A stretch of DNA of 40,000 nucleotides from Clostridiaceae bacterium (GTDB taxonomy: Bacteria > Bacillota > Clostridia > Lachnospirales > Lachnospiraceae), in NCBI GenBank assembly GCA_910575585.1, contig CAJTGF010000048.1, forward strand, positions 1-40,000. Direction: 5' to 3'. Under the pieces are notes generated by a model. The model was given only the letters and a program-made list of their open reading frames with translations. It made no database searches and was not told the origin of the DNA. This document shows positions 1 through 40,000 of this stretch, one piece after another (position 1 is the first letter of the stretch; the number at the start of each line of letters is the position of its first letter). A program made the translations under genes and the position numbers.

Positions 1-117
1 CCCTGAGTGGTAAGGCACCCGAAGGCACCTGCCGCGTCATGCCTCTGCTCAGCTGCCTATCTCCCAAAGCGTCCGGGCTTTTACAAGCCCATTCCCTTTA
101 GGGGATGGGTAGTTGAC
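1..117 (+). mobile_element. IS200/IS605-type right end, partial (TnpB guide-RNA scaffold-like)
   Basis: Two adjacent hairpins lie at the 3' part: GGGCTT/AAGCCC at about 75-90 and CCCATTCCC/GGGGATGGG at 88-109, followed by TAGTTGAC at 110-117. The same design, a CCCATTG/CAATGGG hairpin followed by TAGTTCAC, ends the tnpB remnant at 38939-39829 on the other strand. In IS200/IS605 elements this end encodes the 3' part of the TnpB guide RNA, and the bases just beyond it serve as guide. The tnpB gene itself would lie left of the window. Family assignment rests on this structural match only. Confidence 0.6.
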
Positions 118-387
118 CATCTGGTTCGTGTCATGACCTTACCGTTCTGGGCCCACTGGCCTTTATCGTTGACTTTATTTTCCTCCACAGCCGTATGCTG
201 ACATTACTGTTTTCGATGAACCCGATCATGTTATGTTCTTTAGATTTCTCATATCGTCCGTATTATTGCCCGCTTCCCGGAAAGTGTTATCCTATACAGC
301 ATAAGTGGCCCGTTATCTCCTAATTAAATACCATCTGTATATGCGCTCCGCCCTCTGTACCATCCACTCCTTTCCTTTGCTGTCCAG
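118..387. other. Intergenic, nothing recognised
   Basis: No ORF with a convincing ribosome site and no strong hairpin was found between the IS605-type end and the stop codon at 388. The stretch could be debris of an older insertion target. Confidence 0.4.
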
Positions 388-1890
388 TTAAAACCTAAAA
401 TATTTCTTCCGTAGCTTCTTATTTGCCATAACTGCCAGATACCGTTTCAGTCGCAGCCGACCGATATTATGTGTCACGATCCGGCTGGTGATGTCCCAGC
501 TATATTTGGCTTTCTCAATGATATTTCCTTCCTCTCTGTTTTCCTCCGCGATTTTCTTTAACAGCTCCACTGCCGCCCTGTACTCTCTCTTGCTGCTGTT
601 CTGAAGGAATTCGTAAAACATACTTTGAAACGGGAAAATACGCTTGTAAAACTGGTCAATGTCTGCAATCAGGGATAAAAACTCCTTCATGAAATCCTGG
701 CCGGCTCCGGCCTCATCCATATGGATGGCGATATCTTTATGCCGCTGTGCCAGTCCCTCCAGCCAATGGTCCGTTTCCTCTGAAATGATGACCTCATCGG
801 AACCATCCCACCAATACAGCCTATCGTCATCAGAAATATAATACTTGGTTTTCCCTTTTAATTCTTTCGGCATATCATGGAAGGTAAACCAGCTATCCTG
901 GCGGAGGAACTCACTTGTTCTGAACGAAGGAACCGGAGTTTCAATAAGTTCCCGGCGCTCTGCCTCCAGTTCATCGGACGCGTACTGTTTCATGACCTCA
1001 TCATGATAAACGCTGCCGCTCAGCTCCTTCCATGTTTTCCAGAAGCTTATCTTCTTCATTTCCGTTGTCAGATATACGATCACTCTAGCCGGAAGAAATA
1101 GGCTGTATTCGGCAATATCCGCAAGCGCTTCTTCTGCGCATTCTCGCTCCGCTTTATCTTTCTTGAGCAGTTCCCATATCCTCTGAATGCTTTCATTGCC
1201 GGAATCGGCTGTAAAAAAAGCATGCACAGCCTTCTTGCATCCATATACATCCGCCGGGTAGGTTCCGGGAACAATTTCGTCCCCTGTCAGCATTTCCGTG
1301 CCTTCCATAATATTCATCAGATCCGCAAATTCCACTCCGCAGGCCGCATATCTAAGTCCCTTCGGTATCATGTCCATCAGATCTCTGAAAGACGGATCGC
1401 TACGATCCTCTATCCGTGATAACGCATAACACTCAAAATTTCTCCATAAGCGGAACCTCTTTTTCATGGAAAAGTCCGTTCCCAACAGGTTATTAAGCCA
1501 CCCCACATAGATTCTGCTGCCAATTGCATCTCCATTCACTTCCGCATATCCCGGACCTTCATCGTACATCTCATATAAAACATAGACCGCCGTGACCACA
1601 TCGCAAAACTCGGCGCTGCCAATCTTTTGTGACCAGAAATACGCTTCTTCCCCATCAAAACCAGCCGTTTCCCATGCATCGTCCTCGAAGTAATTGTAGT
1701 GGAAACGGACCTTGCCTCCCGGGTACAATTCTATTGGCTTCAGTAATCCCATTTCATGGCCGTACATGCTGATCTGTTCAAACTGCATCATCCCGCCGTA
1801 ATTCAGGATTTTTTCCACCTGCCTGACAAATGTTTCCTTTTTCTCTTCTGAAATCTTCATGCTGCCTGTGTAGCTTCCAAATGTTCCCAT
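388..1890 (-). CDS. Unknown protein, paralogue of the 2838-4253 gene
   Basis: A 500-residue soluble protein with no signal peptide or clear membrane segment. The start is supported by GAGGAGGGATATC directly before ATG. It is not a family I can name. It is homologous along its length to the neighbour at 2838-4253: both begin with an F...ILKLL.YGG-like segment, share a VRF.Y..FE block near residues 60-70, a VV.AV...YE.Y.EG block near residues 110-120, and a DIAE.SL.L.P..IV block followed by FW.TW around residues 255-290. It is Trp, Tyr and acidic rich. With the pseudogene at 1957-2825 and the genes at 2838 and 4290 it forms a leftward cluster. Function is unknown; tandem paralogues of this kind often belong to cargo of mobile regions. 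Confidence 0.8.
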   Translation of the reverse strand: MGTFGSYTGSMKISEEKKETFVRQVEKILNYGGMMQFEQISMYGHEMGLLKPIELYPGGKVRFHYNYFEDDAWETAGFDGEEAYFWSQKIGSAEFCDVVTAVYVLYEMYDEGPGYAEVNGDAIGSRIYVGWLNNLLGTDFSMKKRFRLWRNFECYALSRIEDRSDPSFRDLMDMIPKGLRYAACGVEFADLMNIMEGTEMLTGDEIVPGTYPADVYGCKKAVHAFFTADSGNESIQRIWELLKKDKAERECAEEALADIAEYSLFLPARVIVYLTTEMKKISFWKTWKELSGSVYHDEVMKQYASDELEAERRELIETPVPSFRTSEFLRQDSWFTFHDMPKELKGKTKYYISDDDRLYWWDGSDEVIISEETDHWLEGLAQRHKDIAIHMDEAGAGQDFMKEFLSLIADIDQFYKRIFPFQSMFYEFLQNSSKREYRAAVELLKKIAEENREEGNIIEKAKYSWDITSRIVTHNIGRLRLKRYLAVMANKKLRKKYFRF

Positions 1891-1956
1891 GATATCCCTC
1901 CTCTTTTTGTTTTATTCTGTATCAAAATATTCTGATACCATTTCAGCAGAGATCAC

Positions 1957-2825
1957 CTATGACGCTCGGCTTTCAATCATTCCCGCATAGAAAGTGCTTT
2001 TTCCTTCTTTCTTGCCAGTTCGATATGCATCCTCATCACCTGACATTATTAAATCATTTGTTATATGGTTAAAGTTCTTGGAGTACTCCTCAAATGATTC
2101 TTCAATCTGTTTTGGAATCACAAGCATAGGAGCAGTACACTGTCTGGCAAGAACCGCTTCAATAGCTTCACAAAATCTACATAAATAAGCATAACATGAC
2201 GCTTTCTATATCCTTATTCTTTACTTGGTACTTCTAACAATATTGTTCGGCTAACCTGCTCCCATTTTTATATAGATATTTGAAAATCTCCCTGGCTACC
2301 TTGGCTTCTTTTTCAAATCTGTAGAAAATGACTGAATTTGATTCACTATATGTTTTACAGCAATAATATCTTGCTATGATTTCAGCGAGTGTATATTACC
2401 ATTTGCTTGCATAACGAATGTCTTCAATGATTTCTTAGCTTGCCACGCTTTGCGTCTAAAGTCATCATATCTTCGCCCACATCATCATCTTGCTCTTTCT
2501 TTCCCATTTTCTTCAGACATTTCTCCATCTGCTTATCATAGTTATACTCAATCTGTTCAGAAAGTCAGTCTGCAAGATTCATGAACTGCTCACGATAATA
2601 TTCCCAAGTAAATCCTTCCCTTTCTTCTATCAGCTTTATATACTCCTTTAAGATACAAATGATGAAAACTACATCCCGATAAGAACATGAAACCTTAAAA
2701 TCAGAGAGTGTCTTTATATTGATGCAATGCTCAATCTCTACCTGCTTATTTACATCCTCTTTTTATGTCCTTATCTGCTACATCGAGCAATTGGTTAGCT
2801 CTTTTAAGTTCTCTTCCTTATCCAT
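1957..2825 (-). pseudogene. Decayed gene or genes of unknown function
   Basis: A good start remains (GAGGTGGAGT before an ATG at 2825, reading MDKEENLKEL), but the frame is broken by several stops and frame changes. Protein-like pieces can be read in changing frames: an N-terminal piece containing VEIEHCINIKTLSDFKV, a middle piece containing EQIEYNYDKQMEKCLKK and DDDVGEDMMTLDAK, and a C-terminal piece containing IPKQIEESFEEYSKNF that ends at 1957. The pieces may derive from one gene or from two fused remnants. It lies between the two paralogues of the cluster, which suggests a once larger operon. Confidence 0.5.
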
Positions 2826-2837
2826 ACTCCACCTCGC

Positions 2838-4253
2838 TTAGAATCCAAGAATCTCAAATCTGTGTTTGCGGTTAATGAGCAGTGATGGAAATGCCGCCAT
2901 TTCCGTATAGCAGAATTCATCCTTGCTTTCTCTCATAATCCACCGGATCGCCTGCCTATGCGTAAGTTCCGGGAAATATTCCAGGTCTTTGTCTATGATC
3001 TCTTTATATAACAGCAGCGCCTTTTGGTAATTTACATCATTTTTGTGTTCCAGAACATCCGTAACAAAGTTTTTATCTGCCAGACGGCACTTCCTATATT
3101 CCTCTAGTTCGGTGAAGATCTCCGCCAGAAAAGGTTCCATTTCAAAGTTTTTTCCTGGAAGGATCTTCTCAAAACGTTCTTTCCAATCCTCAAAGCATTC
3201 TTTCATCTTATCAGTAAACTTCAATTCCTGGTCGTCCCAATACTCAATGAATTCGTTCTCATCCTCCCTTTGGATGACTTTGTAAAGCGGAACAGAAAAC
3301 CCGCCTTCTTCGGAATCGATATCCCCCTTTCTTGCAATGACATCGGAATACCCTTTTATTTCCATAGAATCCCATGTTTCCCAGAATTCCTGCCCGATTG
3401 CCCTGGCAAATACATTTACGATCAGAGGCGGAAGCAGATACAGGGAAGCCTCTGCGATATCCCCGTACACGGTATCTTCCGCTGCAAATGCCACTCTGTC
3501 TTTTCGCTCCGAATCCAGCAATTTTTTTAAATAGCGCTTGAGTTTATCGCTTTCGCCATTCTTCACAAGCTGCGCTGTTTTTTCGTAAATGTAATAGATA
3601 AGGCTAACCTTTGGCGCTTCTGCAAAATCTTTTTTCCTACCCTCAAACTTCTTTTCAGGCACTGTGAGATCCGGTCCAAGATTTAGGATCGTCATTAAAT
3701 GTTCAGAGAAGATATCGCAATGATCCCATGGATAAGCCTTCCAAATATCATCACCTGTTATATTTTTGTATTCTTCGGTACCATGGAAAAACAGAAGCAT
3801 ATCCCACATTCTGCTTCTTCCTGGGAATGTCAGGTCAACTCCAATCAAGGCTTTAATCAGCGCTGCATACACATTTACTCTGCCTGGTTTTCCCTCAGCC
3901 ATATAGCAGCAGCTACCTTCCGAGTAAGCTTCCTGCATGATCATCACGGCATTCATGACCACTCCAAATTCCTGGTATCCTCTGTCCGGCGCATCCAGTT
4001 CACAGGTGTTCATATTATAGGTATTGATGTTCCGTTTATATTTCTCAAAGATGGAATAATCAAACCGTACGATCCCTCTTTCATCCGGCAAAGGTCTGCC
4101 TACAACTGTGATCTTTTTTCCTCCTAGCTCCATTTCCTCAGTTTTTCGGATTCCGCCCATGTAAAGCAGTTTCAAAATGGAATCACTGAATTCCGCCTTT
4201 CTATTTTCCGGAATATTGACTGTACCAGCCAGCGTGTATAAATCATTCCCCAT
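2838..4253 (-). CDS. Unknown protein, paralogue of the 388-1890 gene
   Basis: A 471-residue protein without signal peptide. The start follows AAGGAG with an 11-base gap. Shared blocks with the 500-residue protein at 388-1890 make the two clear paralogues (GG..K.E near residues 32-40, VRFDYSIFEK near residue 62, GDIAEASLYLLPPLIVNVF near 270, FWETWDSM near 295). The C-terminal half is rich in acidic and aromatic residues. Part of this gene is copied at 18533-19212 with almost no base changes, which shows a recent duplication. It sits 36 bases downstream of the 4290-4751 gene and is probably cotranscribed with it. Function is unknown. Confidence 0.8.
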   Translation of the reverse strand: MGNDLYTLAGTVNIPENRKAEFSDSILKLLYMGGIRKTEEMELGGKKITVVGRPLPDERGIVRFDYSIFEKYKRNINTYNMNTCELDAPDRGYQEFGVVMNAVMIMQEAYSEGSCCYMAEGKPGRVNVYAALIKALIGVDLTFPGRSRMWDMLLFFHGTEEYKNITGDDIWKAYPWDHCDIFSEHLMTILNLGPDLTVPEKKFEGRKKDFAEAPKVSLIYYIYEKTAQLVKNGESDKLKRYLKKLLDSERKDRVAFAAEDTVYGDIAEASLYLLPPLIVNVFARAIGQEFWETWDSMEIKGYSDVIARKGDIDSEEGGFSVPLYKVIQREDENEFIEYWDDQELKFTDKMKECFEDWKERFEKILPGKNFEMEPFLAEIFTELEEYRKCRLADKNFVTDVLEHKNDVNYQKALLLYKEIIDKDLEYFPELTHRQAIRWIMRESKDEFCYTEMAAFPSLLINRKHRFEILGF

Positions 4254-4289
4254 AGTTTTTCATTCTCCTTCCTTTATGTCATTTCTTTA

Positions 4290-4751
4290 TTAAAAATTAT
4301 CAAATTCTATTTTTTTACCGCAGGTACACGGTATCTCATAGACCGTGCCGATCCCTGACGGGATGAAACTGTATGTATATCCGCCGCCGAAGCAGCCAAA
4401 ATACTGGCAGCTTCCCGTCAAGTTTTCGATCTGCCTCACTGAACTGCTCTCCGAAATATAGGAGAGATTCATCCATAAAAACTCCCCAAATACGTCAAAC
4501 GTACATTCATGACCGCGGTCTGCCAAGTTCTTGTACATATTCTCTAGTCGCCTAACAGTTCCTTGCATACTGTTTTCTGATATGCCTCTATCTGTATTGA
4601 TATGCTGCGCTCCATAAAGGAAATCCTTGACTTTTTCTTTCTCAGGTTTCCCTCTGCATTCAATCCCGAACCTCCTCTGGAAGCCCCATACCATCTGTTC
4701 TGTGATAATTTCCTGTACTGCATCAGACTTAAATCCTGCCAGTCTCAGCAT
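4290..4751 (-). CDS. Small unknown protein, first gene of the leftward cluster
   Basis: A 153-residue protein. AAAGGAG with a 9-base gap supports the ATG at 4751. It has a charged N-terminal half and a Gly/Cys/aromatic-rich C-terminal part (YFGCFGGGYTYSF, then PCTCGKK), so the C-terminus may bind metal or form disulfides. I do not recognise a family. Its C-terminal part is also present in the deleted copy at 18533-19212, fused there to the neighbouring gene by a deletion. The gene is first in the cluster that continues with the paralogues at 2838 and 388. Confidence 0.7.
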   Translation of the reverse strand: MLRLAGFKSDAVQEIITEQMVWGFQRRFGIECRGKPEKEKVKDFLYGAQHINTDRGISENSMQGTVRRLENMYKNLADRGHECTFDVFGEFLWMNLSYISESSSVRQIENLTGSCQYFGCFGGGYTYSFIPSGIGTVYEIPCTCGKKIEFDNF

Positions 4752-4960
4752 CTTTACATTCTCCTTTCAGACTCATAAACGCACAAAAAGGCACAGCCTC
4801 TGCTGGCATATACGCCTTAAGCAGAAACTGCACCTTAGTGGTGTTTTCTATAAAGTATTTATTTGTACTTACAGTATAATAATTTCCGTTTGAACTGTCA
4901 ATCTAATTTTGAGAGCATTTCCGCAATACTCATTTCCATAATTACAATGTAGTAAAGAAC

Positions 4961-5004
4961 AAAACACAGACATGGAGCAATTCCGGTTCAAGCCTGTGTT
5001 TTTT
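4961..5004 (+). terminator. Hairpin with T-run upstream of the 5025 gene
   Basis: AAAACACAG at 4961 pairs with CTGTGTTTT ending at 5003, with a loop of about 24 bases and a run of T at the end. It looks like an intrinsic terminator placed only 20 bases before the next start codon. Since no gene precedes it on this strand, it could act as an attenuator of the 5025 gene. The loop is long, so it is only moderately convincing. Confidence 0.4.
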
Positions 5005-5024
5005 ACGTTGTGAGGAGGATACGT

Positions 5025-5354
5025 ATGCAGCAGAATTACTATGACCCCAAGAATCTGGAGCGCTTAAAAGCCATCCGCCCAAATCTGGTTTGCCAGATGA
5101 AACATATGTCATTTCGTATCTATGGAAGCTGGCAGATTCTTACTTCTTATCCCGCCATTCTGGCAGAGGACAGAATCCTGATACTTCTGGATCTGATCGA
5201 CCTGATCGATAATTTTATGGCGATATGCAAGAAGGTCAAAACGATTTACGTCAAAGAAACCGGAAAGCCATTCTTTCATTTGATCAAAGAATACAATCTC
5301 CGGCGGACACAGCTTCTGATTGCGCTTGCCATGTATGATGACCTGTTTCCGTAA
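5025..5354 (+). CDS. Small unknown protein
   Basis: A 109-residue protein. GAGGAGG six bases before the ATG at 5025 decides this start over an upstream in-frame ATG at 5010. It is predicted to be mostly helical and slightly basic, with a leucine/isoleucine-rich middle (ILILLDLIDLIDNF) that is amphipathic rather than a clear membrane span. No family is recognised. It is followed by a good intrinsic terminator at 5371-5408 and points toward the surface module, so it is an independent single-gene unit behind the hairpin at 4961-5004. Confidence 0.65.
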   Translation: MQQNYYDPKNLERLKAIRPNLVCQMKHMSFRIYGSWQILTSYPAILAEDRILILLDLIDLIDNFMAICKKVKTIYVKETGKPFFHLIKEYNLRRTQLLIALAMYDDLFP

Positions 5355-5370
5355 ACGCCGGCCAGAATCC

Positions 5371-5408
5371 CAACAGTCCTCTGCCATTCTCTGGTGGAGG
5401 CTGTTTTT
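5371..5408 (+). terminator. Intrinsic terminator after the 5025 gene
   Basis: An imperfect stem, AACAGTCCTC and CCA against TGG and GAGGCTGTT with a short loop, is followed by TTTTT. It lies 17 bases after the stop codon of the 5025-5354 gene. Confidence 0.7.
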
Positions 5409-5514
5409 ACTTAATTTTCAATCAAACCATCTTCACGTACCTTTCTAATAAATTTACCCTCATGCGAATTAATTGGTAGAGAATTAACCACTTTTATCAC
5501 ATAAAAAACCTGAA

Positions 5515-5679
5515 TTATATGGAAAGTATGGAAATGCCAAGCCCACAGAAAGCGCCTAATAGCTCTCCTCGCATGCCTTTTTCTGTTTCCGGTTTCAGTG
5601 CCGGAATGGTTTTTGCTGCCATCCATATACAAAGATACGGCAGGACGGCTCCCCATACAAAAAGGACGGATAAATCCAC
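5515..5679 (-). CDS. Possible small membrane protein after the giant surface gene
   Basis: A 54-residue ORF read from a GTG at 5679, shorter than usual cut-offs. It begins with a hydrophobic stretch (LSVLFVWGAVLPYLCIWMAA, about residues 3-22), then a charged KPETEKGMRGE segment, then a second short hydrophobic stretch (LLGAFCGLGISIL). It lies in the same frame as the giant gene, and only sense codons separate it from the giant gene's TAA. It may be a separate, translationally coupled membrane protein, or the membrane anchor of the giant protein now cut off by a stop codon. The start is uncertain because the ribosome site is weak. The overlapping ORF in another frame has no membrane character. 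Confidence 0.4.
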   Translation of the reverse strand: MDLSVLFVWGAVLPYLCIWMAAKTIPALKPETEKGMRGELLGAFCGLGISILSI

Positions 5680-5709
5680 CCGCCTTTTTGCATTCCTGCT
5701 CCTGCAATC

Positions 5710-8700
5710 TTACTTGTATGGATATTCGTCAAGAAGGTTCGCCTCATACCTTACAGCGTCTACCTTCGCATACATATCCCCGTCCGCATAATAGGTTGTC
5801 TTGTCGCTGTATACCTCGATGGCGACTGGCTTGCTCCTTACATACCCAATCGGCGGCTTGATCTCCGCCAGGACATATACACCCGCCCCGATCGGCTGGC
5901 TGGTCTTAAAGTAGCCCACGTTCTGTCCTCCGTATTCCAGCCGACTCTGGGTTTCCGGATCGTCCATCGGGATGTCCACCCTGGTGCTCCACACCGTCAT
6001 CTGTCCGGTCCGGTCCCCGAACCCGTCATACAGGCTGACACGCTCGGACTCAACGCAGACCGGCGTACCCTTCGGCACCAGGCCGCTGTAGAGATGTCCC
6101 GGGGCTTCCATGGACTCGTTCAGGGCCGTCCTGCGCTTAAACGGTGTGATGTCCCGGGCCTTCATCGCTTCCAAAAACTCCATGCTGCCCATGATCACCG
6201 TATCCTGCAGGTAGAACTTGGCGTCCCCGGGCTTAAACTGCATGAGGAACTTCGCCCTCTCGTCCGGGTCTTCAATGAGTCTCGCGTCCTTCTCGATCTC
6301 AGCAAAGGAGTTATACCGGGAGGCTGCGTACAGTCCAAAAATCGCATCATCATGCAGGATATACTCTCCCGTCTCAGAATCGGTCTTGTTGACACGCAGC
6401 ATGGTGGTGTAGAAACGGTTCCTCTCATTTACATCCGCGTAGCCGGAGAAATCCTCCGCGCTGTAGGCGTGGCTGTCAGCAGGGGCCGTCATGGTCCAGG
6501 GCACTAACGCCGCGGAATACTTCCTGTCATAAGCGGTCAGCTCCCCGGTCGTGGACTTCACCCCGTTATGCCAGGACATGCCGGAGGCATTGTTTTCATC
6601 CACAGCGCCGTCTTTAAACAGCACCTGGTCGGCCACGCCGTCATCTTCTGCGATAGAACCGTAGAAGAAACGTTTCCTTAACGCCTCGCCGTCATAGCTG
6701 CTTCCGTTCGCTGTTGCGGCCCCGTTTCCGTTAGCCGTCACATCCAGGTCAAAGCCATGGTACCGGCTGGCGTCGTTGCCGCCGTTCTCCTTCTGGATCT
6801 CCTCCACGCCCGCTTCGCCGCGGTGGTCATTCTCATAGTAGTCTTTTAACGGGTCGTGGACTTCCTGGGTGATAACCCATCCGCCGCAGCGGTAATCCCC
6901 GTTAGGAGCCGCAATGGACGCCTGGAGCCGGTCAATATCCAGGCCGTACTTGTAGACTTCGAAATCACCGTGGTGCCCATGGGCCCGGATGACGAATTCC
7001 CTGTCATCCTGGTTTCCCGTATTGGCGCTATTCTCCTCGCCGAATCGGATCAGGTAGTTCTCCTGCTTCGCCTGGTCGGTCAAAAGCATGCCGGCATCAA
7101 AATTATAATGGGTTTCATAATTGTCGGTAGTATTGTTGCTCTCTGGACCGTCATAGACGGATGGCACGATCACTTCCTTGGGCTTCTCGATGTCAAAGCT
7201 CCGGTTCTCCCAGTCATTGACTGCGTCATCCCTTCTCATCGGCGGCTGCTCCACAATGACGTACACGCCGTAGGGCAGGTAGCTGGAGATGTTGTAATAC
7301 CGGTCATCCAGACGCTCATCCGCAGAAAGGGTCGTGTAATCCTTATCTGCCCCGCCTCCCGGCGCACTGTCCCATTCCACGCTGTAGATGGTGTCCAGGT
7401 CGTAGTAGTAGAAGGGCCGCAGGTAATTGTAGGCTTTCGCGATAGCCTCGAAGAGCGCCATGTCATACACTGCCTCGTCATACCCGATCTTCCCGTCTGG
7501 TTTGGCGATGTTCTCACCCAGGCCGTTGTCCACCATAAGCTTGGCAGCCTCATCCTCCAGATACCACTTCACGGCAAACTGCCGTACCGCATCGGAGGCG
7601 TTGGCATTGGCCCTGGCCTGGTCGGACGTGTTCACCACAACTTCCGTATTCTCCCCATTGTTCACAGCCGGGTACTGGATGTATCCGTCCCGGTCCCCGA
7701 ACACATGCTCCCGGATCCAGCGGAACGGCTTGAAGGAGGTATCCCTGTCGCCTCCAGCCGTGCCGTCCTTGTCTGCCCCGTCCGTGTTGGCCAGGGTATA
7801 ATCCTTGTCCGTGTCATCCAGCTGGTATCTCTCATAAAACGTCTCGAACCAGTGCTGGCCCGGATAGTTGGACATGGAATCACCGGTGAAGGTGGAGTGC
7901 ATGTCATTGTCCCAGATATCAGTATTGGCTGCCCGGATGGCATCGAAGAACTTCTCATAATTGTATGCCTCATGGTTAATGAGCTCCGTACCGTCCTCAA
8001 TCTGGATCCTCTGTGTCTCTAAAAGCCTTGTGTAACCGTGGTTCTGCTCGTCCTGCAGGTAATCGCTGCGGTCACGGTCCCTTAAGATGCCGTCATAGCT
8101 GTACAGGGAAGCGTTTGTCACTACGGCATCCCCTTCGGAACGGGTCTCCCGCTCGGAGGTGGTATAGCCTTCGATCTGCCCTGCGTTTTCCCTGGCCCCG
8201 TCCTGCGGGTCCGCGTAAGTGTCCCAAAGGTTGTTGGCCCGTGCCGATGTGGTCATGGAACCCGTCCGGTGCATCACGTCCGTGTAGATCTTCTGGACAT
8301 TGGAGGAGAGCAGTACAGAGTCTTCCGCGATAGTGCCTGCAACGCCGCCTTCCCCGGTGTCTCCACCAGAAACCTTATCCTTCTCCGGGAAGTCTACGGT
8401 CTTTCCGTCATAAGCGATATTGTATTTCCAAGTAAAGGTGTCATAATTGCCGTCCCCGTTGGTGTCCTCGTACTGGGGCGTCATGGTGTTTCCGTTGCGG
8501 TCCATCCAGACCACATGGCCGTCCTCGTCCCGGTACAGGCGCTCCAGGTTGGACTTTAAATATGCCTTGAAGCGGAAGTTGCCGATGCTCTCCGGCTCCT
8601 CATCAGGGGAATTGCCTTTCAGCAGGCTCCCCAGCCAGTCTTTCGCCGTTTCGTACCATCCGCCGTCACGCTCTGCGGAGATATTGTCCGAGTGGAATGC

Positions 8701-11700
8701 CGCATAAGTATCATGGGCGTAGTCGATGGATTTTGTTTCTTCTGTGGACCTTGCCCTGTTACAGAAGCCGCAGGCCGTCACGCCATCCTGGTTCTCGTAG
8801 CCGCAGTTCAGGCAGTACCATACCTGTTTGGTCTCCGGAAGGGTCTGGATATCCTTTTCAATCTGTACCTTCTGGCGGATGGGGCGTTCCAATACCCCTA
8901 TCGGGTTCTTGATGGTTCCTGCGTCTTGGAGGATCTCCTGGTCGCCCGGATACATTAAAAACAGGGGTTCGATATAGGAATCTGCAATACTCATGGGGAA
9001 CGTGATGCCGATCTCGCCATGCTTAAACGCATACCAGCCTGCTGAACAATCTTCCCCGTCAATCTTCACGGTCTTATCCTGGAATGTGATCCGGAAATCA
9101 ATGTTTCCGCTTGCCATGGAATCCAGAGTTTCCTGGCTCACGGTGAGCGTATAAATGCCCGCTCCGTCCCTGGTTGCTTGGTAGGAATCATATGGGATTT
9201 CATGGTTGGTCACTTTCTGCACCAGGGTCGGTGACACTTCCACATAATCCGTGATGGTCTTCACAACTTCTGTCCCGTCCGCGTTCAGGAGGCGTTCCCC
9301 TGCCGCATAGGCCCAGAAACTTTCATTCTCTTTGAGTTGGAAGGTTATCTGGCTTTCCAGGTCAGAAGCCGCATATTCCGGTCTTCCCTGGGCTCTTTCA
9401 TTTGGCACGAGCGCGGATGTGACAAAGCCAGCTTCGTTACGTACAACCGCATCACAGTTATCAGCCAGGTAGGATCGGTAAACAAACCCCTGCATATCCC
9501 CGCTGGATGGCGCCTGGTAGGTTATGTCCGTTTTGACATAGATCCTGCCGTCTGCCTCGTTGTATATGGCCGTGTTGCCTTTTGCATTCCTATAGCAGTA
9601 AGCAATAGCCGCATACCGTCTACCCCCGGCTTCATAGGCTCCCATCATTTCCATAGCGTTGAACACCTGGTAACGGTCATCCGTAAATACCTGGGCGTTC
9701 ACTGCGGCTGCCACGGCGTCCACAGTAAAGGACTCAACCTCCACGGAAATCCATGGGGAGCCGTTCACCACTTTCCGGAACCCGTTCTTTAAAAACAGCC
9801 GGTTGATATCACTGATTACATTGCCGCTTGCCGTAACCAGGGAAGGGTCCAGATGCGCATTTTCAATCTTCATGGAGTTATCCGGCGTTACCTTCTGGCT
9901 TCCATGGGAAATAGTCTTTACGCTGTTGACCTGGAAAGTCTTCCCATTATATTCCACAGTATCCCCAATCTGTGCTTCCCAGGCATGCCCTCCGACAATG
10001 ACGATGTCTCCTGTGTTAGCATACACGGGCTCCTTGTGCTGTACCGGCTCGATATGGGTCACGCTGTCATCCCATAAGGTCTCCCATGACGTGATGTTGA
10101 ATACTGCCCCTTCCGGTATATTGGCAGCCTTCACGATATAACCGTTCTGCGTCCCTTCACTAGATACTGTAAAGGTGACTGTCTGGCCATTCACGATGTC
10201 ATAAGCCAATGCGGTAGCGGATGCCGTTCCGGATGTGAACTCCCTGCCACCGGCTTCAAACGCCTCGCGGTTTGTGTCCAGTGCGCCGTCTTTCCCGTAT
10301 ACGGAAAGCTCATACCCCTCAGACCGGGAAAGTTCCCGGATATAGTAGGAACTTCCGTATTTCCCAAGAATCAGTGGGCGACCGATCCAGCAGTTCCCGT
10401 TATTCTGCTCATTGTCAGAGATCGGGTAATGGCTAGTCGTTTCATCTTCGCGGTAGGTATCCACCTTATTGTTGGTGACCCGGTTGTTCTCCAGCATGCC
10501 GGAATTGTATTCCTGGTTCGTGGACAGCTTATAATGAAAAGCGCCATTGCCTTCCATGGTATCAGCCAAATCCTTTCCATCCCCTGCCATAATCTCGGAG
10601 CCGTCTGGGTTATGGCCGATGAACCTCTCGATATCCTGCTCTTTGACGGCGGAAGCGTCCCTTTCGATATGGAGGTTGCCTGGGGCCTGCCCATGCCAGT
10701 CCGTATACTCGACACTACCAGTATCATAATTATAAACTGACCCGGGGGCTTCCGTGATCACCATGAAAGAAGCGTCACCGTTCCGGTCTGTAGTGGCTAT
10801 AGCCACCAGGTCATCCTTTTGGAACACCACGCCGGTATCCCCATCACCGTCCGTGTCTGGATGGATGATATCTTGGGCCGCAAACAGGCCATAGACAGCG
10901 CCTTCCAAAGCCCCATCCCCATTTTCCTCTGCATACGCATCAAAAAGTGTCCCTTCGTCATCCTGCAGGTCAAAATCCCGTTTATTGAAATGGATCTCTC
11001 CTTCCGTGCGGTGGTCGTAGACAACGAACGTCCAGTCAACGATCGTGCTGTCTGGCGATGTAATTCTATTTGCCTGGGATTTTAAGAAGGTTATGGTATT
11101 GCGCAGAAAGCCCCCGCTGCCGCCTTCCCCATCATCTTCCCCGTCTCCGCCTTCCCTGTTCAACAAAGAACTGAAAAAAGCGGCGATTCCTTTTTTCTCA
11201 TTTGGGAAATATCCTGTATTGGTCCGTCTTGCTGGCTCCGCATTGGAACTGCTTGCGGCGGCAAGCCGAATCTCATCCCCTTGGAGCAGGTCATAATCCA
11301 TGTACAGCTCATCTTCCTCATTATTCAATATCCCATCATATTCCAGGACTTCCGCTTCGCTTGCGGTCGCAACCGCAGCTTTCCACCCCATATTTTCCAC
11401 GGTTCTCGTGGCCGGAACGTTATAGGGCTGTGAAAGTCTGGTTTCTCTTCCTGCTTTTTCATCCCCGTTTTCCAGGGTTCCATTGTCCTCACCGGATTCC
11501 AAGGATTCTTCGTAACTGTCTGCTTTATGGGATGCTCCTGTCACTTTTCCTATATCTTCCGCTCTGTTGGATTCTTTGGAAGCGGAGGAATCTGTGGACA
11601 CATCTTCATCCCTGCCGGTTCCCGTATTTCCGGCATATTCAGAGGATGTCTTTATATCTTCTTCTGCATCTTCCGTAGCCGCGTTTTCCAGGTTCCCAAT

Positions 11701-14136
11701 AGCTTTATTGGTCCCCAGGCTGTCCTCCATGGCGCTTTCTTCTTTGGCCGGTTTTGTCTCCCCGTCTTTTTTCGTGGAACCGGACATCCAGGTCACAGCT
11801 CCCAAGCTGTCAGCAAGGCTTTTCTTGGCCGCGGTCCACAGCGTCCTTTCGTCTCCCTCCGACTTGTCTGGCTCGTCTGTGGATATGCCGGACTGACCGT
11901 TGCTCGCGCCGTGGTTCAGGTTTTTGGCCTCCCCGGTATCCTTATACTCCGAGGAAGTCACGACCCTCCACTCCAGAGGGATATCATCCGTGTGGATCCC
12001 ATGGAGGATATATCCTTTCGCCGCCTTGATCTCGCTTGCGCTGTACTCATAGGTCAGGGAGATGAAATCCTTGAAAAACTGATCTCGGTCCTCCTCCATG
12101 GCCTTTTTGGCCGCATCCCCTGGCTCAACGCAGTGGAAGAACCCTCCTTCCTTTACCAGCCGCTCACACTTCTCTACTTCCTTGTACCATGCTTCCCATG
12201 CCTCATCATGAAGCTCCTGATTGATTTCATCACAGTCGCATTCTTCTTCGCAGTCGCAGTCCACATACTCAATTTCCGGGGCCGGATGGCCTGTGCAGTA
12301 TCCCTTGTGGTAGATGTAGCCCTTGATATCCGTGTGGGCGGGGTCCCCGCTGCTCCTCCCGGAGGAATCCACCTCATACAACAAACCGTCCTCGCCGGTG
12401 ACATTCTCATCACGCATACAGGGGTCAGCATATGGGTCATCCCAGCGTTCAAACTGGGTGCCGCCGTCATTGCCCCAATTATATTTATTGATATCGGACT
12501 CAGTGACACCCATATCCCCAGAATAGTTGGAGGAGATCTCGTCATCCCCCCAATCCGTGCTGTTCAAGCCTCCCAGTCCGGATTTATAGCTGCCTGGGTT
12601 ATCTGGCTTCCGGTCCAGATCCGTGTTATCCAGCTGGGAAGCATCAAACTTCTCCAGCACGTCCCAGTGGGAGTCCGCCAAGGGTTTGCCGGTTTCGGAA
12701 TCGAATTTCAAAAGGTTCACATTATAAGTGGCCGTGAAGTTCTCCTCATGCTCGTAGCGTTTACATCCCACATCAGCATCACCCGGATCTGGCTCATCGT
12801 CCCCGAGTGTAACGTAAATGTTCAGGTCGCCGTCGCACCAAGCTGTGAACTGGGTTTGTATCCTCTGAAATGCCGGTGGGGCAGCGTTCATATTGTAGGT
12901 ATCGAAGGCATATATCTTCGCCTTCGTCATGTCCACCGGCATGAAGGCGCCGATGGTCCCGTCAGGCCAGCATAGTTTCCCGATGGAGCCATTCTCGTCC
13001 AGTTCCCCGCTGGCAGACTTGAAATGCTGCTTCCCGGTCTCCGGGTCGGGGCCTGCATATTCCCAGTCCCCATAGGGCACAAAAGAGATGCCATTCAAGT
13101 AGATCTTTGCCGCTTCACTGGTGAACAGGTCCAGGTAGGCATGGTACTCCCCATCCTTATTTTCAGCTATCGCATTGGTCTTCGTGATCTGCTTATCCCA
13201 GTCCGGAGTCAGCCGGCTCGTCAGGTAAGCGGCCCACCAGATGTCATAAAAGTATGCGTCCAACTTCGTGGTCATGCCGGCCTTTGCTGCGCCGCTCCCC
13301 TCGGCAGGCGCAGAAAACAGGTCATTATAAATGTCAGGTACCAGCTGCTCCGTCACTATAGTGGGAAGACATTTTGCGTAATACCTGGATGAACGGTAAT
13401 AAGCCAGGTCCTGTTGGAAGGCAGCCTCTACGGCTGCCGCATCTGCGCCCTCCGGCACACCTTGGAAGCCAGACTTGTCTCCGTCCGTGGCAAGCCAGGT
13501 GATTATCTGGCTCACCAGGCCGCAGGCCGCCCATGGATCCATAGAGGAAACGGATGCATCTTCCGCCACCTTGTACTCCCCAGGGTAATAGCAGGCCAGG
13601 GCGAGCATCAGGAAGTTGAAGGGCGGATTGGTCTTCCCTGCGGACGCTTCGTAGTATATCCTGTCCGGTAACCTATATCCACGAATATCGTCTACGAACG
13701 CCTGGGCACCCGGCTGGATGCCTACCGCCTGTGTATGGGAGCCGGAACAGTAGGTATGCCGCCCGTCAAACATGGCGAAATCTGAATTCCCATATCCCTG
13801 CCGCTGGGTCAGATATGTCTGGACTCCAAGGGGCCAGTAATTGTCTCCCCAGGCCTGCCATACTGCCGGCGGATGGAGGTTTGGGTTAAACCCATAGACT
13901 GCATAGTTAAAAGCCAGACCGGTCTGGATATACTTGCCGCCCCAAACAGCTACATTATCCTGCATGGCCGGAGAATCATTCCCCCAGGTGGCCGCAGCGC
14001 GTGGGTCGTTCCACAATTCATCCAGGACAATGGCATTAGCGATCTTTGGCAGAAAGGATGCCGCAGCAATAGCACCTGCCAAGAAAAATGCCGCAGCCCG
14101 TTTCCTTTTACGGAAAAATGTTTGAATCTTTTCCAT
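5710..14136 (-). CDS. Giant secreted thioester/SpaA-type surface protein
   Basis: A 2808-residue protein. GAGGAGG ten bases before the ATG at 14136 sets the start, and a signal peptide follows (basic RKRKR, hydrophobic core, ANA cleavage site near residue 35). Near the N-terminus Cys130 (HTYCSG) and Gln210 (VSQIITW) fit the cysteine-glutamine pair of thioester (TED/TQXA) adhesin domains, which bind host or substrate amines covalently. Other visible parts are an acidic Cys cluster near residue 626 (DCDCEEECDCDE), a long Ser/Glu/Asp-rich linker about 750-960, a SpaA/Cna-B-like domain near 1072 (EGAVYGLF) with a DTDGDGDTG loop, a C-x2-C-x10-C-x2-C zinc-ribbon-like motif near 1773-1795, and a SpaA-like C-terminal domain from about 2580 (IFGLYA, IKPPIGYVRS). 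There is no LPXTG motif or C-terminal membrane span. It probably acts as an adhesin or contact protein. Confidence 0.85.
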   Translation of the reverse strand: MEKIQTFFRKRKRAAAFFLAGAIAAASFLPKIANAIVLDELWNDPRAAATWGNDSPAMQDNVAVWGGKYIQTGLAFNYAVYGFNPNLHPPAVWQAWGDNYWPLGVQTYLTQRQGYGNSDFAMFDGRHTYCSGSHTQAVGIQPGAQAFVDDIRGYRLPDRIYYEASAGKTNPPFNFLMLALACYYPGEYKVAEDASVSSMDPWAACGLVSQIITWLATDGDKSGFQGVPEGADAAAVEAAFQQDLAYYRSSRYYAKCLPTIVTEQLVPDIYNDLFSAPAEGSGAAKAGMTTKLDAYFYDIWWAAYLTSRLTPDWDKQITKTNAIAENKDGEYHAYLDLFTSEAAKIYLNGISFVPYGDWEYAGPDPETGKQHFKSASGELDENGSIGKLCWPDGTIGAFMPVDMTKAKIYAFDTYNMNAAPPAFQRIQTQFTAWCDGDLNIYVTLGDDEPDPGDADVGCKRYEHEENFTATYNVNLLKFDSETGKPLADSHWDVLEKFDASQLDNTDLDRKPDNPGSYKSGLGGLNSTDWGDDEISSNYSGDMGVTESDINKYNWGNDGGTQFERWDDPYADPCMRDENVTGEDGLLYEVDSSGRSSGDPAHTDIKGYIYHKGYCTGHPAPEIEYVDCDCEEECDCDEINQELHDEAWEAWYKEVEKCERLVKEGGFFHCVEPGDAAKKAMEEDRDQFFKDFISLTYEYSASEIKAAKGYILHGIHTDDIPLEWRVVTSSEYKDTGEAKNLNHGASNGQSGISTDEPDKSEGDERTLWTAAKKSLADSLGAVTWMSGSTKKDGETKPAKEESAMEDSLGTNKAIGNLENAATEDAEEDIKTSSEYAGNTGTGRDEDVSTDSSASKESNRAEDIGKVTGASHKADSYEESLESGEDNGTLENGDEKAGRETRLSQPYNVPATRTVENMGWKAAVATASEAEVLEYDGILNNEEDELYMDYDLLQGDEIRLAAASSSNAEPARRTNTGYFPNEKKGIAAFFSSLLNREGGDGEDDGEGGSGGFLRNTITFLKSQANRITSPDSTIVDWTFVVYDHRTEGEIHFNKRDFDLQDDEGTLFDAYAEENGDGALEGAVYGLFAAQDIIHPDTDGDGDTGVVFQKDDLVAIATTDRNGDASFMVITEAPGSVYNYDTGSVEYTDWHGQAPGNLHIERDASAVKEQDIERFIGHNPDGSEIMAGDGKDLADTMEGNGAFHYKLSTNQEYNSGMLENNRVTNNKVDTYREDETTSHYPISDNEQNNGNCWIGRPLILGKYGSSYYIRELSRSEGYELSVYGKDGALDTNREAFEAGGREFTSGTASATALAYDIVNGQTVTFTVSSEGTQNGYIVKAANIPEGAVFNITSWETLWDDSVTHIEPVQHKEPVYANTGDIVIVGGHAWEAQIGDTVEYNGKTFQVNSVKTISHGSQKVTPDNSMKIENAHLDPSLVTASGNVISDINRLFLKNGFRKVVNGSPWISVEVESFTVDAVAAAVNAQVFTDDRYQVFNAMEMMGAYEAGGRRYAAIAYCYRNAKGNTAIYNEADGRIYVKTDITYQAPSSGDMQGFVYRSYLADNCDAVVRNEAGFVTSALVPNERAQGRPEYAASDLESQITFQLKENESFWAYAAGERLLNADGTEVVKTITDYVEVSPTLVQKVTNHEIPYDSYQATRDGAGIYTLTVSQETLDSMASGNIDFRITFQDKTVKIDGEDCSAGWYAFKHGEIGITFPMSIADSYIEPLFLMYPGDQEILQDAGTIKNPIGVLERPIRQKVQIEKDIQTLPETKQVWYCLNCGYENQDGVTACGFCNRARSTEETKSIDYAHDTYAAFHSDNISAERDGGWYETAKDWLGSLLKGNSPDEEPESIGNFRFKAYLKSNLERLYRDEDGHVVWMDRNGNTMTPQYEDTNGDGNYDTFTWKYNIAYDGKTVDFPEKDKVSGGDTGEGGVAGTIAEDSVLLSSNVQKIYTDVMHRTGSMTTSARANNLWDTYADPQDGARENAGQIEGYTTSERETRSEGDAVVTNASLYSYDGILRDRDRSDYLQDEQNHGYTRLLETQRIQIEDGTELINHEAYNYEKFFDAIRAANTDIWDNDMHSTFTGDSMSNYPGQHWFETFYERYQLDDTDKDYTLANTDGADKDGTAGGDRDTSFKPFRWIREHVFGDRDGYIQYPAVNNGENTEVVVNTSDQARANANASDAVRQFAVKWYLEDEAAKLMVDNGLGENIAKPDGKIGYDEAVYDMALFEAIAKAYNYLRPFYYYDLDTIYSVEWDSAPGGGADKDYTTLSADERLDDRYYNISSYLPYGVYVIVEQPPMRRDDAVNDWENRSFDIEKPKEVIVPSVYDGPESNNTTDNYETHYNFDAGMLLTDQAKQENYLIRFGEENSANTGNQDDREFVIRAHGHHGDFEVYKYGLDIDRLQASIAAPNGDYRCGGWVITQEVHDPLKDYYENDHRGEAGVEEIQKENGGNDASRYHGFDLDVTANGNGAATANGSSYDGEALRKRFFYGSIAEDDGVADQVLFKDGAVDENNASGMSWHNGVKSTTGELTAYDRKYSAALVPWTMTAPADSHAYSAEDFSGYADVNERNRFYTTMLRVNKTDSETGEYILHDDAIFGLYAASRYNSFAEIEKDARLIEDPDERAKFLMQFKPGDAKFYLQDTVIMGSMEFLEAMKARDITPFKRRTALNESMEAPGHLYSGLVPKGTPVCVESERVSLYDGFGDRTGQMTVWSTRVDIPMDDPETQSRLEYGGQNVGYFKTSQPIGAGVYVLAEIKPPIGYVRSKPVAIEVYSDKTTYYADGDMYAKVDAVRYEANLLDEYPYK

Positions 14137-14224
14137 GATTTTTATTCCTCCTCGTTTTTTAAGTATGGAACATGGGGAGGAATTACAGTGTCTTTTTGGG
14201 GCACAAAAGATCCAGAGCAAAAAA

Positions 14225-14271
14225 GCCCTCCCCAGGCAAGAGGTTCTTCTAACCGTCTGTCTGGGAAGGGC
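14225..14271 (-). terminator. Intrinsic terminator between the two surface genes
   Basis: On the minus strand GCCCTTCCCAG pairs with CTGGGGAGGGC and is followed by TTTTTT. A smaller GGTT/AACC hairpin lies in the loop. It ends transcripts of the 14302-15054 gene, so the giant gene probably has its own promoter in the 90 bases that follow. Confidence 0.8.
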
Positions 14272-14301
14272 CTGACCCGGGAGATTCTCCCAAGAATAAT
14301 A

Positions 14302-15054
14302 TTACTGGATTTTATGGAGCGTTATTGCTCCACCACCATTCCAACTCATATAGTGGCCATCAGCAAATTTTACACCGCACCCGCGGCTACCATTTGTGTC
14401 ACATTCACCATACCCACGTTTAAATCCTACACCTAAGCCGCACAGATAGTCTACCAGGTCTTCTCCCTCGATGATGCTGGGATCGTAGTATTTAAACAGA
14501 GCTTTTCTGTTATCAGCAGGCGCTATCAATTCCTGCCCAAGGGCGTCATTTGGATAAATTACCCGGAACCCGTTAGCATACAGAACATTGATTTTTCCGC
14601 CTACCAAAACATCCACTTCCCCAAACTTCGCATTCTCTTCCCTGGTGTTCTCCACCATCTCAATAGCGATATTGCTGAGGCCCTGGGCATTATATGTGTT
14701 CTCATAGGTATCCGCGGGCACCCCTTGCGTTTGGCCGACTGCCTTCGTCTGCACTACGCCGTTATTCACCCATGCTCCGTCCGCATTCACGGTGTAACCG
14801 TCCGAGGTGGTGGTCCCTGCCAGCATATAGCCATTGGCATTGAAATAATAGCACTCTGCCACGCCATCGTTATTGCCGTCAATCCACTGCCAGCCGTTGG
14901 TGTGCCATGCGGTATTATCAGCGTTCGTTCCGTACCACCAACCAGTGTCATTCTTCTGCCATCCTGCGGCAAAAGATGTCATCGCCATTCCTATTGCCAT
15001 TGCTCCTGCGAGCACCATTACCATCGTGCCCTTAAACATGTTACCTTTTCTCAT
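14302..15054 (-). CDS. Secreted protein with choline-binding-like wall repeats
   Basis: A 250-residue protein. AAAGGAGG eight bases before the ATG at 15054 sets the start. A signal peptide ends at SFAA near residue 29. Residues about 30-105 carry cell-wall-binding repeats of the choline-binding type (GWQKNDTGWWYGT, GWQWIDGNNDG, CYYFNANGYMLAG, then YTVNADGAWVNNG). The C-terminal part from about 130 is of unknown type and contains three cysteines in a Gly-rich end (YLCGLG, ECDTNGSRGCG). It is likely exported and held on the cell surface, beside the giant adhesin-like gene. A leader of roughly 170 bases with alternative hairpins precedes it, and a terminator follows at 14225-14271. Confidence 0.8.
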   Translation of the reverse strand: MRKGNMFKGTMVMVLAGAMAIGMAMTSFAAGWQKNDTGWWYGTNADNTAWHTNGWQWIDGNNDGVAECYYFNANGYMLAGTTTSDGYTVNADGAWVNNGVVQTKAVGQTQGVPADTYENTYNAQGLSNIAIEMVENTREENAKFGEVDVLVGGKINVLYANGFRVIYPNDALGQELIAPADNRKALFKYYDPSIIEGEDLVDYLCGLGVGFKRGYGECDTNGSRGCGVKFADGHYMSWNGGGAITLHKIQ

Positions 15055-15083
15055 ACGATTTTCCTCCTTTAATTCTTGATATC

Positions 15084-15203
15084 CTCTCGGAATCTCTAAG
15101 CCCCATTTCATGGGACTTCTGAGATTCCAGTTTTATGGATTCCTCCACTTTTTACGGAAAAACAAATTGAAAAAAGCCATTTTCCGACAAAAGATTCCGA
15201 GAG
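15084..15203 (-). promoter_or_regulatory. Structured 5' leader with two mutually exclusive pairings
   Basis: CTCTCGGAATCT at 15084-15095 is the exact reverse complement of AGATTCCGAGAG at 15192-15203. The inner part of the same left arm, GGAATCTC at 15089-15096, also pairs with GAGATTCC at 15121-15128, and that second hairpin continues inward through AAG/CTT and CCCAT/ATGGG. The left arm cannot be in both pairings at once. The region lies inside the predicted transcript of the wall-repeat gene at 14302-15054, just ahead of its ribosome site. Regulation by switching is an inference. Confidence 0.5.
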
Positions 15204-15234
15204 CCTATCTTGTTGTTTCCCTGTTACAGATGCA

Positions 15235-15262
15235 ATTATAGGACATAACCACATCTTTTTAA
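15235..15262 (-). promoter_or_regulatory. Predicted promoter for the wall-repeat gene
   Basis: On the minus strand TATAAT (15240-15235) lies 16 bases after a weak -35, TTAAAA (15262-15257). It would give a leader of about 170 bases, which contains the hairpins at 15084-15203. Confidence 0.4.
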
Positions 15263-15316
15263 GCGGTATAATTTAAGTGACCAAACAAAAATCCACACGA
15301 AAAGAGATGAGTTTGT

Positions 15317-16675
15317 ATGTATCGCTTATTATACCTTAAAAATTCCGTTTTTAACAGACAGTTTTTATATTTTCAGGATTATTTTTCAAATGCTTCCAAA
15401 CCAACCGCCTGCAACCTGTTCCTTTTGGTCATTTCCATTCTGACCCTGAACATTTTCCGCTCGGTACGCTTTGCCCACAGCCATGTGATCTCCAGACTGT
15501 CCGGTACTTCACTTAACGCATTTTATTATACTCTGAAAACGAATACCTATGATCACTCTGTCTGGAATGATGTTACTGTATCGAAAGCAGTTCGAGCTGT
15601 TCCCAGACCTTTGGAAGGTCAGCCGATTTTTCTTTCCATTGATGATACCATGGTCGAAAAATTCGGCAGGCATTTTGAACTTTGTTCTAAATTATACGAT
15701 CATGCCGCCCACAATGGCTCCAATTACCTCAATGGACACTGCATAGTCAGTCTCCTGCTTTCTTTCCTGGTATACCGGGATGGGAAAATCCTTTACCTTT
15801 CCGTCCCGGTGGGTTACCGGCTCTGGGATAAGGAAAAAAGCAAGCTTGCTTTAGCCGCTGAACTGGTGGCACAGGCAATGAAAGCCATCGGTCTGAGGCG
15901 TCAGGTGATCCTGCTGTGTGACAGCTGGTATCCAAAAGCGGAAGTCGCCGCTCTGGTGGAGCAGTTTGAAAACCTGGAAATGGTCTGTAATGACAGGGTG
16001 GATACGGCTCTTTACGGGCTTCCTCCCGCTAAAACCGGGAAAAAGGACCGTCCCAAAAAGCGTGGGGACCGGATTCATCTGGAAAAGATTGTCCTCAGTG
16101 AACCCAAAAGTGGTGACTGGTTGATTGGCATGGTACCGGTCATCACGAACCTCTGGAAAGGGAAAGTGGTCTATGCCTTGGTTACTGCGCCCAAAAACGG
16201 AAAAGGAAGCCGCCGTCTGTTTTTATGCACGGCCGATCCGAGGACCATTTTCTTTGACTGGGAGAACAGCGCTGATAAAACAGCCTGTTCTTATGGGGCA
16301 GAAAATGTGTTTTATCTGCCGCTGGCCTGGTATGGCCTGAGGTGGAACATCGAGGTTTCTTATTATGAAAGGAAAACCTTCTGGTCCATGGAGGAATACC
16401 GGATCCGCAGTAAGGAAGGAATCGAACGGCTGGTGAATCTGATCAGTCTGTCCTACAGTGCCATGACTCTGCATCCCTACAGTGATGAAACCTTTTCCGG
16501 GTATCAGTCCGCCAGCGCCCAGGAAACCCGGTACGAAATTGGCCAGCAAATCCAGGCGGATATAATTTTGTGCAGTTTCGGGAAATTTCTCGAAACTATT
16601 AAAAATTGTTCTGCTCTGATAAAGGTTGTAGAAGACTACGTTTTATCAGGTGTCAGGAAATTTCAAAAGTTGTAA
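15317..16675 (+). CDS. IS4-superfamily-like DDE transposase
   Basis: A 452-residue transposase, full length for this group. The likely catalytic residues are the first Asp in FLSIDDTMVEK near residue 115, the second in LLCDSWYPKAE near residue 202, and the Glu in the C-terminal NIEVSYYERKTFW/EEYRIRSKEGIERL part, which has the Y-(2)-R-(3)-E-(6)-K-like spacing of IS4-type enzymes. I could not define terminal inverted repeats or a target duplication, so the element's borders are open. It lies between the promoter of the wall-repeat gene and a MITE-like repeat. The exact subgroup (IS4 or IS701) is uncertain. Confidence 0.8.
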   Translation: MYRLLYLKNSVFNRQFLYFQDYFSNASKPTACNLFLLVISILTLNIFRSVRFAHSHVISRLSGTSLNAFYYTLKTNTYDHSVWNDVTVSKAVRAVPRPLEGQPIFLSIDDTMVEKFGRHFELCSKLYDHAAHNGSNYLNGHCIVSLLLSFLVYRDGKILYLSVPVGYRLWDKEKSKLALAAELVAQAMKAIGLRRQVILLCDSWYPKAEVAALVEQFENLEMVCNDRVDTALYGLPPAKTGKKDRPKKRGDRIHLEKIVLSEPKSGDWLIGMVPVITNLWKGKVVYALVTAPKNGKGSRRLFLCTADPRTIFFDWENSADKTACSYGAENVFYLPLAWYGLRWNIEVSYYERKTFWSMEEYRIRSKEGIERLVNLISLSYSAMTLHPYSDETFSGYQSASAQETRYEIGQQIQADIILCSFGKFLETIKNCSALIKVVEDYVLSGVRKFQKL

Positions 16676-16682
16676 ACGGGTG

Positions 16683-16845
16683 TATTCTAGTACTACCATA
16701 CATTAAAATAAACTGGTCAGTATGCATGTCAACTATACTTTGGTCATATAATAGTAATGTAATTTTCTTCTCTATATTGAAAACACAAGAAAATAATACA
16801 ATCCATTTTAATTTACTATGACTCACCAGAGGTAGTACTAGAATA
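16683..16845. repeat. 163-bp MITE-like element with perfect 15-bp inverted repeats
   Basis: TATTCTAGTACTACC at 16683-16697 and its exact reverse complement at 16831-16845 enclose an AT-rich 133-bp core without coding potential. The left repeat starts eight bases after the transposase stop codon. No target duplication is evident. It may be a small nonautonomous element or part of a nested insertion. Confidence 0.5.
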
Positions 16846-16977
16846 TTTCTAATAACAAATGATAACCTTTCTATAAAAATATTCATCTAAAAGCCATAGA
16901 TGATATTGCAATCATAATAAATATTTTCTTCTAAACCTCTTACCACATTTTTAAACCTTCTTCCTCTACTAAAATTA

Positions 16978-17217
16978 TTATTTAGATCCATTTTGTGCCA
17001 TTCTGCGGACTTCCAGCACTCTCTCACTAAATTCTTTGACTGTCTGTGAATCTTCCTCGTATCCGTTTTCAAGCATTAACCATATAACATGGGAATATTG
17101 CTCCTCAGCAGTTTTATAATCCCCTGCTGCCACCAGTAGATTAGCAAGTGTACTGCACACTGAAAGGTACTGATGTGCATTTTCATCAATGTCGCAGCCA
17201 TCTGGGAAACAAGAAAT
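16978..17217 (-). pseudogene. C-terminal fragment of a TPR-type protein
   Basis: The open frame reads back from a stop at 16978 to a TAG at 17220 and gives about 79 residues with a tetratricopeptide-like pattern (LANLLVAAGDYKTAEEQY, then VIWLMLENGYEED). No start codon with a ribosome site is found at its 5' end, so the N-terminal part is missing. A short version from 17160 is possible but also lacks a ribosome site. Such TPR tails occur in regulators with an N-terminal HTH, but the parent gene cannot be named. Confidence 0.45.
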
Positions 17218-17235
17218 CTATTGGAGGTGAACGTT

Positions 17236-17322
17236 ATGGTGGAAATGATCACGGCATACATTATCAGTATTTTTGCAGGTATCACATCTCATTACATATG
17301 TAAATACCTGGATAACTTGTGA
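17236..17322 (+). CDS. 28-residue hydrophobic membrane peptide, toxin-like
   Basis: TTGGAGGTG five to seven bases before the ATG at 17236 gives a clear start. The peptide has one membrane span (MITAYIISIFAGITSHYI) and a short charged tail (CKYLDNL). A strong hairpin follows at 17341-17374. Single-span peptides of this size with good expression signals resemble type I toxin peptides or small membrane regulators. No antisense RNA promoter was established, so the toxin role is a guess. Confidence 0.5.
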   Translation: MVEMITAYIISIFAGITSHYICKYLDNL

Positions 17323-17340
17323 TTGGCTCACTGCATAGCA

Positions 17341-17374
17341 AATCCGCCTGCTGATACACACATGCAGGCGGATT
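17341..17374 (+). terminator. Strong hairpin after the 28-residue peptide gene
   Basis: AATCCGCCTGC pairs perfectly with GCAGGCGGATT around a 12-base loop and is followed by CCTTTA. The stem is very stable but the T-run is short. It could also serve the leftward genes. Confidence 0.55.
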
Positions 17375-17438
17375 CCTTTATGATTCTTCCATATTCTCAC
17401 ATTCAGCGCTTGCCAAACAGTACTTTACACGTTCTACC

Positions 17439-17666
17439 CTATGCAGCACTGCTATAATTTACAATGGAAATTTCCTGTGTAAATTGTTTCGCCTGTTCTG
17501 TGATCTGCTCCAGTCTTTTAATAACATCACCTGTATAGATAATTTCATTACATTCCGTACATTTATAACAGGGAACATTCCGCACAATCAATAAACAGCT
17601 TCCTAAATCTGTAACACTTGTTGTATATCCCTTTTCTGCTTTTGCCCCACATTCTCTACATACCAT
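17439..17666 (-). CDS. YgiT-type zinc-finger protein, antitoxin-like
   Basis: A 75-residue protein with CxxC pairs typical of the YgiT/MqsA N-terminal zinc finger: C-R-E-C at residues 3-6 and C-x2-C at about 34-37 (CYKCTEC). The C-terminal part is a short helix. It is two bases downstream of the DUF4258 gene and is surely cotranscribed with it. In known families, a YgiT-type finger protein paired with a small DUF4258 or similar protein is annotated as a toxin-antitoxin-like pair, with the finger protein as antitoxin and autoregulator. It lacks a separate C-terminal HTH domain of the MqsA type. Confidence 0.75.
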   Translation of the reverse strand: MVCRECGAKAEKGYTTSVTDLGSCLLIVRNVPCYKCTECNEIIYTGDVIKRLEQITEQAKQFTQEISIVNYSSAA

Positions 17667-17668
17667 AA

Positions 17669-17983
17669 TTATCGCCCCCTTCTCACCTTAAAATCACTTT
17701 CCCATAGATCGGGATCTGGAAAATATGCTGTAATTAAATATATGAAATCTGTATCGCAGCTTACTACTATATGGATATACTGTGATTTCATAGAAAAGCC
17801 CAGAATCAAACAGCTTGGTAATGGCTTATCATCCTCATACTGTTTGATAATCCCACCTGTACAAATACCGTTTACAATATCGTCAATGCCTATCTTCCGC
17901 TCGTATAAACGGATTCTGGCATGCTCTGTTATCGCTATATTTTCTGGCTTATTTAACGCTTTTAGCTGCTCAATCGTTATCAT
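17669..17983 (-). CDS. DUF4258-like protein, toxin-like partner
   Basis: A 104-residue protein. An ITEHARIRLYERKI segment near residues 18-31 and a central beta-rich part ending in ITAYFPD near 84-90 fit DUF4258, small proteins related to RelE/HigB-like folds. The gene begins about 25 bases after a good promoter (18013-18040) and leads directly into the YgiT-type gene. The toxin-first order matches many pairs of this sort. The ribosome site is weak. A role as mRNA-cleaving toxin is inference from the pairing only. Confidence 0.75.
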   Translation of the reverse strand: MITIEQLKALNKPENIAITEHARIRLYERKIGIDDIVNGICTGGIIKQYEDDKPLPSCLILGFSMKSQYIHIVVSCDTDFIYLITAYFPDPDLWESDFKVRRGR

Positions 17984-18012
17984 TTTACACCAACTTTTCT
18001 ATTGATATTCTT

Positions 18013-18040
18013 ATTATAGCAAATTTTTCCGTAAATTCAA
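18013..18040 (-). promoter_or_regulatory. Promoter of the DUF4258/YgiT pair
   Basis: On the minus strand TTGAAT (18040-18035), a 16-base spacer and TATAAT (18018-18013) form a near-consensus promoter upstream of the gene that starts at 17983. Confidence 0.65.
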
Positions 18041-18074
18041 GCCAAATGTGCCTATTATCCATACTATGAGAATT

Positions 18075-18386
18075 CTACGGTCTATTTTTCTCCAACATAT
18101 CCATATATTTCCTCGTCAACGTTTCAATCTCTTTTAACTCTTCTTCCGTTGCGTCCTCAAGATCATGCTCCGTATCCTGCAGCACATCCATGACAATTTC
18201 TTCTTTCAGGCATTGGAGCAATTCCTCCGGCGACTCAATAATCTCCGGCGTGTACGCAAAATCACCGGTCCCAGGATTATAATGAAGGATCACATAGCCA
18301 AACTTTGAATGGCAGACATCAATGTATTCACTCTCCTCAATATACTCTTTAAACGCTTCCAGAATATCCGCAAATGTCCAACTCAT
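18075..18386 (-). CDS. Small acidic unknown protein
   Basis: A 103-residue protein. I chose the ATG at 18386 (MSWTFADIL) because AAGGGAGA lies about seven bases before it; the frame is open further upstream but without a better site. The protein is acidic, with a beta-like middle (FGYVILHYNPGTGDF) and a Glu/Asp-rich helical C-terminus (EEIVMDVLQDTEHDLED). I cannot name a family. It stands alone between the toxin-antitoxin-like pair and the duplicated fragment. Confidence 0.65.
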   Translation of the reverse strand: MSWTFADILEAFKEYIEESEYIDVCHSKFGYVILHYNPGTGDFAYTPEIIESPEELLQCLKEEIVMDVLQDTEHDLEDATEEELKEIETLTRKYMDMLEKNRP

Positions 18387-18532
18387 ATTCTCTTCTCCCT
18401 TCCTCCTGTATCGAACATAGGTTTCATATTGTACCACAGAGAGAATATAAGTGTCAATAGGCCTGTTCCACTACATACATAGGCCGGATTCCCACATCAC
18501 ATACCTGATTCCCCTCCACTGCATTCACATAT

Positions 18533-19212
18533 TTTCTCTCATAATCCACCGGATCGCCTGCCTATGCGTAAGTTCCGGGAAATATTCCAGGTCTTTGTCT
18601 ATGATCTCTTTATATAACAGCAGCGCCTTTTGGTAATTTACATCATTTTTGTGTTCCAGAACATCCGTAACAAAGTTTTTTCCTGGAAGGATCTTCTCAA
18701 AACGTTCTTTCCAATCCTCAAAGCATTCTTTCATCTTATCAGTAAACTTCAATTCCTGGTCGTCCCAATACTCAATGAATTCGTTCTCATCCTCCCTTTG
18801 GATGACTTTGTAAAGCGGAACAGAAAACCCGCCTTTTTCGGAATCGATATCCCCCTTTCTTGCAATGACATCGGAATACCCTTTTATTTCCATAGAATCC
18901 CATGTTTCCCAGAATTCCTGCCCGATTGCCCTGGCAAATACATTTACGATCAGAGGCGGAAGCAGATACAGGGAAGCCTCCGCGATATCCCCGTACACGG
19001 TATCTCATAGACCGTGCCGATCCCTGACGGGATAAAACTGTATGTATATCCGCCGCCGAAGCAGCCAAAATACTGGCAGCTTCCCGTCAAGTTTTCGATC
19101 TGCCTCACTGAACTGCTCTCCGAAATATAGGAGAGATTCATCCATAAAAACTCCCCAAATACGTCAAACGTACATTCATGATCGCGGTCTGCCAAGTTCT
19201 TGTACATATTCT
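18533..19212 (-). pseudogene. Deleted, nearly identical copy of 2927-4543
   Basis: The left boundary matches 2927 and the right boundary 4543. Only a few bases differ. Two deletions separate copy from source. One removes 78 bases (26 codons, in frame) between two CAAAGTTTTT repeats at 3065 and 3143 of the source. The other removes 859 bases between two GTACACGGTATCT repeats at 3465 and 4324 and fuses the C-terminal part of the 471-residue gene to the C-terminal part of the 153-residue gene in a different frame. What remains is not expected to be functional. The ORF at 18525-18998 inside it is a shadow of this fragment. Confidence 0.85.
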
Positions 19213-19242
19213 GCAGTGCTTTTTTGTGGATTGGCTCAGGCA

Positions 19243-19271
19243 GCAAAAAAGTGGATAGATTTTTGCTATCC
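19243..19271 (-). terminator. Intrinsic terminator, minus strand
   Basis: On the minus strand GGATAG pairs with CTATCC around a CAAAAAT loop, followed by ACTTTTTT. It lies downstream of the tRNA array and after the terminator at 19312-19336. Confidence 0.5.
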
Positions 19272-19311
19272 GCAGAAAATCCCAGACATGAAGTTCCATC
19301 TGCCCGCAAAC

Positions 19312-19336
19312 AAAAAGAAGGCTCCCGAAAGAGCCT
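19312..19336 (-). terminator. Intrinsic terminator after the tRNA array
   Basis: On the minus strand AGGCTC pairs with GAGCCT around a six-base loop and is followed by TCTTTTT. It is the first clear terminator downstream of tRNA-Ser. Confidence 0.65.
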
Positions 19337-19452
19337 CCGTGTCTGCTATGTCTGCAGGGGATGCGGTCTATATGGCTGCCGCTATACCAAATTGCTCCAT
19401 AGCTATTTCCTGATCAGAAACTGATCATCAATTAACCGGATGGACGCCAGCA

Positions 19453-19578
19453 TCAGCGTTCCCAATTATCGGGGATGCCAGCAAAAATACCGCATCCTGC
19501 AGACGTGCATCTGCACACAAAAAAAGGACATCCTGCCCATGGTTCCTTCTCTGGACGGGATATCTTTTTATCTGCCAT
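19453..19578 (-). CDS. Possible small Cys-rich protein after tRNA-Ser
   Basis: A 41-residue ORF (MADKKISRPEKEPWAGCPFF, then VCRCTSAGCG). The cysteine spacing and charged start look protein-like, but no ribosome site precedes the ATG at 19578, which lies ten bases after the tRNA-Ser end. It could be a chance ORF in the tRNA transcript. Confidence 0.3.
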   Translation of the reverse strand: MADKKISRPEKEPWAGCPFFVCRCTSAGCGIFAGIPDNWER

Positions 19579-19587
19579 ATTTGAAAG

Positions 19588-19672
19588 CGTTTGCGAAAGG
19601 ATTCGAACCTTCGGTGCGTTACCGCACACCACCTTAGCAGGGTGGCACCATAAGCCTCTCGGACACGCAAAC
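19588..19672 (-). tRNA. tRNA-Ser (GCU)
   Basis: Acceptor stem GTTTGCG/CGCAAAC with discriminator G, anticodon stem CCACC/GGTGG with loop CTGCTAA (anticodon GCT), long variable arm TGTGCGGTAACGCACC and T-loop TTCGAAT. The CCA end is not encoded. It is the last tRNA of the leftward array. Confidence 0.9.
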
Positions 19673-19678
19673 GAAAAG

Positions 19679-19761
19679 TGGATGGGGCAGGAATCGAACC
19701 TGCGGTGTTTCTTTGTGACGGATTTACAGTCCGCTGCCCTCGCCTCTAAGCATACCCATCC
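19679..19761 (-). tRNA. tRNA-Tyr (GUA)
   Basis: Acceptor GGATGGG/CCCATCC with discriminator A, anticodon loop CTGTAAA (GTA) between CGGA and TCCG arms, a long variable arm as expected for bacterial tRNA-Tyr, and T-arm GCAGG TTCGATT CCTGC. No encoded CCA. Confidence 0.9.
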
Positions 19762-19762
19762 A

Positions 19763-19836
19763 TGGGGTGACCAGGGGGAATCGAACCCCCGTAAGCAGAG
19801 CCACAATCTGCCGGACTGCCATTGTCCTATAGCCAC
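19763..19836 (-). tRNA. tRNA-His (GUG), base -1 is T instead of G
   Basis: Acceptor GTGGCTA pairs with TGGTCAC. The anticodon loop TTGTGGC (GTG) lies between GCAGA and TCTGC, and the T-arm is GGGGG TTCGATT CCCCC. Position 73 is C and the CCA end is encoded at 19765-19763, the only one in the array. The base before G1 (19837) is T on the tRNA strand, whereas tRNA-His normally carries an encoded G-1 opposite C73. Confidence 0.85.
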
Positions 19837-19838
19837 AA

Positions 19839-19911
19839 TAGCTCCTGTGGGACTCGAACCCATCATCTCCGGCTTGAGAGGCCGGTGTCCTGACCTTTAG
19901 ACTAAGGAGCC
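19839..19911 (-). tRNA. tRNA-Glu (CUC)
   Basis: Acceptor GGCTCCT/AGGAGCT (one G-U pair), discriminator A, anticodon arm CCGGC CTCTCAA GCCGG (CTC), T-arm with GGTTCGAGTCC. No encoded CCA. It is very similar to the tRNA-Glu (UUC) next to it, which suggests tandem duplication. Confidence 0.9.
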
Positions 19912-19915
19912 ATGA

Positions 19916-19988
19916 TGATCCCCATGGGACTCGAACCCAATACCTCCGGCTTGAAAGGCCGGTGTCCTGACCTTTAGACCAGGGGACC
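19916..19988 (-). tRNA. tRNA-Glu (UUC)
   Basis: Acceptor GGTCCCC/GGGGATC, discriminator A, anticodon arm CCGGC CTTTCAA GCCGG (TTC), T-arm with GGTTCGAGTCC. No encoded CCA. Confidence 0.9.
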
Positions 19989-20046
19989 TTACTGCAGGCA
20001 TTTCCAGCCTGCTATTATTTTATTGTTTTTCTTTCCTATCTTTCAT

Positions 20047-20301
20047 TCATGCACCAATCTGCATCCGAGCCACTGTGTTGATCTCCAGGATATCATCCAG
20101 CCGTACCTGCAGGACTGCTGCCAGGATTACCAGATTATCGATGGTTGGCAAAGCTACGCCCTGCTGCCACTTGTATATAGCCTGCGGTGTAGCAAAACCA
20201 AAGATATCCTGTAGATCCTTTACGGACAGTCCTGCCTGCTTCCGAAGCCTTCTTATGTTCTGTCCAGTTCCCGCCATATCTATGGTTGGCAGATTCACCA
20301 T
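20047..20301 (-). CDS. XRE-type HTH regulator inside the tRNA array
   Basis: An 84-residue protein. AGGAGG eight bases before the ATG at 20301 decides this start; an upstream in-frame GTG would lie inside the ribosome site. The body is one HTH_3/XRE domain: NIRRLRKQAGLSVKDLQDIF with the recognition-helix part TPQAIYKWQQG, then PTIDNLVILAAVLQVRLDDIL. It is a DNA-binding regulator with no partner domain. It lies between tRNA-Lys upstream and tRNA-Glu (UUC) downstream on the same strand, so it may be transcribed with the tRNAs. Confidence 0.85.
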   Translation of the reverse strand: MVNLPTIDMAGTGQNIRRLRKQAGLSVKDLQDIFGFATPQAIYKWQQGVALPTIDNLVILAAVLQVRLDDILEINTVARMQIGA

Positions 20302-20343
20302 GATCCTCACCTCCTGTTATCGAAATTCAATACCAGGCGGCAA

Positions 20344-20416
20344 TGCTCCATATGGGACTCGGACCCATGCCCCCCCGATTAAAAATCGGGTGCTCTCCCA
20401 TCTGTACTAATGGAGC
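20344..20416 (-). tRNA. tRNA-Lys (UUU)
   Basis: Acceptor GCTCCAT/ATGGAGC, discriminator A, anticodon arm CCCGA TTTTTAA TCGGG (TTT), T-arm ATGGG TCCGAGT CCCAT. No encoded CCA. It is the first tRNA of the leftward array and is separated from the others by the XRE gene. Confidence 0.9.
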
Positions 20417-20417
20417 A

Positions 20418-20454
20418 TAAAAATACCGCCTACCTCATACAAGATAAGCGGTAC
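20418..20454 (-). terminator. Probable terminator of the 20508 gene
   Basis: On the minus strand TACCGC pairs with GCGGTA around a long AT-rich loop and is followed by TTTTT, ending two bases before tRNA-Lys. Confidence 0.4.
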
Positions 20455-20507
20455 AAAGATCCATGTCTTGCCTCCAGCAGGCCCTTTACAGTCCTGCTTT
20501 CCGGATA

Positions 20508-20651
20508 TCACACAGTTTTTCGCCTTTTTCTTACCTTACATGAGCACATCTTAACCAGACTCTGTTCTTTTTCTTTACTGAACAGTGCCTCATAATGTTC
20601 GCTATGCAGATAATATGCGAAACCATTCGCTGCGAAATTAACTGTTGCCAT
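20508..20651 (-). CDS. Small unknown protein, 47 residues
   Basis: The ORF starts at an ATG at 20651 preceded by AGAAAGGAAAGG and reads MATVNFAANGFAYYLHSEHY, ending in a basic Cys-containing tail (MCSCKVRKRRKTV). A good promoter lies at 20703-20731 and a likely terminator at 20418-20454, so it has its own transcription unit. The family is unknown. The overlapping 66-codon ORF at 20531-20731 covers the promoter and is less likely. Confidence 0.6.
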   Translation of the reverse strand: MATVNFAANGFAYYLHSEHYEALFSKEKEQSLVKMCSCKVRKRRKTV

Positions 20652-20702
20652 GATCCTTTCCTTTCTGGACTTATGTAGTCCGCTTTGTTTTCTACTGTGA
20701 TC

Positions 20703-20731
20703 AGTATACTACCAATTCTTGGATTTGTCAT
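20703..20731 (-). promoter_or_regulatory. Promoter of the 20508 gene
   Basis: On the minus strand ATGACA (20731-20726), a 17-base spacer and TATACT (20708-20703). The spacer contains the small palindrome CCAAGAATTGG, a possible operator. Confidence 0.6.
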
Positions 20732-20764
20732 TATACCAGTAATATAATTTGGGTTGTTCCGAAA

Positions 20765-21187
20765 TCATTCTATTGTGAACGCTTCCTTTATCCTATAATC
20801 CATATCCAAATCCATAGTTCCCCCCGGCTCCCCGCCCAAAGCATTACTTAACGATGTATGTAGTCTATCATGTCTCTCTTCTGGCATTTCCCCAGGCTCC
20901 GCATACTTCCAAATTCTGCCCTCCTGGTCTTTATATGTCCGGCATCCAAAATCATCCAGACCAATAAATACAATATCCTTGATCTTTGACGGAATAACCG
21001 AAAGCTCATAACTTTCCACATCCTTAGGATGCAGGGGATATTTGTACTCGATATATCCATAGGCTCTACATTTGATTTCTTCACAATAGGTTCTGGTTTC
21101 AAAATTGACCACTTGTAGAACATCATTGAATGGTGATTTTGGATAACTACCCGGTGTGATTGGCCGCTGTGTGCTGTAATATCTCAT
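20765..21187 (-). CDS. Unknown accessory protein
   Basis: A 140-residue soluble protein. AAGGAGG is placed well before the ATG at 21187. The N-terminus (MRYYSTQRPITPGSYPKSP) and the middle (AYGYIEYKYPL, ESYELSVI) look like small proteins often seen in mobile elements of gut Firmicutes, but I cannot assign a characterised function. No signal peptide or membrane span. It is the last gene of a small leftward series with the 21221 ORF and the frameshifted gene at 21502. Confidence 0.65.
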   Translation of the reverse strand: MRYYSTQRPITPGSYPKSPFNDVLQVVNFETRTYCEEIKCRAYGYIEYKYPLHPKDVESYELSVIPSKIKDIVFIGLDDFGCRTYKDQEGRIWKYAEPGEMPEERHDRLHTSLSNALGGEPGGTMDLDMDYRIKEAFTIE

Positions 21188-21220
21188 GATATCTCTGCCT
21201 CCTTGTTATTTACGTTTTCT

Positions 21221-21478
21221 CTAAAATTGAAATATTCTATTTTCCTTTGCCTTTACTAAACGAATTATAACAGGCTTATTCAAATCAATTTTATTATGTG
21301 TTTCCTTTACTTTTTCGTCTGTCATTTTCCTATTAGGTGTTAAACATCCACTTTTAACTTTATATGTTGACAAGTCACAATCTTTTGATTGTATATAATG
21401 TTTCCACTCTTTATAAGCATATAATTTGCCTTGCAAGTCATTTCTTTTACATTTTAATTGCTGCGTGAAATAAAACAT
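21221..21478 (-). CDS. Unknown basic protein
   Basis: An 85-residue ORF, Lys rich (KVKSGCLTPNRKMTDEKVKE), more AT-rich than its neighbours and without a clear ribosome site before the ATG at 21478. It directly follows the frameshifted gene at 21502 and may be a remnant of the same region. Function is unknown. Confidence 0.4.
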   Translation of the reverse strand: MFYFTQQLKCKRNDLQGKLYAYKEWKHYIQSKDCDLSTYKVKSGCLTPNRKMTDEKVKETHNKIDLNKPVIIRLVKAKENRIFQF

Positions 21479-21501
21479 ACTACTATTTTTACCGAAAAAT
21501 C

Positions 21502-21817
21502 TTATGCAAATATAAGACTCTTCTTTTCTTGTTTTCTCAACATTCGTTTAAGAATTGCCTCTTCTTCTGTTTCCTTTCCAGCTATCATCAAACAAACTAT
21601 GGTTGATCGTGTATCATTATCAAGTTGTATCAATTTATTATTCCAGTAAAAACTCCATTGTTCCGGTGCCGATCTCCATCTATAATTATATGCAAATTTT
21701 TCTTACCATATTACTCCTTTCTTCCGTTATGGCATCCAAATTCAAATCTCTTACTATCGGCTTTTTGTATCGTAAATTTCTAGCCTTCTGTCTCCTGGTC
21801 TCTTCCGCATCAATCAT
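21502..21817 (-). pseudogene. Gene broken by a one-base shift in an A run
   Basis: The start at 21817 has GGAGG eight bases upstream (MIDAEETRRQKARNLRYKKP...). The frame stops in TAA at about 21688 just after a run of five A bases. Removing one A from this run restores a continuous reading of about 104 codons: ...NMVRK then FAYNYRWRSAPEQWSFYW and on to KRMLRKQEKKSLIFA, ending at 21502. The restored protein is of unknown function. It may be a real frameshift mutation, a programmed shift or a base-calling error in a homopolymer. Confidence 0.6.
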
Positions 21818-21934
21818 TATTTCTTCCTCCATAGCAACTTTATCAAGATATAACAAAAAACAGCAAGAATTAGTAGTCACTTAATTAGTTCTTGAATTTT
21901 GCTCACGCACCACTCCTTGTGTTTTTTGTGATAC

Positions 21935-22009
21935 TGATAGTATGGCTCATATAATATTTACTCTTTTTCTGCGGATACCTTTTTTATAGGTGTTCCCGGA
22001 GAACACCCC
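21935..22009 (-). promoter_or_regulatory. Conserved promoter-like block with parS/operator-like palindrome, copy 1
   Basis: TGTTCCCGGAGAACA at 21991-22005, with flanking GG and CCCC, is followed on the minus strand by TATCCGCA, an AT-rich stretch and GCCATACTAT. The same order occurs at 35875-35959 and 38341-38416. Downstream lies AAGGAG and a nine-codon stub from a GTG at 21906 (reads SKIQELIK after the start), which looks like the beginning of a lost gene. Confidence 0.55.
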
Positions 22010-22128
22010 AGATTACAACTCTCACATTTTATAGAATAGGTTTATATATATTTCCTTGATTTTCCATATCTTATATTATTGGTCTCACTAATTCTTCCCT
22101 GTGACTAAAGCCATGGAGTATGCTCTGT

Positions 22129-22839
22129 TTAATAACGCTCTGGACAATAAAAAACCAAAAGATCAATCTCTCGCCATTCGCTACCATCGCGATTCCGTCC
22201 GTCACAAGTAATATAGTAATCCCCAAAGGTGAAAGCCGTAATTTTTTCTTCAAACAGCCGGACCTCCCCCGTACTGAAGTTAATCACTCCTATACCCGAA
22301 GGATTATCTTCCCAGCAGTTTTTCATGATGCTGCTCAGGCAATCTGAACATAGATATCCGGATGCCAACTCCATATCAAATTTTTTATTATTCTTAAAAG
22401 ATAGGTGACCATTGGCATATCCCTGGTTTACATTGGGAGTTACTGAAAAAACAAAACCATCTTTCCCAGTATTTGTAATGTGGGTAGTTGAACCGCTGAC
22501 TAATTCTTCCACCAATTCCCCAGAATCACTATAATGGTTAATTAAAATAGGCGATAAATCCATGGTATTCATGTCAATAATGCCAAGGTTCTTTTGCCCG
22601 CGATACATTGACAGGGGCATCTCCTTTCCTTCTTCACATAGAAAGCAATCCTCAGACGTTATATCTGAATGATAACGAGGAGGAGCTGTTTCCCTAGTAT
22701 TCTCTGTCATGCTTTCCGTTTCTATGACCGGTTCATTCAATCTGTCCATTTGGCAACCGGCAAGTGGCAATGGCAATAAAAAAGCACTTACCAAAAAACA
22801 TTTTCTAAGTTTTCCTTCTGAAACCCCTTTTCCCTGCAT
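22129..22839 (-). CDS. Lipoprotein of unknown function with two CxxC pairs
   Basis: A 236-residue protein. AGGAGG five bases before the ATG at 22839 sets the start. A lipoprotein signal peptide is clear: basic N-terminus, hydrophobic core and lipobox LAGC near residues 26-29. The mature part has CFLC near residue 65 and CSDC near residue 164, which could hold a metal or form disulfides, in a beta-rich domain (DGFVFSVTPNVNQGY). It acts outside the membrane. A strong promoter precedes it, and an XRE regulator is encoded divergently at 22979, which is a likely controller of both. Confidence 0.75.
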   Translation of the reverse strand: MQGKGVSEGKLRKCFLVSAFLLPLPLAGCQMDRLNEPVIETESMTENTRETAPPRYHSDITSEDCFLCEEGKEMPLSMYRGQKNLGIIDMNTMDLSPILINHYSDSGELVEELVSGSTTHITNTGKDGFVFSVTPNVNQGYANGHLSFKNNKKFDMELASGYLCSDCLSSIMKNCWEDNPSGIGVINFSTGEVRLFEEKITAFTFGDYYITCDGRNRDGSEWREIDLLVFYCPERY

Positions 22840-22876
22840 AAAATCCTCCTATCGTGGTTAAATATGTATATTTACC

Positions 22877-22905
22877 ATTATATCTAATCAAATAGGATGT
22901 TTCAA
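22877..22905 (-). promoter_or_regulatory. Promoter of the lipoprotein gene
   Basis: On the minus strand TTGAAA (22905-22900), a 17-base spacer and TATAAT (22882-22877). On the other side, TTGTAT...ATACAA at about 22937-22957 forms an inverted repeat that could be an operator between the divergent genes. Confidence 0.75.
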
Positions 22906-22978
22906 ATAAAATGCATAATTTATCCGGATATGATTTGTATATATGTGAGATACAATTATACAGAAAGGATTACAGCGT

Positions 22979-23287
22979 ATGTATGAGAATTTATTTTACG
23001 AGAGACTGGTAAAATTGAGAGGTGCAAAAGGAGTATCTGCAAGGGAAATGAGTCTGGCCATAGGGCAAAGTCCTGGTTATATCAATGGGTTAGAGAATAA
23101 GAACGGATTTCCGTCCATGCAGGTGTTTTTCTATATTTGTGAATATCTGGGCGTAACACCTGCTGAATTTTTTGACAGTAGCAATGGGCACCCAGCCCAA
23201 TACTGTGAACTTATCAGCGATATTGATGCATTGAGTGAAAAGAGCCGTCAGAATATATTAGAAATTATTAAAGAATTAAAGCGTTAA
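22979..23287 (+). CDS. XRE-type HTH regulator
   Basis: A 102-residue protein starting at an ATG with GAAAGGA upstream. Residues about 8-65 form a Cro/C1-type HTH (LVKLRGAKGVSAREMSLAIG, QSPGYINGLENK, MQVFFYICEYLGVTPAEFF), followed by a short helical tail (LSEKSRQNILEIIKELKR) that may mediate dimer formation. It is divergent from the lipoprotein gene with 139 bases between the two starts, so it probably controls that region. An intrinsic terminator follows at 23304-23340. Confidence 0.85.
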   Translation: MYENLFYERLVKLRGAKGVSAREMSLAIGQSPGYINGLENKNGFPSMQVFFYICEYLGVTPAEFFDSSNGHPAQYCELISDIDALSEKSRQNILEIIKELKR

Positions 23288-23303
23288 TCATCTGGCCATT
23301 CAT

Positions 23304-23340
23304 AAAAAGACAAGGGGAGTTTCCATCCTTTGTCTTTTTT
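23304..23340 (+). terminator. Intrinsic terminator after the XRE gene
   Basis: AAAAGACAAGG pairs with CCTTTGTCTTTT around an 11-base loop and ends in TTTTTT, 17 bases after the stop codon at 23287. Confidence 0.8.
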
Positions 23341-23474
23341 GTTGTAATCCCAATTATACCAGGAACTACCATTTACAAACATATGTTCTGTGTGTTATGA
23401 TTGCACTGGTACTTCTTATAGCTAAGCCAGACGTTTTACGTCCTTGAGAAAATTATTAAGGAAGGTGTGTAGAT

Positions 23475-23747
23475 GTGGAGAGCATACTGTGCGTTGATAT
23501 TCCTGTGCAAATGATTTCCTGTACTGATACAAATGGAAAGATTACGCCTATGAGGTTTCGGTTCCGGGACAAAACTGGTGAGGTCATTACTGTCATCATT
23601 GATAAGATATTATCCGAAAACCAGGGTGACAATCGAATAGGTGCAAACTTTTCCTGCTGTGCAACCATATATGGAAGCAGGAAGACATTTTCGCTCTGGT
23701 ATAACTATTTTGCCCACGAATGGCGCCTCTCCCGCTTATATCTCTGA
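23475..23747 (+). CDS. Conserved small protein beside the Y-family polymerase genes
   Basis: A 90-residue protein starting at a GTG at 23475, preceded by AAGGAAGGTG with a seven-base gap. It is beta-rich and reads ...VDIPVQMISCTDTNGKITPM, then FRFRDKTGEVITVIIDKIL, and ends in a W-containing strand. It overlaps the end of the convergent YolD-like gene by 12 bases. I know similar small ORFs beside such polymerase genes, but no function is established for them. A link to DNA repair is inference from position. Confidence 0.6.
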   Translation: MESILCVDIPVQMISCTDTNGKITPMRFRFRDKTGEVITVIIDKILSENQGDNRIGANFSCCATIYGSRKTFSLWYNYFAHEWRLSRLYL

Positions 23748-24182
23748 ACTGTTCATCCCGCTGAACAACTCTCCCTGTATGGAAAATATATAATCTATAG
23801 GGAGAATTGTTCCATCAATAAAAACAATCTGGCGGTTATATTCATCAATTTTTTTAATCCTACCACAAACTGTGATATAACTTCCTCCACTTTTCTTTTC
23901 ATCTGTCTGGAAACAAGTGATCTTAAGCTCTGGCTGCTTATCCAAATTCTCACGAATAAATGAAAATTGTTCATTTAGCTCAATCTCCCTACTTTCATCA
24001 ATCTCAATAAAAGAGTCTGTTAGCCGCTGTACCTCCTGGATAGCAGCATCATGACCAGTAAGTGCAGCAAAGGGCGAAAACTGCGCTGCTCGATTCAGTG
24101 GCGACATCTGAGGATGCTTTTTTGATACATGATGGGGAAACATGATAATATCATCATACTTGCTTTTTCCATTCTGTTTCAT
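23736..24182 (-). CDS. YolD-like protein
   Basis: A 148-residue protein. The N-terminal part carries the typical RAAQFSPFAALTGHDAAI segment near residues 31-48 of YolD-like proteins found beside Y-family polymerases (UvrX/YqjW type) in Firmicutes. The C-terminal half is a small beta domain (GGSYITVCGRIKKIDEYNRQ, then FIDGTILPIDYIFSI). The start overlaps the polymerase stop in ATGA, so the two are translationally coupled. Its role is probably as partner of the translesion polymerase, but the biochemistry of this family is poorly known. Confidence 0.85.
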   Translation of the reverse strand: MKQNGKSKYDDIIMFPHHVSKKHPQMSPLNRAAQFSPFAALTGHDAAIQEVQRLTDSFIEIDESREIELNEQFSFIRENLDKQPELKITCFQTDEKKSGGSYITVCGRIKKIDEYNRQIVFIDGTILPIDYIFSIQGELFSGMNSSEI

Positions 24183-25702
24183 GCCTTATGTCCTCCAATC
24201 TGACGGTTCCGCTCCATGGTGGTAGCTCCTTCCTGTAAATTCGTACCTTTCAGGATCGCATTCTTCCCATATTTCTTTTTTACAGACAGCATAGCTTCCT
24301 GTAGTCTTCTCTCTTTAGCAAGCAGTTCGGCTTCCTTTTTTCTTTCTTTCTCCAGTGCATCATAATCCGTAAACATATCCATCTGCTCAAATTTTTCTTC
24401 TTTCACAATCCCTTTTTCATCAATCAGATGACCGGCAACTACAGTCACCCGGCGTATCAGAAGTTCTGGGTTGATGATACGGTCATACAGGTCCATCATA
24501 GCTTTCATGATAATCCTTGTGGAAGATGTCCGGCATTCGAGACTCGCTGTTCCATGGGCATGTTTAGGGACCCTCCGTCCATAATGGTCTGTTGTAACCT
24601 CTCCTTTATAACTGGCCTTGATCTTTGTATCTGTCAGGTTCTCAATGTCATAGCCAATGGTGAGAGTTATCTGATCTGTCACCAGCTTCTTTTCCACAAG
24701 ATCCAAAACAAGTTGATCTGTCATTTCACGCACAATCAGTTTTCCTTTTTGCACATCATAAGGACACTGCAATACCTGTCCAGAACTTATACTGTTTGTT
24801 TCGGGCTTATATGCTTTAATAAGTGAGATTGTAGTCGGTTCCCACCCCCATGCATGATCGATCAATAGCTCCGCATTGATGCCTAATATATTATATAGTA
24901 GATCTTCGTTGTAGTACTCGTTATCACTGCCTAGAGAGCAGCGTGCAATATCTCCCATCGTAAAGAGACCGACGGCTTCCAACTTTTTCTGGTATCCCCG
25001 TCCAACCCTCCAAAAATCAGTAAGGGGCTGGTGGTTCCACAGCAGCCGCCGATAACTTATCTCATCAAGTTCGGCAATGCGCACACCATGTTTGTCTGGC
25101 TGGACGTGCTTAGCTACAATATCCATCGCTACCTTGCACAAATACAGATTGGTGCCAATCCCGGCAGTGGCGGTTATCCCGGTTTTATCAAACACATCTT
25201 GTATTATTTTTGATGCAAGTTCTTTTACTGTCAGCCTATATGTTTCCAGATAGTGCGTCACATCCATAAATACCTCATCAATCGAATATACATGGATATC
25301 TTCTGGGGCAATATACTGCAGATAGATCTTATAGATCATGGTACTATATTCCAGATAAAATGCCATCCTTGGGGGCGCTATAATGTATGCGAGTTCCAAT
25401 TCTGGATGCTGCTTTAACTCTGTTGACAGATAGGATGATCCGACAAGCTGCTGCTTTGGAGCCCTGTACCTGCGTTCCTTATTTACTTCCTTGACTTTTT
25501 GAACTACTTCAAACAACCTTGCCCTGCCAGAAATACCGTAATCTTTAAGAGATGGAGACACTGCAAGGCATATGGTCTTTTCTGTTCTTGAAGCGTCTGC
25601 CACAACAAGGTTCGTCACAAGTGGATCTAACTGCCGTTCTACACACTCTACGGATGCATAAAATGATTTCAGGTCAATCGCAATATAAACGTGATCTCTC
25701 AT
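24179..25702 (-). CDS. Y-family translesion DNA polymerase, UmuC/UvrX type
   Basis: A 507-residue protein. GAGGAGG with a ten-base gap sets the ATG at 25702. The first catalytic Asp is D10 (IAIDLKSFYAS) and the second site is D142/E143 (YSIDEVFMD). A helix-hairpin-helix thumb and a little-finger domain follow. QMDMF near residue 435 resembles a sliding-clamp binding motif. It is longer than chromosomal DinB (about 350-420) because of a Lys/Glu-rich tail, as in UvrX-type polymerases of mobile elements. It copies damaged DNA with low fidelity. A LexA-like box in its promoter suggests SOS induction. Coupled with the YolD-like gene. Confidence 0.9.
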   Translation of the reverse strand: MRDHVYIAIDLKSFYASVECVERQLDPLVTNLVVADASRTEKTICLAVSPSLKDYGISGRARLFEVVQKVKEVNKERRYRAPKQQLVGSSYLSTELKQHPELELAYIIAPPRMAFYLEYSTMIYKIYLQYIAPEDIHVYSIDEVFMDVTHYLETYRLTVKELASKIIQDVFDKTGITATAGIGTNLYLCKVAMDIVAKHVQPDKHGVRIAELDEISYRRLLWNHQPLTDFWRVGRGYQKKLEAVGLFTMGDIARCSLGSDNEYYNEDLLYNILGINAELLIDHAWGWEPTTISLIKAYKPETNSISSGQVLQCPYDVQKGKLIVREMTDQLVLDLVEKKLVTDQITLTIGYDIENLTDTKIKASYKGEVTTDHYGRRVPKHAHGTASLECRTSSTRIIMKAMMDLYDRIINPELLIRRVTVVAGHLIDEKGIVKEEKFEQMDMFTDYDALEKERKKEAELLAKERRLQEAMLSVKKKYGKNAILKGTNLQEGATTMERNRQIGGHKA

Positions 25703-25751
25703 CCGTATATAACCTCCTCGTGCTCTTTTAGAGATATTTGATACGTATAGT

Positions 25752-25780
25752 ATTATATCAGAATATACGTTCGATTGCAG
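25752..25780 (-). promoter_or_regulatory. Promoter with LexA-like box
   Basis: On the minus strand CTGCAA (25780-25775), a 17-base spacer and TATAAT (25757-25752). Within the spacer CGAACGTATATTCTG (25773-25759) matches one half of the Firmicute LexA/DinR box (CGAAC...GTTCG) fully and the other half partly (ATTCT). Confidence 0.6.
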
Positions 25781-26028
25781 TATATTTTTTTATATATGTT
25801 GGCGGAATTTGTTCCTTTCTATCCTGCCGACTTCTGGATAGATTGGGCCGACCGTGGATACTGGCATCAATAGAGTTAAATAGAAAAGGATATATAGAAA
25901 GCAAATCCAAGGACTGTCTACCTTATGTATACCGGTATTCCAGAACGAATATTCCTATACGCCCCACCACCTTACGTTTTTGGCATCATAGCTGCTTCCT
26001 TCCGTCCCCGAATATCAGGGCTACAGTT
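25781..26028. other. Intergenic, no gene recognised
   Basis: A rightward ORF of 121 codons at 25738-26103 crosses the polymerase promoter and a terminator and has no ribosome site, so I do not accept it. Nothing else was seen. Confidence 0.4.
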
Positions 26029-26079
26029 AAAATGAGCATCCTGACATGGAGACCCCCCGAGCAGGATGCTCATTTTTTT
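26029..26079. terminator. Strong bidirectional terminator
   Basis: AAAATGAGCATCCTG at 26029-26043 pairs perfectly with CAGGATGCTCATTTT at 26062-26076. It ends in TTTTTTT on the plus strand and in a run of A/T on the minus strand. The HTH gene at 26078 ends at its right edge. Confidence 0.85.
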
Positions 26080-26479
26080 ACCGCACATTTCCAAGTATCT
26101 TAAGCAATCGCCGCACTTCCCCTGCCCTAACAACCATGGGTAACACAGGAAATGACATACATAATATTGTGCTTATAATTATTGCTTTCTTTTCCCTGCA
26201 ATGCTTGATTCTTTTTGCATTATCCGAAGGATTAACATTATAATATGGCCGTTTTGCTGGTATATAGACTTGCACAGTTTTTAGACTATAACCTATCTGT
26301 TTTGTTATCTCTTCCGCAGTTTTTCCATTAGCATACAGTTCTAAAATTGTAGCATGGACATCATTAACGATTATACCGTTTGATGATAAAATTTTTAGAA
26401 CCCTCTGCCAGCCGCAACCAACCTCTTTCGCTGTAGTCTTTACAGATTGAGTTTTATCAAAAGCTTCTAAAAATATCAT
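26078..26479 (-). CDS. HTH protein, probably a regulator
   Basis: A protein of about 133 residues. The start is uncertain: I use the ATG at 26479, but no good ribosome site is visible. The first half has two helix-turn-helix-like units (QSVKTTAKEVGCGWQRVLKI and LYANGKTAEEITKQIGYSLK with TVQVYI), as in phage or transposon-type HTH proteins. The tail after about residue 90 is hydrophobic and different in style, so the C-terminus may be altered. A consensus promoter lies upstream at 26529-26557 and a strong terminator at its end. It stands between the polymerase and the condensin operon. Confidence 0.6.
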   Translation of the reverse strand: MIFLEAFDKTQSVKTTAKEVGCGWQRVLKILSSNGIIVNDVHATILELYANGKTAEEITKQIGYSLKTVQVYIPAKRPYYNVNPSDNAKRIKHCREKKAIIISTILCMSFPVLPMVVRAGEVRRLLKILGNVR

Positions 26480-26528
26480 GCACAATCATGTCATGCACCC
26501 ATTAGTTTATCTTTGTTTTGATACTTTA

Positions 26529-26557
26529 ATTATGGTGCGTATTGTACACTTTGTCAA
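26529..26557 (-). promoter_or_regulatory. Consensus promoter of the 26078 HTH gene
   Basis: On the minus strand TTGACA (26557-26552), a 17-base spacer and CATAAT (26534-26529). The spacer GTGTACAATACGCAC is an imperfect palindrome and could be an operator, for example for the HTH protein itself. Confidence 0.75.
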
Positions 26558-26655
26558 TGTTTTTTAGATCTGCTCCCTTCCGAGAAAGACATTGCTCTCG
26601 TCTTCGTTATATACATCGTCATCCTCCTACGCCCATCGTCCCTGTGCGGTTTTCA

Positions 26656-29600
26656 TTACTTCCAATCGTGGAACCGAATACTCCCGATCTTCATTACATC
26701 CGGCCTTACCTTCAGTACCGGCAGCACGATTTCACACTCGTTGCCGATCAGATCCACTTTGTCCGGGGCACAGAATAGCATCTGCAGATGGTGCTCCTTC
26801 ATGAAATCCAGCATCAGCTTTACATTTCCCGGATCCATTTTTGCGAACGGTTCGTCAATAAACACCAGCTTCGTGCAGTTCTCCCTGGCGTCATAGGATA
26901 TGAGGAGGGCCGATAAGAGAATTAGCATATACGGAATCTGAACCTCCGCGCCGGACTCATAAGATGTCTGGCGGGACAACCGGGCGTTATGGAACACGGC
27001 ATTGTTGATGAGGATGTCATAGGCCATGTAATTCCGGTAATCGGAGATCTGTGCGATAGCATCCTCCGACCCGGATTCCACCAGCCCCCTCACAATCTGC
27101 TTAATATCCGCTTCCAGCTCTTCCGCATGGTCTTCTGGGTACACCATGGAGAGCTGCCCTTCCACCTGCCCAGAGGCGGTTTCCGACACGTACCGGGCAT
27201 AATCGATGATCTTCGCAAAATCACTCCCGTCATCCCGAAACACGACCTCGAACTGGTACTGCTCCTTAAAGTTCAGCTTCGCCAGCTTGTGGTTCATCCT
27301 CGTGATCTCCCGCTGCGCATCCACGCAAGCTGTGTAGATCCGCAGGACAAACTCCGTCCGGAAGTCTGACTCGTATTTCTCCTTCTGTGCCGCGAGCTTT
27401 TCCTTGACGCCCTGCAAGTCATCCATCCAGATACGGTCTTTCCTGGCGGCATATGCCGCGTGTTCCCTGGTCCCGACCGGAAGCGGTTCCCGCATGGACC
27501 ACCTGGCATTATAGCTGTACTGCCCCTGCTTCACTTCCTCTTCTGCGGCAGTCATGGCCTGCACAGCCTCTTCCCTGGCGGCTTTCGTCATGATGAGGCT
27601 GGAGGCCTTCTTCCCTGTTTCCACCTGCCTATCATATTCCTCCACGGCACATGCCGTCTCCGCAGGGAACAGCCCCCGGTAAGCATCCATGCGATCTTCC
27701 GCCTCTTCCAGCTGTTCCTGCTTCTCATCTGCTTTCCCGCCCCATACGGCGATCTTCGCCTCGATGGTCGAAACCTGGGAATACAGCTTCTGCTTTTCGT
27801 CCCGGACACGGGTAAGTTCTCCGTCCAGGCGCTCCCGTTCTGCCTCCATGCGGGTGAACTCCTGGTTGTCCTTCTGTGTCATCTTCATCCGCTCCAGGGC
27901 CTGCATGGATGCGCGGATCTGTGCAACAGTATCTGTGTACTCCGCATTGGCGCTGTAATGGATATCCGCTGGTATCCTTGCGTACCGCCTCGCATCATCC
28001 CTTGCCTGGGCCGCCGCCTTTTTTCCTTCCAGGAGTTTTTCCCTTTTCTCCATCGCAGCCTGCAGGGCTTTTTCCGCCCTCACCCGGTTCAGTTCCATGG
28101 CGTCCCTGCCGAGAAGAAAGCCACTGACCCGGTCAAACTGCAGGTAATAGGTGTCCATGGCAACGGAGACACAGCCATCCTTACTGATGGCGTTCTCCTC
28201 GCCCGGGACGTCCTCCGCAGGCACTGCCTTCATCCGCCCCAGGAGGAACGCAAAATATTTCCTTGCCATTGCCCCTTGGACATCCAGGAGCGCCGCCGCG
28301 GATCCCTCCTCCTCCCGGACAGCCCTTTTCATAAGGAGTTTCGTGTTGAACAGGTGTGCCCCTTTGTTCTTCGACTTCCGGAACACGGCGAACGCTGTAT
28401 CATAATACTCCGGCTCCACCAGGATAGTGTACCGCCTCTGACCCAGGAACGATTCGATGGCATTCCGCCACCTCTCATCCTTGAGGCCTGAGACGTACTC
28501 GCAGGCGAATTTTGCTTCCCCTGGGATCCCTTGTTTCTTTAACTCCGCATTGATCTCGTTTTTAAGTGCCCGGTATGCCCCCGGGATCTGGCTGAAGCTG
28601 TTCTGCTTCCTGTCGCAGTCATTTATGACACTGGAAGCGTCCGCAGCTTCTTTTGTTGCTGCCTCGATCCCGGACGATAGCCCCGCACATTCCGCCGCCA
28701 TATGGTCAGCAAGAGCTTCCAGCGCTTCCTTAAGGCTTTCCACGGCCTGTTCCTTCTCTATGCTGCTGTACTGTTTCAAGCCCAGGGAAGCCAGGATGTC
28801 CTGGGCTTTCACTTTCACGCCATGATCCACCAGCAGTGCGAGCGCTTCACTCACGGAAGCCTGGAACTCTTCCAGCTGTTTTTTCTTATCCAGGAGGACC
28901 GCTGCTTTTGTCTGCAGGTCTTCTTGGTGCTCCGTTTCCATGCGGATGGGTTCCATGCAGTCCATCGTGTCGAGGCTTAAGTTCGCCTGCCGGATCCGGC
29001 GTTCCAACTCCCTTTCTTCTTCCCCTTTTCTCTTCATGTCTGTTTTGATGTCCCCGATCTGTTGGCGGGCTGCGGACTGTTTTCTTGAAAGTTCCGTGAT
29101 CTCCCCATCCGTCTCGCAGTAGTCCCGGTACGCCCGCAGGATGTCGTCCCTCTGGACCCTGGCCGCCAGATCCTCGTGGCGCCTGCAGGCTGCCGCTACC
29201 GTTTCCAGGTCGGCGATCTCCTCACCGATACGGGAAAGCTCCTGGTTCAGCACCCCGATCTTCTCCATAGACTCAATGAGTGGCCCGAACCGCACTTCTC
29301 TTGGCTCCAGGACGCTCTCCCGGATGAACTGTTCGATCCGGGATTTTGGGTTATAGGTCAGAATACCGTGGATCTTCTTTAAGAATACCTGGGTCTGCTG
29401 CTTCGTGAGGTTCATGCCGGTCTTCTTCATGAAGCGCTCGATGCCTTCCTCGTTCGCCATGAACCGCGCCTGGTATTCCTTCCTTAGCATCTCCCTGGTC
29501 TTTGGCTTTGTGACGCCGTCCTCCGTATAGGTATGTTCCACAGAGGCCAGGCTTCGTTTTTCCATGACATAGCGCCAGGTCTTCGTGCTGTTCTTACTGT

Positions 29601-29982
29601 CCGTTTCGATGAGCGTTCCCAGGAGAAATTCTTCCCCGGTCAGCTCATCCAAGTACTCCAGGACGATATGGGTCGTCACGCTGCGCACTTTCTCCACGGG
29701 GCGCATGAACGTGTTGGATGTCGCGTCCATGAAGCCCCTCGTATAGGTCGGCAGCGTGCGCTTACCAGGTGTGTCCGTGGATTTGTTGAACACAGTATCC
29801 CCAAACGCCCCGTACCGGATGGCATCCAGGATGACAGACTTTCCGCTCCCATTCCGTCCCATGATCAGCGTGAAATGCCCCACAGGGAATGTATTGTTAT
29901 TAAACGCGTACCAATTGACCAGCCGCACATTTTTTAATAAGATCATCGAAATGTAACAGGAAGCCCTCCTGGATGTTTCCAT
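26656..29982 (-). CDS. JetC/MksB-like SMC ATPase
   Basis: A 1108-residue protein with an SMC layout. It has an N-terminal Walker A (GRNGSGKS, residues 42-49), a long coiled coil, a central hinge-like domain around residues 470-620, a second coiled coil, then a signature-like SGAEVQIPY near 1010 and Walker B (KLVFIDEPF, D1043/E1044). These are features of MukB/MksB/JetC ATPases, the DNA-extruding part of Wadjet and MksBEF condensins. JetB- and JetA-like genes lie upstream on the same strand. No JetD nuclease gene is seen. The METS start has no ribosome site; the later ATG at 29946 (MILLKNVRL) matches the family start and may be the true one. Confidence 0.85.
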   Translation of the reverse strand: METSRRASCYISMILLKNVRLVNWYAFNNNTFPVGHFTLIMGRNGSGKSVILDAIRYGAFGDTVFNKSTDTPGKRTLPTYTRGFMDATSNTFMRPVEKVRSVTTHIVLEYLDELTGEEFLLGTLIETDSKNSTKTWRYVMEKRSLASVEHTYTEDGVTKPKTREMLRKEYQARFMANEEGIERFMKKTGMNLTKQQTQVFLKKIHGILTYNPKSRIEQFIRESVLEPREVRFGPLIESMEKIGVLNQELSRIGEEIADLETVAAACRRHEDLAARVQRDDILRAYRDYCETDGEITELSRKQSAARQQIGDIKTDMKRKGEEERELERRIRQANLSLDTMDCMEPIRMETEHQEDLQTKAAVLLDKKKQLEEFQASVSEALALLVDHGVKVKAQDILASLGLKQYSSIEKEQAVESLKEALEALADHMAAECAGLSSGIEAATKEAADASSVINDCDRKQNSFSQIPGAYRALKNEINAELKKQGIPGEAKFACEYVSGLKDERWRNAIESFLGQRRYTILVEPEYYDTAFAVFRKSKNKGAHLFNTKLLMKRAVREEEGSAAALLDVQGAMARKYFAFLLGRMKAVPAEDVPGEENAISKDGCVSVAMDTYYLQFDRVSGFLLGRDAMELNRVRAEKALQAAMEKREKLLEGKKAAAQARDDARRYARIPADIHYSANAEYTDTVAQIRASMQALERMKMTQKDNQEFTRMEAERERLDGELTRVRDEKQKLYSQVSTIEAKIAVWGGKADEKQEQLEEAEDRMDAYRGLFPAETACAVEEYDRQVETGKKASSLIMTKAAREEAVQAMTAAEEEVKQGQYSYNARWSMREPLPVGTREHAAYAARKDRIWMDDLQGVKEKLAAQKEKYESDFRTEFVLRIYTACVDAQREITRMNHKLAKLNFKEQYQFEVVFRDDGSDFAKIIDYARYVSETASGQVEGQLSMVYPEDHAEELEADIKQIVRGLVESGSEDAIAQISDYRNYMAYDILINNAVFHNARLSRQTSYESGAEVQIPYMLILLSALLISYDARENCTKLVFIDEPFAKMDPGNVKLMLDFMKEHHLQMLFCAPDKVDLIGNECEIVLPVLKVRPDVMKIGSIRFHDWK

Positions 29983-30152
29983 CCAGGTAAGGGATTATGC
30001 GGTAAAAGCGCGATAACACGACCGGTCTCATAAAGGGACATACCGCATCCTCCTGTATCCTCCTTTCTGTTGTCTGCAAACTTATTCTGTATCCTAGTTA
30101 TGGGTAGGGTTTGATCCTGGATGACGGCTCTTTTTCCGCTCGGACATTTCCC

Positions 30153-30371
30153 TCAGGCTGTTTTGCAACGATGCCGGCACCGTCTGTTGTTATTGGCCGC
30201 CTTGTTGTTGGAATACAAGGATGTGACCCATTTCTTGAGGTTCCCCGTAGTTTCCTGATGCTTGACGCCCTTGTTATATGCCGCTTCGGCAGCGCATTGG
30301 AGAGCCTTCTTACTTAACCCTACGCACACTTTCAGGCACCACTCTGCATGTTTGGTTATGGTAACCATCAT
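30153..30371 (-). CDS. Small protein between the JetB- and JetC-like genes
   Basis: A 72-residue protein. GGAGG seven bases before ATG at 30371 sets the start. It reads ...TITKHAEWCLKVCVGLSKKA, then KGVKHQETTGNLKKWVTSLY, with a basic Cys-rich end (RRCRHRCK). I know similar small proteins with a longer C-terminus in mobile elements. In another frame the following bases stay open for about 25 more codons, so the end here may be shifted. Function is unknown. It lies 15 bases after the JetB-like gene, inside the condensin operon. Confidence 0.6.
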   Translation of the reverse strand: MMVTITKHAEWCLKVCVGLSKKALQCAAEAAYNKGVKHQETTGNLKKWVTSLYSNNKAANNNRRCRHRCKTA

Positions 30372-30386
30372 CTTCCCACCTCCCAA

Positions 30387-31046
30387 TTATCTGTCTTCCT
30401 CGTCGGGGCCGTCTTCTTCATCTTCCGTAGCATTCGCGTCCTGCTCTCCCTGGGCCCCTATGGCGGACCCGGACAGATACCCGTCCGCAACCTCCTTGAA
30501 CTGGGGCAGATCCCATCCGAACTGCAGGGACGGGTAGAGCCGGATCTTCATGTCCTCGCCCCGGTCGTCTTCGCTGTACTGGATGAACATGTATTTTTTG
30601 AACAACCGCAGGGCGGATTTGAGTTCTGCCCCTCCTACTTCGATCCCTGCAGCCTGGATACGGTCAACGAGGCTGCCCATCTCCAGGTATGTGCCGCCTT
30701 CCCCGCCCAGGGTCTCTAGGTATGCCTGCCAGAGTACCAGGAGCAGATGGTACTGTATCTGGGTGAACTGGACGATGTTGGACCGCCGGATCCCCTCCGT
30801 ATCTTCGTCCTGTGCGCTTATGGTGAGCATAGCGACCCCTGCCTTCTCCTCGATGACTAGGTCAAAACCAATCACCTGCAGGTACCGGGAGAGTTCTTCC
30901 CGGATGGATTCCCTGGCAAGAAAACGGTACAGCTTCTCTTCCTTTTCCTTTAAGATGAAGGTAGAGTCGAGCAGGTGCCGCACTGTCTTTTTAAACATTG
31001 CCGCATCCTGGTCCGGCACGGATAATTCAAGATGGATCCCTCTCAT
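30387..31046 (-). CDS. JetB/MksE-like (DUF4194-like) condensin subunit
   Basis: A 219-residue protein. AAAGGAGA six bases before the ATG at 31046 sets the start. The upstream codons in this frame come from the palindrome at 31088 and are not protein. The body fits the MukE/JetB winged-helix type: an N-terminal helical part with FILKEKEEKLYRFLARESIR, a strand-rich middle (FDLVIEEKAGVAML), FTQIQYHLLLVLWQAYLETL near residue 110, and an acidic tail (NATEDEEDGPDEEDR). It would bridge the kleisin-like JetA and the SMC ATPase. The gene is part of the leftward jetABC-like operon. Confidence 0.8.
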   Translation of the reverse strand: MRGIHLELSVPDQDAAMFKKTVRHLLDSTFILKEKEEKLYRFLARESIREELSRYLQVIGFDLVIEEKAGVAMLTISAQDEDTEGIRRSNIVQFTQIQYHLLLVLWQAYLETLGGEGGTYLEMGSLVDRIQAAGIEVGGAELKSALRLFKKYMFIQYSEDDRGEDMKIRLYPSLQFGWDLPQFKEVADGYLSGSAIGAQGEQDANATEDEEDGPDEEDR

Positions 31047-31087
31047 TGTTTTTCTCCTTTTGATTTCTGATTTTTTGTAATTTTTTA

Positions 31088-31108
31088 GGGTGTTACCGGG
31101 GAACACCC
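31088..31108. promoter_or_regulatory. parS/operator-like palindrome, copy 2
   Basis: Core TGTTACCGGGGAACA flanked by GGG and CCC. It lies between the zinc-motif gene and the JetB-like gene, with no T-run on the transcribed side, so it is not a terminator. Confidence 0.55.
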
Positions 31109-31133
31109 CTGGATTGGCCGTACACTGGAAGGT

Positions 31134-31421
31134 CTATGTATCCGCACCAGTATCTTCCGGCTCGAAGCAGTCTTTTGTTTTGACCATCCTGCTGCACCTT
31201 CTACATATGGAGCCATAATTCCCGCAAAACCTCTCCCCCACATGCCCGCACCCCTCGCACGGGGTCCCTTTTGTCTTGAGCCTGTCCAGGATTCTGCTGA
31301 TCTGCCTATATCCCATCCCGTAATCTTCGGCAAGATCCATGATGTCGCTGTCCGTCCGTATCTCCCCATTTTCATATTTTTTCCACACAACAGCTTCTAA
31401 TCCTATGTTCTTTGCATTCAT
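31134..31421 (-). CDS. Small HTH plus zinc-motif protein
   Basis: A 95-residue protein. AAAGGAGG nine bases before the ATG at 31421 sets the start. The N-terminal half looks like a helix-turn-helix (DIMDLAEDYGMGYRQISRIL), and the C-terminal half has CxxC pairs (CEGCG near residue 55, C then CRRC near 66-74) that would form a zinc knuckle. It is a probable DNA-binding protein. It lies inside the condensin operon between the frameshifted gene and the JetB-like gene. No named family is recognised. Confidence 0.65.
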   Translation of the reverse strand: MNAKNIGLEAVVWKKYENGEIRTDSDIMDLAEDYGMGYRQISRILDRLKTKGTPCEGCGHVGERFCGNYGSICRRCSRMVKTKDCFEPEDTGADT

Positions 31422-31444
31422 GCCGGCAAGCCTCCTTTACTTTT

Positions 31445-31839
31445 TTACCCCCAGTATTGATCATTGCCATCCCAGTCTTCGTCCTTGTCCTGGTAATCCC
31501 ACATATCCTCGCTGTTGGCTTCTGTCTCCAGTTCCAGATGTGCGTCCAGGTAAACGAGGACTGCTTCCAGCTTCTTGTCGTAAGCATCGTCGTCATCAAT
31601 GCCCAGGCCGCCGTGAGTGTGCTGGTGACTCTGCTGTCGCACTTTGCCGCCAAGTATCTGGCTGCCGGGTTGACCGTTTCCCTTCCATACCCAATCCCGA
31701 GATGGTCCCCATCGTTCCAATTGCGGCATCCGATGTGGGAGATTGCTCTTATGATCTCCCCCGCTACCATGTCTGCCTTGCCACTGTCCGGCACCAGCTT
31801 GTCAAAAAGTGTGTTAATCCTCTTTTCGGTCTCGTTCAT
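31445..31839 (-). pseudogene. Frameshifted unknown gene in the condensin operon
   Basis: From the ATG at 31839 (AGAGGATG upstream) the frame reads MNETEKRINTLFDKLVPDSG, then HIGCRNWNDGDHLGIGYG and NPAARYLAAKCDS. Near 31600 the protein-like reading moves to another frame (DDDDAYDKKLEAVLVYLDAH, ETEANSEDMWDYQDKDED) and ends at 31445. The two halves make sense together as one acidic protein of about 130 residues. A one-base insertion or deletion near 31600 would explain it. Function is unknown. Its position suggests a former accessory subunit. Confidence 0.6.
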
Positions 31840-31896
31840 CCCTACATCCTCTTTCAGGCTTTCTTTTGGCCCATAATCTCTGTCCCTTAATTTTTT

Positions 31897-31917
31897 GGGT
31901 GTTCCCCGATGACACCC
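31897..31917. promoter_or_regulatory. parS/operator-like palindrome, copy 3 (degenerate)
   Basis: Core TGTTCCCCGATGACA with GGG and CCC flanks. One arm is imperfect. It lies between the JetA-like gene and the frameshifted gene. Confidence 0.45.
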
Positions 31918-31934
31918 CCTTTGAGAGTGTCACT

Positions 31935-33362
31935 TTATGCTTTCTTCTTTTTTGCTACAAGTACGAAGTCGCTCATCTCCACGTCCCCGTGGTCTGTTAC
32001 TGCCTCCCCGAAATCGGCCTGGTACGGAAAATCCTCTGTAGTGGAGAAAATGACGGCGGAAGCGACCAGCAGGGCATCCTCTTTCGTGATGTCCGTCTCT
32101 TCCTTAACAGAAAACGTACCACCATCCCCTATCTTTTGTCTGATGTGCCGCATTGCCGCATCGATTCCGTACTTTTCCGAGGACGAACTGTATAGGGCCT
32201 GGGTCATGCCGGCAAGTTCTTCCTCCCCTACTTGGATATCCACGATCCCCCCCTGATCCTTCCTCTCTTTCTCTGCAGGTTTCCTGCGTTCAAAGGATTT
32301 CGGCCCGGCTAACTTAAAAGACATGACGCGCATGGAACCAGCCAAGGCGGATAAAACCCTGCCCCGTTCTTCCCCGTCCATCCCTTTTAGCGCCTCCAGA
32401 ACGCGCCCCAAATACCCCCTTGTATCCATGCCGCCGCTGCGGGCCATGGAGATCCTTGCAGCGTAAAGGTTATAGTAGGAAGCGATCTTCTCGTCAATGA
32501 CAGACATCTGCTCGTCATAACCGTGGTTTAAAAAATATTCCAGTTCACTAAACTGTGCTTCCACGGACGCTTCGGCCTGGGTACGGGGGACATCTTTCAC
32601 AAGGGCGTACTCCGATATGATCCTTTGGTACAACTTGGAAACGGAAAGCCTGGCCAGAAGGACGTTAATCTTCGCAATCACCCCCGGCACTGTGCCGTTC
32701 TTCTTCATAAAGAAATAGTCCGTGAAAAAACGGTTCAGGAGTTCATCCTTCACCATGTAAGAACCAAGCCTGTTGGCACTATCCTGTTTGAGGATCCCGT
32801 CCATCACGCCCCGGATCCCGTCTTTCAAAATGAAAAGTTCCTCCTTCAAGTCCGCTTCGTGATCAGTCAGGGGCTCCAAGATGCTAGTATAGGGTCTGGC
32901 CTGGCGCCCGCCTCCCAGTTCCACTGCTGAATACAGGATCTCGTACATGGAAAAAATGTGGTTCGTTGCCGACCCTCCCGCACCGGCGTTTAAGATGCGC
33001 TCAATGAAGCTTACGGCCTTCCGGCACCGGGCGGTAAGGACGGTGATATCCTCGCCGCCCCGCCCGATCTCCCGTTTCCCGGCCCAGCCGCATTCCCTAA
33101 ACCTTGCGAGGACAGCCCCCGCATTCTGTGCGGGCATGGCGTCATGGCCGATCCTGTCATTTTCCCCTTCCGCGTCTTCGTCTTCCAGTTCATAGCGGAT
33201 CTGCCGCATATGGGACGCGATGATCTCCCTGGCATCCCTCTCGTAGAGTACGGGCATCTCCTTGGACTTCTCCACCAGCTTGGCCGCACATTCAAAGTAC
33301 AGCCGGGCGTTCTTGGACGACAGCAGGCGGAAAAAGTCACTGTCCTGTTTTGTGAACGCCAT
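31935..33362 (-). CDS. JetA/MksF-like kleisin subunit
   Basis: A 475-residue protein. AAGGAGG six bases before the ATG at 33362 sets the start. It begins FTKQDSDFFRLLSSKNARLY and continues as an all-helical protein with long heptad-like stretches (MRQIRYELEDEDAEGENDRI, VIAKINVLLARLSVSKLYQR, LEYFLNHGYDEQMSVIDEKI), ending in a small C-terminal domain. This fits the JetA/MukF-type kleisins of Wadjet and Mks systems, which link the SMC heads. It overlaps the preceding small gene by 26 bases, so translation is coupled. The order A, then B, then C matches Wadjet operons, although two small genes are inserted here. Confidence 0.8.
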   Translation of the reverse strand: MAFTKQDSDFFRLLSSKNARLYFECAAKLVEKSKEMPVLYERDAREIIASHMRQIRYELEDEDAEGENDRIGHDAMPAQNAGAVLARFRECGWAGKREIGRGGEDITVLTARCRKAVSFIERILNAGAGGSATNHIFSMYEILYSAVELGGGRQARPYTSILEPLTDHEADLKEELFILKDGIRGVMDGILKQDSANRLGSYMVKDELLNRFFTDYFFMKKNGTVPGVIAKINVLLARLSVSKLYQRIISEYALVKDVPRTQAEASVEAQFSELEYFLNHGYDEQMSVIDEKIASYYNLYAARISMARSGGMDTRGYLGRVLEALKGMDGEERGRVLSALAGSMRVMSFKLAGPKSFERRKPAEKERKDQGGIVDIQVGEEELAGMTQALYSSSSEKYGIDAAMRHIRQKIGDGGTFSVKEETDITKEDALLVASAVIFSTTEDFPYQADFGEAVTDHGDVEMSDFVLVAKKKKA

Positions 33363-33585
33363 CTGATGCCTCCTTGCTGCCTACCTGCTCCTCAATCCAT
33401 GCCTGCTGTGTAGTGACCGCTACATCGGCCATGCCGTCAAGTTCCTCTTCGACCATCTCCTGGATCATGCCGGAAAGATCCCATGTAACGGATTTCTGCA
33501 GTTCCGCAAACGGGAGACCCCCCGGCTTATCTGCATCTATATGGAAATCGATCTCGATCAGCCCTGTGTATTTCCCTATGATCAT
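33337..33585 (-). CDS. Small acidic protein, coupled to the JetA-like gene
   Basis: An 82-residue protein from an ATG at 33585 with AGAGGGACAGG upstream. The first part is beta-like (IIGKYTGLIEIDFHID), the second helical and acidic (MIQEMVEEELDGMADVAV). It overlaps the start of the JetA-like gene by 26 bases. I cannot name a family. Position between ParB and JetA makes it a candidate linker or regulator of the two systems, which is inference only. Confidence 0.6.
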   Translation of the reverse strand: MIIGKYTGLIEIDFHIDADKPGGLPFAELQKSVTWDLSGMIQEMVEEELDGMADVAVTTQQAWIEEQVGSKEASDGVHKTGQ

Positions 33586-33654
33586 GCCTGTCCCTCTTTT
33601 CTTTCGGTTTTATGTGCAAATGCGCAAACAGAAACCCTGCCCACTGCGATGCCC

Positions 33655-34812
33655 TTACTCCTCTGATCCTTCCGTTTCTTCTATACTGTGATCCACGGCC
33701 TCCCCCGGCTGCTGGATCCTGGAAATCTCCGAGTCGATCAGCTCTTTCAGCTGCTGGAGCTTACCAAGAACATCTTCCCTGTCCTGTTCCTTATACTGCT
33801 TGTCAGCACGCAGGAACTCCTCCATCTTCCCGTAGTACTGCTTGAACTTCTTTGCTGCCGTTTTTGATGTATAGGAAGCAGGGAACGGCTTTGCCGGTTT
33901 TGTTGCCTGGACAAGGGGTGTCACCTCCTCTGCGTATCTCTCGCTCCCGTCCTGCGTATCCGTATCTCCGCTTTCTTCCAGCTCCGCAGGGTTTGGAATT
34001 CCGGCACCTTCCGTGCCCGCAGTATTGTCCGTACCCCTGGATTCGCAGATGGACCGTACCGCATCTTCCGCCGTGATCAGCTCCCCTTCATGGGCTTTAA
34101 TGTAATCCACCAGTTCCTGGACCTCGTCCCTTGCCCCGGACATATTGAAGTCACGCATGAGCTGCAGGGCATCCAGCACGATATCCTGGTATCCGTCCGA
34201 CAGCACGGACATGGAGGAACCCTGGGCAAGCTGGAGCCTCCCATTCGCCACCGCTTCCTGTGCCCGGCTGTTTAGTTTCAGTAGGGATTCGTATTTATAG
34301 ATATTGGAGGGACTTGTGCCGAATTCCTTCGCCAGTTCCTCCCGTGTCTTTTCCCCTTCATAAGTCCCGTTGGCCCGCTCCATCTGGATGGTCTCCCGCA
34401 GATAACTGATCTGGCGAGCCGTATAGATCGCATTGTCACGCTGCACCGCATTACGGCCATAGATGTTTGCCCCCAAAAGCTCCCTGCGGCGCTCCGTCTC
34501 GGACTCCGGGTACGGGTATACGAAAGCTTTGATCTGGATGTTCCCAAGCAATGTGTTAGCCCGGTTCCTGCGGGCACCGGAATAGATCAGGAATGTCCCG
34601 TCCTTCATGTCCCATACCTCGATGGCGCCCTTAAAGCCAACGCGTTTCATACCTTCCGCCAGGCGGTCGATCCCTTCCATCCCGAACAGGTATTCGTTAT
34701 CCGGGTGCTCGACCAAGCATGCGGAATCCAGCATTCGGGTATCCTCCATGGTATACTGCTTATTCGCTATCTTTTTTAAGGTAGTGTTCCTGCCACTATG
34801 GATGTCTCTCAT
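33655..34812 (-). CDS. ParB-family partition protein
   Basis: A 385-residue protein from an ATG at 34812 preceded by AGAGG. The N-terminal ParB/Srx fold carries GARRNR at residues 79-84, the GxRR-type nucleotide-binding motif, and RNAVQRDNA near 120-128, as in ParB CTPases. An HTH follows (TREELAKEFGTSPSNIYKYE, about 156-175). The C-terminal third is acidic, then Lys/Gln rich, and would hold the dimer part. It binds parS-like DNA and partners with the ParA encoded just upstream. Six palindromes with TGTT...AACA cores in the window are candidate sites. Confidence 0.85.
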   Translation of the reverse strand: MRDIHSGRNTTLKKIANKQYTMEDTRMLDSACLVEHPDNEYLFGMEGIDRLAEGMKRVGFKGAIEVWDMKDGTFLIYSGARRNRANTLLGNIQIKAFVYPYPESETERRRELLGANIYGRNAVQRDNAIYTARQISYLRETIQMERANGTYEGEKTREELAKEFGTSPSNIYKYESLLKLNSRAQEAVANGRLQLAQGSSMSVLSDGYQDIVLDALQLMRDFNMSGARDEVQELVDYIKAHEGELITAEDAVRSICESRGTDNTAGTEGAGIPNPAELEESGDTDTQDGSERYAEEVTPLVQATKPAKPFPASYTSKTAAKKFKQYYGKMEEFLRADKQYKEQDREDVLGKLQQLKELIDSEISRIQQPGEAVDHSIEETEGSEE

Positions 34813-34883
34813 GATATTTTTTCCTCTTTCTTTCTATAATTTATGGACGATGTGCTATGTTTGGGTTTGATGGTCCCTACTGT

Positions 34884-35834
34884 TTACTTCATCAGGCGCT
34901 CGCTTAAGTCCTCGCCTGCCCCGTCAGAAAGGTTCGGAAGATGTTCTCCCTCTTTTAAGGCACCGCACCGGTGGAGCACTTCCTCCGTGACCGCAATATA
35001 ATCCTGCGTCACCCCGGCGCTCCTCTTCAGCCAGCATAACGGGCACCCGATGTGGGCGGCAAGCTTTGCGTTGCTGTTAGAACGGATCGGCGTGTCAATG
35101 AACACGCTGCCAAGCTGTTCCCGCACGTCCTGGTACATACTTCGGTCATATTTCTGCAGGGGCTGGATCATGGTAAAGAACACGCCGATGATATCCAGAT
35201 CCGGGTTCAGCCCCATGTTCCGGATGCTGTCCACGGTATCCATCAGTTCCCCATAACCGTTCATGCTGTAGCTGTCAACCGTTGCCGGTACCAGCACATG
35301 GTCTGACGCAGCCAACACGGCCACAGACAGTTCCCCCAGATGGGGCGGGAGGTCAAATAAGATGTAGTCATAGGCATAGGCGTGTTTCCTGGTCCGCCGG
35401 ATCAGACCAATGGCATCCCGGATCGTATACAAGCTGTCCTCATCATCCATGTCTTCTACCCGCAGATCCTGTAGCTTGCTGTTTGACGGGATCACATCGA
35501 TCCCCCTCCACTTTGCAGCATATCCGTCACGGATGCATATCTTCGCTTTGATGATCGCGTCATTGATCCGGGATGGGACTTCGATGAGGTCCTTTAAAGT
35601 CATGACTTCATCAAGCATTCCTCCGACAGTCCCATGCTTTTCATCATAGTCCGCCATGTTCTCCATCAGCAGGGAGGACGAAGCATTTGCTTGGGAATCC
35701 ACGTCGATGACCAATACCTTGGCGCCGGATTTTGCGAGGATCCCTGCCATGTTAAATACAGTCGTTGTTTTTCCCACTCCGCCTTTCTGGTTGAAAACGG
35801 CGATCTTGATCGGTTGTTTTCTTTTCGTTTGCAT
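34884..35834 (-). CDS. ParA-family partition ATPase
   Basis: A 316-residue protein. GGAAGG eight bases before the ATG at 35834 sets the start; the longer upstream frame runs through promoter and palindrome DNA. Deviant Walker A KGGVGKT at residues 17-23, the A' motif with D44 and D46 (VIDVDSQAN), and YDYILFDLPP (Walker B) near residue 140 are all present. It moves or positions DNA together with ParB. The gene is second in a leftward train after the 676-residue unknown protein, and a copy of the promoter-like block with two palindromes lies upstream. Confidence 0.9.
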   Translation of the reverse strand: MQTKRKQPIKIAVFNQKGGVGKTTTVFNMAGILAKSGAKVLVIDVDSQANASSSLLMENMADYDEKHGTVGGMLDEVMTLKDLIEVPSRINDAIIKAKICIRDGYAAKWRGIDVIPSNSKLQDLRVEDMDDEDSLYTIRDAIGLIRRTRKHAYAYDYILFDLPPHLGELSVAVLAASDHVLVPATVDSYSMNGYGELMDTVDSIRNMGLNPDLDIIGVFFTMIQPLQKYDRSMYQDVREQLGSVFIDTPIRSNSNAKLAAHIGCPLCWLKRSAGVTQDYIAVTEEVLHRCGALKEGEHLPNLSDGAGEDLSERLMK

Positions 35835-35874
35835 AAATTTTTCCTTCCTTCTTTTTGGCTTTATCAGTATTACG

Positions 35875-35959
35875 GTAATAGTATGGCTTAAGAAATATTT
35901 TTTTGTTTTTGCGGATAAGTGTTTTTGGACATTTTTTTGGGTGTTACCCGGGAACGCCC
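35875..35959 (-). promoter_or_regulatory. Conserved promoter-like block with palindrome, copy 4, upstream of parA
   Basis: Palindrome core TGTTACCCGGGAACG at 35942-35956. On the minus strand it is followed by TTATCCGC, an AT-rich stretch with AAATATTT, and AAGCCATACTAT about 40 bases before the parA start codon. The layout is the same as at 38341-38416 and 21935-22009. Confidence 0.6.
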
Positions 35960-36111
35960 CTGCAAGCCTCTTGGAAACACAATGCGACAGATCTTGGAAG
36001 ATAAATTGCGTGTCCGCAGAAAAACACAAATGCTGGGATAAAGATATAGTGCTGGAATATGTGGCACTGGATGTGCTGAAATATGCTGGATAGTCAGAGA
36101 TACTGAACATC

Positions 36112-36132
36112 GGGTGTTACCGGGGAACACCC
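36112..36132. promoter_or_regulatory. parS/operator-like palindrome, copy 5
   Basis: Core TGTTACCGGGGAACA with GGG and CCC flanks, identical over 21 bases to the copy at 31088-31108. It lies in the 440-base gap between the 676-residue gene and parA, which otherwise holds the block at 35875-35959 and a terminator but no accepted gene. Confidence 0.6.
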
Positions 36133-36145
36133 TCCCTATTTGCAA

Positions 36146-36179
36146 GGACAAAAGAAAAGCCCCAAAAGGAACTTTTCTT
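36146..36179 (-). terminator. Probable terminator of the 676-residue gene
   Basis: On the minus strand AAGAAAAG pairs with CTTTTCTT around a 12-base loop and is followed by TTG. It lies about 100 bases after the stop codon at 36275. The T-run is broken by C, so strength is uncertain. Confidence 0.45.
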
Positions 36180-36274
36180 AAGCAGTCAGACAAGACTGTT
36201 CTCAGACATACCAGCCTAATCCGCAGCTTTCCTCGCTGTATTCGAGCCATGCCTTGGCGGTTTCCACGAAAGTA

Positions 36275-38305
36275 TCATTCCTGTTTCTGTTTTCCTGTGT
36301 ATTTCTTATACGTTCGCTTCGTCATGCAGATATTGGCATCCCCCAATGGTGGCAGATAGACGCTGTGTATTTTCTCGCCCTCCTCATCGCAGTAGACATA
36401 TTCACTCCTTATATCTGCCGGGAGGGCATTTTTATATTCCTCATAGAACCAGCTGATAGCATCTGACAGTTTTAAGAGATCGGGCAATTCCTTTTCCGGA
36501 ATGTTCAGCATCTGTGCATATTCCGTTGCCTTCTTTGGGCGGATCTTCCATACTACTGGTGCTTTCCCAGACGGGATATCGCCTGTCCAAAGAATCCTTG
36601 GCGTGGTATTTCGCCTGATATGCGGGCTTTCGATACAGTCCTCTGGAGCAGTACGGATAATGATCGGGGACGTTTTCATTGACCAGCTGTTTTTCCTACG
36701 CATGGCTGGCATCCCGTCTTTATCTGTTACCGGCGTTCCATTTACAACTATGGATGTAAATGACGAGTATTTGCCTTCCGCTGCTTCTTTGATGATCCGG
36801 CCCTTATCTGCGGCAATCCGGTCGAGGATCATACCCCTTACTTTCCATTTCCCCTCCAGGAAATCCGCAATCTTTCCAGCCAGTACCCTGCTGTATGCCT
36901 TTTTCAGATTCTTTCCGATCATATCTTCATAATCTTCCGGTGTACCGCATTTCGAGGGAAGTATAGGCGCATCCAGGATATCTTCCCTACGGATCTGGAA
37001 GTAATGGCAGAGTTCCCTCATGTATGGGTCATCAAACATTTCTTCTGGACTCCGGAGTGCGTAAGTGTACTGCGGTACGGCCGGCAGATTCGTAAATACC
37101 GGGACGATCGCTCCTGTTTCCTTCCCGCAATGGCCTGAGGTGACGGCTGTGGCTTCTTCCGGCAACACCCATTCGTCTGCAGCTGGTTCCTCTTTTGTAC
37201 GGAAGAATTTTCCGATTGTTTCTTCAATAAATACCGGGAACCAGATCTTTTGTTGATCATCCATCAGTTCAGAAAGCAGATATCCCATTCGTGGGACTGC
37301 CAGGAAGGTGGTTTCAGCCGGTACTGCCGGCGGTTCCTTATAAAAAATCTCGTAAGGCGCATACCCGGCGCGACGCCCATAATAGTATTTTGATTTTGGG
37401 TCGTCGTAACGGCCGTAGTAATCCGTCTGGTACGGCATCTCCATCAGCCATATGGTTTCCCCTGTTTTTACGCACAGGTACACGTAGCGGGAATAGTCGC
37501 ACACCTGATCCATATATTCTTCTGTACTGATATGATCGCGGCGCATGATGTTTTCCTGTCTTTCTTCCACTCGTCCGTAATACCACTGATGGAAATAGTC
37601 CCCGACCTGTCGGTTTGTCTTCTCCACTGCACCGAACACAATCACGGATTCTTTCCCGCATTTGGTAACTTCGTCCACCAGTTCTTTTTCAGAACTGTAT
37701 TTACAGACTGCACGCCCGATCTCCGGCTGCCTAGCAGAGCGTACCCCTGCGCGTACCTTATGGATCTTTGGCGGATAATGATGGTTCTTTCCCTGGTACA
37801 GAGTGAATGCATCCAGGAGGGGATCCATGATCGCCGTCAGGTCAGCGTAATCCGTTTCCCGGATTGAAAAACCGAGTTTCCCCAAAAGCTCCCGGTATTT
37901 TTCTGACTTTTCCCTCCATATCGCCTTGTACGGATTATCCTCAAAGATCTGCTTCAGCCTCTGGACTGCCTGGATCTGCGAACCGTCGCCCTCTGCAACA
38001 TCCTCCAGCCGCACCAGAAGAAGTGGGGATGCTTGTCGGAACGTCTGCTCCAGAATGCTCATGGTCAAAAATTCTGTTTTTTCGCCGCCTTTTGCTGCCC
38101 GTTCCATCAGGTCCTTGCATTCCCAGTAGATATCCCGGATCGTTTTTCTTTGCCCGTTCACTTCCCGTTCCAGGCATGTCCCGGAACACTGGTAGGAATC
38201 ATTCAGTATCCCGTACAGCAATTCCGAGGCCTCCATGATCTCCGGCCCTCCGGTGACGCAACCTTTTTCCAGACAGTCTTCTTTTGTTTTTGCCCCTATC
38301 AACAT
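36275..38305 (-). CDS. Unknown 676-residue protein at the head of the partition/condensin train
   Basis: AAAGGAG six bases before the ATG at 38305 sets the start. The protein is soluble, with many Tyr and charged residues (YYGRYDDPKSKYYYGRR near 300) and scattered cysteines. Near the C-terminus is a segment of the type RILWTGDIPSGKAPVVWKIR. I recognise no domain, no Walker motif and no HTH. It is not JetD, as I see no Toprim-like acidic pattern. The strongest copy of the promoter-like block lies upstream. Its place before parA suggests a role in replication or maintenance of the element, which is inference only. Confidence 0.65.
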   Translation of the reverse strand: MLIGAKTKEDCLEKGCVTGGPEIMEASELLYGILNDSYQCSGTCLEREVNGQRKTIRDIYWECKDLMERAAKGGEKTEFLTMSILEQTFRQASPLLLVRLEDVAEGDGSQIQAVQRLKQIFEDNPYKAIWREKSEKYRELLGKLGFSIRETDYADLTAIMDPLLDAFTLYQGKNHHYPPKIHKVRAGVRSARQPEIGRAVCKYSSEKELVDEVTKCGKESVIVFGAVEKTNRQVGDYFHQWYYGRVEERQENIMRRDHISTEEYMDQVCDYSRYVYLCVKTGETIWLMEMPYQTDYYGRYDDPKSKYYYGRRAGYAPYEIFYKEPPAVPAETTFLAVPRMGYLLSELMDDQQKIWFPVFIEETIGKFFRTKEEPAADEWVLPEEATAVTSGHCGKETGAIVPVFTNLPAVPQYTYALRSPEEMFDDPYMRELCHYFQIRREDILDAPILPSKCGTPEDYEDMIGKNLKKAYSRVLAGKIADFLEGKWKVRGMILDRIAADKGRIIKEAAEGKYSSFTSIVVNGTPVTDKDGMPAMRRKNSWSMKTSPIIIRTAPEDCIESPHIRRNTTPRILWTGDIPSGKAPVVWKIRPKKATEYAQMLNIPEKELPDLLKLSDAISWFYEEYKNALPADIRSEYVYCDEEGEKIHSVYLPPLGDANICMTKRTYKKYTGKQKQE

Positions 38306-38340
38306 ATTTTTCTCCTTTCGTTTTCTTTTTTGATTTTTGC

Positions 38341-38416
38341 TTATAGTATGGCTCAGGAATATTTTTCTTGTTTTTTGCGGATAACTGTTTTTTGAGGGTG
38401 TTCCCGGGGAACACCC
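38341..38416 (-). promoter_or_regulatory. Conserved promoter-like block with palindrome, copy 6
   Basis: Palindrome core TGTTCCCGGGGAACA at 38399-38413, the most symmetric copy. On the minus strand it is followed by TTATCCGCAAAAAAC, AAAAATATT and GAGCCATACTAT, then the ribosome site of the gene at 38305. TACTAT may be the -10; no good -35 is seen, so an activator may be needed. Confidence 0.6.
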
Positions 38417-38546
38417 CATCGGATGGGACATCTTAAGAAGTTAGATGATATGCTCTGGGCGTTCTAAGTAATGGACGAACTGGAGGCATGAAAAAAAGCG
38501 GACGTTGCCCGCTTTTCATACCTATCTCTCACTTGAAATCAATAGA

Positions 38547-38882
38547 TCAATCATTGATCTTACAATAATCGGTACTCATTTTTATAATTTTGCTTGTTGG
38601 GTATGTAGAGAAAATCCTATTTAATGACTGATTGTATTCTGCTAGATCAAATGGTTTTTCTTTATGTTCTTTTACAACGCTAAATAATTTTTCGGTAAAT
38701 CTGTTAGATAAACCTAAAAGCCTTATATGCTGTATTTTCCCTATAATTGCATCAACCAAAATCAGCGTCAATGCTAAGCCTTGGTTTTCGCTTAATAGTG
38801 GAATCTTCGTGAGATTTTTGCTTAGATGAGGAGTGTACGGAGCATCCATCCAATTGAGATTTCCGATTTTTACAGTAATCAT
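38547..38882 (-). CDS. Small unknown protein next to the TnpB right end
   Basis: A 111-residue protein. I use the ATG at 38882 (MITVKIGNLNW) with GGAG close before it. Helical second half (LALTLILVDAIIGKIQHIRL, then FTEKLFSVVKEHKEKPFDLA). No signal peptide or known domain. The sequence just upstream is the predicted boundary of the IS605-type right end, so its promoter region may have been changed by that insertion. Confidence 0.55.
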   Translation of the reverse strand: MITVKIGNLNWMDAPYTPHLSKNLTKIPLLSENQGLALTLILVDAIIGKIQHIRLLGLSNRFTEKLFSVVKEHKEKPFDLAEYNQSLNRIFSTYPTSKIIKMSTDYCKIND

Positions 38883-38938
38883 GATAACTCCATACAATTC
38901 CGTGAATCTTATTTCAAAATTCTTTCCTGATTTGAATT

Positions 38939-39052
38939 GGTGAACTACCCATTGTCTAAAGCCAATGGGCTTCCTGCTTCATCGACCTCGCAACCTACTA
39001 TCTCCACAGGCGTTAATTCGGGCTGCACCAGCCCTATTTGTATTTTATTATC
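38939..39052 (-). mobile_element. IS200/IS605-type right end with TnpB guide-RNA-like hairpin
   Basis: On the minus strand, after the tnpB stop, a GGGCTGGTGCAGCCC hairpin and a CCCATTG/CAATGGG hairpin (38963-38969 with 38948-38954) lead to TAGTTCACC at the boundary near 38940. In active elements this end is the guide-RNA scaffold and the next bases (AATTCAAATCAGGAAAG on the minus strand) would be the guide. It matches the layout at 75-117. Confidence 0.65.
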
Positions 39053-39829
39053 TTATGCTATTTGCCGTAATCCTTCTGCTAAAATATTTTTTGCAGCATT
39101 AATGTCCCTATCATGCCATGCTCCACAAACTGGGCATATCCATTCCCTTACTGATAAATCTTTTGTATCGTCATTTTGATATCCACAGCAAGAGCATATC
39201 TGGCTGCTGGCATAGAATGTATCTATCTTGATATACCGCCTCCCATTCCATGCCGCCTTATATTCCAACTGCCTTGTCAGCTCATACCATGATACATCTG
39301 CTATTGATTTTGCCAAATGATGATTCTTTACCATATTTTTTATCTGTAAGTTTTCTGAAATTATCACTTGGTTTTCGCTGATAATCTCATGGGATACTTT
39401 ATGCAGATAATCTTTTCTGGTATTTATAATCTTCCCATGGCATAATGCTATTTTCTTCTTCTGTTTGTAATAATTATTGCTTCTTTTTTCTTTATGTGCA
39501 AGCTGTCTTTGTAATTTTATCAGTTTCTTCTCATATTTTCTTATTGTTTTTGGATTCTCGTATTTCTTCCCATCTGATGTAATACATAAATCTTTAATGC
39601 CTAAATCCATGCCGATATTTTTATCTGTATGCGGCATCTCAGAATGATTTGTTTCTACAAGTATCGACACATAATATTTCCCACTTGATACTTGCGAAAC
39701 GGTTGCTGATTTTATCTGTCCCACAAATTCTCTATGCACTTTTGCTTTTACTTCTTTTAACTTCGGAAGTTTTATCTTTCCATGTACAAAATCCACTGCA
39801 ATATTCCCATTTGTGAAATTTGTACCTTA
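39053..39829 (-). pseudogene. tnpB: N-terminally truncated TnpB (IS200/IS605 accessory nuclease)
   Basis: The remnant reads from about 39829 ([12 protein letters not shown], no start codon) or from a GTG at 39796, giving 247 residues of the usual 370-400. All three RuvC acidic residues are kept: D64 in GMDLGIKD, E148 in [12 protein letters not shown]231 in [11 protein letters not shown]. The zinc finger is intact (CSCC at 201-204, CPVC at 221-224). The N-terminal REC and wedge parts are missing. An internal deletion seems to have joined the gene to the left-end-like DNA at 39830. TnpB is an RNA-guided nuclease that keeps such elements in the genome; this copy is probably inactive. Confidence 0.8.
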
Positions 39830-40000
39830 ATCCGTGAAGTTTAATTATTGTTTCATGCTATAATCGCCCTGTTTGTGCGGTCTGCCGATATTTTTTTGAG
39901 ATAAATAAGTGCCTTCGGCACATCAGCTCCCCCTGCCCCCTCAATCTTTGAGGGGGTATTGCTTTCCGTCCACATTTATTGCATAATAATCTCATGAACA
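39830..40000. other. Possible left end of the IS605-type element, with hairpins
   Basis: Two perfect hairpins stand out: GTGCC-TTC-GGCAC at about 39910-39922 and a CCCCCTCAA/TTGAGGGGG stem at about 39935-39957. Subterminal hairpins are typical of IS200/IS605 ends. No tnpA gene or ORF is visible. The tnpB remnant starts abruptly at the left of this stretch. It could also be unrelated DNA with a terminator. Confidence 0.35.

What the first reader, a model, noticed from the sequence alone, without database searches (positions are those of the whole stretch)
26656..38305. Partition locus joined to a JetABC/MksBEF-like condensin, with no JetD nuclease
One leftward train encodes an unknown 676-residue protein, ParA, ParB, a small acidic protein, a JetA-like kleisin, a JetB-like subunit and a JetC-like SMC ATPase with good Walker A and B motifs. 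Wadjet systems normally carry a fourth gene, jetD, whose nuclease cuts plasmid DNA. None is visible within the operon or beside it. ParB and SMC cooperate on bacterial chromosomes. Here a mobile replicon may carry its own SMC loader and motor for segregation or compaction, instead of a defence system. The overlap of the small 33337 gene with jetA ties the ParAB and Jet parts together.
Basis: partly seen in the sequence, partly recalled or inferred. Interest (0 to 1): 0.85.

Follow-up and report, generated by a model that had tools for sequence, protein, structure and literature searches.

The report
Partition genes joined to nuclease-less Wadjet motor
What is probably a large mobile DNA element carries its own DNA-sorting genes joined to a DNA-looping motor related to a plasmid-destroying defence system but without the cutting enzyme, which suggests that the motor looks after the element's own DNA.

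Summary
One leftward train (26656-38305) encodes an orphan protein (U676), ParA, ParB, an 82-aa protein, JetA, JetB and JetC. Profiles place JetA/B/C in Wadjet type I. No jetD lies in the unit; the one JetD match in the draft genome is on another contig, beside its own distant JetABC. In 37 of 40 distinct related loci JetD follows jetC. A second genome repeats the order from U676 to JetB (57-88% identity, small protein 34-38%); its jetC (81%) is on another contig, also without jetD. JetA/B/C dN/dS is 0.08-0.10: not a decaying Wadjet.

New: a parS-like palindrome occurs six times in the window. Its strict form is in 1 of 397 family genomes, the own one. The same par cassette without Jet sits in a chromosomally integrated element with a conjugation coupling protein and its own DnaE. 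Other contigs of the own genome match that element; the window itself matches it almost only in the par genes.

Best reading: a nuclease-less Wadjet motor kept beside ParABS as the element's own condensin. A ParB-Jet link is inferred, not shown.

The parts
36275..38305 (-). U676, orphan 676-aa protein, first gene of the par cassette
   Evidence: ORF; relatives found in L034/L092 (58%) and L096 (57%); no family or PDB match; 1 of 397 family genomes, its own
34884..35831 (-). ParA, deviant Walker A KGGVGKTT
   Evidence: AAA_31 1e-39; PHROG ParA 1.6e-51; 85-86% identical in L092 and L096
33655..34812 (-). ParB with GARRNRAN (ParB CTPase box GERRxRA, recalled) and HTH
   Evidence: HTH_ParB 9.8e-5, just over cut-off; TIGR00180 3.2e-8 and ParB_N 0.17 below cut-off; PDB relatives Noc 7ng0/7nfu, KorB 8qa8, ParB 4umk
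33337..33585 (-). 82-aa protein between par and jet genes; overlaps jetA by 26 nt
   Evidence: 81-aa homologue in the same place in L092
31935..33362 (-). JetA, kleisin-like subunit, Wadjet type I
   Evidence: PF18982 3.6e-60; PDLC00448 2.1e-139; dN/dS 0.077
31445..31729 (-). 94-aa acidic ORF (overlaps 31372-31839 in another frame); no counterpart in L092
   Evidence: no convincing family match
31134..31421 (-). 95-aa ORF, weak HTH matches below cut-off; no counterpart in L092
30387..31046 (-). JetB, KITE-like subunit
   Evidence: DUF4194 2.4e-23, PDLC00478 4.8e-73; dN/dS 0.097
30153..30386 (-). 77-aa ORF between jetB and jetC, homologous to a 115-aa ORF before jetC in L091
26656..29946 (-). 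JetC, SMC-like ATPase; Walker A GRNGSGKS, signature SGAEVQ, Walker B LVFIDEP kept
   Evidence: PDLC00516 E=0; alignment of 12; dN/dS 0.094
38397..38415 (.). parS-like palindrome, 0 mismatches to consensus, 92 nt before U676
36113..36131 (.). parS-like palindrome in the U676-parA gap
   Evidence: two sites also lie in this gap in L092 and L096
35940..35958 (.). parS-like palindrome (2 mismatches) upstream of parA
31898..31916 (.). degenerate parS-like palindrome (3 mismatches) just after jetA
31089..31107 (.). parS-like palindrome (1 mismatch) upstream of jetB
21989..22007 (.). parS-like palindrome (1 mismatch) 4.6 kb beyond jetC, outside the reported span

Best explanation
A large mobile element (probably integrative or conjugative, host probably Lachnospiraceae) carries a ParABS system: ParA, a ParB of the Noc/KorB/ParB kind, and several palindromic parS-like sites. 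Downstream of parB it carries a Wadjet type I JetABC motor without a JetD nuclease. Likely working (inferred): ParB clamps gather on the palindromes and ParA moves them apart; JetABC, encoded in the same train, binds and extrudes the element's DNA and so compacts or resolves it for segregation. Without JetD the motor should not cut. Shown by sequence: gene families, absence of JetD from the unit, conserved order in a second genome, purifying selection, ATPase motifs, element-specific palindromes, the same par cassette in an integrated element with a coupling protein. Inferred: parS function, motor activity, the ParB-Jet link, the segregation role, and that the window belongs to the same kind of element.
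For: Families. JetD absent from the unit and matched only on C35 of the own genome; JetD after jetC in 37 of 40 distinct related loci. Same order U676-ParA-ParB-small-JetA-JetB in L034/L092; jetC on L091, no jetD in the 2 kb after it. dN/dS JetA 0.077, JetB 0.097, JetC 0.094. JetC motifs kept. Palindrome: 5 hits (4 sites) in the window against 0.06 expected; within 1 mismatch five sites on C48, one on C33 and one likely chance hit in the own genome; strict form in 1 of 397 family genomes. Two sites in the U676-parA gap in all three par cassettes seen. No terminator-like match on the - strand between parB and jetA, in a scan that is at chance level overall. Sister element with coupling protein and DnaE; homologues in the own genome at 82-90% and 82%; 23 of 25 mechanical ORFs of own contig C59 match it.
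Against: The par cassette also exists without jetABC (C4 of G421), so Par does not need Jet. Only two JetABC-bearing copies are known. Of 35 mechanical ORFs in the window only the three par genes and one choline-binding-like ORF match C4, so membership of that element kind is inferred. The two palindromes beside jet genes have no counterpart in L092 or L091. Three window palindromes precede a promoter-like module and may be operators. Terminator-like - strand matches lie in the U676-parA gap (36179-36152) and before jetC (29971-29957), so one transcript is not assured. No structure or interaction was obtained. In C. glutamicum MksB showed no specific loading sites and no role in chromosome folding (passages of PMC7083940). 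jetC of the second genome is on another contig.
Confidence: 0.55

Rival explanations
1. JetABC is still a defence system against rival plasmids and uses JetD from the host, or another nuclease, in trans.
For: Both host genomes have a JetD match elsewhere. One JetD-less locus, L054, is followed by a 330-aa ORF that by eye looks like a restriction-type nuclease, though no library names it.
Against: The host JetDs are best matched by other subfamilies (own genome PDLC00524; G421 JetD3), while L035, one of the nearest relatives, has a PDLC00526-type JetD. I saw no ORF shared between the two copies next to jetABC other than the 77/115-aa ORF.
Confidence: 0.15
2. JetABC is a decoy or dominant-negative factor that protects the element from the host's Wadjet.
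For: A mobile element would gain by blocking Wadjet; the own host carries a complete JetABCD on C35.
Against: The host JetC is only 22-24% identical, so mixed complexes are unlikely. The complete, constrained ATPase speaks for an active motor.
Confidence: 0.12
3. The palindromes are operators of a KorB-like global repressor (ParB or another protein), and jetABC is cargo that happens to lie beside par.
For: The sites at 38397, 35940 and 21989 precede a repeated promoter-like module. KorB is among the PDB relatives of ParB. A par cassette without jet exists.
Against: The module also occurs several times without the palindrome. Paired sites in the U676-parA gap are kept in three cassettes. The order par-small-jet is conserved at about 75-80% identity in JetA, JetB and ParB.
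Confidence: 0.15
4. A decaying Wadjet that lost jetD by chance.
For: jetD is missing; small ORFs lie within the operon.
Against: dN/dS 0.08-0.10 over JetA, JetB and JetC between two JetD-less copies, with dS above 1; motifs intact; long shared branch in the tree.
Confidence: 0.03

Closest known systems
Wadjet type I (JetABCD; MksBEFG)
   Same: JetA, JetB and JetC belong to these families; the nearest relatives (about 40% identity in JetA) are mostly JetABCD loci of Lachnospiraceae
   Different: no JetD nuclease; linked to ParAB, U676 and parS-like sites
SMC-ScpAB with chromosomal ParABS
   Same: a ParB with parS-like sites encoded together with an SMC-type motor
   Different: the motor is MukBEF/Jet-like; loading by ParB not shown; it would serve an element, not the chromosome
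MksBEF of Pseudomonas aeruginosa
   Same: a Mks/Jet complex assumed to act in chromosome organisation (passage of PMC7083940)
   Different: chromosomal; strain PA14 has an mksFEBG operon with the nuclease gene (passage of PMC10123090); no link to a par locus that I know of
KorB / ParB partition and regulation of large plasmids
   Same: ParB-family protein with several palindromes, some upstream of promoter-like modules
   Different: no SMC-type motor in those systems (recalled)

Membership tests
Wadjet type I | JetA, JetB and JetC of the type I families | tested here: met
   PADLOC and Pfam matches
Wadjet type I | JetD nuclease encoded in the same operon | tested here: not met
   JetD_C rings only on C35 of the own genome; none downstream of jetC in the window or L091
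Wadjet type I | restricts transformed plasmids | not testable with these tools
   needs plasmid clearance assays
ParABS partition system | ParA ATPase with deviant Walker A next to ParB | tested here: met
ParABS partition system | ParB with N-terminal ParB domain and HTH | tested here: met
   HTH_ParB just over its cut-off; PHROG and PDB relatives; ParB_N and TIGR00180 below their cut-offs
ParABS partition system | repeated palindromes clustered at the par locus | tested here: met
ParABS partition system | palindromes bound by ParB | not testable with these tools
   only co-occurrence with this ParB seen
SMC motor complex | intact Walker A, signature and Walker B motifs | tested here: met
   alignment of 12 JetC
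SMC loaded by ParB | physical or functional ParB-SMC link | not testable with these tools
   only gene linkage and site placement seen
Integrative or conjugative element | coupling protein and integrase | tested here: inconclusive
   coupling protein homologue in the own genome on C27/C59 and in G421 C4; integrase in C4; none seen in the window, which matches C4 almost only in the par genes

The most novel reading that the evidence does not exclude
A mobile genetic element has taken over the loop-extruding motor of an anti-plasmid defence system, dropped its nuclease, and tied it to its own ParABS, so that a weapon against mobile DNA has become the mobile DNA's private condensin, possibly loaded by ParB at the element's own centromere sites.
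Probability: 0.45. Interest if true: 0.85.

Novelty: new variant of a known kind. Interest (0 to 1): 0.68.

Why it matters
Complete Jet/Mks complexes are best known for acting against plasmids. A nuclease-free version kept under selection beside ParABS on a probable mobile element would show that the motor can switch sides, and would offer a compact natural system for asking whether ParB can recruit a MukBEF-like motor as it does SMC-ScpAB. The element-specific palindrome gives a ready, testable loading site.

Tried and rejected
Looked for the system in plasmids (72,556 records) and phages (50,697 records) by tblastn with JetA and U676: no match. Viral contigs with JetA, U676, ParA, ParB and JetC: patterns matched, no relative confirmed. 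The one genome-contig scan gave 28 loci; only L034 has the par genes upstream of jetA. JetA at E<=0.001 rang in 36 of 299 family genomes, the own one included; the others are at most 42% identical. Of those 35 others I fetched wider stretches for 15; the weaker 20 were not checked for JetD or par.

Intrinsic terminator as the reason for the palindrome: rejected. On the - strand five of the six sites are followed by an A run and none by a T run.

JetD-contact residues: of positions conserved in JetD-bearing relatives the JetD-less pair lost 7 of 38 in JetA, 4 of 33 in JetB and 15 of 134 in JetC; too weak and without a structural map, so not used.

Hypothesis that jetABC goes with autonomous replication: L092 has Rep3-like (weak), RepL-like and DnaB genes and an iteron-like array, none of them matched in the fetched pieces of the Jet-less C4, but the own genome has no homologue of that Rep. 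Dropped.

U676 structure: 19 calls of structure prediction (49, 55, 59, 62, 67, 70, 78, 81, 83, 88, 93, 98, 102, 104, 106, 108, 111, 112, 114) were answered 'machine busy', so there is no fold and no fold search.

Literature: nine searches listed, by title and start of abstract, nothing on a ParAB-linked or JetD-less Jet locus on a mobile element. Passages only were seen of PMC10586767, PMC10123090, PMC7083940, PMC6579920 and PMC12287153; other papers in listings only.

Full report
What is there. The window is contig C48 of a 6.13 Mb, 253-contig draft genome (96.9% complete, 4.1% contamination) and is held as exactly 40,000 bases. On the - strand from 38305 to 26656 lie U676, ParA, ParB, an 82-aa protein, JetA, two small ORFs, JetB, a 77-aa ORF and JetC. 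Profiles: JetA PF18982 3.6e-60 and PADLOC JetA1 2.1e-139; JetB DUF4194 2.4e-23 and PADLOC JetB1 4.8e-73; JetC PADLOC JetC1 at E=0; ParA AAA_31 1e-39; ParB HTH_ParB just over its cut-off, with TIGR00180 and ParB_N below theirs. A three-sequence ParB profile finds Noc, KorB and ParB in the PDB; a 12-sequence JetC profile finds JetC 8dk1 first; JetA finds nothing there. U676 matches nothing.

No JetD in the unit. The JetD_C profile rings once in the own genome, on contig C35, beside a separate JetABC whose JetC is 24% identical. To see how unusual this is I built profiles in a script and mapped the 27 relatives from genome contigs other than L034 (L035-L061) and stretches of 15 of the 35 other family genomes with a JetA match (L100-L114). 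JetD follows jetC in 26 of 27 and in 13 of 15. The exceptions are L054, L110 and L112; L112 is a jetA remnant without jetC. A further JetD-less JetABC lies in G421 beside a gene that reads as cysS (L094). In the fetched stretches none of these exceptions has par genes. In a FastTree of joined JetA, JetB and JetC (43 rows, root set by me at L094) the window and L034 form a pair (support 1.0, branch 0.83) next to a JetD-bearing clade (0.909), and JetD-less loci appear in more than one place. L055, a complete JetABCD, has a ParA-like gene 2.6 kb further on.

A second copy. L034 (CAJTGE010000065.1, Clostridiaceae bacterium, MGBC000167.65) has U676 (57%), ParA (88%), ParB (75%), the small protein (38% local, 34% overall), JetA (77%) and JetB (75%) in the same order. 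Its jetC (81%) is on a 6.5 kb contig of the same genome, with 2 kb after it and no jetD; that it follows jetB is inferred. Between the two copies dN/dS (Nei-Gojobori with Jukes-Cantor) is 0.077 for JetA, 0.097 JetB, 0.094 JetC, 0.058 ParA, 0.119 ParB and 0.110 U676, with dS from 1.2 to 2.9, near saturation. JetC keeps Walker A, signature and Walker B. So JetABC has been kept by selection without a nuclease gene beside it. The JetDs elsewhere in the two genomes are best matched by other subfamilies (PDLC00524; JetD3) than that of the relative L035 (PDLC00526), which speaks against borrowing in trans.

parS-like sites. A palindrome, GGTGTTCCCSGGGAACACC, occurs at 38397, 36113, 35940, 31898 (degenerate), 31089 and 21989, outside the named genes if they start at the positions given here. 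An exact pattern gave 5 hits in the window, two of them the two strands of one site, where shuffles gave 0.06. Within one mismatch of a looser form the own genome has five sites on C48, one on C33 and one likely chance hit on C71; G421 has 11 on C4, C65, C67 and C40, of which C4:60409 is poor; the reversed control gave 1 and 0. A strict form was found in 1 of 397 family genomes, the own one, at three sites on C48; G421 was not in that draw. Two sites lie in the U676-parA gap in all three par cassettes seen. This ties the site to this ParB by co-occurrence. Canonical parS, TGTTTCACGTGAAACA (recalled), is similar in form. Against a pure centromere role, three window sites precede a repeated promoter-like module, as a KorB-like regulator would have. 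The two sites beside jet genes flank the small-ORF stretch that L092 lacks, and L092 and L091 have no site there.

The element. In G421 a second U676-ParA-ParB cassette, without jet genes, lies in C4 (226,841 bp). C4 has chromosomal genes near both ends (FtsZ at 43 kb, ObgE at 215 kb). Between about 49 and 210 kb it carries a T4SS coupling protein, DnaE, a NAD-dependent ligase, RecJ and a phage-type integrase at 207 kb. By eye there is another integrase-like ORF at 209 kb, and a serine-recombinase-like end beside a sigma-factor fragment near 49 kb. That this is one element of roughly 160 kb is inferred. In the own genome the coupling protein is at 82-90% (C27, C59) and DnaE at 82% (C59). Mechanical ORFs matching C4: 23 of 25 on C59, 8 of 15 in the fetched part of C27, and 19 of 51 on C33, a transposase counted in. 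In the window only 4 of 35 match: the three par genes and a choline-binding-like ORF. So the own genome holds such an element, and the window probably belongs to it, on the strength of the par cassette and the palindromes; the rest of the window does not show it. C67 and C4 of G421 are 74-82% identical in stretches over 300 bp and the coupling protein has a second copy on C30 (91%), so G421 holds two related copies; that the JetABC-bearing C65 goes with the second is inferred. Whether the own copy is integrated or free is not known.

Reading. The best-supported account is a nuclease-less Wadjet type I motor kept beside ParABS on a large, probably mobile element, most likely for compaction or segregation of its own DNA (confidence 0.55). 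It may work like an SMC partner of a partition system. It is not filed as a Wadjet system, because the JetD feature was tested and not met. The link from ParB to Jet rests on gene order and site placement alone. In C. glutamicum MksB showed no specific loading sites and no role in chromosome folding but affected plasmids, while P. aeruginosa MksBEF is assumed to act on the chromosome (passages of PMC7083940). Nine searches of a library without most subscription papers or bioRxiv preprints listed no description of a ParAB-linked JetD-less Jet locus.

Noticed in passing
window 19587-20417 (-): Array of six tRNA genes (Ser, Tyr, His, two Glu, Lys) on the contig.
   Followed up: partly
window near 38383, 35917, 21977 (-); L092 near 5436, 8245, 12973, 14997, 18388, 18504: Repeated promoter-like module TATCCGCA followed about 20-25 nt later by AGCCATACT or close to it, with or without the palindrome; three chromosomal control stretches have 1, 2 and 1 TATCCGCA but not the second half.
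   Followed up: partly
G000 C13 (L127 3154-3250), C59 (L130 13744-13840): Group II intron domain matches beside codon about 426 of conjugation coupling protein genes; many coupling protein fragments in the own genome begin or end at that codon.
   Followed up: partly
L054 9977-17089: JetABC without JetD in a genome with no JetD_C match; 0.56 kb after jetC a 330-aa ORF that by eye resembles a restriction-type nuclease, with no Pfam or PADLOC match.
   Followed up: partly
L094 3394-8755: JetABC without JetD beside genes that read as chromosomal (cysS and others, by eye) in G421, distant from the window's.
   Followed up: partly
window 31089-31916: About 830 bp with two small ORFs between jetA and jetB, flanked by palindromes; L092 has jetA and jetB overlapping instead.
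   Followed up: partly
L092 9481-10998, L098 16825-18240: ORFs that look by eye like IscB-type proteins on the related elements; they match each other at 27%.
   Followed up: no
window 5710-14220 (-): 2836-aa protein with a SpaA-like domain near its end, probably a surface protein.
   Followed up: no
L055 14845-15672: ParA-like gene 2.6 kb after a complete JetABCD.
   Followed up: no
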